NCBI GenBank assembly: GCA_018267585.1
Contig: JAFDYE010000751.1
Span: 1-44,009 of the forward strand
Direction: 5' to 3'
Length of the DNA: 44,009 nucleotides
DNA from: Bacteroidota bacterium
GTDB taxonomy: Bacteria; Bacteroidota; Bacteroidia; Chitinophagales; Chitinophagaceae
The number at the start of each line of letters is the position of its first letter. Positions within the stretch are counted from its first letter, which is position 1. The position numbers and the translations under genes were made by a program. Shown in pieces: positions 1 to 44,009 of this stretch. The notes below the pieces were generated by a model. That model did not search any database. It was not told the origin of the DNA and saw only the letters and a program-made list of their open reading frames with translations.

Positions 1-1212
1 CGGTATGGCTGTGATGCCTCGGGTGGGGCGTTGATACTGTCGGAGTATGAGCAGTCGGGTGAGACAGCGCCGAAGCTATTGCGGCGCTATGGTATAACGG
101 ATGGCAACCGGCAGACGCTGACGCTGGGGATGCTGATGACGCAGCTGATCGACCCGGAGCGGTATGGGTTGTTTAGTTTGTTGTATGAGTCGGAGGGACC
201 TCCGGGGGAGATGTTGAGTCAGTATGCGGAGCGGGAGTGGAAGGGTTTGCCGCACGAGGGGGAGACGCCGGTGGAGGTGGCGAGGGAAGTAAGAGAGGAG
301 GGAAGGAAGGCGGTGGAGGCGATCGAAACTGTGAAGGCAGGAAGGGATGTCGCGGAGTTTGCGCGGTTGAAGAATGACATGTATTGTTATAAGGCGCTGG
401 CGGACTGTTATGCGGCGAAGGCCGAGGCGGCGCTTGCGGTATTGCGTTATAAGTATTCGAATGACAGGGGTGATCTGGTGAAGGCGCTGGGGCTGTTGGA
501 GGAGAGCGTGGCTGCGTTCAGGGAGCTGACGCGGGTGGCGGGGCCGGCGTACCGGTATGCGAACAGCATGCAGACTGCGCAGCGGAAGATACCGATCAGG
601 GGTGCAAACGGGAAGTTTATCCGGTGGGACGAGCTGCTGCCGGTGTATGAGAAGGAGGTGAAGCAGCTGCGATCGCACCTGGCGTCGCTGGGGAGTTCCG
701 GGGGGAGTGTTATGGAAGCTTACCGGCCGGCCGGGGTTGTGAAGGGAGATTTTGTCGTGGATAGTGCGGCCAGGCCTTTTAGTGACAGTGGGTTGATGAT
801 ACGGGCCGTGGCTTCGCCGCTGAGGGGTTTGAAGGGGATCAGGGAGTCGGTGGCCGGTCAGCGGGAAAAGGGGACGGTGGTAGCGTTCGAGTGCAACGAG
901 CCTGTCGATCTGCTGATCGGGTTCTTTAACAAGAAGGGTTCGGATTATCTGCAGCCGCCGCAGCTGGAGACCGACGCGAGCGCCAATGATTTTGGTCAGG
1001 CCGAGCCGCGTATCGCCAATGCGGTGGAGATGGACGGGATGCCTTCCGTGAATGTGCACGCCTGGTCGTTCAAGGCGGGCAGGCATCGGCTCGAGCTGGG
1101 GAAGGGGCTTTGTCTTGTGCTGGGTTTTGCCCGGCCGATGACGCAGGTAAGGACTTATGATGCGGGGCTAAATGCCGCCGGGAAAAAGGACTTAGATTGG
1201 TTGTTCGAATAA
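1..1212 (+). CDS. C-terminal part of a large unidentified protein, probably a PUL glycoside hydrolase (5' end outside window)
   Basis: The frame is open from base 1, so this is a 5'-truncated gene; the first in-frame start-like codon (TTG at 31) lies inside continuous coding sequence and is not a convincing start. About 404 residues are visible. An alpha-helical part (roughly the first 220 residues, rich in Ala/Glu/Leu, with a YANSMQTAQRKIPIRG segment and an ELLPVYEKEVKQL helix) is followed by a beta-rich C-terminal domain ending in DLDWLFE. It resembles from memory the tail of large Bacteroidota proteins with a GH20 zincin-like/DUF4838-type N-terminus, sometimes labelled alpha-D-galacturonidase, but no catalytic motif is visible here and I do not assign a function. 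It ends 6 bp before the GH95 gene, so it is probably co-transcribed with it. Confidence 0.6.
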   Translation, partial: RYGCDASGGALILSEYEQSGETAPKLLRRYGITDGNRQTLTLGMLMTQLIDPERYGLFSLLYESEGPPGEMLSQYAEREWKGLPHEGETPVEVAREVREEGRKAVEAIETVKAGRDVAEFARLKNDMYCYKALADCYAAKAEAALAVLRYKYSNDRGDLVKALGLLEESVAAFRELTRVAGPAYRYANSMQTAQRKIPIRGANGKFIRWDELLPVYEKEVKQLRSHLASLGSSGGSVMEAYRPAGVVKGDFVVDSAARPFSDSGLMIRAVASPLRGLKGIRESVAGQREKGTVVAFECNEPVDLLIGFFNKKGSDYLQPPQLETDASANDFGQAEPRIANAVEMDGMPSVNVHAWSFKAGRHRLELGKGLCLVLGFARPMTQVRTYDAGLNAAGKKDLDWLFE

Positions 1213-1218
1213 CCATAT

Positions 1219-3999
1219 ATGAAGAAGATATTCTATACCGTTGTTTTATCGGGATTGGGTCTCATGGGATGGTCCCAGGATAGTTTGCTCTGGTACAGAC
1301 AGCCGGCCGGCAAGTGGACGGAGGCGTTGCCGATCGGGAATGGCCGGATCGGTGCGATGATCTACGGGGGTGTGGGTGAGGAGCATTTGCAATTCAATGA
1401 GTCTACGTTATGGAGCGGTAGGCCGCGGGCATTTGCGCGTCCGGATGCGTACCGGTATCTGGGGCAGATAAGACAGCTGCTGGCCGAGGGTAAGCAGGCG
1501 GATGCCGAGCGTCTTGGGGAGGAGCATTTTATGGGGTTGAAGGACCCGGATGTTGCTGCGTATGCTGCGGCAAAGGCGGCGTGGTTGGGGAAGGTTCGGC
1601 GGGATACGGCCTGGGCGGCGCCGGGGCTGGATGACCGGGATTGGAAAGAGATGAGTATCCCCACGCCGGATGGGTGGGAGGCTGCGGGGCTGCAGGGATT
1701 GGATGGGGCGGTGTGGTTCAGGGCAAGCTTTGACCTGCCGGCGGGTTGGGATGGTAAGGATGTGGTGCTGCACCTGGGTCGGATAAGGGATATGGACTAC
1801 AGTTATGTGAATGGGGTCCTGGTGGGTTCGGATGAGGGGATCAGCAAGAAGCGCAGCTACACGGTGAAGGGGTCGTTGCTGAAGCCGACAGGGAATGTGA
1901 TCGCGATACAGGTGATAAATTTTGACGATAAGGGAGGGTTGACCGGGTATAAGGGGAGTGAGAAGATCGAGGCTGGCGGCTCGGCGCTGCCGGTGAAATG
2001 GAAGTACAAGATACAGGATATGGATGCGCCGTTGCTGCCGAAGTATGAGGCGGACTATCAGCCTTTCGGGGATCTGTATCTCCGGTTTTCGGATACTGCG
2101 GGGGTGAGGGATTATCGTCGCCAGTTGGATATTTCGCGGGCGGTGGCGTCGGTGGAGTATGCTGCCGGCGGGGTGAGGTATAAAAGAGAATATTTCGCGA
2201 GCGAGCCGCAGCAGGTGATCGTGTCGCGGCTGACGGCGGATCGGAAGGGGGGTGTGAATGTGGAGGCGATGCTGGGGGCGGTGCATCGGGGGGCGTCGGT
2301 CCGGCGGATCGATGATCGCACGCTGGCTTTGTCGGTAAAGGTCAGGAACGGGGTATTGAAGGGGGAGAGCTGGCTGCGGGTGCAGACGGAGGGTGGTCGT
2401 GTGCGTGTCGTGGGGGACAGGATCGTGGTGAAGGGGGCGGATGCCGTGGTATTTTATCTGGCGGCGGCGACGAGTTTTGTCAACTATCATGATGTGTCGG
2501 GAGATCCGGCGGCGAGGTGTAAGGAGGTGTTGGGTAGGGTGTCGGGTTACAGGGAGATGCTGTCCGCGCATGAGAAAGAATATGGCGGGTATTATAAGCG
2601 ATTTTCGATCGAGCTGGGCAGCTCTTCGGGTTTGCCGACGGATGAGCGGATCGTGCATTTTAGTCCGGAGGGTGATCCGGGGATGCTGGCGCTGTATATG
2701 CAGTATGCGCGGTATCTGCTGATCAGCTGTTCGCGTCCGTCCTCGCCGATGCCGGCGAATCTGCAGGGGATGTGGAACCCGCTGCTGTCTCCGCCCTGGG
2801 GGAGCAAGTATACGACCAATATCAATCTGGAAATGAACTACTGGCCGGTGGAGGTGCTGAATCTTTCGGACTGTGCGCAGCCGTTGTGGGGGCTTCTGCG
2901 TGATCTTTCGGTTACGGGGCAGCAGACGGCGCAGCGAAATTATAACGCCAGCGGTTGGGTCTTGCATCATAACACCGATATCTGGAGGGCTACGGCGCCG
3001 ATCAATGCGTCGAACCATGGCATTTGGGTGACGGGCGGGGCCTGGCTTTGTCATCATATCTGGGATCACTATTGTTATACGAAGGATATGGATTTTTTGA
3101 AGGCGTATTACCCGGTGATGAAGGGTGCGGCCTCCTTCTTTGTCGATTTTATGGTGAAGGATCCGAAGACGGGGTGGTTGATCAGCACGCCGTCGAACTC
3201 TCCCGAGCATGGGGGGCTGGTGGCGGGGCCGACGATGGATCACCAGATCATCCGGGACCTTTTTAAGAACTGTATCAGTGCGACGCGTGTGTTGGGGCTG
3301 CACCCGGAATTTTCCGATCTGTTGAAGGAAAGATACGCGCGGATCGCTCCGGATCGGATAGGCAGGTTCGGGCAGCTGCAGGAGTGGATGGAAGACAAGG
3401 ATGATACGGCGGATACGCACCGGCATATCTCGCATCTCTGGGGGGTGTATCCCGGGACGGATATTACCTGGAAGGATCCGGTAATGATGAAGGCGGCGAG
3501 GCAGTCGTTGGTCTACCGGGGAGATGAGGGGACGGGTTGGTCGCTGGCCTGGAAGGTCAACTGCTGGGCGAGGTTCAGGGAAGGGGATCACGCGTTGAGG
3601 TTGGTGGACAAGCTGCTCTCGGACGCGTCGGGGACACAGGGTGGGGAGAAGGGCGGTGTCTATCCGAATCTTTTCGATGCGCATCCGCCCTTTCAGATCG
3701 ACGGGAATTTTGGGGGTGCGGCTGGTATCAGCGAGTTGTTGCTGCAGAGCCAGGACAGCGTGATCGAGCTATTGCCGGCTTTGCCGGCGGCGCTGGCCAG
3801 CGGTGCCGTGAGGGGTATCTGCGCGAGGGGTGGTTTTGTGCTGGATATGCGCTGGTCGCAGGGGGTGTTGCAGGGGGTGGATGTGTTGTCGAGGGCGGGT
3901 GGTGCGGGGGTCTTCAAGTATGGGGAAAAGGAGATCACGGTGCGAACGGAGAAGGGTAAGCGATATCGATTTGACGGACAACTGAATGCTATATTATGA
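1219..3999 (+). CDS. GH95 alpha-L-fucosidase / alpha-L-galactosidase with an inserted beta-sandwich domain
   Basis: A 926-residue secreted enzyme with a Sec signal peptide ending near GWSQ (residue 20). It opens with the GH95 signature LWYRQPAGKWTEALPIGNGR and LQFNESTLWSGRP. The catalytic set known from Bifidobacterium AfcA is present: the Asn pair N534/N536 in TTNINLEMNYWP, the Glu in SNSPEHG (E663), and the Asp in QIDGNFGG (D828). Between about residues 105 and 275 the N-terminal domain is interrupted by a galactose-binding-like beta-sandwich (VWFRASFDLP, SYVNGVLVGS, NVIAIQVINF), after which the family sequence resumes at YQPFGDLYLRF. GH95 enzymes remove terminal alpha-L-fucose or alpha-L-galactose; both occur in pectins, and the substrate cannot be fixed from sequence. 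The stop overlaps the next ATG (ATGA). Confidence 0.93.
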   Translation: MKKIFYTVVLSGLGLMGWSQDSLLWYRQPAGKWTEALPIGNGRIGAMIYGGVGEEHLQFNESTLWSGRPRAFARPDAYRYLGQIRQLLAEGKQADAERLGEEHFMGLKDPDVAAYAAAKAAWLGKVRRDTAWAAPGLDDRDWKEMSIPTPDGWEAAGLQGLDGAVWFRASFDLPAGWDGKDVVLHLGRIRDMDYSYVNGVLVGSDEGISKKRSYTVKGSLLKPTGNVIAIQVINFDDKGGLTGYKGSEKIEAGGSALPVKWKYKIQDMDAPLLPKYEADYQPFGDLYLRFSDTAGVRDYRRQLDISRAVASVEYAAGGVRYKREYFASEPQQVIVSRLTADRKGGVNVEAMLGAVHRGASVRRIDDRTLALSVKVRNGVLKGESWLRVQTEGGRVRVVGDRIVVKGADAVVFYLAAATSFVNYHDVSGDPAARCKEVLGRVSGYREMLSAHEKEYGGYYKRFSIELGSSSGLPTDERIVHFSPEGDPGMLALYMQYARYLLISCSRPSSPMPANLQGMWNPLLSPPWGSKYTTNINLEMNYWPVEVLNLSDCAQPLWGLLRDLSVTGQQTAQRNYNASGWVLHHNTDIWRATAPINASNHGIWVTGGAWLCHHIWDHYCYTKDMDFLKAYYPVMKGAASFFVDFMVKDPKTGWLISTPSNSPEHGGLVAGPTMDHQIIRDLFKNCISATRVLGLHPEFSDLLKERYARIAPDRIGRFGQLQEWMEDKDDTADTHRHISHLWGVYPGTDITWKDPVMMKAARQSLVYRGDEGTGWSLAWKVNCWARFREGDHALRLVDKLLSDASGTQGGEKGGVYPNLFDAHPPFQIDGNFGGAAGISELLLQSQDSVIELLPALPAALASGAVRGICARGGFVLDMRWSQGVLQGVDVLSRAGGAGVFKYGEKEITVRTEKGKRYRFDGQLNAIL

Positions 4000-6900
4000 G
4001 GTGGGGTTTGCTGGTGCTATTGTTGTGGGCTGCCGGAGCGGGGGCGCAGCCGGTGAGGAGGGATATTTTGCTGGATGATGGGTGGAAGACGTCAATGGAT
4101 TCGGCGGAGTGGAAGGCGGTGGCTGTGCCGCATAACTGGGATGACTATGGGGGATACAGGAGGCTGCGGCATGGGAATTTGCATGGGGTGGCGTGGTATC
4201 AGCGGAATCTGCAGGTGGGCGTAGTGGAGCCGGGGAAGCGGTATTTTCTTTTTTTTGAGGGGGTAGGGTCGTATGCTACGGTGTGGGTGAACGGTGTTCC
4301 GGTGGGAAGGCATGCGGGGGGCAGGACGACCTTTACGCTGGATGTCAGCGGGGTTTTGCGTGCGGGGAAGAATCTTATTGTGGTGCGGGCCGATCATCCG
4401 GCTTTTATCCGTGATCTGCCGTGGGTATGTGGCGGGTGTTCGGATGATCGAGGGTTCTCGGAAGGTTCTCAGCCGATGGGGATATTCCGGCCTGTGCACC
4501 TGGTGGTGACGAATGCGACGAGGGTGGCGCCTTTTGGTGTGCATGTGTGGAATGATACGGCGCTGCGGGTATACGTGGAGACGGAGGTCGTGGGACGCGG
4601 GGCGGTAGTGGTGACGAGGTTGAAGGATAGAAGTGGGGGGACGGTGAGGGTAGTCAGTACCGTATCTGGCGGGACAGGACCGGTGAAGCAGGAGATGGAG
4701 GGTAGGGGTCTTCGGCTGTGGTCGTTGAATGATCCATATCTGTATACGCTGGTGACGGAGCTGGTTGTTGCGGGGAAGGTGGTTGACCGGGTGAAGAACG
4801 AGTTTGGGCTGCGGGTGGTGAAATGGAGCGGGAGCAGACTGCTGTTGAACGGGAAACCGGTATTTATCAATGGGATTGCCGAGTACGAGCACCGGATGGG
4901 GGCCAGTCATGCTTTTTCGGAAGAGGAGATAAAGGCGCGGGTTGGGCAGATACGGGCGGCGGGTTTTAATGCCTTCCGCGATGCGCACCAGCCGCATAAC
5001 CTGCGCTATCAGCACTACTGGGATAGTCTTGGGATACTTTGGTGGCCGCAGCTGTCGGCGCATATCTGGTATGATACGCCGGAATTCAGAAAAAATTTCA
5101 AGACCGGCCTTTGTGAATGGATCAGGGAGAGACGGAACAGTCCGTCGGTGATATTATGGGGTTTGCAGAACGAGAGCAAGCTGCCGGAGGATTTTGCGCG
5201 GGAATGTGTAGCGATCATCCGGGAGCTGGACCCGACGAGTGTCGACCAGCGGAAGGTGACGACCTGCAATGGGGGGACGGGTACGGACTGGGACGTGCCG
5301 CAGAACTGGACGGGGACCTATGGCGGGAACCCCGCTACCTATGGGGCTGATCTGAAGCGGCAGGTGTTGGTAGGGGAATATGGGGGATGGAGGACGATCG
5401 GGCTGCACGGGGATGTTCCCAATAGTGAGGACAGGCTGGATCGCCTGATGGAGCAGAAGATAAGGCTGGCGGATAGTGTTGCGGATTCTGTCGCGGGGCA
5501 TTTTGCCTGGCTGTATGCTTCGCATGATAACCCGGGAAGGGTGCAGTCGGGGGAGGGATTCAGGGAGATGGATCGTATCGGGCCGGTGAATTATAAGGGA
5601 TTGATGACGTCGTGGGAGGAGCCCACGGACCTGTACTATCTGTATAGAAGTAATTTTGGCGAGGGGCCCATGGTGTATATCGTCTCCCATACCTGGCCGG
5701 ATAGGTGGACTGAGCCGGGGAGGAAGGATGGGATCGAAGTGTACTCCAATTGTGAAGAGGTGGAATTGTTCAATGATATCGGAGGGCGTTCGTTTGGCCG
5801 CCGGCGTCGTGGGCGGGTGGGGACGCATTTTCAGTGGGATGGTGTGGATATAAGGTACAATGTATTATACGCGGTGGGATATGTAAGGGGGAAGGCGGTG
5901 GCGAAGGATATTGTGGTGTTGCATCATCTGCCCCGGGCTCCGCATCTGACGAGGGCCGGTATGATCACTGCGCCGGCGGCGGGCTATAACTATCTGTACC
6001 GGGTGAATTGTGGTGGAGGCGACTATACGGACGGCCGCGGGGGGCGGTGGATGGCCGACAGGCATTATGACGGGAGGGGCTGGGGGTCTGTGTCGTGGAC
6101 CGATGATTATCCCGGGATGCCGGCGATGTTCGCGAGCCAGCGGACGGCGCCGTGTGAGCCGATCCGTGGGACGGAGGACTGGCCGTTGTTCCGCGATTTC
6201 AGGTATGGGCTGGAGAAGTTAGGCTATACCTTCCCGGTACAGGATGGGGATTACCGGGTGGAGCTGTATTTTGCGGAGCCCTGGCTTGGGAGGGGTGGCG
6301 GAATGGATTGTACGGGCTGGCGGGTTTTCGACGTGGCGGTGAATGGGGATACGGTTTTGAAGGATCTGGATATATGGAAGGAGGCGGGGTATTGCGGGGC
6401 GCTGAAGAAGGTTGTGAATGTGCGGGTAAAGGGGGGGAGGCTGGTGATCAGTTTCCCGGAGGTGAAGTCGGGTCAGGCGGTGATCGCTGCGATCGCGGTG
6501 GCTTCCCGCGACGCGGGTGTAAAGGCATGGCCGCCTGCGGCGGGATTGATAGAGGGGGTGGATGCGCGGTATTGGCTGGATACGGGGGATTCGATCTATG
6601 ACGGGGAGGGGGTGAAGTTCAGCCGTCTTGCGCCGGAGCTGTATGGGGCCGAGTGGGTGAGGGGGCGACGGGGGGATAGTGTCCGGTTCAGGGTGCGGGA
6701 GGCGGCCGATGTCTTTGATACCAGCGGGATGAAAGGAAGGCGGCGGTTTCCGGCGGGAGCCGAGGTAGTGGCGGTGGCGCCGGTGATCGTTAAGCCGGTG
6801 ACGGCTATTGAGCCGGCTTATGATGTGAAGCCGGTTGTGAAGTATAGGGCCGTCGATCCGGTATGGACTATTTCGGTGGGGGTTGGAGATATGTATTCGC

Positions 6901-7121
6901 TAACGGTGAAGTATAGAGTAGCGGCGCCGGCTATCGGGAAGTTCGGGATCAGGATGGAGGATGGGACGTTGATCAAAGAAGAGGAAGTGAGGTTGCCGGC
7001 GACGGCTGCTGGGAAGTGGAATTATTTTACTACGTCGACGGGGACGATGATCAATGCGGGGAAGTATGTGGTAAAGTTTGTTTGTGCGGCGTGTACCGTT
7101 GATGAATTGCAGGTTCAATAA
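3996..7121 (+). CDS. GH2 family glycoside hydrolase with malectin domain
   Basis: A 1041-residue secreted protein with signal peptide cleaved after GAGAQ. Order: GH2 sugar-binding jelly roll (about 25-180, with VAVPHNWDD and GVAWYQRNL), immunoglobulin-like domain (about 180-275), TIM barrel (about 280-560), malectin-like domain (about 665-850, beginning YRVNCGGGDY) and a C-terminal beta-sandwich of about 190 residues. Acid/base E393 lies in WGLQNES and nucleophile E461 in LVGEYGG, both standard for clan GH-A. A CGGC motif lies in the jelly roll (WVCGGCSDDRGFSEG). GH2 members include beta-galactosidases, beta-glucuronidases and, in RG-II loci, alpha-L-arabinopyranosidase and beta-galacturonidase. 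The exact specificity is open. The start is fixed by the ATGA overlap with the GH95 gene. Confidence 0.9.
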   Translation: MRWGLLVLLLWAAGAGAQPVRRDILLDDGWKTSMDSAEWKAVAVPHNWDDYGGYRRLRHGNLHGVAWYQRNLQVGVVEPGKRYFLFFEGVGSYATVWVNGVPVGRHAGGRTTFTLDVSGVLRAGKNLIVVRADHPAFIRDLPWVCGGCSDDRGFSEGSQPMGIFRPVHLVVTNATRVAPFGVHVWNDTALRVYVETEVVGRGAVVVTRLKDRSGGTVRVVSTVSGGTGPVKQEMEGRGLRLWSLNDPYLYTLVTELVVAGKVVDRVKNEFGLRVVKWSGSRLLLNGKPVFINGIAEYEHRMGASHAFSEEEIKARVGQIRAAGFNAFRDAHQPHNLRYQHYWDSLGILWWPQLSAHIWYDTPEFRKNFKTGLCEWIRERRNSPSVILWGLQNESKLPEDFARECVAIIRELDPTSVDQRKVTTCNGGTGTDWDVPQNWTGTYGGNPATYGADLKRQVLVGEYGGWRTIGLHGDVPNSEDRLDRLMEQKIRLADSVADSVAGHFAWLYASHDNPGRVQSGEGFREMDRIGPVNYKGLMTSWEEPTDLYYLYRSNFGEGPMVYIVSHTWPDRWTEPGRKDGIEVYSNCEEVELFNDIGGRSFGRRRRGRVGTHFQWDGVDIRYNVLYAVGYVRGKAVAKDIVVLHHLPRAPHLTRAGMITAPAAGYNYLYRVNCGGGDYTDGRGGRWMADRHYDGRGWGSVSWTDDYPGMPAMFASQRTAPCEPIRGTEDWPLFRDFRYGLEKLGYTFPVQDGDYRVELYFAEPWLGRGGGMDCTGWRVFDVAVNGDTVLKDLDIWKEAGYCGALKKVVNVRVKGGRLVISFPEVKSGQAVIAAIAVASRDAGVKAWPPAAGLIEGVDARYWLDTGDSIYDGEGVKFSRLAPELYGAEWVRGRRGDSVRFRVREAADVFDTSGMKGRRRFPAGAEVVAVAPVIVKPVTAIEPAYDVKPVVKYRAVDPVWTISVGVGDMYSLTVKYRVAAPAIGKFGIRMEDGTLIKEEEVRLPATAAGKWNYFTTSTGTMINAGKYVVKFVCAACTVDELQVQ

Positions 7122-7135
7122 GCTAAATTTTATTT

Positions 7136-10100
7136 ATGCGCAGACTGGTATTTCTAATCTTCCTGTTGGTATCTACTGTCGTTGGTGCGCAGGAGATCAA
7201 GCTGCAGGGTCTACGGTGTACTTTCCGCGGGGAGAATCCGTGGCTGAGCTGGGAATTGTTGTCGTCGCAGCGGGGAGTGATCCAGTCGGCTTACCGGATC
7301 GTGGTGGCGACCGATAGTGTGAACCTTGTAAACAATTTATTGGTTTGGGATTCGAAGAAAGTGGGCTCGGCTATTTCTATCGGGATCCCGTATGGGGGTA
7401 AGGCTGATGGTCAGCGCTATTGCTGGCGGGTGATGGTGTGGGACTCGGTGAGGCGGGATAGTTCGAAGTGGAGCCGGATCGGATATTTTACGATGGGTTT
7501 GAAGAACTGGAAGGGGGCGAAGTGGATCGGGTATGAAGAGATGCCGGACAGCCTGGTGATGCTGCCGGGTTCGAAGTGGAAGACGGGTCCGCGGAGGGAT
7601 GTGCTGCCTATGTTCAGGAAGGAATTTGAGGTGCGGGCTCCATTACGGAGGGCCGTGGCTTTTGTGAGCGGGCTTGGGCAATTTGAGATGCAGTTGAACG
7701 GAAAGAAGGTGGGGGATCATTTTCTCGACCCCGGCTGGGTCGATTATGCCAGGAAGGCGTTGTATGTGGGCTTTGATATTACGGATGATCTGCGGCCGGG
7801 GGAGAATGCGGTTGGGGTGCTATTGGGGAATGGTTTTTATTATGTTCCGCGCGAGCGGTATCACAAGCTGCTGGCGGCGTATGGATATCCGAAGATGATC
7901 GCCCGTATAATCCTGGAATACCAGGACGGGACGACGGAAGATATTGTGAGCGATGGTTCGTGGAAGGCGGCGGCGGGGCCGGTGACGTATTCGAGCATTT
8001 ATGGTGGGGAAGACTATGATGCCCGGCTGGAGGCCGGGGAGGGGTGGCGCGGCGCTGTTGTGGTGAAGGGGCCGCCGGTGCTCGAGGCGCAGGAGGCGGA
8101 GCCGTTGAAGGTGATGGAGGAACTGAAGGTCCGGAGGAAGCGGGGCGGGAATGTTTATGATATGGGTCAGAATGCGTCGGGGATCGTGCGGATAAAGGTG
8201 CGGGGGCCGAGGGGGAGCGTGGTAAGGATCACGCCGGCTGAGCTGGTGAGCGGTGATTCGGTCAATCAGAAAGCGACGGGAAGGCCGTATTACTGGGAGT
8301 ATACGCTGAAAGGCGATGGGGTGGAGGTTTGGGAGCCCAGGTTCACCTATTACGGGTTCAGGTATTTGCAGGTGGAGGCTAACGCCGAGGTGATCGAAAT
8401 AACGGCGTTGCACACACGAAATTCGATGGAGGCGGCGGGGAGGTTCAGGTGTTCGAATGAGCTATTCAACCGGACGGATACGCTGATCGACTGGGCGATC
8501 AGGAGCAATCTGGCCAGCGTATTTACCGACTGTCCGCACCGGGAGAAGCTGGGCTGGCTGGAGGAGGCGCATCTGATGGGCAGCTCGATGCGGTATGGCT
8601 ATAATATCGCGGGTCTTTACCGGAAGATCGTTTATGATATGATGGATGCGCAGACGGGGGATGGGCTGGTGCCGGAGATCGCCCCGGAATTTACCGTTTT
8701 CGGCGCGCCGTTCAGGGATTCGCCGGAATGGGGGAGCAGCTGTATCCTTGTGCCCTGGTATCTTTATTTGTGGTATGGGGATGCGGAGACGCTGGCTGCG
8801 GCGTATCCGATGATGACGAAGTATCTGGCCTACCTGGATGGCCAGGCGAAGGATCATATTCTTTCGGAGGGGCTGGGGGACTGGTATGATATCGGTCCGG
8901 AGCGGCCGGGGGTGTCGCAGATGACGCCGAAGGGGGTTACGGCGACTGCCATCTATTATTATGATCTTACGATCGTGTCGCGGGTGGCGAGGATGTTGGG
9001 GAAGGAGGATGATGCGAAGGGTTTTGAGGTCCGGGGAGGGATGGTGAGGGATGCTTTTAACGGGAAATTCCTGTCGTGGCTGCTTGGTGGGGGAAGTCAG
9101 GCGGGCAGTGCGATGGCGTTGTATATGGGATTGGTTCCCGGTCAATACCGGGATTCGGTGATGGCGGGTATTGTTGCGGATCTTCGTCGGCGGAATAATG
9201 CGTTGACGGCCGGGGATATCGGGTTCAGGTACCTGGTGCAGGTGCTGGACGGGGAGGGAAGGGCCGACCTTATATATGCCATGAATAGCCGCAGCGATGT
9301 GCCCGGATATGGGTATCAGCTGGCTAAGGGTGCGACGGCGTTGACGGAGTCGTGGCAGGCGTATCCGTCGGTGTCGAATAATCACCTGATGCTGGGGCAT
9401 ATCATGGAGTGGTTCTATTCCGGTTTGGCGGGGCTCAGGATGGCGGATAGCGGCATAGCTTTTCGCCGGATTGTGATCCGGCCGGAGCCGGTGGGGGATG
9501 TGCAGTGGGCGCAGGCGGACTATCACAGCCCTTATGGGCCGGTTGCTTCGCACTGGAAGAAGGCGGGCGGGGTTTTTGACCTGAGTGTGGTGGTGCCGGG
9601 AAATACTACGGCGACGGTGTATCTGCCGGCTGCCGGGGATGCGGTCATCACGGAGGGGTGGAGGAGTGTCGAGGGCCGGCCGGATGTGAAGCTGGTGCGC
9701 CGGGACAGTTGTGCGGCGGTGTTCGAAGTGGGTTCAGGGAGCTTTCATTTCAGGAGTGTGCGGGGCAATGCTGTTTCGGAGGAGAAAATGAAGGCCGTAT
9801 ACGAGCAGGTGAAGACGCCGTATAAATATGGGCTGGTAATGGTGCCGCCGGAGCATTCGAAGAAGATGGATTGCCCGTCGGTATTCAGGAAGGGGGACTC
9901 GTGGTATATGATCTATATCCTCTTCGATGGGAGGGGGTATGAGACGTGGCTGGCGAAGAGTCCTGATCTTTTGAAGTGGACGACGCAGGGGCGGATAATG
10001 AGTTTTGGCGACAGTGCGCAGTGGGATGGAAATCAGAAGGCGGGGTATGCGGCGCTGGAGGATTATGACTGGGGAGGGGATTATAAGCTGCGAAAATATG

Positions 10101-10786
10101 ATGGCAAGTACTGGATGTCTTATTTTGGGGGGAATACGCGGGGGTATGAGGCCGGGGTTTTATCGGAGGGGATGGCGTTCACTTCGGGTGATCCGGGTGT
10201 GGTGCATGAGTGGCAGCGGCTGGGGAGGCCGATCCTGAGTCCGAGGGATCCGGGTGTTTCGTGGTGGGATAATCATACGATGTACAAGAGCTGGGTTCTG
10301 GAGGACAAGCGAAGGCTGACGGGGCATCGGTTTGTCGAGTATTATAATGCGAACGGCGACAGCCTGGATAAGCGCCGGGGTGCTGAGCGGATAGGCATGG
10401 CCGTGTCCGATGATATGGTGCACTGGCAGCGGTATGGTCGCGATCCGGTGCTGGATCATCTGACGGGTATTACGGGTGATCCGTATATTCAGAAGATGGG
10501 CGATCTTTATGTTATGTTCTATTTCGGGGCGTTCTGGCAGGGGAAGGGTGGTGCGTTCAACCGTATGGCCTGTTCGTATGACCTGGTGCACTGGACGGAC
10601 TGGACGGGGGCTGATCTGATACAGTCTTCGGAGCCGTATGATGAGGTGTTTGCGCATAAGTCTTTTGTCGTGAAGTACAAGGGGGTGGTCTATCATTTTT
10701 ATTGTGGGGTGGACAGGAAGGGCAACAGGGGGATCGCTGTCGCGACGTCGAAGGATATGGGGAAGAGTGGATTGAGCTATAAATAG
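7136..10786 (+). CDS. GH78 alpha-L-rhamnosidase fused to a C-terminal GH43/GH130-like five-bladed propeller
   Basis: A 1216-residue secreted fusion; the signal peptide is cleaved after VVGAQ. Residues about 20-870 form a GH78 protein: fibronectin-like N-terminus (LSWELLSS, YCWRVMVWD), beta-sandwich domains, then the (alpha/alpha)6 barrel with general acid E470 in DCPHREKLGW and candidate base E738 in ALTESWQAY, and the usual C-terminal beta domain (HSPYGPVASHWKK). From about residue 885 a separate module starts with propeller strands (MDCPSVFRKGDSWYMIY, TGDPYIQKMGDLYVMFY); D912 and D1115 are plausible active-site acids, but the family is uncertain. GH78 removes terminal alpha-L-rhamnose. An in-frame ATG at 9788, preceded by a purine run, sits exactly at the module junction. 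The start is 14 bp after the upstream stop. Confidence 0.9.
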   Translation: MRRLVFLIFLLVSTVVGAQEIKLQGLRCTFRGENPWLSWELLSSQRGVIQSAYRIVVATDSVNLVNNLLVWDSKKVGSAISIGIPYGGKADGQRYCWRVMVWDSVRRDSSKWSRIGYFTMGLKNWKGAKWIGYEEMPDSLVMLPGSKWKTGPRRDVLPMFRKEFEVRAPLRRAVAFVSGLGQFEMQLNGKKVGDHFLDPGWVDYARKALYVGFDITDDLRPGENAVGVLLGNGFYYVPRERYHKLLAAYGYPKMIARIILEYQDGTTEDIVSDGSWKAAAGPVTYSSIYGGEDYDARLEAGEGWRGAVVVKGPPVLEAQEAEPLKVMEELKVRRKRGGNVYDMGQNASGIVRIKVRGPRGSVVRITPAELVSGDSVNQKATGRPYYWEYTLKGDGVEVWEPRFTYYGFRYLQVEANAEVIEITALHTRNSMEAAGRFRCSNELFNRTDTLIDWAIRSNLASVFTDCPHREKLGWLEEAHLMGSSMRYGYNIAGLYRKIVYDMMDAQTGDGLVPEIAPEFTVFGAPFRDSPEWGSSCILVPWYLYLWYGDAETLAAAYPMMTKYLAYLDGQAKDHILSEGLGDWYDIGPERPGVSQMTPKGVTATAIYYYDLTIVSRVARMLGKEDDAKGFEVRGGMVRDAFNGKFLSWLLGGGSQAGSAMALYMGLVPGQYRDSVMAGIVADLRRRNNALTAGDIGFRYLVQVLDGEGRADLIYAMNSRSDVPGYGYQLAKGATALTESWQAYPSVSNNHLMLGHIMEWFYSGLAGLRMADSGIAFRRIVIRPEPVGDVQWAQADYHSPYGPVASHWKKAGGVFDLSVVVPGNTTATVYLPAAGDAVITEGWRSVEGRPDVKLVRRDSCAAVFEVGSGSFHFRSVRGNAVSEEKMKAVYEQVKTPYKYGLVMVPPEHSKKMDCPSVFRKGDSWYMIYILFDGRGYETWLAKSPDLLKWTTQGRIMSFGDSAQWDGNQKAGYAALEDYDWGGDYKLRKYDGKYWMSYFGGNTRGYEAGVLSEGMAFTSGDPGVVHEWQRLGRPILSPRDPGVSWWDNHTMYKSWVLEDKRRLTGHRFVEYYNANGDSLDKRRGAERIGMAVSDDMVHWQRYGRDPVLDHLTGITGDPYIQKMGDLYVMFYFGAFWQGKGGAFNRMACSYDLVHWTDWTGADLIQSSEPYDEVFAHKSFVVKYKGVVYHFYCGVDRKGNRGIAVATSKDMGKSGLSYK

Positions 10787-10791
10787 TGGAC

Positions 10792-13149
10792 ATGAAGCAT
10801 TTTTTAATCGTTGTTTTGCTGGTGGCGCCGGGGTTGATCAGGGCGCAGTCGCATCGGGTGAATTTTGATGCGGGGTGGAGGTTTATGCTGGGGGATGACT
10901 CGCTGGCTTTTCGGCCGGAGTATGATGATTCGCGGTGGAGGGTACTGGATCTTCCGCATGACTGGAGTATCGAGGGGAGGTTTGATCCGGCCAATGCGAC
11001 GGGTCAGCAGGAGGGTGGGTTGCCGGCGGGTGTGGGATGGTACAGGAAGCGATTTACGGGGAATTACGGATGGATAGTGTTTGATGGGGTATATCGAAAT
11101 AGTACTGTTTGGATCAATGGGCATTATCTGGGGAAGCGGCCGTATGGATATATCTCCTTCCGGTATGAAATAGGGAAATGGTTGACCGCGGGGGAGAATG
11201 TGGTGGCGGTGCGGGTGGATAACAGCAAGCAGCCTAATTCGAGGTGGTATTCGGGGTCGGGGATATACCGGCATGTGTGGGTGGAGCAGGATGGGGGTGT
11301 GGATCCGTGGAAGGTGGTGGTTACGACGCGGCTGCTGTCTTCCGGTGAGGCGGTGGTGCGTGTTACGGGTGTGGATGGGCGGCGTCTGGGGTTGTATGAT
11401 GCGGCGGGGAAGAGGGTGGCGGAAGGTGTGGGTGAGCTGCGGGTCTTGCGGCCGAAATTGTGGTCGCCGGAACGCCCCTATTTGTACAGACTGAGGGTAG
11501 ATGGGGAGGAGATGAGGGTTGGTATACGGAGTTGCCGGTTCGATGCGATGAAGGGGTTCTTTCTGAATGGGCGGCCGATGAAGATAAAGGGGGTGTGTAT
11601 GCATCATGACCTGGGTTGTCTGGGGGCGGCGGTGAATGCCGCTGCGATGCGGCGGCAGCTGAGGGTGTTGAAGGAGATGGGGTGTAATGCGATCCGGACG
11701 GCGCACAATCCGCCGGCGCCGGAGCTGTTGGACCTGTGTGATGAGATGGGTTTTATGGTGATGGATGAGGCGTTCGATATGTGGAGGAAGAAAAAGAACA
11801 AGTATGACTATTCGCTGGATTTCCCCGAGTGGGGTGTACGGGATATAGAGGACCAGGTAAGGAGGGACCGGAATCATCCTTCGGTGATCCTATGGAGCAT
11901 CGGGAATGAGATCCGTGAGCAGTTCGACAGCAGCGGTATCGGTATTGCGCGGATGTTAGCCGCGGCGGTGCGTGGGCTGGATACGACGAGGCCGGTGACT
12001 TCCGCGCTGACGGAGACGGATACGTCCAAAAATTTTATCTATAAGAGCGGTGCGCTCGATCTGGTCGGGATCAACTATAACCAGGACAAGTATGATTCTG
12101 TGCCGGTGAAGTATCCCGGGAAGCCATTTATTGCTTCCGAGACGGGGTCGTCGCTGGCTACGAGGGGGCATTATGACGGGCCGGCGGATAGTCTGCGGAA
12201 GTGGCCGTCTGCGGCCAGGCAGCCGTTGGTGGGGGGGAATCCTGACTTTACGGTATCGGCCTATGACAATGTGTTTGCGTACTGGGGGTCGACGCACGAG
12301 CAGACATGGAAGGTTGTGAAGCGGTGTCCCTGGGTGTCGGGGCTGTTTGTCTGGAGCGGATGGGATTTTATCGGCGAGCCGGTTCCTTATCCCTGGCCTG
12401 CGCGGAGCTCGTATTATGGGATCGTTGATCTGGCGGGTTTTCCAAAGGATGCTTACTATATGTATCAGTCTGAGTGGACGGATAAGCCGGTGCTGCATTT
12501 GTTGCCGCACTGGAACTGGAAGCCGGGGCAGGAGGTGGATGTGTGGGCGTATTATAGTCAGGCGGACGAGGTGGAGTTATTTTTGAATGGGCGGAGCCTG
12601 GGGGTTCGGCGGAAGTCGGGGGATGAGCTGCATGTCAGCTGGCGGGTGAAATGGGAGCCGGGGACGTTGAAAGCGGTGTCGCGGCGGGGAGGGAAGGTGG
12701 TGTTGGAAAGGCAGGTCCGGACGGCTGGGAAGGGGGTGAGGGTGGAGCTGAGCGTAGAGAGGGAGGTGGGCAGGGAAGGGAAGGTGGGCGGGGAGGGGAA
12801 GGTGGGCGGGGAGGGGAAGGTGAGCAGGGATGGGAAACTCATCGGGGATGGGGAGGTGAGCGGGGAAGGGATGGCTTTTATCACGGCGCGGGTTGTGGAT
12901 AGCGCGGGTCAGCTGGTGCCGGATGCGGGGAATGAATTGGTTGTCAGCGTGGATGGTCCGGGTGAGGTAGCGGGGATGGACAATGGATATCAGGCTGATC
13001 TGGAATCGTTTAAGGGTGGGTCGCATCGCGCCTATAACGGAATGTGTCTTATTGTGGTGAGGGGGAAGAAGAAAGCCGGCAGGGTCCTTGTCCGGGTCAG
13101 GGGGAAGGGGTTGGCGCCGGCTGTGGTGGATTTTGTTATTCCCGGGTGA
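10792..13149 (+). CDS. GH2 beta-galactosidase
   Basis: 785 residues from ATG 10792; a GTG at 10786 would add two residues, but the ATG gives a clean signal peptide (MKHFLIVVLLVAPG, cleaved near RAQ). Classic GH2 sequence: NFDAGWRF, LDLPHDWSIEG, VGWYRKRF, GSGIYRHVW, IKGVCMHHDLG, CNAIRTAHNPP, acid/base E373 in WSIGNEI and nucleophile E450 in FIASETG. A C-terminal region (about 565-785) carries VELFLNGRSLG and a terminal beta-sandwich. The family cleaves terminal beta-D-galactose, fitting galactan or arabinogalactan side chains of pectin. Residues 659-694 are a repetitive Gly/Lys/Glu linker (VGGEGK-type hexapeptides) unlike the rest of the protein. This is the last gene of the upstream plus-strand cluster and converges on the DUF1579 gene. 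Confidence 0.92.
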   Translation: MKHFLIVVLLVAPGLIRAQSHRVNFDAGWRFMLGDDSLAFRPEYDDSRWRVLDLPHDWSIEGRFDPANATGQQEGGLPAGVGWYRKRFTGNYGWIVFDGVYRNSTVWINGHYLGKRPYGYISFRYEIGKWLTAGENVVAVRVDNSKQPNSRWYSGSGIYRHVWVEQDGGVDPWKVVVTTRLLSSGEAVVRVTGVDGRRLGLYDAAGKRVAEGVGELRVLRPKLWSPERPYLYRLRVDGEEMRVGIRSCRFDAMKGFFLNGRPMKIKGVCMHHDLGCLGAAVNAAAMRRQLRVLKEMGCNAIRTAHNPPAPELLDLCDEMGFMVMDEAFDMWRKKKNKYDYSLDFPEWGVRDIEDQVRRDRNHPSVILWSIGNEIREQFDSSGIGIARMLAAAVRGLDTTRPVTSALTETDTSKNFIYKSGALDLVGINYNQDKYDSVPVKYPGKPFIASETGSSLATRGHYDGPADSLRKWPSAARQPLVGGNPDFTVSAYDNVFAYWGSTHEQTWKVVKRCPWVSGLFVWSGWDFIGEPVPYPWPARSSYYGIVDLAGFPKDAYYMYQSEWTDKPVLHLLPHWNWKPGQEVDVWAYYSQADEVELFLNGRSLGVRRKSGDELHVSWRVKWEPGTLKAVSRRGGKVVLERQVRTAGKGVRVELSVEREVGREGKVGGEGKVGGEGKVSRDGKLIGDGEVSGEGMAFITARVVDSAGQLVPDAGNELVVSVDGPGEVAGMDNGYQADLESFKGGSHRAYNGMCLIVVRGKKKAGRVLVRVRGKGLAPAVVDFVIPG
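12766..12873 (+). repeat. 18-bp tandem repeat (six units) encoding a hexapeptide linker
   Basis: Six consecutive 18-bp units lie in frame inside the GH2 beta-galactosidase gene. Units 2 and 3 are identical (GTGGGCGGGGAGGGGAAG); unit 1 differs slightly and units 4-6 are more diverged. They encode VGREGK, VGGEGK, VGGEGK, VSRDGK, LIGDGE and VSGEGM (residues 659-694). Because the period is a multiple of three, copy-number change would alter linker length without breaking the frame. Confidence 0.9.
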
Positions 13150-13210
13150 GGAATTTGTTGTTTCCGGGTAAATTTGTTATTTCTGCGTGAATTTGTTATT
13201 TCCGGGTGAA
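13131..13210. repeat. 20-bp imperfect tandem repeat spanning two convergent gene ends
   Basis: Four adjacent copies of a unit close to TTTGTTATTTCCGGGTGAAT occur at 13131-13149, 13152-13170, 13171-13190 and 13191-13210. The first copy is the end of the GH2 coding sequence (encoding FVIPG and its TGA stop); the last is the end of the minus-strand DUF1579 gene (encoding KFTRK and its TAA stop). The two middle copies fill the 46-bp gap. Each copy contains a stop on the plus strand near its end or a stop on the minus strand near its start. No hairpin terminator is seen between these convergent genes. Confidence 0.75.
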
Positions 13211-13765
13211 TTTGATCTCCATATTTTTAAATTCCTGTCCATTTGCGATGGAGTACATCTCCATTGTTTGGGTATTATCGTCGACCATTTTGTAAACTTC
13301 ACGGACCTTTACGTCACCGCCGGCCATTGGGTCGACCATGGAGCCGTTGAGGTTGATGCTTTTGGTGTTGGGGTCCCAGGTGCCGGTGAGGTACATCATG
13401 CCGGTGCCCATGTTGTCGATCCAGGAGTCGACGAACATCTTCCTGGCGTTGTCGTATCCCATCATGCCGATGCCTTCGAAGGGGGTTCCCATGAAGGTGC
13501 CTTTATTCTTTGACTGGAGGTAGCGGCCGCCCAGGATCATTTCATTGGTTGTCTCGCCTGTTGAGGTTACGGGAGGGGCGCCGGGCTGCATCCACATGGT
13601 GATGTCTGTCTTCCAGGTGCCGGCTGATCTGGCCATCATCTGGTGGATCTCTCCCGGGGTGGAATAAGCCATCATGGCTTTCATTTCGGCGTCGGTCTGG
13701 GCTATGGCGGAGCGGGCGCTGCAGAGGAGGGCGCAGGATAGCAAAGCAATGGTTAGCCTGTTCAT
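13196..13765 (-). CDS. DUF1579 family secreted protein
   Basis: A 189-residue protein on the minus strand with a signal peptide (MNRLTIALLSCALLCSA, cleaved near AIAQ). The mature part has the DUF1579 pattern: a Met-rich N-terminal helix (MKAMMAYSTPGEIHQMM), then AGTWKTDITMWMQPGA, ETTNEMILGGRYLQSK, FEGIGMMGYDNARKMFVDSWIDNMGTGMM and a terminal beta region. Members are small beta-barrel-like proteins of unknown function. It is the only convincing minus-strand gene in the window and shows no evident link to pectin metabolism; it separates the upstream enzyme cluster from the SusCD operon. Its codon use is less G-heavy than the neighbouring hydrolases. Confidence 0.85.
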   Translation of the reverse strand: MNRLTIALLSCALLCSARSAIAQTDAEMKAMMAYSTPGEIHQMMARSAGTWKTDITMWMQPGAPPVTSTGETTNEMILGGRYLQSKNKGTFMGTPFEGIGMMGYDNARKMFVDSWIDNMGTGMMYLTGTWDPNTKSINLNGSMVDPMAGGDVKVREVYKMVDDNTQTMEMYSIANGQEFKNMEIKFTRK

Positions 13766-13916
13766 AAAAATCGTTTTGATTCCCTAAAAGGTACGAAAAA
13801 TAGTAAAATGTTCCATCATTATAGTTAAACCTTACATTGTTTACGGTCGGGGCTGCCTGTACCTTTAGTTCGAAAGTTACCGATACTTCCGCCATTTTTC
13901 AAAACGGTTAAGACAT
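13766..13916. promoter_or_regulatory. Divergent intergenic region with candidate Bacteroidota promoters
   Basis: This 151-bp gap separates divergently transcribed genes and is more AT-rich than its surroundings. On the plus strand TACCTTTA (13860-13867) resembles the Bacteroidota -7 element TAnnTTTG and is preceded, 20 bp upstream, by TTG (13837-13839) as a -33-like element; a start near 13873 would leave a leader of about 44 nt before the ATG at 13917. On the minus strand TACCTTTT (13793 down to 13786) is a similar -7 candidate for the DUF1579 gene, but its -33 region is a poor match. This is a motif reading by eye, not a measured start site. Confidence 0.35.
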
Positions 13917-14453
13917 ATGAAGAGAAGCTTGCTTGCGTCCGCTATTATACTCATTCTTATTTTTTCAGGGGGTCAGCGTGTGGTCGCCCAGACCGAAGAC
14001 ACCGCCTATGTCCGGATGGTTACGGAGCGAGCAGGAAAGATCGTAGCCAAGCTGGGTCTACCCGACAGTTCAAAATTTTATCAGGTTCGTACGATGGTCG
14101 CCGATCAGTATCGGGACCTCAACGCTATGTCGCAGAGGAAGGATACGAATCTGGCGAAGCAGCACAGCGCCTATCTGGCGAAGCTGGGGACGGTGCTGAC
14201 CCCGCAGCAGATCGACCAGGTAAAAGATGGGATGACCTATGGCGTGGTGGAGGTGACGTATCACGCCTACTGTGAGAAATATCCCGCTCTGACGGATGCA
14301 CAGAAATCGTATATTATGAATGCTCTTGTGGAAGCGAGGGAACATGCGATGGATGGTGGCAGCTCGAAGGAGAAGCATGCATGGTTCGGGAAGTATAAGG
14401 GCCGGATCAACAACTATCTCTCTGCGCAGGGGTATAACCAGAAGAAGAACTAA
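13917..14453 (+). CDS. DUF3826 domain-containing secreted protein
   Basis: A 178-residue protein with a signal peptide (MKRSLLASAIILILIFSGG, cleaved after VVAQ). The mature protein is alpha-helical and shows the conserved DUF3826 features: AGKIVAKLGL near the N-terminus, TPQQIDQVKDGMTYGVVEVTY in the middle, then LTDAQKSYIMNALVEAREHAMD and HAWFGKYKGRINNYLSAQGY at the end. DUF3826 genes recur in Bacteroidota polysaccharide loci and have no function that I can state. Its place as first gene of the SusCD transcription unit, 29 bp before susC, suggests a periplasmic or outer-membrane accessory role. A second, divergent copy is fused to a propeller at 37717-39273. Confidence 0.88.
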   Translation: MKRSLLASAIILILIFSGGQRVVAQTEDTAYVRMVTERAGKIVAKLGLPDSSKFYQVRTMVADQYRDLNAMSQRKDTNLAKQHSAYLAKLGTVLTPQQIDQVKDGMTYGVVEVTYHAYCEKYPALTDAQKSYIMNALVEAREHAMDGGSSKEKHAWFGKYKGRINNYLSAQGYNQKKN

Positions 14454-14482
14454 TTGCTTATTCTTTAATAATTGGTTGCTAT

Positions 14483-17400
14483 ATGAAACATTTAACAAAA
14501 TGCTTGTTACTGCTCTCTCTTTATGTGGGTGGGGTCATGCCTGGCCAGGCGCAGAAATTGCCTGAGAGCACTCAGCTGGCTAAGAAGGCTGTGTCCGGAA
14601 CGGTTGTCAATCAGGAGTCCAATGAGCCTTTACAGGGTGTTACTGTAACGCTCAAGGGAACCAACCAGGCGGCCGTCACCGACGCGAAAGGTTTTTTCTC
14701 CATTCCTGTCGCCAACCGGTCGAGGAATCTTACGCTGGTCTTCTCTTATGTCGGCTATGAAAAGAAAGAGGTCTCTTCTCCTCCGAACGAAATTATAACG
14801 GTAGGGTTAACGCTCTCCAACAAGTCTATGAATGATGTGGTCATTGTCGGGTATGGCTCACAGAAAAGGAGTTCGCTTACCGGATCGGTCGCTACGATCG
14901 ATCTGAAGAAAGTCGAGGACGTTCCGGCGTTGAGCATGACGGCTGCGTTGCGCGGCACGGTGCCCGGCCTGAGCGTCAGCGGCGGTGTACAGCGTCCCGG
15001 GCAGGGAACGACGGTGACGGTGCGGAATCCTGTAGCGTTTGCGAAGGATGGCGGGCAGGGAACGAATCCGCTGTTCATCATCGATGACGTGATCAGGACG
15101 CAGGCCGATTTCGATCTGCTGGATGTAACGCAGGTCGAGAGCGTCTCGGTGCTGAAGGATGCGGAGGCTGCTATTTATGGTGTACAGGGCGCGAACGGTG
15201 TTGTTATCGTTCGTACGAAGAGGGGGCATGCGGGTGCGCCGGCGTTGAACTTCACCGGTTCGGTCGGTATGTCGAATGCTACGCAGCTGCCCAAAATGCT
15301 GAACAGTCTTCAGCTGGGAACTTTGCTGAATGACTATACGCAGGCATCCGCCTATCAGCAGACGATCTCTACGGGGGTTGGGGTGCCGGTGAATCAATAC
15401 TATGATACGGCGGGGTATCTGCATAAATCGGATGGTACGGTTGCGACCACCCGCAATACTGCCTGGTATACGCCGGATGAGCTGGCTTATTTTGCCAACC
15501 ATAGCCACAATTATCTGAAGCAGGCCTTCCAGAATGCGTATGTGGAGCGTGGTGCGTTGAATCTCTCCGGGGGTACGGACAAGCTGACGTATTTTATCGG
15601 GGGTGATTTTGTCAACCAGACCTCGAACTTCAAGGGCATTAATTCCTACAAATACGGGCTGCGGGCGACGATAGACGCCAAGCCGGCCAAGGGGCTGGAC
15701 GTCATGCTTTCGCTGAGCGATGATATCTATAACAGCAAGAGCTACTGGTATAAGCTGAACAGTACTACGGAGAGCCTGGACAATGATGCAGCTTCGCTGG
15801 AGACGGTACAGCCGTGGCAGGAGTATTATATCAACGGTTTGCCGGTCATCACCGGGGCCAGCAATACGGGTGGGTATGACAACGTGAATCTTTTCGCGGT
15901 ACAAAATTCGAATAATTTCACGAGCGCCAGCACTACGACGACGAATATCCTGGGTAAGATCACCTATGAGATACCGGGTGTGAAGGGGTTGTCGGGTACG
16001 TTCACGATCAACAAGAATATCAATAGTGCGAACGGGAAGCAGTTCGGCACTACGTTCCAGTATGCCAAGTATAGCGGGCAGGGGGAGAACAATCATATTC
16101 CCGGCGGGACGCTGCTGCAGTCTTATCCGATAAAGAACGGCGACAGGGTACGCCTCAATCCGTTGTTCTCGAACTCTTACCAGATGGATGCCGGTCTGAA
16201 CTACACGCGCACATTTGGCCGGCATACGATCTCCGCGATCGCTTTGTACGAGCAGCGTGGACAGAATTCCGAGGGGGTTGCGGCTGAATCCGACGGTGTG
16301 GTGAATGGGGCGCTGCCTTACCAGACTTTTACGACGGGTGCGCAGTCGTCTTCGCAGTCGAGCCAGATCAGCCAGTTCGGGTTTGAGGCATTCATCTCGA
16401 GGTTGAACTACAGCTATGCCGGCAAGTATCTGGTGCAGCTGGTATACCGTGCGGATGGCAGCTCGCGGTTTGCTCCCGGGCATAACTGGGGTGGTTTCCC
16501 TGCTGCGTCGGTGGGCTGGGTGCTGTCGGAAGAGCCGTTCATCCGGGACCATTATCCCTGGATCAACCAGCTGAAGGTGAGGGCTTCTGCGGGCCTGACG
16601 GGTACGGACAATACGAAGCCTTACCAGTATCAGGCGAACTATAATCTTGGCACGGGGAGCAGCGGGGGCGCTGTATTCAACGAGGGGGCGAGGAGCATCG
16701 GGGTGAAGCCGAATATCGCCATCCCCAATGTGGGTGTTACCTGGGATCATGTGACGAAGCTGGACTATGGCCTGGATGCAGGTTTTCTCAATAATCACCT
16801 GAATGTAACGGCCGACTATTTCTGGAGCCATGGCTACGATCTGCTGACGACGCTGACCTCGTCGGTGCCTGTGACGATCGGCGCCGGTGCGCCCACGGAG
16901 AACTTCAGCATCGTGAATATGTTCGGGTATGAGATCTCCGCGGGTTGGAGGGACAATATCGGGCCGAAGTTCAGCTATAGCTTTACGCCCTTCTTTACGT
17001 GGTCGGACAACAAGAACATTCTCATCGATGTGGCGTCGGGCAACAAGGGCGGCCCTCTTGATCTGACGGGCAAGTCGAGCGATATGGGGGTATATGGCTA
17101 CAAGTCCCTGGGCATTATCCGTACGCAGGATCAGGCTACGGCGATCATCAACCAGCGCGCGCAGGCGGCCGGAGGCACGAAGAATGTGCTGATCTTCAAC
17201 ACGCCTGTTCAGCCGGGTATGATCAACTATGAGGACTATAATGGAGACGGGGTTATCGACAACAAGGATCAGCAATACCTGACGAAGAAGTCGAGCAACC
17301 ACTACAGTCTGGGTCTTAACTGGAGCGTGAACTACGGGTCGTTGAGCCTGAATGTGATCATGGGAGCGTCCTGGGGTGGATGGACGACCATCGATGGCCA

Positions 17401-17779
17401 GGTGCCCGGCAACAACAATGCTTCCTCGGGTTACTCGATAACGGATAACCGTCCGGTGTACTGGAAGGATCACTGGACGCCCGGGAACTTAGGCGCACAT
17501 TATCCGAATCCTTATTTCGTGAACGATTACAAGGTGACGACGGATTTCTGGCTGGTGAGGGGTACGACGTTCAACATCACCAACGCTACGTTGAGCTATG
17601 GCTTGCCCACGGGCTGGACCAGGAAGGTGGGTATTTCCAGCACGCGGCTGTATGTCGTAGCGACCAATCCGGTGCAGTTCATCAATCCTTTCCCTAACCA
17701 CTACCGGGACATGTCTACGTCGCTGTATACGTATCCGACGCTCAGGACGATCACGGCCGGTATCAATGTTGGATTTTAA
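14483..17779 (+). CDS. susC-like: SusC/RagA family TonB-dependent outer membrane transporter
   Basis: 1098 residues. Signal peptide to about GQAQ (24), then a carboxypeptidase-regulatory-like domain (about 38-110: VSGTVVNQESNEPLQGVTVTL to LVFSYVGYEKKEV), the SusC plug domain starting VVIVGYGSQKRSSLTGSVATID and containing LFIIDDVI and ANGVVIVRTKRG, then a long beta-barrel ending in ITAGINVGF with terminal Phe. There is no extra N-terminal STN domain, so FecR/ECF-type trans-envelope signalling through this protein is not indicated. It forms the outer-membrane pore for oligosaccharide import with the SusD lipoprotein encoded 12 bp downstream. Codons are markedly less G-rich at third positions than those of the flanking hydrolases, as expected for a highly expressed gene. 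Confidence 0.97.
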   Translation: MKHLTKCLLLLSLYVGGVMPGQAQKLPESTQLAKKAVSGTVVNQESNEPLQGVTVTLKGTNQAAVTDAKGFFSIPVANRSRNLTLVFSYVGYEKKEVSSPPNEIITVGLTLSNKSMNDVVIVGYGSQKRSSLTGSVATIDLKKVEDVPALSMTAALRGTVPGLSVSGGVQRPGQGTTVTVRNPVAFAKDGGQGTNPLFIIDDVIRTQADFDLLDVTQVESVSVLKDAEAAIYGVQGANGVVIVRTKRGHAGAPALNFTGSVGMSNATQLPKMLNSLQLGTLLNDYTQASAYQQTISTGVGVPVNQYYDTAGYLHKSDGTVATTRNTAWYTPDELAYFANHSHNYLKQAFQNAYVERGALNLSGGTDKLTYFIGGDFVNQTSNFKGINSYKYGLRATIDAKPAKGLDVMLSLSDDIYNSKSYWYKLNSTTESLDNDAASLETVQPWQEYYINGLPVITGASNTGGYDNVNLFAVQNSNNFTSASTTTTNILGKITYEIPGVKGLSGTFTINKNINSANGKQFGTTFQYAKYSGQGENNHIPGGTLLQSYPIKNGDRVRLNPLFSNSYQMDAGLNYTRTFGRHTISAIALYEQRGQNSEGVAAESDGVVNGALPYQTFTTGAQSSSQSSQISQFGFEAFISRLNYSYAGKYLVQLVYRADGSSRFAPGHNWGGFPAASVGWVLSEEPFIRDHYPWINQLKVRASAGLTGTDNTKPYQYQANYNLGTGSSGGAVFNEGARSIGVKPNIAIPNVGVTWDHVTKLDYGLDAGFLNNHLNVTADYFWSHGYDLLTTLTSSVPVTIGAGAPTENFSIVNMFGYEISAGWRDNIGPKFSYSFTPFFTWSDNKNILIDVASGNKGGPLDLTGKSSDMGVYGYKSLGIIRTQDQATAIINQRAQAAGGTKNVLIFNTPVQPGMINYEDYNGDGVIDNKDQQYLTKKSSNHYSLGLNWSVNYGSLSLNVIMGASWGGWTTIDGQVPGNNNASSGYSITDNRPVYWKDHWTPGNLGAHYPNPYFVNDYKVTTDFWLVRGTTFNITNATLSYGLPTGWTRKVGISSTRLYVVATNPVQFINPFPNHYRDMSTSLYTYPTLRTITAGINVGF

Positions 17780-17791
17780 ATCAAGCAAAAC

Positions 17792-19633
17792 ATGAAAAAG
17801 ACTTCTTCCATTATAATGATAGCGGCGATCGGGGCAGTTCTCGGCTCTGGTTGCAACAAGGTGCTGGATAAGCAGGACCTGGGAAACTTTACGCCTGACC
17901 AGGTGTTCAATGATTCGACGGTTGCCAAATTGGATATCGACTATATCTACAGCCAGAATCAGCCGGGATGGTTTGGGAATTCGGGTGGTACGCTGGGCAG
18001 CTCTTATGCTGTGATCAGCGACGAGCAGGCCGGGGACAATGCCTATGTGAAAGGGACGGTCACCAACGATCTTGTGACGGATATCGGTACGCAGGCCACG
18101 AGCGGCAACTATTTCAAGATAAGGACCATCAACATGTTCATCCAGAACATGAATGCCGGGACGCTGGATGCGAGCGTAAAGAAACATTTTAACGGTCAGG
18201 CCTACTTCTGGCGTGCTTACCGGTATTTCGAGCTGGTCAAGCTATATGGTGGTGTGCCGCTGGTGCTGACGCCGTTGCCGGCGGTGGGTGCGGATGCGAA
18301 GGCTGCTGCGAATCTGCCGAGGAATACCACGACGGAGACTTTCAACCAGATCGTGAAGGACCTGGACAGCGCTGTTGCGTACCTGCCGGTATGGTGGGGC
18401 AACAATGCCGACTATGGTCGTATCACTTCGGGCGCTGCGCAGGCCTTTCTGGGGCGGGTGTTGCTGACCTGGGCCAGCCCGCAATTCAATCCTGCGAATG
18501 ACCAGAGCAGGTGGCAGGCGGCATATGACGCCAACACGGCGGCTGTCACGACGCTTTCCGCCAATGGTTTTGGTCTTTATAAGAAATGGGATTACACGAT
18601 GTGGACGACGGAGGGTAGTGCCGGCGGCAGCACTCCGCGGAATCCCGAGGCGGTGTGGGTGACCGAGTACAATACTTCCAGTGTTTCCAATGACCAGAAC
18701 AATGAGAGCTATGATGCTGCGTGCCGGCCGAAATATCTTTCGACGTCGGGCGGTTCCAATGTTCCCGACTGGGAGATGGCGGCTGCTTTCCCGATGAAGG
18801 ATGGGAAGGACACATTAACGTCGGGCTATGCATACAGCCTCAAGACCTTTTATAAGAACAGGGACCCGAGGTTTTACGAGACGATTGCTTACAACGGCTG
18901 CAACTGGGGGCTCAACGGGAATTCGACCTATCGTCTCTGGACCTATTTTTATCCGAATACCAAGAGCAGTCCTACGAAGACGGCGAGCACCGAAAGTTCG
19001 GCCAGTGCGTCCGGGTTCTATCTGCGCAAGGGAGTGGATCCTTCTTATACGCTTGCCTCTATGCAGAATGCGGGTACGGACTGGATCGAGATGCGGTATG
19101 CCGAGGTCCTGTTGAATCAGGCGGAGGCTGCGGCGGAGATCGGTCATCTGGGGCAGGCGCAGGAGGCTTATGCGAACCTCATCGCGATCCGCAAGCGGGC
19201 GGGTATCGACCCCGGTACTGATGGTCTTTACGGTCTGGCTGCGGGTATGAACCATGACCAGATGATCAGTGCCATTTTATTCGAGCGGAGGATCGAGCTG
19301 GCCTTTGAAGGCAAGCGCTACTGGGATCTGCGTCGCCGCAAGCTGTTGGAGAGCACGCTCAATGGGAAGATGAGGAATAAGATGGTCGTTACGCTGAAGG
19401 ACAACAAGTCCTATACGGACTATCTTGTGTCCTCGAGGGATGCGGCGGCCAATACGAATCTGGACAGTGTTTATATCAACAATTTCAATATCAGCATTCA
19501 GACGGCCGATACTTATAATCTGGCTGTGCAGAGCGCCGACTATTTCTTTGGGATCCCGCTGAGCTCGTTGCAGAACAATGTGAATCTGCAGCAGAATAAT
19601 ACGTGGGGGGGGCCGTTCGATCCGTTGAAGTAG
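17792..19633 (+). CDS. susD-like: SusD/RagB family outer membrane glycan-binding lipoprotein
   Basis: A 613-residue lipoprotein with a lipobox ending at Cys21 (LGSGC). The mature N-terminus has the SusD sequence LDKQDLGNFTPDQVFND; the tetratricopeptide-like helical core includes FWRAYRYFELVKLYGGVPLVLTPL and AQAFLGRVLLTWASPQFN; the C-terminal SusD domain contains WIEMRYAEVLLNQAEAAAEIG and FERRIELAFEGKRYWDLRRRKL. It caps the SusC pore and captures the polysaccharide at the cell surface. The ligand cannot be read from sequence; context says pectin. It is followed by a 52-bp spacer before the lyase gene, the longest gap within the downstream unit. Confidence 0.97.
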   Translation: MKKTSSIIMIAAIGAVLGSGCNKVLDKQDLGNFTPDQVFNDSTVAKLDIDYIYSQNQPGWFGNSGGTLGSSYAVISDEQAGDNAYVKGTVTNDLVTDIGTQATSGNYFKIRTINMFIQNMNAGTLDASVKKHFNGQAYFWRAYRYFELVKLYGGVPLVLTPLPAVGADAKAAANLPRNTTTETFNQIVKDLDSAVAYLPVWWGNNADYGRITSGAAQAFLGRVLLTWASPQFNPANDQSRWQAAYDANTAAVTTLSANGFGLYKKWDYTMWTTEGSAGGSTPRNPEAVWVTEYNTSSVSNDQNNESYDAACRPKYLSTSGGSNVPDWEMAAAFPMKDGKDTLTSGYAYSLKTFYKNRDPRFYETIAYNGCNWGLNGNSTYRLWTYFYPNTKSSPTKTASTESSASASGFYLRKGVDPSYTLASMQNAGTDWIEMRYAEVLLNQAEAAAEIGHLGQAQEAYANLIAIRKRAGIDPGTDGLYGLAAGMNHDQMISAILFERRIELAFEGKRYWDLRRRKLLESTLNGKMRNKMVVTLKDNKSYTDYLVSSRDAAANTNLDSVYINNFNISIQTADTYNLAVQSADYFFGIPLSSLQNNVNLQQNNTWGGPFDPLK

Positions 19634-19685
19634 GGAGCGGGCGCCGGGCAATGTGTAGCGGATTTTTTTTAAATTACAGATACTC
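19634..19685 (+). promoter_or_regulatory. Spacer between susD and the lyase gene; possible weak processing or attenuation site
   Basis: This 52-bp spacer contains a GC-rich stretch (GGGAGCGGGCGCCGGGC) followed about 15 nt later by a run of eight T and then AAA. The only stem I can draw is short (CGG-GCG-CCG), so it is a poor intrinsic terminator. It is listed because, in an otherwise overlapping gene series, it is the one place where partial termination or RNA processing could lower downstream enzyme expression relative to susCD. Confidence 0.2.
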
Positions 19686-21326
19686 ATGAAGAAGAAACGT
19701 TTTTTGGTCACTGCTCTTACCGCCTCGCTGGCGATCTGTCAACCGGGTATGGCACAGTATCCGGATATTCCCCCGGATGTGAAGGCTTCCGCTGATGCTA
19801 TGCTGAAGGAGACTTACCGTCGGAGCGATTCTGCCTGGCAGGTAGCTTTTCCGATCGTGGACAATGATGCGCGGCATGGGAAGCCGTATATTCCGTGGGC
19901 GGCGCGGCCGACGGACCTGCCTCAGTCTTCGCTGCTGGCTTTTCCCGGGGCAGAGGGTGGTGGTGCGCATAGCTATGGGGGCCATGGCGGCAGGGTCTAT
20001 GTGGTGACATCTCTTGGGGACAGTGGTCCGGGAACGTTGCGTTGGGCCTGTGAGCAGGGTGGAGCGCGGATCATCGTGTTCAATGTAGCGGGTATCATAC
20101 ATCTGACCAGTCCGATCATTGTGCGGGCCCCGTATGTCACCATCGAGGGGCAGTCGGCACCGGGTGACGGGGTTTGTGTGGCGGGTGAGTCGTTCTGGAT
20201 CAATACGCATGATGTCATCATCCGGTATATGCGGTTCCGTCGTGGCGAGACCAATGTCGGGCGTCGTGATGATGCGCTGGGCGGCAATCCGGTAGGGAAT
20301 ATCGTACTCGACCACGTGTCTACGAGCTGGGGGCTGGACGAGAATATGTCGTTGTACCGGCATATGTATGATCCGATGGATGGTTCGAAGGAGGAGAAGT
20401 TGGGAACGGTGAATATCACTATTCAGAACTGTATCTCTGCGGAGTCTTTGGATACCTGGAACCATGCTTTTGGAACGACGATGGGTGGCGAGAATTGTAT
20501 GCTGGTCCGCAATCTGTGGGCGGACAATACGGGTCGTAACCCGTCTGTGGGTTGGAATGGGGTATTCAATTTCGTGAACAATGTCGTGTTCAACTGGCAT
20601 CACCGGTCGATGGACGGGGGAGACTATACCAGTCTGTTCAATATCATCAACAATTATTTCAAGCCGGGGCCGGTCACGCCGAAGGACGAGGCTGTAGGGC
20701 ACAGGATACTGAAGCCGGAGAGCGGCAGGAGCAAGCTGAAGACGAAGTATTTCGGTCGTTGTTATGTGAATGGAAATATCATGGATGGCTATCCCGCCAT
20801 CACTAAGGACAACTGGGCCGGCGGGGTGCAGGTGGAAGAGCTCAAGGATGCGGGTCCTTATATGGACTATATGAAGTCTGACAAGCCTTTCCCGATGGCG
20901 CCGGTGAAGATACTGCCGGCGGAGGATGCTTTTAGGTTTGTTCTGAAGAATGTGGGTGCTACGTTGCCCAAGCGGGACGCGGTAGATGCGCGGGTGGTCG
21001 AGCAGGTACGTACGGGTAAAATAACTTATAAGGAGGTGAATACGGATACGCTGCCTCAATTCCATGTTCGTAAATTGCCGAAGGATTCCTATAAACTGGG
21101 GATTGTGACGGAAATCTTCGAGGTGGGCGGTTATCCCAACTATCAGGGTGTGCCTTATAAGGATGCCGACAATGACGGATTGCCTGATGAGTATGAAGTT
21201 AAACATGGTCTGAATCCCAGGGATCCGACAGATTCTGCGAAGCCTGCTGTTAACGGCGGGGGCTATTCGAACATAGAAGTCTATCTCAATACGCTGGCTT
21301 TGAGAGGTGAAAAGCCCATAAAGTAA
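19686..21326 (+). CDS. PL1 family pectate lyase with C-terminal calcium-binding repeat
   Basis: A 546-residue secreted enzyme with a signal peptide ending near GMAQ. The mature enzyme starts its beta-helix at about residue 86 with FPGAEGGGAHSYGGHGGRVYVVTSL, followed by GPGTLRWACEQ, IIVFNVAGIIHL, VTIEGQSAPGDGVCV, IIRYMRFRRGET and LDHVSTSWGLDENMSLY, the pattern of PL1 pectate lyases in Bacteroidota PULs. Near the C-terminus D493-A-D-N-D-G-L-P-D-E-Y-E is a thrombospondin-type-3/EF-hand-like Ca2+ loop, followed by a GGGYSNIEVYLN tail. PL1 enzymes cleave the homogalacturonan backbone by beta-elimination with Ca2+, so this is the main backbone-depolymerizing enzyme in the window. It shares the lighter codon style of susCD. 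The stop overlaps the next ATG by one base (TAATG). Confidence 0.92.
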   Translation: MKKKRFLVTALTASLAICQPGMAQYPDIPPDVKASADAMLKETYRRSDSAWQVAFPIVDNDARHGKPYIPWAARPTDLPQSSLLAFPGAEGGGAHSYGGHGGRVYVVTSLGDSGPGTLRWACEQGGARIIVFNVAGIIHLTSPIIVRAPYVTIEGQSAPGDGVCVAGESFWINTHDVIIRYMRFRRGETNVGRRDDALGGNPVGNIVLDHVSTSWGLDENMSLYRHMYDPMDGSKEEKLGTVNITIQNCISAESLDTWNHAFGTTMGGENCMLVRNLWADNTGRNPSVGWNGVFNFVNNVVFNWHHRSMDGGDYTSLFNIINNYFKPGPVTPKDEAVGHRILKPESGRSKLKTKYFGRCYVNGNIMDGYPAITKDNWAGGVQVEELKDAGPYMDYMKSDKPFPMAPVKILPAEDAFRFVLKNVGATLPKRDAVDARVVEQVRTGKITYKEVNTDTLPQFHVRKLPKDSYKLGIVTEIFEVGGYPNYQGVPYKDADNDGLPDEYEVKHGLNPRDPTDSAKPAVNGGGYSNIEVYLNTLALRGEKPIK

Positions 21327-24300
21327 TGAAGTTCATATATGCATTTGTCGCTGGTGTTTTCTTATTCGGACCCGTGACAGCTCAGAAAAAGCCCAGGGCT
21401 CCTGAGCCGCCTTCTCCTGTGGCGGCAAGGGGTGGTCACCTGGTGTATGTCCCTGATGACAGGGGAAATCAGGTACCCGATTTTTCTTATAGTGGATATA
21501 TGGGGGGAGACTCCGTGATACCCACGGCCCGAGTTCGCGTCGTTATCCGTCCGATGGATGGCGACGCGACTTTTGCCATTCAGCAGGCGCTGGACTATGT
21601 TGGTGGTCTGCCGCCTGACGCGCACGGGCTTCGGGGGGCGGTGCTGCTGGGTCGCGGGACGTATTCTGTCTCGGGCGGGCTTGTCATCCGGTCTTCGGGT
21701 GTGGTTTTGCGGGGCAGTGGTATGGGTGAGGATGGGACGGTGTTGGTTGCGGCGGGTACGGACCGGAGGACGCTGATACGGGTGGCGGGAGTTGCGGATC
21801 GGGTGGTGGGGAAGGAGGTGGATGTAACGGATGGGTATGTTCCGGTGGGGTCGCGGGTGTTGCATGTCGGCGGGCGGGGATCGGGTGTGGAAGCCGGGGG
21901 AGGATTCCGGGTAGGGGCTACTGTCCTTGTACGCCGGCCGTCTACGGAGGGGTGGATCCGGTCGCTGGGTATGGAGACTTTTGGCGGTGGTATCTCGGCG
22001 TTGGGCTGGAAGGCCGGGCAGCGGGATATTTACTGGGATCGCCGGGTTGTGGCGGTGAATGGAGATGCGCTGACGCTGGATGCGCCGATCACTACGGCGC
22101 TGGATACGGCGTATGGCGGTGGGAAGGTGGCGGCTTATCGTTGGGATGGCAGGATCAGCCAGGTTGGTGTCGAAAATCTGCGTCTGCGGTCGGCTTATGA
22201 CCATCGGAATCCGAAGGATGAGGCGCATAGCTGGATGGCTATTACGCTGGAGAATGTCTCGGACGCGTGGGTCCGGCAGGTTATTGCCGAGCATTTTGCC
22301 GGTTCGGCGGTGGATGTGCTGGAGACGGCCAACAGGGTGACTGTGGAAGACTGTAAATTTCTTGCGCCGGTGTCCGAGATCGGCGGGCAGCGGCGGAATG
22401 CTTTTATAACTACCGGGGGGCAGACGCTGATGCAGCGTTTGTATTCCGAGCGGGCGTTTCATGATTTTGCGGTAGGGTTTTGTGCGCCGGGGCCGAATGC
22501 TTTTGTGCAGTGTCAGTCTTATTATCCTTATGGGATGAGCGGGGCTATCGACAGCTGGGCGTCGGGGGTATTGTTCGATGTGGTGAATGTGGACGGGCAG
22601 GTGTTGGGGTTTGAGAACAGGGAGCAGGATGGCCAGGGGGCAGGATGGTGTGCGGCCAACAGTCTGTTCTGGAACTGTACGGCGGCGCGGATCAACTGTT
22701 ATCGTCCGCCGGGTGCGCAGAACTGGTCGTATGGTTCGTGGGCGCAGTTCGGGGGAGACGGATACTGGAATGAGTCGAATGCGGTGATCCAGCCGAGGAG
22801 TTTTTATTACACGCAGCTTGTCGAGAGGTTAGCGCAGGCGAGCTCAGTTGCTGCGGAGCGGGTTCGCGAAGACGTAATGAAGCGGGCTCAGCTATTGCCG
22901 ATGGAGACCGAGGCGTCGAGCAGTCCTACGGTGGCGCAGGCCGCGGCGTTGATCGCGTTGTCGAAGAAGCCGCGGGTGCAGATGACCGAGTGGATCGACC
23001 AGGCGGCGCAGCGGAATCCGATATCGGTGGAGGTTGGTGCGGGGGTTGTGGCGCGTGTGCCGGTGCATAAGGAGAAGATGGTCTTAAAAGCTGCGCCGAT
23101 GAAGGTGGTGAATGGCTGGTTGACGCGGGGCGGGGTGCTTGTCGGCCGTCGGTATTATGAGCCCTGGTGGATGGGGAATGTGCGGCCTTACGGGATTGCG
23201 GAGGCGAAGCCGGCGGTTACGCGCTGGGTGCCGGGGAGGACGGGGACGGGTCTGACCGATGATCTGATGGGGCTTACGGATGAGATGAAGGCGAAGCATG
23301 TTGTCGCGCTCGATCACAATTATGGGTTATGGTATGACCGGAGGAGGGATGACCACGAGCGGATCAGGAGGATCGACGGGGATGTGTGGCCGCCTTATTA
23401 TGAGCTGCCTTTTGCGCGCAGCGGGAAGGATACGGCCTGGGACGGGCTCAGCAAGTATGATCTTACGAAGTACAATTCCTGGTACTGGTCGAGGTTGCGG
23501 TCTTTCGCGGATCTTTCCGATCTGAAGGGGCTGGTCCTGATACATCAGAATTATTTTCAGCACAATATCATCGAGGCGGGGGCGCACTATGCGGATTTCC
23601 CGTGGCGTCCGGCCAACAATATCAACAACACCGGTTTTCCCGAGCCGCCGCCATTTGCGGGTGACAAGCGGATATTCATGGCTGAGCAGTTCTATGACAC
23701 TGCGCATCCCGTGAGGAAGGCGCTGCACAGGGCATTTATCCGGCAGTGTCTCGATAATTTTTCGGGGAATAGCGGGGTGATCCAGGAGCTGGCGGCGGAG
23801 TTCACGGGGCCGTTGCATTTTGTGGATTTCTGGCTGGACAATATTCGTAGCTGGGAGAAGGAGAAAGGAATAAAGGAAATTATCGGGCTATCCACTACGA
23901 AGGATGTGCAGGATGCGATACTGAAGGATCCTTTGAGGGGGCAGGTGGTGGATGTGATCGATATCCGGTACTGGTACTACCAGGAGGATGGGAAGGTCTA
24001 TGCGCCGCTGGGGGGCCAGAGTCTGGCTCCGCGGCAGCATGAAAGGCTGCTGAAGCCAAAGCGTCCGTCCTTTGAGCAGGTATACAGGGCTGTCAGCGAA
24101 TACCGCCGGGCGTATCCTGCGAAGGCGGTGATGTATTCCGCGGAGGGTTGTGATAATTTCGGATGGGCGGTGTTCATGGGTGGAGGATCGTTGGCGAATA
24201 TTCCGGTAGAGGATGGAAAGTTTTTGACCGCTGCGGCCGGGATGGCGCCGGTCGATCTGCCGGGGAGTCCGAAGGGGGTGTGGGCGTTGGGGGATAAGAA

Positions 24301-24412
24301 GGGGGACTTTATTGTTTATGTGGCTGCGGGGGTGGAGGAGCCTAAGCTGGAAGGTACGGTTCAGCGTATCGATCCGGGTAATGGGGCGAAGGTTTTGTGG
24401 ATAGAAAAATGA
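21326..24412 (+). CDS. DUF4955-like protein with N-terminal pectate-lyase-type beta-helix
   Basis: A 1028-residue secreted protein (signal peptide to VTAQ, residue 20). Residues about 70-480 read as a right-handed beta-helix of the pectate_lyase_3 type: QQALDYVGGLPPDAHGLRGAVLLGRGTY, a GLVIRSSGVVLRGSG rung, and later SDAWVRQVIAEHF and NRVTVEDCKF. Residues about 660-1028 form a second region with a TIM-barrel-like feel (VVALDHNYGLWYDRRRDDHERIR, WDGLSKYDLTKYNSWYWSRL, LVLIHQNYFQHNIIEAGAHYADFPWRP), which I associate with DUF4955 (perhaps DUF6298) proteins of Bacteroidota PULs. No characterized activity is known to me; uronic-acid polymer hydrolysis, lysis or side-chain removal are all possible. 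It lies between PL1 and GH140, and both ends overlap neighbouring genes. Confidence 0.75.
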   Translation: MKFIYAFVAGVFLFGPVTAQKKPRAPEPPSPVAARGGHLVYVPDDRGNQVPDFSYSGYMGGDSVIPTARVRVVIRPMDGDATFAIQQALDYVGGLPPDAHGLRGAVLLGRGTYSVSGGLVIRSSGVVLRGSGMGEDGTVLVAAGTDRRTLIRVAGVADRVVGKEVDVTDGYVPVGSRVLHVGGRGSGVEAGGGFRVGATVLVRRPSTEGWIRSLGMETFGGGISALGWKAGQRDIYWDRRVVAVNGDALTLDAPITTALDTAYGGGKVAAYRWDGRISQVGVENLRLRSAYDHRNPKDEAHSWMAITLENVSDAWVRQVIAEHFAGSAVDVLETANRVTVEDCKFLAPVSEIGGQRRNAFITTGGQTLMQRLYSERAFHDFAVGFCAPGPNAFVQCQSYYPYGMSGAIDSWASGVLFDVVNVDGQVLGFENREQDGQGAGWCAANSLFWNCTAARINCYRPPGAQNWSYGSWAQFGGDGYWNESNAVIQPRSFYYTQLVERLAQASSVAAERVREDVMKRAQLLPMETEASSSPTVAQAAALIALSKKPRVQMTEWIDQAAQRNPISVEVGAGVVARVPVHKEKMVLKAAPMKVVNGWLTRGGVLVGRRYYEPWWMGNVRPYGIAEAKPAVTRWVPGRTGTGLTDDLMGLTDEMKAKHVVALDHNYGLWYDRRRDDHERIRRIDGDVWPPYYELPFARSGKDTAWDGLSKYDLTKYNSWYWSRLRSFADLSDLKGLVLIHQNYFQHNIIEAGAHYADFPWRPANNINNTGFPEPPPFAGDKRIFMAEQFYDTAHPVRKALHRAFIRQCLDNFSGNSGVIQELAAEFTGPLHFVDFWLDNIRSWEKEKGIKEIIGLSTTKDVQDAILKDPLRGQVVDVIDIRYWYYQEDGKVYAPLGGQSLAPRQHERLLKPKRPSFEQVYRAVSEYRRAYPAKAVMYSAEGCDNFGWAVFMGGGSLANIPVEDGKFLTAAAGMAPVDLPGSPKGVWALGDKKGDFIVYVAAGVEEPKLEGTVQRIDPGNGAKVLWIEK

Positions 24413-26661
24413 TCGACATGAGACGAAGCGTATTGTTTTTACTGATATTATGTTTGGCGGAGGTGGTGGCCGTTCCGCAGGGGTTGCCCCCGTTGCGGGT
24501 TTCGGCGAACAAGCGATTTTTTACCGCTGGTGGCGCGCCTTTTTTCTGGCTGGGAGATACGGGATGGCTGCTGCTGAGCCGGTTGAAGAATGAGGAGGTG
24601 GATAAGTACCTGGACGACCGGAGGGCCAAGGGGTTCAATGTGATCCAGGTGATGGTGGTACATGGATTGGGGGATGTGGATGCCAATGGGGATAGTGCAT
24701 TGGTGGGGAAGGACCTGGCGAGGCCGAAAGACGTTGCCGGCGGATACTGGGATCATCTCGAAAATGTGATCGACAAGGCTGCATCGCGGGGTATCTATGT
24801 GGCGCTGGTGCCGGTGTGGGGTGGTGTTGTGAAGCAGGGGAAATTGGGGGCCGGGGTCGGAAAGCTGTATGCGCAGTTCTTGGCGAGGCGGTATAAGGGG
24901 AAGTCGAATATTGTATGGATGAATGGCGGGGATATTAAGGGTTCGGACTTTAGAGCTACCTGGAATGCGATCGGGATGACGCTAAGGGCGCAAGACCCTG
25001 GTCATCTGATCACCTATCATCCCTTCGGGCGGACCTCGTCGTCCTTCTGGTTTCATCGGCAGCCGTGGCTGGACTTTAACAGCGTGCAGTCGGGGCATCG
25101 CAGCTATGACCAGGATACAGTGGCGGGGGATCTTCAATATGGCGAAGACAACTGGAGATATATACAGGCGGACTATGGGAAGAAGCCGGTGAAGCCGGTG
25201 CTGGATGCGGAGCCTTCGTATGAGGGTATACCGCATGGGCTTCATGATACTACGCAGCCGCGCTGGAGCGCTGATGACGTGCGCCGTTATGCGTACTGGT
25301 CGGTCTTTGCGGGCGCCTGCGGATTTACCTATGGCGATAATTCTGTCATGCAGATGTTGCGTCCGACGGACAAGGGAAGCGCGTATGGGGCGAAGGAGTT
25401 CTGGTATGATGCTTTGGGCGATCCCGGGGCGGGGGAGATGGTTTTTTTGAAGAAGCTGATGCTATCGAAGCCTTATTTCGAGAGGCGGCCGGACCGGTCG
25501 CTGGTTGTCAATCAGGGATCGAAGTATGACTATGCCATAGCGACGAGGGGTGCGCAGTATGCCTTTGTCTATACGTATACCGGCCGGAGGCTGGTGGTGG
25601 ATCCTTCGGAGCTGGGGTTGGCGCAGGTGGAGGCTTCGTGGTATAGTCCGAGGGACGGCGGCTATCAGCTGATCGGTTTGTTTCCGGGGAAGAAGGAGTT
25701 GACGGTCGATCCTCCGGGGCGTCCGGCGCCGGGGAATGACTGGGTGCTGGTGTTGGAGAAGCCGGGGGCGCATGCTTATTTGTTCACTTCTTTTCGCGAG
25801 CCGGCTGTGGACGGGCTTTATTTTCTGGCCAGCGGCGACGGCAAGCACTGGATGGATCTGGGCGGGTCGTGGCTGAAGCCAGCGATCGGAGACAAGAAGC
25901 TGATGCGTGATCCGTCGATGGCGAAGGGGCCGGATGGGGTCTGGCATCTGGTGTGGACCTCGGGATGGAATGGGGACAAGGGGTTTGGGTATGCTGACTC
26001 GAAGGACCTGGTACACTGGAGCGAGCAGCGATATATACCGGTGATGGAGGGTGAGAAGGATGCGTTCAATGTCTGGGCGCCGGAGATCTTTTACGAGAAG
26101 GACAGTGCGCAGTTCATTATCGTCTGGGCTACCACGATTCCCTACCGGTTCCCGAAGGGGTTGGAGGATGAGAAGAACAATCACCGCCTATACTGTACGA
26201 CGACGAAGGATTTCAGGACTTTCTCGCCGGCGCGGCTGTTCTTTGACCCGGGGTATAGCGTGATCGATGCGATGATCGTGCAGCGGGGGGATCATGATTT
26301 TGTATTGGTCTTTAAAGACAATACGCGGCTGCAGCGGAATATAAAGGTGGCGTTTGGTGAGAAGGCGGGGGGGCCGTATGTGCGCGACTCGAAGGCTTTT
26401 ACGCCGGAATTTACGGAGGGGCCGACGGTGGCGGAAGTGGATGGGGGATCCGGGACGCCGGGTAAGAGGGAATACTATATTTATTTTGACAGTTATCGGG
26501 CGAAGAGATATGGGGCGGTGAGGACTACGGACTTTACCCATTTTGAGGATGCTTCGGATGAGGTTAGTGTACCGATGGGGCATAAGCATGGGACGGTAGT
26601 CGCCGCCGACTGGGGGGAAGTGGAAAAACTAATAAAAGAAAGACATGAGCACACGCCGTGA
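24409..26661 (+). CDS. GH140 (DUF4038) apiosidase-like domain fused to a GH43 domain
   Basis: 750 residues from the ATG at 24409, chosen because it overlaps the upstream stop (ATGA); ATG 24418 and GTG 24397 are alternatives. After a signal peptide (RRSVLFLLILCLAEVVAV) comes a GH140/DUF4038 TIM barrel (about 25-345): FFTAGGAPFFWLGDTGWLLL, GFNVIQVMV, D175 in WMNGGD and E268 in LDAEPSYEGIP, the expected acid/base and nucleophile positions. A beta domain follows (about 350-450), then a GH43-like propeller (about 455-735) with base D501 in MRDPSM, pKa-modulating D620 in VIDAMIV and acid E670 in TEGPTV. The founding GH140 member removes apiose-linked chains from RG-II; GH43 enzymes act on alpha-L-arabinose, beta-xylose or galactose. 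Both sites look intact. Confidence 0.87.
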   Translation: MIDMRRSVLFLLILCLAEVVAVPQGLPPLRVSANKRFFTAGGAPFFWLGDTGWLLLSRLKNEEVDKYLDDRRAKGFNVIQVMVVHGLGDVDANGDSALVGKDLARPKDVAGGYWDHLENVIDKAASRGIYVALVPVWGGVVKQGKLGAGVGKLYAQFLARRYKGKSNIVWMNGGDIKGSDFRATWNAIGMTLRAQDPGHLITYHPFGRTSSSFWFHRQPWLDFNSVQSGHRSYDQDTVAGDLQYGEDNWRYIQADYGKKPVKPVLDAEPSYEGIPHGLHDTTQPRWSADDVRRYAYWSVFAGACGFTYGDNSVMQMLRPTDKGSAYGAKEFWYDALGDPGAGEMVFLKKLMLSKPYFERRPDRSLVVNQGSKYDYAIATRGAQYAFVYTYTGRRLVVDPSELGLAQVEASWYSPRDGGYQLIGLFPGKKELTVDPPGRPAPGNDWVLVLEKPGAHAYLFTSFREPAVDGLYFLASGDGKHWMDLGGSWLKPAIGDKKLMRDPSMAKGPDGVWHLVWTSGWNGDKGFGYADSKDLVHWSEQRYIPVMEGEKDAFNVWAPEIFYEKDSAQFIIVWATTIPYRFPKGLEDEKNNHRLYCTTTKDFRTFSPARLFFDPGYSVIDAMIVQRGDHDFVLVFKDNTRLQRNIKVAFGEKAGGPYVRDSKAFTPEFTEGPTVAEVDGGSGTPGKREYYIYFDSYRAKRYGAVRTTDFTHFEDASDEVSVPMGHKHGTVVAADWGEVEKLIKERHEHTP

Positions 26662-29179
26662 TTTTTTGAAGATTGCTTCTATGGGGCCCCTGGTTGTTCC
26701 CCGGCTGGAGTTTGGGAGGAAGAGGGTCAGGTTGTCGGAGGGGGATGTGATCCTTTTTCAGGGGGATTCGATCACCGATGCGAGGAGGAAGAAGGATGAT
26801 AAGGAAGCGAACAGTTCGCCGGCGCTGGGGGTGAGCTATCCTTTTTTTGCTGCCGGCGAATTGCTTTACCGGGGTGCGGGGAAGGATCTGAAGGTCTACA
26901 ACCGGGGGATCAGCGGGAACAAGGTCTATCAGCTGGCGGAGCGCTGGGATGCGGACTGTCTCGATCTGAAGCCTACGGTATTGAGCATCCTGGTGGGGGT
27001 GAATGATTTCTGGCATACGCTGGTGAATGGCTATAAGGGGACGGTGCAGACTTACAGGGATGACTACAAGAAATTACTGGATCGTACGAAGACGGCTTTG
27101 CCGTCGGTGAAGCTGATCATCGGGGAGCCCTATGCGGTGAAGGGGGTAAAAGCGGTGGATGAAAAGTGGTATCCTGCTTTTCCGGAGTATCAGCAGGCGG
27201 CGCGGGAGATAGCGGAGGAGTATGGAGCGGCGTTTATTCCTTATCAGGCTGTTTATGATGAGGCGATGAAGTCTGCGCCGGGCGGCTACTGGACGGCGGA
27301 TGGCGTGCATCCGACGCTGGCGGGTGCGAAGCTGATGGCGGAGGCGTGGATGAAGGTGGTGAGCTTTTTGTTGGTGTTGATATTGGGAGTTGGGATGGTT
27401 AAGGCTCAGGATGGGGTTCACTATAGCGGGGCGACGATCTCGAATGTGGATTATCATCATGGGGAGCTGGCGCCGGTGGTCGGCGTGCATAATATACAGG
27501 TGTTCCGTGCGAACCGGGAGCACCCTGAACTGGCGGAAGATTCGGGGTGGACCTATAACCATGCGCCGATGCTGGCGTACTGGAACAGGAAATTTTATCT
27601 CGAATATCTGAGTGATAAGGTGGGGGAAAGTATTCCGCCGGGGCAGACGTTGCTGCTGACCTCGGATGATGGGTATGTGTGGACCAAGCCGAAGGTGCTG
27701 TTCCCGCCATACAGGGTGCCCGACGGAACGACAAAGGAAGGGCATCCGGGAGTAGCGAAAGACCTGTTTGCGGTGATGCACCAGCGGATGGGTTTTTATG
27801 TTTCCAAGAAGGGCCGTCTGCTGGCGCTGGGTTTTTACGGCATCTGTCTGGACCCGCATGATGACCCGAATGACGGGAAGGGTATCGGCAGGGTGGTCCG
27901 GGAGATACGGGCAGATGGCAGCTGGGGGCCCATCTATTTTATACATTACAACCCGGCGTGGACTGTTGCGAACACGTCCTTTCCCTATTATGCGTCGAGC
28001 AAGGACAAGGGGTTTGTGGCCGACTGCAACGAGCTGATGGCGACGCCGCTGATGATGATGCAGTGGGTGGAGGAGACGGACAGAAAGGACCCGTTGATCC
28101 CATTGCACAAGGATTACAAGGCGTTCAACTTTTATCATTTGCCCGATGGGCGGGTCGTGGGTTTGTGGAAGAATGCGCTGACCTCGATCAGCAAGGATGA
28201 GGGGAAGACCTGGTCTTCGGTGGGGAGGGCGCCGCATTTTGTCAATGCCAATGCGAAGATATGGGGGCAGAAGACGTCGGACGGGCGTTATGCTGTGGTG
28301 TACAATCCATCGGAGTTTCGCTGGCCGTTGGCTATCTCTACGAGCAAGGACGGGCTGGACTATACGAACCTGCTGCTGGTGGAGGGTGAGATATCGACTG
28401 CGCGGTATGGCGGCGCCTATAAGAACTACGGTCCCCAGTATACGCGGGGGATCATCGAGGGTAATGGGGTGGCTCCGGGTGGGAATATGTGGATCACGTA
28501 TAGTATGAATAAGGAGGACATCTGGGTGGGTGAGATACCCGTGCCGGTTGTTGCTGTGGCGGACAGGGATGTAGATGATGTGTTCGACCGGCTGCCTGCG
28601 GGAAAGGAGCTGCAGTATTGGAATGTCTATAGTCCGCTGTGGGCGCCGGTTCGTATCGGTAAGGATGCGCATGGGGCGCGTTGCCTGGTATTGAAGGATG
28701 AGGACCCGTATGATCTTGCGATGGCGGAGCGGGTATTTCCTGTGGCGAGGAAGATGCAGGTGGAGTTCGATGTGACGCCGGCTCAGGCTGATCACGGGCA
28801 ACTGCAGATAGAGCTGCAGAGCGAACGGAATCTTCCGGCGATGCGGCTGAGCTTTGAGCCGGACGGGAATTTGATCGCGAAGGCGGGAGCCAGGGTTAAG
28901 AATGTAATGAAGTATAGCGCGGGGCAGACCTATGTGGTGCGTATCTCGCTGGATATGGATACCAGGATGTATACGGTGAATGTCAACGGGAAACAGCAAT
29001 TTACGCAGCTGTTCTTTGCGCCGGTGCCGGCCTTTGGCCATATCGTATTCCGCACGGGTGAGGCGAGGCATTATCCTACCGCGGAATCTCCGGCGGAGGC
29101 CCGGGAGGATATGAAGGGTGCGGGGGATAAGGTTGCGGCGGCGGAGTTTTTTATTTCGTATCTGAAAACGAGTAAATGA
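26645..29179 (+). CDS. SGNH/GDSL esterase fused in frame to a sialidase-like propeller protein, with an internal signal peptide
   Basis: A single uninterrupted 844-codon frame. Residues 1-235 are an SGNH/GDSL hydrolase with a twin-arginine motif (TRRDFLK) at the N-terminus, block I GDSITD (S42), NRGISGN, block III GVNDFW (N120) and block V DGVHPT (D219, H222). At M236 a textbook Sec signal peptide begins (MKVVSFLLVLILGVG, cleavage after VKAQ). Residues about 256-640 form a beta-propeller with Asp-box-like motifs (TSDDGYVW, SKDEGKTW), and about 645-844 a beta-sandwich. The GDSL part probably removes acetyl groups from pectin; the propeller's activity is unknown. An ATGA motif at 27350-27353 hints that these were once two overlapping genes. 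The start overlaps the upstream gene by 17 bp. Confidence 0.85.
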   Translation: MSTRRDFLKIASMGPLVVPRLEFGRKRVRLSEGDVILFQGDSITDARRKKDDKEANSSPALGVSYPFFAAGELLYRGAGKDLKVYNRGISGNKVYQLAERWDADCLDLKPTVLSILVGVNDFWHTLVNGYKGTVQTYRDDYKKLLDRTKTALPSVKLIIGEPYAVKGVKAVDEKWYPAFPEYQQAAREIAEEYGAAFIPYQAVYDEAMKSAPGGYWTADGVHPTLAGAKLMAEAWMKVVSFLLVLILGVGMVKAQDGVHYSGATISNVDYHHGELAPVVGVHNIQVFRANREHPELAEDSGWTYNHAPMLAYWNRKFYLEYLSDKVGESIPPGQTLLLTSDDGYVWTKPKVLFPPYRVPDGTTKEGHPGVAKDLFAVMHQRMGFYVSKKGRLLALGFYGICLDPHDDPNDGKGIGRVVREIRADGSWGPIYFIHYNPAWTVANTSFPYYASSKDKGFVADCNELMATPLMMMQWVEETDRKDPLIPLHKDYKAFNFYHLPDGRVVGLWKNALTSISKDEGKTWSSVGRAPHFVNANAKIWGQKTSDGRYAVVYNPSEFRWPLAISTSKDGLDYTNLLLVEGEISTARYGGAYKNYGPQYTRGIIEGNGVAPGGNMWITYSMNKEDIWVGEIPVPVVAVADRDVDDVFDRLPAGKELQYWNVYSPLWAPVRIGKDAHGARCLVLKDEDPYDLAMAERVFPVARKMQVEFDVTPAQADHGQLQIELQSERNLPAMRLSFEPDGNLIAKAGARVKNVMKYSAGQTYVVRISLDMDTRMYTVNVNGKQQFTQLFFAPVPAFGHIVFRTGEARHYPTAESPAEAREDMKGAGDKVAAAEFFISYLKTSK
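27350..27409 (+). other. Internal Sec signal peptide and candidate second translation start inside the GDSL-propeller ORF
   Basis: The 20 codons 236-255 read as a complete signal peptide: Met-Lys start, hydrophobic core SFLLVLILGVG, and a V-K-A-Q cleavage region. The ATG at 27350-27352 is in frame with the GDSL domain. The four bases 27350-27353 are ATGA, the same start/stop overlap used by several gene pairs in this locus, but the TGA is in the +1 frame relative to the GDSL domain and is therefore not read. Initiation here would give a 609-residue secreted propeller protein. Confidence 0.7.
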
Positions 29180-32100
29180 GATTTAAAGGGATCATAGGGT
29201 TTGTTCTTTTGTGGGGTGTGGCATTCGGGCAGGAGAGGGCTGTGCCTGCAACGCGGGTGGAGCAGGTGGGTGGGTTTGTGGGGGAAAGGCTCGAGAAGAA
29301 TAAGGATAATTTTCTGAAGACATTTCCGATAGGAAGGTATGTGTCGATGGTGGAGGAGCGGAAGCATGTGGCGTGGGACTGGAGGCAGGGAGAGCAGCCG
29401 GGCAAATGGCTGGAGTCGGCGATATTGAACAAGATGCCGGAGGCGCATGCTGTGTTCGAGCGGCTGCTGAAGGCGCAGGCTCCGGACGGATATCTTGGGG
29501 TGAGCGAGAAGCCGTTGAGGGGGATGGACGCGTATGAGCTGTATTTTACGGAGCATGCGCTGCTGACGGCTTATGAGGTATGGAAGGATCGCAGGGGGCT
29601 GAAGGCGGCCCGGCGGCTGGGGGATTATTTTTTAGACCATATCGGGCCGGGTAAGGAAGAGTTCTGGCCTTCGTCTGTGCATTACCCGGAGAATAAGGGG
29701 AAGGTTTTAAAGGGGACGATGCATTCGGAGATAGCGGGGCATAGTATACATTATTCCTGGGAAGGGACGCTGCTCATCGATCCGGTGATGCGGCTGTATC
29801 AGCTGACCGGTGATAAACGATATTTTGACTGGTGTAAGTGGGTGGTGAGCTCTATCGACAAGTGGAGTGGCTGGGATGCGTATTCCAACCTGGATAAGGT
29901 GGCGGACGGGACGATGGGGATCGACAGGGTGCAACCCTATGTACATGCGCATACTTTCCAGATGAATTTTCTGGGGTTGTTGCGGATGTATGAAGTGAGC
30001 GGGGATACGAATTATCTGAGAAAGGTAGCGGGCGCCTGGAATGATATCAGTCGCCGCCAGCTGTATATAACGGGTGGGGTTAGTGTGGGAGAGCACTATG
30101 AGAAGGATTATGTCAAGCCGCTGACGGGGGAGATGATGGAGACCTGTGCTACGATGTCGTGGATACAGCTGTCGGAGTATCTGCTTGAGCTGACGGGGGA
30201 TCCGAAGTATGCGGATGCGATCGAGCGGATATGTTTCAACCAGGTGTTCGCTGAGCAGACGATCGATGGGGATGCCAATCATTATTTTACGCCGCCGAAC
30301 GGGGTTACTCCGAGGGGATATTTCAGGGAGCCGGATTGTTGTATGGGGAGCGGGCACCGGCTGTTGTCGATGTTGCCGGGATTTATCTATGGAGAGGGGA
30401 AGGGAGGGGACGTCTATGTCAATCAGTATATTCCGTCTGCGGTGAGGATTGGTAAGACGGAGGTAAGGCAGGAAACGAATTTTCCGGAAGACGGGAAGGT
30501 TGTAATTTATGTGAGCCCGGCGGCGCCGGTGGCGTTTGCTGTTCGTGTGCGGGTGCCCGGGTGGTGTAAGGCGCCGGTGGTCGAGGTGAATGGTGGGGCT
30601 GTTTCCGGGGTTGTGCCGGGAAGCTATGTGGTATTGAAGCGGGTTTGGAAGAAGGGGGATAAGATTGTGATATCGCTGCCGATGGAGCTGGAGTGGGTGA
30701 GACATGCCCATTATTTGAAGACTTCGGACAGGAAGCCGTATAAGACTTCGCCTGATGCCGATGCGCCGTATGCTTTGGTAAGAGGGCCGGTGGTATATGC
30801 GATGGATGATATCTGGTATAAGGGGGATACGGCGGAATTTGCGGGCAGTATGGATAGTGTGAAGTATGTGCTTGCGCCGGCGGCCGGGTTGAGGCAGGTG
30901 GCGGCGCCTGCGGGTATATTGGGACCGGGTTATGAAGTGCCGCTGGTGCTGGCGAACGGGAAGGCAGTGACGGTGCCGCTTTATCCGTTTGCGAACATTG
31001 GGAAATGGTACCGGGATGCTGCGCATAAGCCGGATAGCAATGCGGCGGCGTGGAAGTATGCGATATGGCTGAAGGGGGTGGCGCCGGTGGGTTTGTCATT
31101 GCCAAAGATCTTCGAAGACAATATGGTGCTGCAGAGGGGGCGGCCTGTGCCGGTGTGGGGGTTGGCGCCTTTTGGAGCGAGGGTAAGTGTCGGGTTCGGG
31201 GGACAGAGAAAGGAAGTGGTGGCGAATGGAAGGGGGGAATGGAGGTGTGATCTGGATGCGATGGATGTGGTTAGGGAGGGGAAGGAAATGGTGGTGAGTG
31301 ATGACCGGGGAGAGGCCGTGCGTTTTAAGAATGTGCTGGTCGGGGAGGTGTGGTTGTGCAGCGGGCAGTCGAATATGGAATATACGATGCGGAAGAACAG
31401 CAAGTTCGATACGGTTGAGGAAGCGGGGAATCCGGAGATACGGTTATTCCTGGTGGGGACGCATTATAGCAAGCCGGAGACGCATGGTGTGTGGAGTCCG
31501 GCGGTGGGGGAAGCGTTGCGTGGGTTCTCGGCGCCGGGGTATTTTTTTGCGAAAGAATTGAATAAGCAATTGGGTGTGCCGGTGGGGGTGATCGCGAATG
31601 CGGTGCCGGGGAGCGCGATAGAGCCGTATTTAGGAGACAGCGGCAAATTTTATCAGACGATGGTCCGGCCGCTTGCGCCATATGGGATCAAGGGGTTTTG
31701 CTGGTATCAGGGGGAGACGAATTGTATGTTAAACGATACGGTCGCTTATCCGGGGAAGATGAAGAGATTGATAGAGGGATGGAGGGGGATATGGGGAGGG
31801 GCGGATCTGCCTTTCTATTTTGTGCAGATAGCGCCTTATTATTATTCGAAGAGCAATGGCGGGAATCAGGCGCATAGTGTGGAGTCGGAGGCGGATTTCT
31901 GGGGAGCGCAGGAGAAGGCGCTGGCTCTGCCGCATACGGGGATGGTGGTGACGTCTGACCTGGTGGATAGTCTGCAGGATCTGCATCCGGGTCATAAAAG
32001 GGAAGTGGGGCGCCGGCTGGCGCTGTGGGCATTGGCGAAGGATTATGGGCGGCAGGTTGTGTATTCGGGGCCGGTGTTTAAGGGATTGGCGGCGAAGGGC

Positions 32101-32364
32101 AGGAGGATCGGGCTGAGTTTTTCCGATGTGGGTAGCGGGCTGGTGAGCCGGGATGGAAAGGCGCTTAGCTGGTTTGAGGTTGCAGGGGCTGACGGGGGAT
32201 TTGTGGCGGCTAAGGCGAAGATACAGGGATCGGATAAGGTATTGGTTGTTTCGCCGGTGAAGGATCCGAGGGTGGTCCGGTTTGGGTGGAATGAGGCGGC
32301 GCAGCCTAATTTGTTTAATAAGGAAGGGTTGCCTGCGATGCCCTTCCGGACAACTATTGATTGA
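29176..32364 (+). CDS. GH127-type (DUF1680) glycosidase fused to a sialate O-acetylesterase (SASA) domain
   Basis: A 1062-residue secreted bifunctional protein (signal peptide to AFGQ, residue 19). Residues about 20-640 are a GH127/GH146-clan (alpha/alpha)6-barrel enzyme with beta-sandwich; the zinc-thiolate site of HypBA1-type beta-L-arabinofuranosidases is present as E322-T-C324 and C388-C389 (EPDCCMGSGHR). In RG-II loci a GH127 enzyme instead releases aceric acid, so the substrate is open. Residues about 645-1062 are an SGNH-type SASA esterase: LSLPKIFEDNMVLQRG, CSGQSNME (S732), CWYQGETN and DLHPGHK (H937). Such domains deacetylate sialic acid, xylan or other glycans; pectin acetyl groups are the likely target here. 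There is no signal peptide at the junction, so this is a true fusion. Starts by ATGA overlap. Confidence 0.9.
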   Translation: MRFKGIIGFVLLWGVAFGQERAVPATRVEQVGGFVGERLEKNKDNFLKTFPIGRYVSMVEERKHVAWDWRQGEQPGKWLESAILNKMPEAHAVFERLLKAQAPDGYLGVSEKPLRGMDAYELYFTEHALLTAYEVWKDRRGLKAARRLGDYFLDHIGPGKEEFWPSSVHYPENKGKVLKGTMHSEIAGHSIHYSWEGTLLIDPVMRLYQLTGDKRYFDWCKWVVSSIDKWSGWDAYSNLDKVADGTMGIDRVQPYVHAHTFQMNFLGLLRMYEVSGDTNYLRKVAGAWNDISRRQLYITGGVSVGEHYEKDYVKPLTGEMMETCATMSWIQLSEYLLELTGDPKYADAIERICFNQVFAEQTIDGDANHYFTPPNGVTPRGYFREPDCCMGSGHRLLSMLPGFIYGEGKGGDVYVNQYIPSAVRIGKTEVRQETNFPEDGKVVIYVSPAAPVAFAVRVRVPGWCKAPVVEVNGGAVSGVVPGSYVVLKRVWKKGDKIVISLPMELEWVRHAHYLKTSDRKPYKTSPDADAPYALVRGPVVYAMDDIWYKGDTAEFAGSMDSVKYVLAPAAGLRQVAAPAGILGPGYEVPLVLANGKAVTVPLYPFANIGKWYRDAAHKPDSNAAAWKYAIWLKGVAPVGLSLPKIFEDNMVLQRGRPVPVWGLAPFGARVSVGFGGQRKEVVANGRGEWRCDLDAMDVVREGKEMVVSDDRGEAVRFKNVLVGEVWLCSGQSNMEYTMRKNSKFDTVEEAGNPEIRLFLVGTHYSKPETHGVWSPAVGEALRGFSAPGYFFAKELNKQLGVPVGVIANAVPGSAIEPYLGDSGKFYQTMVRPLAPYGIKGFCWYQGETNCMLNDTVAYPGKMKRLIEGWRGIWGGADLPFYFVQIAPYYYSKSNGGNQAHSVESEADFWGAQEKALALPHTGMVVTSDLVDSLQDLHPGHKREVGRRLALWALAKDYGRQVVYSGPVFKGLAAKGRRIGLSFSDVGSGLVSRDGKALSWFEVAGADGGFVAAKAKIQGSDKVLVVSPVKDPRVVRFGWNEAAQPNLFNKEGLPAMPFRTTID

Positions 32365-35129
32365 TGAAAGGGAAATGCACGGTCATTTTTATGTTGGCTG
32401 TTTGCTGCCTGGCGGTGGCGCGCGGCCAGGAGACGGAAAAGGTATTTCTGTCCGGTACCGGTAGTGATCATACGGTGAACTGGTCCTTCTATTGTACGGA
32501 GGGGCGCAATTCGGGTAAGTGGACGACGATCCCTGTGCCGTCCAACTGGGAGCTGCAGGGGTTTGGGAAATATAATTATGGTCTTGACAAGGATTCTGTG
32601 AGGGGGCATGAGAAGGGGATATACAAGTATTCGTTCGTTGTTGCCGGGGCATGGAAGGGCCGGCGGGTGAACATCGTCTTTGACGGGAGCATGACGGACA
32701 CGGAGGTAAAGATCAATGGAAAGTCGGCGGGGAGGGTGCACCAGGGCTCTTTTTACCGTTTCAAATACGATATTTCTTCGTTGCTGCATTATGGCGGGAC
32801 GAACCGGCTGGAGGTTATTGTCAGTAAGGAGTCTTCGAACAAGAGCGTGAATATGGCGGAGCGGCATTGTGATTTCTGGATATTTGGCGGTATTTACAGG
32901 CCGGTATTCCTGGAGGCTTTGCCGGCGCAGCATATCAGCAGCCAGGCGCTGGATGCCAGGGCTGACGGGAGTTTTTCGGCGGTGGTGCGTCTGGAGGGTG
33001 TGACGAATGCCAATTTGTTGTCGGCGCAGGTGTTCACGCTGGGCGGGGAGAGGGTGGGAGCGCCTTTTTCCGCGCCCGTGCATTGGGGGGATACGGTGGC
33101 GCGGCTAAAGGCATCTTTTGTGCATCCGCTGACCTGGAATCCTGAGGCGCCCAGTCTTTACAAAGTCGTGTATAGCCTGACGGGCAGCGGCGGGGTGGTA
33201 CACCGGGTCGAACAACGTTTTGGCTTCAGGACGGTGGAGTTGCGGGAGCGGGATGGCATCTACGTGAACGGGGTGAAGATAAAGTTCAAGGGTGTATGTC
33301 GTCATTCCTTCTGGCCGGAGACGGGGAGGGCGTTGAATAAAGAGCTGAGCCTGCTGGACGTGCAGCTGATAAAGGATATGAATATGAATGCGGTCCGGAT
33401 GTCGCACTATCCGCCTGACGATCATTTCCTGGATATGTGTGATTCGCTGGGTGTGTTCGTGCTCGATGAGCTGACGGGCTGGCATCATGCGTATGATACG
33501 GAAGTCGGGTCGGTGCTGGTGAAGGAGATGATCGGGAAGGACGTCAATCATCCGAGCATTGTTGTCTGGGACAATGGGAATGAAGGTGGATTTAATTTTG
33601 ATCTGGACGGGCTGTTCGACCGGTATGATATTCAGGGTCGGCCGTTGATACATCCCTGGGCGGTATTCCGGGGGACGGACACGCAGCATTATATCAACTA
33701 TGATTATGGCAACGGTACGTATTGGCACGGGCATAATATCGTCTTCCCGACGGAGTTCCTGCATGGCCTCTATGACGGAGGGCATGGAGCGGGGCTGGCC
33801 GATTTTTGGGAGCTGATGTATCATGAGCCGTTGTCGGCCGGAGGGTTTTTGTGGGATTTTTCGGATGAGGCGGTGGTGCGTCGCGACTGGCATGATTCGC
33901 TGGATACGGACAAGGATCATGGACCGGACGGGATACTGGGGCCGCACAGGGAGAAGGAGGGTAGCTATTATGCGGTGAAGGAGGTTTGGAGTCCGGTGCA
34001 TCTGATGAGAAAGGAAATAACGGCTGCGTTCGATGGCAGGATCCCGGTGGAGAACCGGTGGTTGTATACGAACCTGAAGGATTGCCGGTTTTCGTGGAGG
34101 CTGACGCCGATGAAGGGGGCGGCGGTTGCGGGGGCGGTGGATGCGCCGGATGTGGCGCCGGGGCAGCAGGGGGAGATAAGGATGTCGTTGCCGATGAATT
34201 GGAGGACGTATGATGTGCTCGGGCTGACGGCAACGGATAGGTTTGGCAGGGAAATTTATAGCTGGACCTGGCCGATCGCGAGGCCGGATGTGGTAGCGAT
34301 GCGGATGGTGGATACGGTGGGGACCGGAAATGTGACGACGGGTTCGGAGGATTCCTGTATCGTGCTGTCGGCTGCTGGTGTGAAGGCCTGGTTTGGGAAG
34401 ATGACGGGTTTGCTCCGGAAGGTGGAGAATGGGCGGGGGGTGATACCTTTTGCCGACGGGCCGACGCTGGCGGCGGGGGCGGGTGAGTTTTTGGGGTTGA
34501 GGCAGGGGGAGGAGGCCCATAATGCCTTCATAGAGGTGAGCTATAGCAAGCAGAGTTTGATCAAAAAGCTTCGATGGACGATGTATCCTTCGGGATGGCT
34601 GAAGATGGAGATCCATTATTTTCCGCCGGAGTATGAATACAGTCTGCTGGGGGTTAATTTTTCTTATCCTGAAAGCAGGGTCAGGGGTGTTCGCTGGATG
34701 GGCAACGGGCCATACCGGGTATGGAAGAACCGGATGCAGGGTGTGACGCTTGGGGTATGGGACAAGGCCTATAACAATACCATCACCGGGCAGGGGGACT
34801 GTATCTATCCGGAGTTCAAGGGCTATTTCTCCAATCTTTACTGGATGCGGCTGGAGACGGACGGGCAGCCGCTGACGGTGGTCTGTGCTAACGAGGATGT
34901 ATATCTGCGGTTGTTTACGCCGGCTGATCCGGTGAAGACCTATAATACGGCGCCGCCTTTCCCGGAAGGGAATATCTCCTTTATGCAGGGGATACCGGCA
35001 ATCGGAACGAAGTCGCAGAAGCCCGAGAAGCTGGGGCCTTCGGGCGCGAAAAATATGTATTATGATTATGGGAGGAGCGGGGAGTATGCAAAGGTGATCG
35101 AATTGTATTTTGATCTTTCAGGGAAATGA
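32364..35129 (+). CDS. GH2 family glycoside hydrolase (beta-galactosidase-like)
   Basis: 921 residues from ATG 32364, whose A is the last base of the upstream stop (TGATG); a TTG three bases earlier is less likely. Signal peptide MKGKCTVIFMLAVCCLAVARG. Domain order: jelly roll (IPVPSNWELQGFGKYNYG, FDGSMTDTEVKINGKSAG, FWIFGGIYRPVFLEAL), Ig-like domain, TIM barrel with FKGVCRHSFWPETG, acid/base E407 in WDNGNEGGF and nucleophile E464 in FPTEFLHG, then about 380 residues of beta-rich C-terminal domains resembling the beta-galactosidase small-chain region (WMGNGPYRVWKNRMQG). It differs clearly from the other two GH2 proteins in the window (NGNEGG motif), so it probably has a different specificity, perhaps a uronidase or arabinopyranosidase. 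Confidence 0.88.
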   Translation: MKGKCTVIFMLAVCCLAVARGQETEKVFLSGTGSDHTVNWSFYCTEGRNSGKWTTIPVPSNWELQGFGKYNYGLDKDSVRGHEKGIYKYSFVVAGAWKGRRVNIVFDGSMTDTEVKINGKSAGRVHQGSFYRFKYDISSLLHYGGTNRLEVIVSKESSNKSVNMAERHCDFWIFGGIYRPVFLEALPAQHISSQALDARADGSFSAVVRLEGVTNANLLSAQVFTLGGERVGAPFSAPVHWGDTVARLKASFVHPLTWNPEAPSLYKVVYSLTGSGGVVHRVEQRFGFRTVELRERDGIYVNGVKIKFKGVCRHSFWPETGRALNKELSLLDVQLIKDMNMNAVRMSHYPPDDHFLDMCDSLGVFVLDELTGWHHAYDTEVGSVLVKEMIGKDVNHPSIVVWDNGNEGGFNFDLDGLFDRYDIQGRPLIHPWAVFRGTDTQHYINYDYGNGTYWHGHNIVFPTEFLHGLYDGGHGAGLADFWELMYHEPLSAGGFLWDFSDEAVVRRDWHDSLDTDKDHGPDGILGPHREKEGSYYAVKEVWSPVHLMRKEITAAFDGRIPVENRWLYTNLKDCRFSWRLTPMKGAAVAGAVDAPDVAPGQQGEIRMSLPMNWRTYDVLGLTATDRFGREIYSWTWPIARPDVVAMRMVDTVGTGNVTTGSEDSCIVLSAAGVKAWFGKMTGLLRKVENGRGVIPFADGPTLAAGAGEFLGLRQGEEAHNAFIEVSYSKQSLIKKLRWTMYPSGWLKMEIHYFPPEYEYSLLGVNFSYPESRVRGVRWMGNGPYRVWKNRMQGVTLGVWDKAYNNTITGQGDCIYPEFKGYFSNLYWMRLETDGQPLTVVCANEDVYLRLFTPADPVKTYNTAPPFPEGNISFMQGIPAIGTKSQKPEKLGPSGAKNMYYDYGRSGEYAKVIELYFDLSGK

Positions 35130-37711
35130 GCTGTCGCTGGTACTATATTATTGTTTTTTTGCTGGGGGCCGGCCCGGTGGTTGGACAGGGGGTACAGGGA
35201 TTGACCTGTGAGCAGCGGGTTGCGCCGCTTGGGATCGACGCGCTGCATCCGAGGCTGGGCTGGAAGGTGGATGGGTTGCGGCAGACGGCGTACCAGATCA
35301 TTGTGAATGGTGGCAGGGGGGAAGAGCTGTGGAATTCGGGGAAGGTGAGTAGCGATCGGAGCTGGATGGTGGCTTATGCGGGGAAGCCGTTGACAAGCGG
35401 GGAGGTCTGTCGCTGGAAGGTGAAGGTCTGGACGACGGCGGGAGAGAGTCCGTGGAGCGGGGAGGCGATGTGGACGATGGGTTTGCTTTCGCCGAAGGAT
35501 TGGAAGGGGCAGTGGATCGGGTATGACGGGGCGTTCCCGTGGGACAGCGTGTCGAAGTTCTCGAGGCTGTCGGCGCGGTATTTCAGAAAAGTATTTTATT
35601 CGGATAAGGGGATCCGCCGGGCGACGCTGTATATAGCCGGTCTGGGACATTATACCGTCAGGGTGAATGGGAAGCCGGTGTCGGACAGGATGGTATTGGC
35701 TCAGGCGCCTACGGACTATACGAAGTCGGTGCTTTACAAGACGTTCGAGCTGTCCTGCCGGCGCGGGGAGAATGTGATAGAGGTGGTGTTGGGCAATGGG
35801 CGGTTCTTTACGATGCGGCCGAAGTACAAGCCGAAGAAGATAAAGGAATTTGGGTTTCCGAAGCTGTTGTTGCAGCTGGCGCTTACCGATAGCAGCGGCC
35901 GGAGGCGGGTGATCGTCAGCGATACGAGCTGGAGGTTTACGGCGGATGGGCCGATACGATCGAATAATGAATACGATGGAGAGGAGTATGATGCCAGGAA
36001 AGAATTGAAGGACTGGATGAGGCCGCAGGTCGTGGCTTCTCCGGGTGGCCGGCTGCGGGCGCAGATGGATCCCGATCAGGAAGTGGAGGCGGTCTTGCGG
36101 CCGCGGCGGATGTGGAAGGCGGGCGATAGTGTGTGGATGCTGGATATGGGGCAGAATATGGCCGGGTGGGTGCGGATGAAGGTGTCGGGTCCGAGGGGGG
36201 CGACGGTGAGGCTGAGGTTTGGGGAGACGCTGGATGACGGGCGCTTGTATACCGCGAATCTGAGGGATGCGAAGGCGACGGATGTCTATACGCTAAAAGG
36301 GGAGGGTGTTGAGGACTGGAGGCCTTGTTTTGTCTTTCATGGTTTTCGGTATGTCGAGATCACGGGTTACCCGGGGATGCCCGGGCCGGATGATTTTTCC
36401 GGGGAGGTTGTCTATGACAGGATGGAGAATGCGGGGAGTATCGAGACTTCGGATACGCTTTTGAATAAGATCCTGAAAAATGCATGGTGGGGGATCGGAG
36501 CGAACTATAAGGGGATGCCTGTCGACTGTCCGCAGCGGAATGAGCGGATGCCGTGGCTGGGTGACCGGGCGACGGGATCGCTGGGGGAAAGCTATTTCTT
36601 TAACAACGGGCTGTTCTATGCCAAGTGGCTGGATGATATCGAGGAGTCGCAGAAGCCGGATGGGCAGCTGCCGGATGTAGCGCCGGCCTATTGGAATTAC
36701 TATAGCGACAATATGACCTGGCCGGGGGTATATATCCTGGTGGCGGAGATGTTGTACAGGCAGTATGCGGATATGGAGCCGATAAAAAAGCACTATGCTT
36801 CAATGAAGCGCTGGATGAATTATATGAGTGCGAAATATGAGGTAGACGGTATCATGACGAAAGACAAGTATGGTGACTGGTGTGTGCCGCCTGAGTCTGC
36901 GCGGCTGATCCATTCGCGGGATTCTTCGCGGCTGACGGATGGGAAGCTGATCGCGACGGCGTATTACTATCATTTATTGGGGCTGATGAAGGAGTTTGCG
37001 GGTATGTTGGGCAAGGCGGAGGAAGGGAAGGAGTTCGGGGTGAAGGCGGAGAAGGTGAAGGCGGCTTTTAATAGCCGGTTCTTCGATGTGGCGGGTGGGG
37101 GATATTCCAATAATACTGTCACGGCGAATCTGCTGCCTTTATATTTTGGAATGGTGCCGGATGCGCAGCGGGCTGCGGTTTTCAGGCGGATCACGAACAG
37201 GATCGATCGGGACGGAGGGCATATCAGCACCGGTGTCATCGGGACGCAGTGGCTGATGCGCGGACTGACGGAGAATGGCAGGGCTGATCTGGCCTACAGG
37301 CTGGCGTCGAATTCGGACTATCCGAGCTGGGGCTATATGGTAAAGCAGGGGGCTACGACGATCTGGGAGCTTTGGAACGGGAATACGGCTGATCCCGCGA
37401 TGAACTCGCAGAATCATGTGATGTTGCTGGGTGATCTGATCACGTGGTGTTTTGAGGATCTGGGGGGGATAGCGCCTGCCGAGCCGGGGTTCAGGCGGGT
37501 CAGGATGAAGCCGGTCTTCCCTCCCGGGCTGAATTATGTGAAGGCTTCGTATCGGACGCCGTATGGGCAGGTTGTGAGCGACTGGAAGCGGGATGGCGGG
37601 GTTATCCGGTGGGATATTGTGGTTCCGTCGAATTCGGGGGCGGAGGTTTGTCTGCCGGACGGGAAGGTGGTCGAGGTTGGGCCGGGGGATCATCATTTTG
37701 ATATAAAATAA
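35126..37711 (+). CDS. GH78 alpha-L-rhamnosidase
   Basis: An 861-residue secreted enzyme with signal peptide to VVGQ. Canonical GH78 layout: fibronectin-like N-domain (GLTCEQRVAPLGIDALHPRLGWKV, Bac_rhamnosid_N region with YIAGLGHYTVRVNG and VLYKTFELS), beta-sandwich (LDMGQNMAGWVRMKVSGPRG), barrel with general acid E473 in DCPQRNERMPWLGD, base E748 in TTIWELWNG, and the C-terminal RTPYGQVVSDWKRDGG domain. It hydrolyses terminal alpha-L-rhamnose. It is closer to the standard family than the fused GH78 at 7136-10786, whose motif is DCPHREKLGW, so the two rhamnosidases probably attack different linkages. It starts by ATGA overlap with the GH2 gene. Confidence 0.94.
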   Translation: MSCRWYYIIVFLLGAGPVVGQGVQGLTCEQRVAPLGIDALHPRLGWKVDGLRQTAYQIIVNGGRGEELWNSGKVSSDRSWMVAYAGKPLTSGEVCRWKVKVWTTAGESPWSGEAMWTMGLLSPKDWKGQWIGYDGAFPWDSVSKFSRLSARYFRKVFYSDKGIRRATLYIAGLGHYTVRVNGKPVSDRMVLAQAPTDYTKSVLYKTFELSCRRGENVIEVVLGNGRFFTMRPKYKPKKIKEFGFPKLLLQLALTDSSGRRRVIVSDTSWRFTADGPIRSNNEYDGEEYDARKELKDWMRPQVVASPGGRLRAQMDPDQEVEAVLRPRRMWKAGDSVWMLDMGQNMAGWVRMKVSGPRGATVRLRFGETLDDGRLYTANLRDAKATDVYTLKGEGVEDWRPCFVFHGFRYVEITGYPGMPGPDDFSGEVVYDRMENAGSIETSDTLLNKILKNAWWGIGANYKGMPVDCPQRNERMPWLGDRATGSLGESYFFNNGLFYAKWLDDIEESQKPDGQLPDVAPAYWNYYSDNMTWPGVYILVAEMLYRQYADMEPIKKHYASMKRWMNYMSAKYEVDGIMTKDKYGDWCVPPESARLIHSRDSSRLTDGKLIATAYYYHLLGLMKEFAGMLGKAEEGKEFGVKAEKVKAAFNSRFFDVAGGGYSNNTVTANLLPLYFGMVPDAQRAAVFRRITNRIDRDGGHISTGVIGTQWLMRGLTENGRADLAYRLASNSDYPSWGYMVKQGATTIWELWNGNTADPAMNSQNHVMLLGDLITWCFEDLGGIAPAEPGFRRVRMKPVFPPGLNYVKASYRTPYGQVVSDWKRDGGVIRWDIVVPSNSGAEVCLPDGKVVEVGPGDHHFDIK

Positions 37712-37716
37712 AGGAT

Positions 37717-39273
37717 ATGAGAATATTTTGGGTTGTTCTGGGAGTGATCGTTTTTTCCGGTGTGAAGGCGCAGACGTCCGCGCAATCTTCAGAGGAGAAG
37801 AAGGCAGCGGAGTGGGTCGGGTCGTTGAAGCTGGGGGATGAGCCGAAGGAGAGCCGCCTGGAGGCGGTGGTAGAGCGGCATTTGAGGGCGGTGAAGGAGT
37901 GGGATGGGCGTGAGATGCCGAGGATGGTGCACGACAGCTTTATGAATGGTTTGAGGAAGGACCTTCCGGATTCGCAGGTGAATAAGATACTGGATAAGTA
38001 TACGGTGGGAAAAGTGGATTTTACGCTGCGGGGATATAAGGCGATCGTGCCTGATCTGAGTCCGGAGGAGGAGAAGGTGATCAGGGGGAATCTCGAGCAG
38101 GCGAGGGAGCAGGCGGTAGATGTCAGGAGTATGAAGCAGATATCGGCGGTCTTTGAGATATACAAGACGAAGAATGAGCAGTATCTGAATTCGAATGGGA
38201 GGAACTGGCACGAATTATTTAAAGCGTATGTAGATGGGGTGAAGAGGAGGAAGGCGGTGGTGGTGTCGGAGTTCCTGTATGATACGGCTTCGTTCCCCGA
38301 GTGTCATGCGGCGACTATTGCGGAGACGCCGGGGGGATTGGTAGCGGCGTATTTTGGGGGGACGAAGGAAAGGAATCCGGATGTGTGTATCTATGTGAGC
38401 AGGAAGGATCAGGGGGCCAGGCTGTGGTCGGCGCCGGTGAATGTGGCGAATGGCGTGCAGGGCAATGGTGTCCGTTATGCCTGCTGGAACCCGGTGTTGT
38501 ACCAGATACCCGGGGGAGATCTGCTTTTATATTATAAGGTCGGGCCGAGTCCGGCGAAGTGGAAGGGGTGGCTGATCCGGTCGAAGGATGGGGGTGTCAG
38601 CTGGTCGAAGCCGGTGGCCTTGCCGGAGGGTTTTTTGGGTCCGATAAAAAATCAGCCTGTGGCGTTGGCGAGTGGCGCGTTGATCTGTCCGACGAGTGTG
38701 GAAGGCGATGGATGGAAAGTCCATTTCGAGCTGACGAAGGACGGTGGAAGGACGTACCAGATGGGTGGCGCGGTGCCTGCTGCTGCTGATCTGAAGGCGA
38801 TACAGCCGACGATACTATTGCATAAGGACGGGACGATCCAGGCGTTGAGCCGGAGTCAGAACAGGGCTATTCTTTCGACCGAGTCGAAGGATGGGGGGCT
38901 CAGCTGGTCGCCGCTGGAGGCTACAGCGTTACCCAACAATAATTCGGGGATCGACGGCGTCACCCTGGCGGATGGCCGTCAGCTGCTTGTTTATAATCAT
39001 GTGTTGCCGCCGGCCGGTGAGACAAAGGGTGAGCGCTCGCCCCTGAATGTGGCTGTCTCTCCGGACGGGAAGGATTGGTATGCGGCGCTGGTGCTGGAGG
39101 ATGACCATGCCGGACAGTATTCTTACCCTTCGGTCATCCAGTCGAAGGACGGGATGGTCCATATCGTATATACGTGGCACAGGAAGAAGATAAGGTATGT
39201 GGAGATCGATCCGTCGAAGCTGGTATTGAAAAAAATTGAGAACGGCGTCTGGCCGGAAACTGTAAAAAAATAG
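37717..39273 (+). CDS. DUF3826-like domain fused to a sialidase-like (BNR) six-bladed propeller
   Basis: 518 residues, signal peptide MRIFWVVLGVIVFSGVKAQ. Residues about 25-165 align along their length with the DUF3826 protein encoded at 13917 (QVNKILDKYTVGKVDFTLRGY versus QIDQVKDGMTYGVVEVTYHAY; NLEQAREQAVD versus ALVEAREHAMD; YKTKNEQYLNSNGRN versus YKGRINNYLSAQGYN) but have lost most invariant positions. Residues about 183-505 form a BNR_2-type propeller with Asp boxes (SKDGGVSWS, TKDGGRTY, SKDGGLSWS, SPDGKDWY). The usual sialidase arginine triad is not obvious, so sialidase activity should not be assumed; Kdo or Dha release in RG-II is one conceivable role. It is the last extracytoplasmic gene of the unit, 5 bp after GH78. 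Confidence 0.82.
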   Translation: MRIFWVVLGVIVFSGVKAQTSAQSSEEKKAAEWVGSLKLGDEPKESRLEAVVERHLRAVKEWDGREMPRMVHDSFMNGLRKDLPDSQVNKILDKYTVGKVDFTLRGYKAIVPDLSPEEEKVIRGNLEQAREQAVDVRSMKQISAVFEIYKTKNEQYLNSNGRNWHELFKAYVDGVKRRKAVVVSEFLYDTASFPECHAATIAETPGGLVAAYFGGTKERNPDVCIYVSRKDQGARLWSAPVNVANGVQGNGVRYACWNPVLYQIPGGDLLLYYKVGPSPAKWKGWLIRSKDGGVSWSKPVALPEGFLGPIKNQPVALASGALICPTSVEGDGWKVHFELTKDGGRTYQMGGAVPAAADLKAIQPTILLHKDGTIQALSRSQNRAILSTESKDGGLSWSPLEATALPNNNSGIDGVTLADGRQLLVYNHVLPPAGETKGERSPLNVAVSPDGKDWYAALVLEDDHAGQYSYPSVIQSKDGMVHIVYTWHRKKIRYVEIDPSKLVLKKIENGVWPETVKK

Positions 39274-39277
39274 ACTT

Positions 39278-40261
39278 ATGACTACGCTGGAAAAGAAGTT
39301 TGTCCCGGTGATGATCACGCCCTTCAATCTGAAGGCGAAGGTGGACCTGGATGTTGTCTCGACGCTGGTGGAGTTCTACCTGGCGGCGGGTGTCAAGGGA
39401 TTTTTCGCGAACTGTCTCAGCAGCGAGATGTATAGCATCTCCGAAGACGAGCGGCTGGAGCTGACCCGGCATGTTGTCCGGGTGGTGGATGGCCGGGTGC
39501 CGATAGTGGCGACCGGGTCGTTCGGACTTACGATAGAGGACAAGGCGGATTTTGCGGGTCGTATCTATGATACGGGTATTGACGCGGTGATCCTGATCAC
39601 CGGGCACTATGCGAATGTGGAGGACAGCGATAGCGTGCTGCTGCGAAACTTTGACAAGATGTTCCGGCTGACGAAGGATATTCCGATGGGCCTTTATGAG
39701 TGTCCGGCTCCATATAAAAGGATCATTACGGCGGAGGTGTTTAAGACGTTGCTGGGGACAGGGCGGCTGGTCTATCATAAGGACACCTCTATCGACCTGG
39801 AGCAGGTCAGGGCAAAGCTGGATGTGCTCAGGCAAGGAGAATATGGGTTGGAGTTCTATGACGCGCATACGCCGAATGCGATGTATTCTTTGCAGATGGG
39901 TGCGAAGGGAATGTCTTCTATTTCGGGGAATTTTTACCCGGAGATCCTTGTCTGGATGTGTGACCATGCGAACGATCCGGAGAGGCAGGAGGATGTTCGC
40001 TGGCTGCAGGGCGAGCTTAGCCGGGTAGATCCGCTGATACATGTGGCTTATCCGATGTCTGCGAAGTATTTTTTGCAAAAGCGGGGTTTGCCGGTCCGTA
40101 CGATCAGCAGGGCGCATGCGTTGGAGCTGACGGTGCAGCAAAAGCAGGTGCTGGATGATATACATTACAGTTTTCTCGGGTGGTGTGAGCGGCTGGGTAT
40201 TCAGCCGGTACAGACGGGTAAGCTGATCAAAAATAAAATGCCTTTAGATCCGCCGATATGA
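39278..40261 (+). CDS. DapA/NanA superfamily aldolase or dehydratase, divergent
   Basis: 327 residues, no signal peptide, hence cytoplasmic. A class I aldolase TIM barrel: FVPVMITPFNLKAKVDLD at the start, phenol residue Y140 in GLYECPAPYKR and Schiff-base lysine K168 in VYHKDTS; the Y-to-K spacing of 28 matches E. coli DapA (Y133/K161). The usual TTGE substrate-carboxylate loop is replaced by LSSE in FANCLSSEMYSISEDER, which argues against lysine biosynthesis and for a sugar-acid substrate such as 2-keto-3-deoxy-rhamnonate or another ketodeoxy acid from pectin. It lies 4 bp downstream of the DUF3826-propeller gene and overlaps the dehydrogenase gene by ATGA. Confidence 0.85.
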   Translation: MTTLEKKFVPVMITPFNLKAKVDLDVVSTLVEFYLAAGVKGFFANCLSSEMYSISEDERLELTRHVVRVVDGRVPIVATGSFGLTIEDKADFAGRIYDTGIDAVILITGHYANVEDSDSVLLRNFDKMFRLTKDIPMGLYECPAPYKRIITAEVFKTLLGTGRLVYHKDTSIDLEQVRAKLDVLRQGEYGLEFYDAHTPNAMYSLQMGAKGMSSISGNFYPEILVWMCDHANDPERQEDVRWLQGELSRVDPLIHVAYPMSAKYFLQKRGLPVRTISRAHALELTVQQKQVLDDIHYSFLGWCERLGIQPVQTGKLIKNKMPLDPPI

Positions 40262-41385
40262 TGACTATATATTTTCCGGGGAAGCTGGTTTTTGGGAATG
40301 GGGTGATCGAGGGGTTGAGGGAGGAGGTGTTGGGGCTGTCGCCGCGGCGGGTGTTTGTTGTTACGATAGAGCCGTTGGTGGAGAAGGTGAGTGTTGCCTG
40401 GGATGAGCTTGATGCTATGGTGTATACCGGGATCGTTGCGGAGCCAGGCTTTGATGACTTTTATCGGGTGATGGAGGTCGCGAAGCCTTTCGATCCGGAT
40501 GTGGTGATTGGGATCGGGGGAGGAAGTGTGCTGGATGTGGCCAAGATGGTGGCGGCGCAGCTGGGCAATGAGCAGAAGCTGGATGAATGGGTGGGGGCCG
40601 GCTTGTTGAAGGGAAGGTCGCGGAAGCTGGTTTGTGTGCCGGCGACGTCGGGAACGGGAAGCGAGGTCTCTCCGAACGCGATACTGGTAGATAACCGGGA
40701 TAATCAGAAGAAGGGTTTTATCAGTCCGTACCTGGTGCCGGATATTGTATACGTCGATCCGATGCTGACCGTGAGCGTTCCGCCGGGGGTGACGGCTGCG
40801 ACGGGGCTGGATGCGCTGACCCACTGTCTGGAAGCCTATACGAATAAGTTTGCTCAGCCTTTTATCGATATGTATGCTTATGAGGGGATGCGGCTGATCG
40901 CGTCGAACCTGGTGCGGGCGGTGAAGCAGGGGGATGATGAGGAGGCCAGGTCGAAGGTGGCGATGGGAAGTCTGCTGGGGGGCTTTTGTCTGGGGCCGGT
41001 GAATACGGCGGCGGTGCATGCGCTGTCCTATCCGCTGGGGAGCAGGTTTCATTTGCCGCATGGTCTGTCCAATGCGTTGTTGCTGCCTTATGTGATGGAG
41101 TATACTATTCCTTCAGCGGTGGACCGGTATGCCGATGTGGCTGTTGCGCTGGGCTGTGAGCGGGGAGGGGATGCGATGGCGACGGCGATGAAGGGGGTAG
41201 AAAAGATAAGGATGCTTATCCGTGAATGCGGAATACCGGCGACGTTGAAGGAGCTGGGTATTCCCCGGGATGCTATACCGGGGATGGCTGCGGAGGCGAT
41301 AAAGATCGTCCGGTTGTTGAAGAATAATCCGAGACCGGTTGGGTTGGAGGATGCTATTGGTATTTTTAAATCTGCGTATGAATAA
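40258..41385 (+). CDS. Iron-containing alcohol dehydrogenase (lactaldehyde reductase-like)
   Basis: 375 residues, cytoplasmic. Group III Fe-ADH fold: N-terminal NAD(P)-binding region with GGGS (87-90) in VVIGIGGGSVLDVAKMVA, VPATSGTGSEVSPNAIL, and metal ligands D185 and H189 (GLDALTHCLEAY), H254 and H268 (VHALSYPLG...LPHG), spaced as in FucO. The extra histidine of FucO (AHPLG) is Tyr here (SYPLG). Family members reduce lactaldehyde, glycolaldehyde, succinate semialdehyde or maleylacetate. In this context a small aldehyde produced by the neighbouring aldolase is the natural candidate; L-lactaldehyde would fit rhamnose or fucose breakdown. ATGA coupling gives the start; ATG 40261 is an alternative. 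Its end overlaps the next gene by 8 bp. Confidence 0.88.
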   Translation: MMTIYFPGKLVFGNGVIEGLREEVLGLSPRRVFVVTIEPLVEKVSVAWDELDAMVYTGIVAEPGFDDFYRVMEVAKPFDPDVVIGIGGGSVLDVAKMVAAQLGNEQKLDEWVGAGLLKGRSRKLVCVPATSGTGSEVSPNAILVDNRDNQKKGFISPYLVPDIVYVDPMLTVSVPPGVTAATGLDALTHCLEAYTNKFAQPFIDMYAYEGMRLIASNLVRAVKQGDDEEARSKVAMGSLLGGFCLGPVNTAAVHALSYPLGSRFHLPHGLSNALLLPYVMEYTIPSAVDRYADVAVALGCERGGDAMATAMKGVEKIRMLIRECGIPATLKELGIPRDAIPGMAAEAIKIVRLLKNNPRPVGLEDAIGIFKSAYE

Positions 41386-42214
41386 GAAATACAGGGGTGT
41401 GGTCGTGCCGATGGTCACGCCATTGAATGCGGATCTGTCGCTCGATGTTGACGCTGTTGAGCGGTTGCTGTTGTTGTTCCGTCAGCACGGGGTGCAGCCT
41501 TTTGTGCTGGGGACTACGGGGGAGGCGGCTTCGTTGCCGACTGGGTTGAAACAGGAGTTCGTCAGGGCGGCGGGCAAGGTGAAGCAGGCGGGGGATGTAC
41601 TTTATGTCGGGGTTGGGTCGAATTGTCTGGCTGAATCGGTGGAGGCGGCTCGCTTTGCGTTTGGTTCGGGGGCGGATGTGGTGGTTGCGACCCTGCCTTC
41701 CTATTATACGCTGACCGAGGCGCAGATGGAGCGATATTTTGAGCGGCTGGCGTCTCAGGTTGGCGGGCCGCTGATCATTTATAATATTCCGGCGACGACG
41801 CATCATTCTATTCCGCTGGAGATCATCGACAGGCTGAGTCATCATCCCAATGTGGCCGGGACCAAGGATTCCGAGCGGAGCGAAGAGCGGCTGCTGGCTT
41901 CTTTAGGGCTATGGTCGGGGCGTTCCGATTTCAGTCATTTCCTGGGGTGGGCGGCGAAGTCGGGGATGGCGCTGCTTGGCGGCGGCGATGGGCTGGTGCC
42001 GAGCACGGCCAACTTTTCACCGTCGATCTATCGCGATATGGTGGAGGCTGCGGAGCTGGGGGATACAGAGAAGGTGAATGCCTTGCAGGCAATGTCCGAC
42101 GAGCTGGGAAATTCTTACCAGTCGGGGAAGCTGCTGGGTGAGTCGCTGGCGGCGTTGAAACGGATCATGGAAAAGGAGGGGCTTTGCAAGGCTTATATGA
42201 TGCCCCCTTTATAA
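41378..42214 (+). CDS. DapA family protein (dihydrodipicolinate synthase / N-acetylneuraminate lyase superfamily)
   Basis: 278 residues from ATG 41378; a TTG 39 bases upstream would lie deep in the preceding gene. Canonical motifs: GVVVPMVTPLNADLSLD, LGTTGEAASL (TTGE loop intact), Y135 in IIYNIPATT and Schiff-base K163 in AGTKDS, spacing 28. It is shorter and more canonical than the paralogue at 39278. Its presence in a pectin locus with a dehydrogenase and a PdxA2 homologue suggests a catabolic aldolase or dehydratase rather than lysine synthesis, but a housekeeping DapA role cannot be excluded from sequence alone. Confidence 0.87.
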   Translation: MNKKYRGVVVPMVTPLNADLSLDVDAVERLLLLFRQHGVQPFVLGTTGEAASLPTGLKQEFVRAAGKVKQAGDVLYVGVGSNCLAESVEAARFAFGSGADVVVATLPSYYTLTEAQMERYFERLASQVGGPLIIYNIPATTHHSIPLEIIDRLSHHPNVAGTKDSERSEERLLASLGLWSGRSDFSHFLGWAAKSGMALLGGGDGLVPSTANFSPSIYRDMVEAAELGDTEKVNALQAMSDELGNSYQSGKLLGESLAALKRIMEKEGLCKAYMMPPL

Positions 42215-42223
42215 AACTGTTGT

Positions 42224-43288
42224 ATGTCACAAAAACCGATAATAGGAATTACGATGGGCGATCCGGCGAGTATCGGGCCGGAGATCGCGATCAAGGCGTT
42301 GTTGACGGATGAGGTAACGGCTATCTGCCGGCCGCTGGTGGTGGGGGATGCGGGTGTTTTGAAGCAGGCTGCCCGGCAGTTGGGATTGCCGGCCGGGGTG
42401 CGGGGTGTTTCGGGGGTAGCCGATGCTTTGTTTGACCCGGGGGTGATCGACGTGCTGGATATGAAGACCGTGGATCTTTCTTCGCTGGTGATGGGCGGGA
42501 TTTCTGCGATGGCGGGGCATGCTGCCTTCGAGGCGGTGCGGAAGGTCATCGAGCTGGCGCTTGCGGGTGAGGTGGATGCTACTGTCACCGGGCCGATCAA
42601 TAAGAAGTCGATCAACGATGCGGGACATCACTACGCGGGTCACACGGAGATCTATGCGCATTTTACCGGGACGTCTAAATATGGGATGTTATTGGTGGAA
42701 GAAAATCTGAAGGTGATACATGTGTCGACGCATGTTTCCTTGCGGCAGGCCTGTGACCTGGTGAAGAAGGACAGGGTGCTGGCGGTGATCGGGTTGTTGC
42801 AGGATGGTCTGATCTCGCTGGGGGAGAAGAACCTGAAGATCGGTGTTGCGGGGCTGAACCCGCATGCGGGGGATTCGGGGCTATTCGGGACCGAGGACGA
42901 TATGGAGATATTGCCGGCTGTGCTGGAGGCGAGGGCGCTGGGGTATGACGTGGATGGTCCGGTGCCTCCCGATACGTTGTTTGCGAAGGCGGCGACGGGG
43001 CACTATGGTGGAGTGGTGGCGATGTATCATGACCAGGGGCATATACCTTTTAAGCTGAACGGGTTCAAGTGGAATGCGGAGAAGCAGCGGATGGACAGCG
43101 TGAAGGGGGTGAATATTACGATGGGGCTGCCGATCATCCGGACTTCGGTGGATCATGGGACGGCTTTCGAGATCGCGGGGAAGGGGATTGCGAGCGCCGA
43201 TGCGATGGTGCTGGCGATCGAGGCGGCGGTACGGCTGAGCAAGAACCGCGGTGCGGCCCGCGGGTTGGGACAGGGTAACAAATCGTAG
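42224..43288 (+). CDS. pdxA2-like: PdxA family dehydrogenase, probably the PdxA2-type 4-phospho-threonate/erythronate dehydrogenase
   Basis: 354 residues, cytoplasmic. PdxA features: ITMGDPASIGPEIA at the N-terminus, TGPINKKSI, metal-binding histidines H140 (AGHTEIYAHF), H214 (LNPHAGDSG) and H269 (MYHDQGHIPFK), and VNITMGLPIIRTSVDHGTAFEIAGKG. True PdxA oxidizes 4-phosphohydroxythreonine in vitamin B6 synthesis; PdxA2 proteins encoded beside a DUF1537 kinase oxidize and decarboxylate 4-phospho-D-threonate or -erythronate to dihydroxyacetone phosphate. The DUF1537 gene 3 bp downstream strongly favours the catabolic PdxA2 assignment. Confidence 0.9.
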   Translation: MSQKPIIGITMGDPASIGPEIAIKALLTDEVTAICRPLVVGDAGVLKQAARQLGLPAGVRGVSGVADALFDPGVIDVLDMKTVDLSSLVMGGISAMAGHAAFEAVRKVIELALAGEVDATVTGPINKKSINDAGHHYAGHTEIYAHFTGTSKYGMLLVEENLKVIHVSTHVSLRQACDLVKKDRVLAVIGLLQDGLISLGEKNLKIGVAGLNPHAGDSGLFGTEDDMEILPAVLEARALGYDVDGPVPPDTLFAKAATGHYGGVVAMYHDQGHIPFKLNGFKWNAEKQRMDSVKGVNITMGLPIIRTSVDHGTAFEIAGKGIASADAMVLAIEAAVRLSKNRGAARGLGQGNKS

Positions 43289-43291
43289 TTG

Positions 43292-44009
43292 ATGATAGCG
43301 GTTATAGCAGATGATCTAACGGGGGCCGCGGAGCTGGGCGGCATTGGTCTTCGTCACGGATTGGTGACGGAGGTGAGGAGGGTTGTGCCTCCGGCTTTTG
43401 AGGGGGGGCTGCTGGTGGTCGCGACGGATACGAGGTCGGGGCCGGTGGGAGCGGCTGTTGCGGAAATGCGGAGCATTACTGCCGGTGTGCTGGGGTTGGG
43501 GCCGGAGTGGGTGTATAAGAAAACGGATTCTGTACTGAGGGGGCATGTGGTGGCCGAGCTGCGGGTGCAGATGGAGGTCCTGGGTTTTCGAAGGGTGCTG
43601 TTGGTGCCGGCGAATCCGGTGCTGGGCAGGACGATCGTGGATGGGCGTTATTTTTTGAATGGGGCGCCGGTGCAGGAGAGCTCATTCGCAACCGATCCGG
43701 ATTTTCCGGTTGTCAGCAGCGATGTGCGGGAGATGCTGGGTGATGCTTCGGTGGTGCTTCGCCGGGTTGGTGAGGAACTGCCTGCCCGCGGGATCGTGGT
43801 GGGAGAGGTGGCTTCCGTGGAGGACGTGGCGGCCTGGGCCCGGGTGGTTGGGCCGGGGATGCTGCTGGCGGGGGCTTCGGGTTTTTTTGATGCGCTGCTT
43901 GCGTTGAGGAGGTTGCCGGTGCTGTATGTGAGCGGGACGACATTTGGTGCAAACCGGCGGCGGGATGGGACGGTGCGGTATCTGCCTGCGGTGCCGGATG
44001 AAGAATGGA
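43292..44009 (+). CDS. DUF1537 four-carbon acid sugar kinase, N-terminal part (runs off window end)
   Basis: The ATG at 43292, 3 bp after the PdxA2 stop, opens a frame that continues to the last base; 239 residues are visible of a family usually 400-450 long. Hallmarks are the N-terminal IAVIADDLTGAAELG motif, the KKTDSVLRGHV loop, and PANPVLGRTIVDGRYFLNG followed by FATDPDFP. DUF1537 proteins are ATP-dependent kinases of D-threonate, L-threonate, D-erythronate or related four-carbon acids, working with PdxA2 or aldolase partners. Physical coupling to the PdxA2 gene indicates a kinase-dehydrogenase pair feeding dihydroxyacetone phosphate to glycolysis. Confidence 0.9.
   Translation, partial: MIAVIADDLTGAAELGGIGLRHGLVTEVRRVVPPAFEGGLLVVATDTRSGPVGAAVAEMRSITAGVLGLGPEWVYKKTDSVLRGHVVAELRVQMEVLGFRRVLLVPANPVLGRTIVDGRYFLNGAPVQESSFATDPDFPVVSSDVREMLGDASVVLRRVGEELPARGIVVGEVASVEDVAAWARVVGPGMLLAGASGFFDALLALRRLPVLYVSGTTFGANRRRDGTVRYLPAVPDEEW

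Follow-up and report, generated by a model that had tools for sequence, protein, structure and literature searches.

A GDSL esterase and a GH143-type propeller joined in one open reading frame with a retained internal export signal: most likely a genuine, lineage-specific gene fusion

Results

Locus and domain architecture

The DNA analysed here (the window) is a stretch of 44,009 nucleotides, contig JAFDYE010000751.1 of assembly GCA_018267585.1, from a Bacteroidota bacterium of the family Chitinophagaceae. Apiosidase-like, GH127, SASA, GH2, alpha-rhamnosidase, GH95, TonB-receptor/SusD-type and DUF6298 products are encoded in the window, a make-up that we take to be that of a rhamnogalacturonan-II utilisation locus, and the enzymes fused in the gene described here would probably serve pectin breakdown. 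This gene is a single open reading frame (ORF) of 844 codons (844 residues) that begins with ATG and contains no internal stop; the claim of an earlier note on this DNA, that no stop codon separates an esterase from a propeller, holds. The features referred to below are as follows.

24397-26661, + strand: upstream neighbour, apiosidase-like and BT_3657/GH43-like fusion without an internal signal (Pfam and junction inspection)
26645-29179, + strand: SGNH/GDSL esterase, internal Sec-type signal and GH143-type propeller with a sialidase-like CBM (ORF and Pfam)
26645-26716, + strand: Tat-type N-terminal signal, RR motif retained, remainder shortened (comparison of 20 distinct GDSL N-termini)
26762-27334, + strand: SGNH/GDSL hydrolase domain, residues 40-230, with S42, N120, D219 and H222 (Pfam and sequence)
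27347-27361, + strand: W-M-K-V-V codons common to the esterase C-terminus and the signal n-region (C-termini of relatives)
27350-27406, + strand: internal Sec-type signal MKVVSFLLVLILGVGMVKA (M236-A254; rule scan, with cleavage before Q255 expected from orthologues)
27407-29176, + strand: GH143-type propeller and CBM (5mqr_A residues 24-610, E 2.3e-228)
29176-32364, + strand: downstream neighbour, GH127 and SASA esterase fusion without an internal signal (Pfam and junction inspection)

Pfam matches in the fused product were Lipase_GDSL_2 at residues 40-230 (PF13472; 82.6 bits, cut-off 32.9), Beta-prop_BT_1020 at residues 257-491 (PF24067; 405.5 bits, cut-off 27) and Sialidase-like_CBM at residues 659-818 (196.9 bits, cut-off 27); no NCBIfam model matched the fusion, and no regulatory RNA was matched in the window by Rfam at gathering scores. 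In SGNH/GDSL hydrolases, blocks I, II, III and V carry S, G, N and D/H, respectively, and GDS42, SGN, GVN120D and D219-x-x-H222 are all present, with the catalytic residues of a complete esterase located at the positions that the earlier note had given. The solved chain nearest in sequence to the esterase half is 4q9a ('Tat pathway signal sequence domain protein'; match to residues 27-238, E 1.9e-70), which, unlike the fusion, is a 229-residue single-domain chain. The second half, which we take to be of the BT1020/GH143 type, aligns along the whole N-terminal half of BT1020 of Bacteroides thetaiotaomicron (5mqr_A, residues 24-610 of 1108); entries 5mqr (PDB molecule name 'Beta-L-arabinobiosidase') and 5mqs presumably represent this GH143 half. 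BT1020 is itself a two-enzyme fusion, from which the fusion in the window differs in having an esterase in front and no GH142 half. Structure prediction of the fusion, with one alignment of 22 relatives' sequences in which the esterase rows were misplaced (23-26% identity to the fusion) and another of nine of these 22, was too poor for use (mean pLDDT 50.8, pTM 0.34).

Several other features of the window were recorded. A downstream block at 39278-44009 encodes two aldolases of the DHDPS family, an iron alcohol dehydrogenase, a dehydrogenase of the PdxA family and, truncated where the contig ends, the first part of an SBD_N protein, presumably of the four-carbon acid sugar kinase type; the block resembles a pathway by which 2-keto-3-deoxy sugar acids released by GH143 could be used in the cytoplasm. 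One ORF at 37717-39273 combines DUF3826 with a BNR_2 propeller, and another DUF3826 ORF, shorter than the first, is located at 13917-14453, 767 nt past the preceding listed gene. Two ORFs with no Pfam match, 31-1212 and 19686-21326, resemble the C-terminal part of alpha-D-galacturonidase and pectate lyase PelZ (NCBIfam), respectively, at scores well below the curated cut-offs. On the minus strand, an open frame of 665 codons (27074-29071) runs opposite the propeller; the window has several such long antisense frames, probably through an effect of codon usage.

Distribution of the fusion and structure of the junction

In those relatives in which both domains were found, they are encoded by separate genes, seen as 15 distinct adjacent pairs, with spacings that range between a 1-nt overlap and a gap of 243 nt, and with a wider gap in one further locus (L145). 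Among 33 genomes of the genus, the GDSL-GH143 fusion occurs in one, the window's own; four others carry GH143 at 76-80% identity and three more at 42-44%, and none of these frames, which have 580-648 codons, could accommodate a GDSL domain as well. We also surveyed a sample of 394 genomes of the family, in which length was the sole criterion for most GH143 frames (about 800 codons are needed for a GDSL+GH143 fusion) and a few partial matches or frames of 122-450 codons were not judgeable. Three GH143 frames in this sample exceed 680 codons, not counting frames, up to 710 codons long, that match the propeller model only weakly and over a short stretch: that of the window (847 codons in this survey) and two of 1340-1341 codons, both of which are apiosidase+GH43-like+GH143 fusions. 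Among 132 propeller locus records, which include duplicates between collections, the GDSL fusion was found only in two, L001 and L080, both of which are the window's own locus. The close relatives are draft genomes, e.g., 'Puia dinghuensis' NGEE_A_bin4 (L087), SZAS-47 (L086) and Chitinophagaceae bacterium (L089).

The nearest relative, G017, shares 78% identity with the esterase and 80% with the GH143 half. In the nearest relatives the esterase ends in A-x-A-W-[ML]-x-x-V-x-x-stop and the propeller is a gene of its own with its own signal; the W is conserved in 18 of 19 distinct relatives' esterase C-termini, with the stop 5-8 residues downstream. At the G017 junction, TGGATGCAGGTGGTGAATGTTTGATGAATCG, the stop TGA and the start ATG share one base (a TGATG overlap), whereas neither this stop nor this start is present at the window junction, TGGATGAAGGTGGTGAGCTTTTTG. 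The distance from the W codon to the CAG that follows the signal is 60 nt in the window versus 89 nt in G017, a difference of 29. From the W codon, 15 of 17 nt (counted by eye) are like the G017 esterase frame, and this similarity extends three codons (K, V, V) beyond ATG 27350, indicating that the esterase frame and the signal start are one frame by homology. Taken together, frame homology and the 29-nt difference make a one-base error an unlikely cause, and a frameshift origin, which the earlier note had raised, is unlikely for the same reasons. By contrast, its proposal of a derived fusion is borne out by the adjacent but separate genes of relatives and by the overlap in G017 versus none in the window. 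W-M-K-V-V does, as the note had observed, double as esterase C-terminus and signal start, with M-K-V-V representing both tail and n-region. The comparison of orthologous loci that the note had suggested did find separate genes, but the overlap in G017 is TGATG and not the anticipated ATGA; the ATGA at 27350-27353, proposed to mimic such an overlap, contains a TGA that is out of the esterase frame and is a chance occurrence, because G017 reads ATGC there. In G017, two TGAAT copies 11 nt apart span the stop, and loss between these repeats would join the frames, a deletion route that is plausible, if short of proven. As the length of the signal varies between relatives, there was likely more than one event.

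The internal signal compared with other fused junctions

Signals were scored by a rule that combines a basic n-region, an uncharged hydrophobic core and small residues at -3/-1, and the rule was applied to the 4,132 internal Met of 556 long ORFs from 81 sequences (the window and 80 loci), these ORFs being the longest non-overlapping frames of GH143-centred loci and hence a sample of unproven genes that is not genome-wide. M236 of the window ranked first with a score of 3.43, the runner-up scoring 2.62. At a threshold of at least 2.0 there were 31 internal hits, and the other 30, none above 2.62, all fall in one recurring propeller stretch that starts MGF[FY]. For orthologue N-termini, the rule found a signal in 86 of 110 distinct sequences (median 2.74, 95th percentile 3.42), a count made with no score threshold, unlike that of the internal hits; the GH143 signal of G017 scores only 1.54, and that of L005 was missed by the rule. 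MKVVSFLLVLILGVGMVKA, followed by Q, has a basic n-region, a hydrophobic core, small residues at -3 and -1 and the usual length. While the rule's top-scoring cut fell after residue 15, we adopted the site between A and Q from the orthologues, as most of the listed orthologue signals also end there. By its sequence, then, the internal signal M236-A254 is more than chance, in agreement with the earlier claim of a complete Sec signal within the ORF.

Seventeen other distinct fused junctions occur in these loci (apiosidase to GH43-like, seven; GH43-like to GH143, three; DUF6298 to apiosidase, two; GH127 to SASA, three; GH143 to GH142, two), and inspection by eye found an internal signal at none of them. 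That the inner signal is kept at the esterase-propeller junction and absent at these 17 suggests either that the fusion is recent or that the signal is still in use. The GH143+GH142 fusions (L124, L160), for example, have no signal at their junction, and three loci with apiosidase+GH43-like+GH143 (L133 from Chitinophaga japonensis, L165 and L166) resemble the window in having an enzyme fused ahead of GH143 but differ in the partner and in that the GH143 signal is gone. Fusions in these loci vary genome by genome. Apiosidase and GH43-like (BT_3657-type) domains are fused, with no internal signal, at 24397-26661 of the window and in L116, L120, L124, L133, L165 and L166; in G054 and G038 (L043 and L047) the GH43-like gene is separate and its N-terminus resembles a lipoprotein signal. 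DUF6298 is fused to apiosidase in G017 (L048:6125-10442) and G012 (L052:11777-16166), and the two are separate ORFs in the window.

The Tat-type signal and constraint on the esterase

The esterase N-terminus reads STRRDFLK, and RR-x-[FL] is found in all 20 distinct N-termini compared, the window's included. The earlier note had reported a Tat motif, and the twin-arginine motif is indeed present, but from RR to QGDS the window has only 35 residues, fewer than any of the other 19, which have 39-67 (39 in L024 and 47 in G017, which makes the window's signal 12 residues shorter than that of G017). [AV]-x-A, present in 18 of the 19 others (L059 being the exception), is absent from the Tat-type signal of the window, so that of the usual features of a Tat substrate the twin-arginine motif is found and the usual hydrophobic region and A-x-A-type cleavage site are not.

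A search for TatC in the window's genome, a draft of 929 contigs, found none, while TatC occurs in 28 of the 33 genus genomes and in 17 of the 18 good ones. In relatives, tatC lies in a conserved murA-gmk-tatC-TPR block (the names of all genes but tatC being our presumptive ones), and neither the murA-like neighbour nor the 324-aa neighbour was found in the window's genome; likewise, a search of that genome by DNA with the 4.3-kb G017 contig that holds the tatC region gave only one 85-nt match. Because TatC's neighbours are missing as well, the absence of the block is probably an assembly gap and the absence of TatC is uninformative; loss of the Tat pathway was dropped as a cause on these grounds and because a TatA gene was found. 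Peptidase_S26 is present at two loci in the genome.

Relative-rate tests of the window and G017 esterases gave no significant acceleration with five outgroups (p 0.16-0.85), and among all 10 tests one was at p 0.014 (GH143, outgroup L010, with more change in the window). The dN/dS between window and G017 was 0.22 for the esterase and 0.12 for GH143, dS being saturated in most pairs. Pseudogenisation of the esterase was rejected on account of its intact catalytic residues and the relative-rate tests, the contrary points being the higher dN/dS and the single p of 0.014. The genome's remaining GDSL matches are only distantly related, at 27-28% identity.

Discussion

We conclude that the ORF most probably represents a real gene fusion, specific to one lineage, with a retained internal export signal. 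The sequences show a fusion of genes that are separate in relatives, with an intact Sec-type signal between the two enzymes and a shortened Tat-type signal in front; the deletion route, translocation, cleavage and fate of the esterase described next are what we infer from this arrangement. Our tentatively favoured reading is that of a stop-loss fusion, translated mainly as one chain, whose internal signal exports GH143 and is cut by signal peptidase, with the esterase left inside. A small deletion, or a few of them, would have removed the esterase stop together with the overlapping GH143 start and n-region, leaving a single frame in which the esterase's last codons (M-K-V-V) became the new n-region of the old Sec signal. 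The ORF would be translated mainly as a single 844-residue chain, from which the esterase would be first to emerge and fold, and the strongly hydrophobic internal signal would then insert N-in/C-out through Sec. In single-span N-in membrane proteins, a folded N-terminal domain is inside and the part after the hydrophobic segment outside; by this topology, GH143 would be translocated and signal peptidase I would cut between VKA and Q, giving a mature N-terminus like that of relatives. The esterase would remain on the inner side of the membrane, either free or tethered by what is left of the signal, in keeping with the erosion of its Tat-type signal. Tat export of the chain would require the internal segment to cross too, so that two signals would compete, and the shortened Tat-type signal suggests that Sec wins. 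The earlier note had offered a polyprotein split by signal peptidase as one of three possibilities, and it is this mode that we rank first, by inference. Several points weigh against it. A folded N-terminal enzyme on the chain may make for poor export, and we know of no example in this phylum of such a chain being exported. Moreover, an esterase stranded inside would leave its continued constraint unexplained, for which Tat export or a recent fusion may account; and, as a TatA gene is present, the chain could be exported entire by Tat.

Bacterial in-frame internal starts are known, and two products could arise from one frame if ATG 27350 also served to start GH143 with a normal Sec signal, the full-length protein being a fused esterase by-product. 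We consider this rather unlikely, the start context being mixed. A canonical signal of 19 residues has its n-region at ATG 27350, its second residue being K where G017 has Q, and the mean accessibility around this ATG is start-like (0.52, versus 0.49 for 19 window starts and 0.41 for 283 internal ATGs). The 70-nt folding energy (-17.1) and upstream A content (0.15) of ATG 27350, on the other hand, are nearer those of internal ATGs (means -18.0 and 0.20) than those of window starts (-10.6 and 0.37), 18 of the 19 window starts being more weakly folded. The GH143 starts picked in 15 relatives, of which that for L167 is doubtful as it has no signal, average -10.0 and 0.37, with none at or below -17.1 and two with A at or below 0.15. 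The real GH143 start of G017 (-15.6, A 0.20) is, however, nearly as structured and A-poor, so that start context tells less against internal initiation than the averages alone would imply. An A at -3, -6, -12 and -13 helps initiation in Flavobacterium according to one report (PMC6847099), and 27350 has none of these, as is also true of five of the 19 window starts. A GGAGG lies 5 nt upstream of 27350, but another report describes Shine-Dalgarno sequences as unrecognised by Bacteroidia ribosomes (PMC9976891). A stop codon that could drive coupled re-initiation is also absent. The earlier proposal of internal initiation at 27350 is thus weakened by folding and upstream A, while accessibility and the similar start in G017 speak for it, and it ranks second.

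It is improbable that the whole chain is a bifunctional periplasmic enzyme, exported once (folded by Tat, or by Sec), in which the old signal has become a linker, as in the other fusions of these loci. Neighbouring enzymes are often fused here (apiosidase+GH43-like, with or without +GH143, GH143+GH142, DUF6298+apiosidase and GH127+SASA), and the RR motif and a TatA gene are retained; against this, the 17 other junctions have no internal signal, the M236 signal outscores most free orthologue signals, and the Tat-type signal, shorter than the 19 others, lacks [AV]-x-A. Finally, an assembly or base-call artefact that conceals two real genes is very improbable, even though the window is one of 929 contigs in a draft and no second sequence of the species was recognised among the relatives searched (same-genome records were possibly excluded), since the net difference is 29 nt rather than a single base, the G017-like esterase frame continues past ATG 27350, and both halves match the same syntenic relative.

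Returning to the one-chain reading with signal peptidase cleavage, a partial parallel exists outside the phylum: the chain of the Streptomyces Rieske protein is reportedly also handled by Sec. As described in one study (PMC13186574), that protein is, like the fusion, a single chain with an internal export signal; its internal signal is a Tat signal that follows membrane segments, whereas in the window the Tat-type signal comes first and the Sec-type signal is internal.

It is possible, if somewhat doubtful, that one ORF here yields two enzymes in two compartments, with signal peptidase as the processing protease of a natural polyprotein, with Tat erosion and capture of a Sec signal occurring together in one lineage, and with M-K-V-V under two selections. 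Many fusions without an inner signal and one with it provide a natural test of how a stop-loss between separately exported proteins survives, whether by internal cleavage, by internal initiation or with one partner left inside. The arrangement is also a warning for annotation pipelines, as a single 'bifunctional' gene call may give two mature proteins, and it raises a testable question on the export of one chain with two signals.
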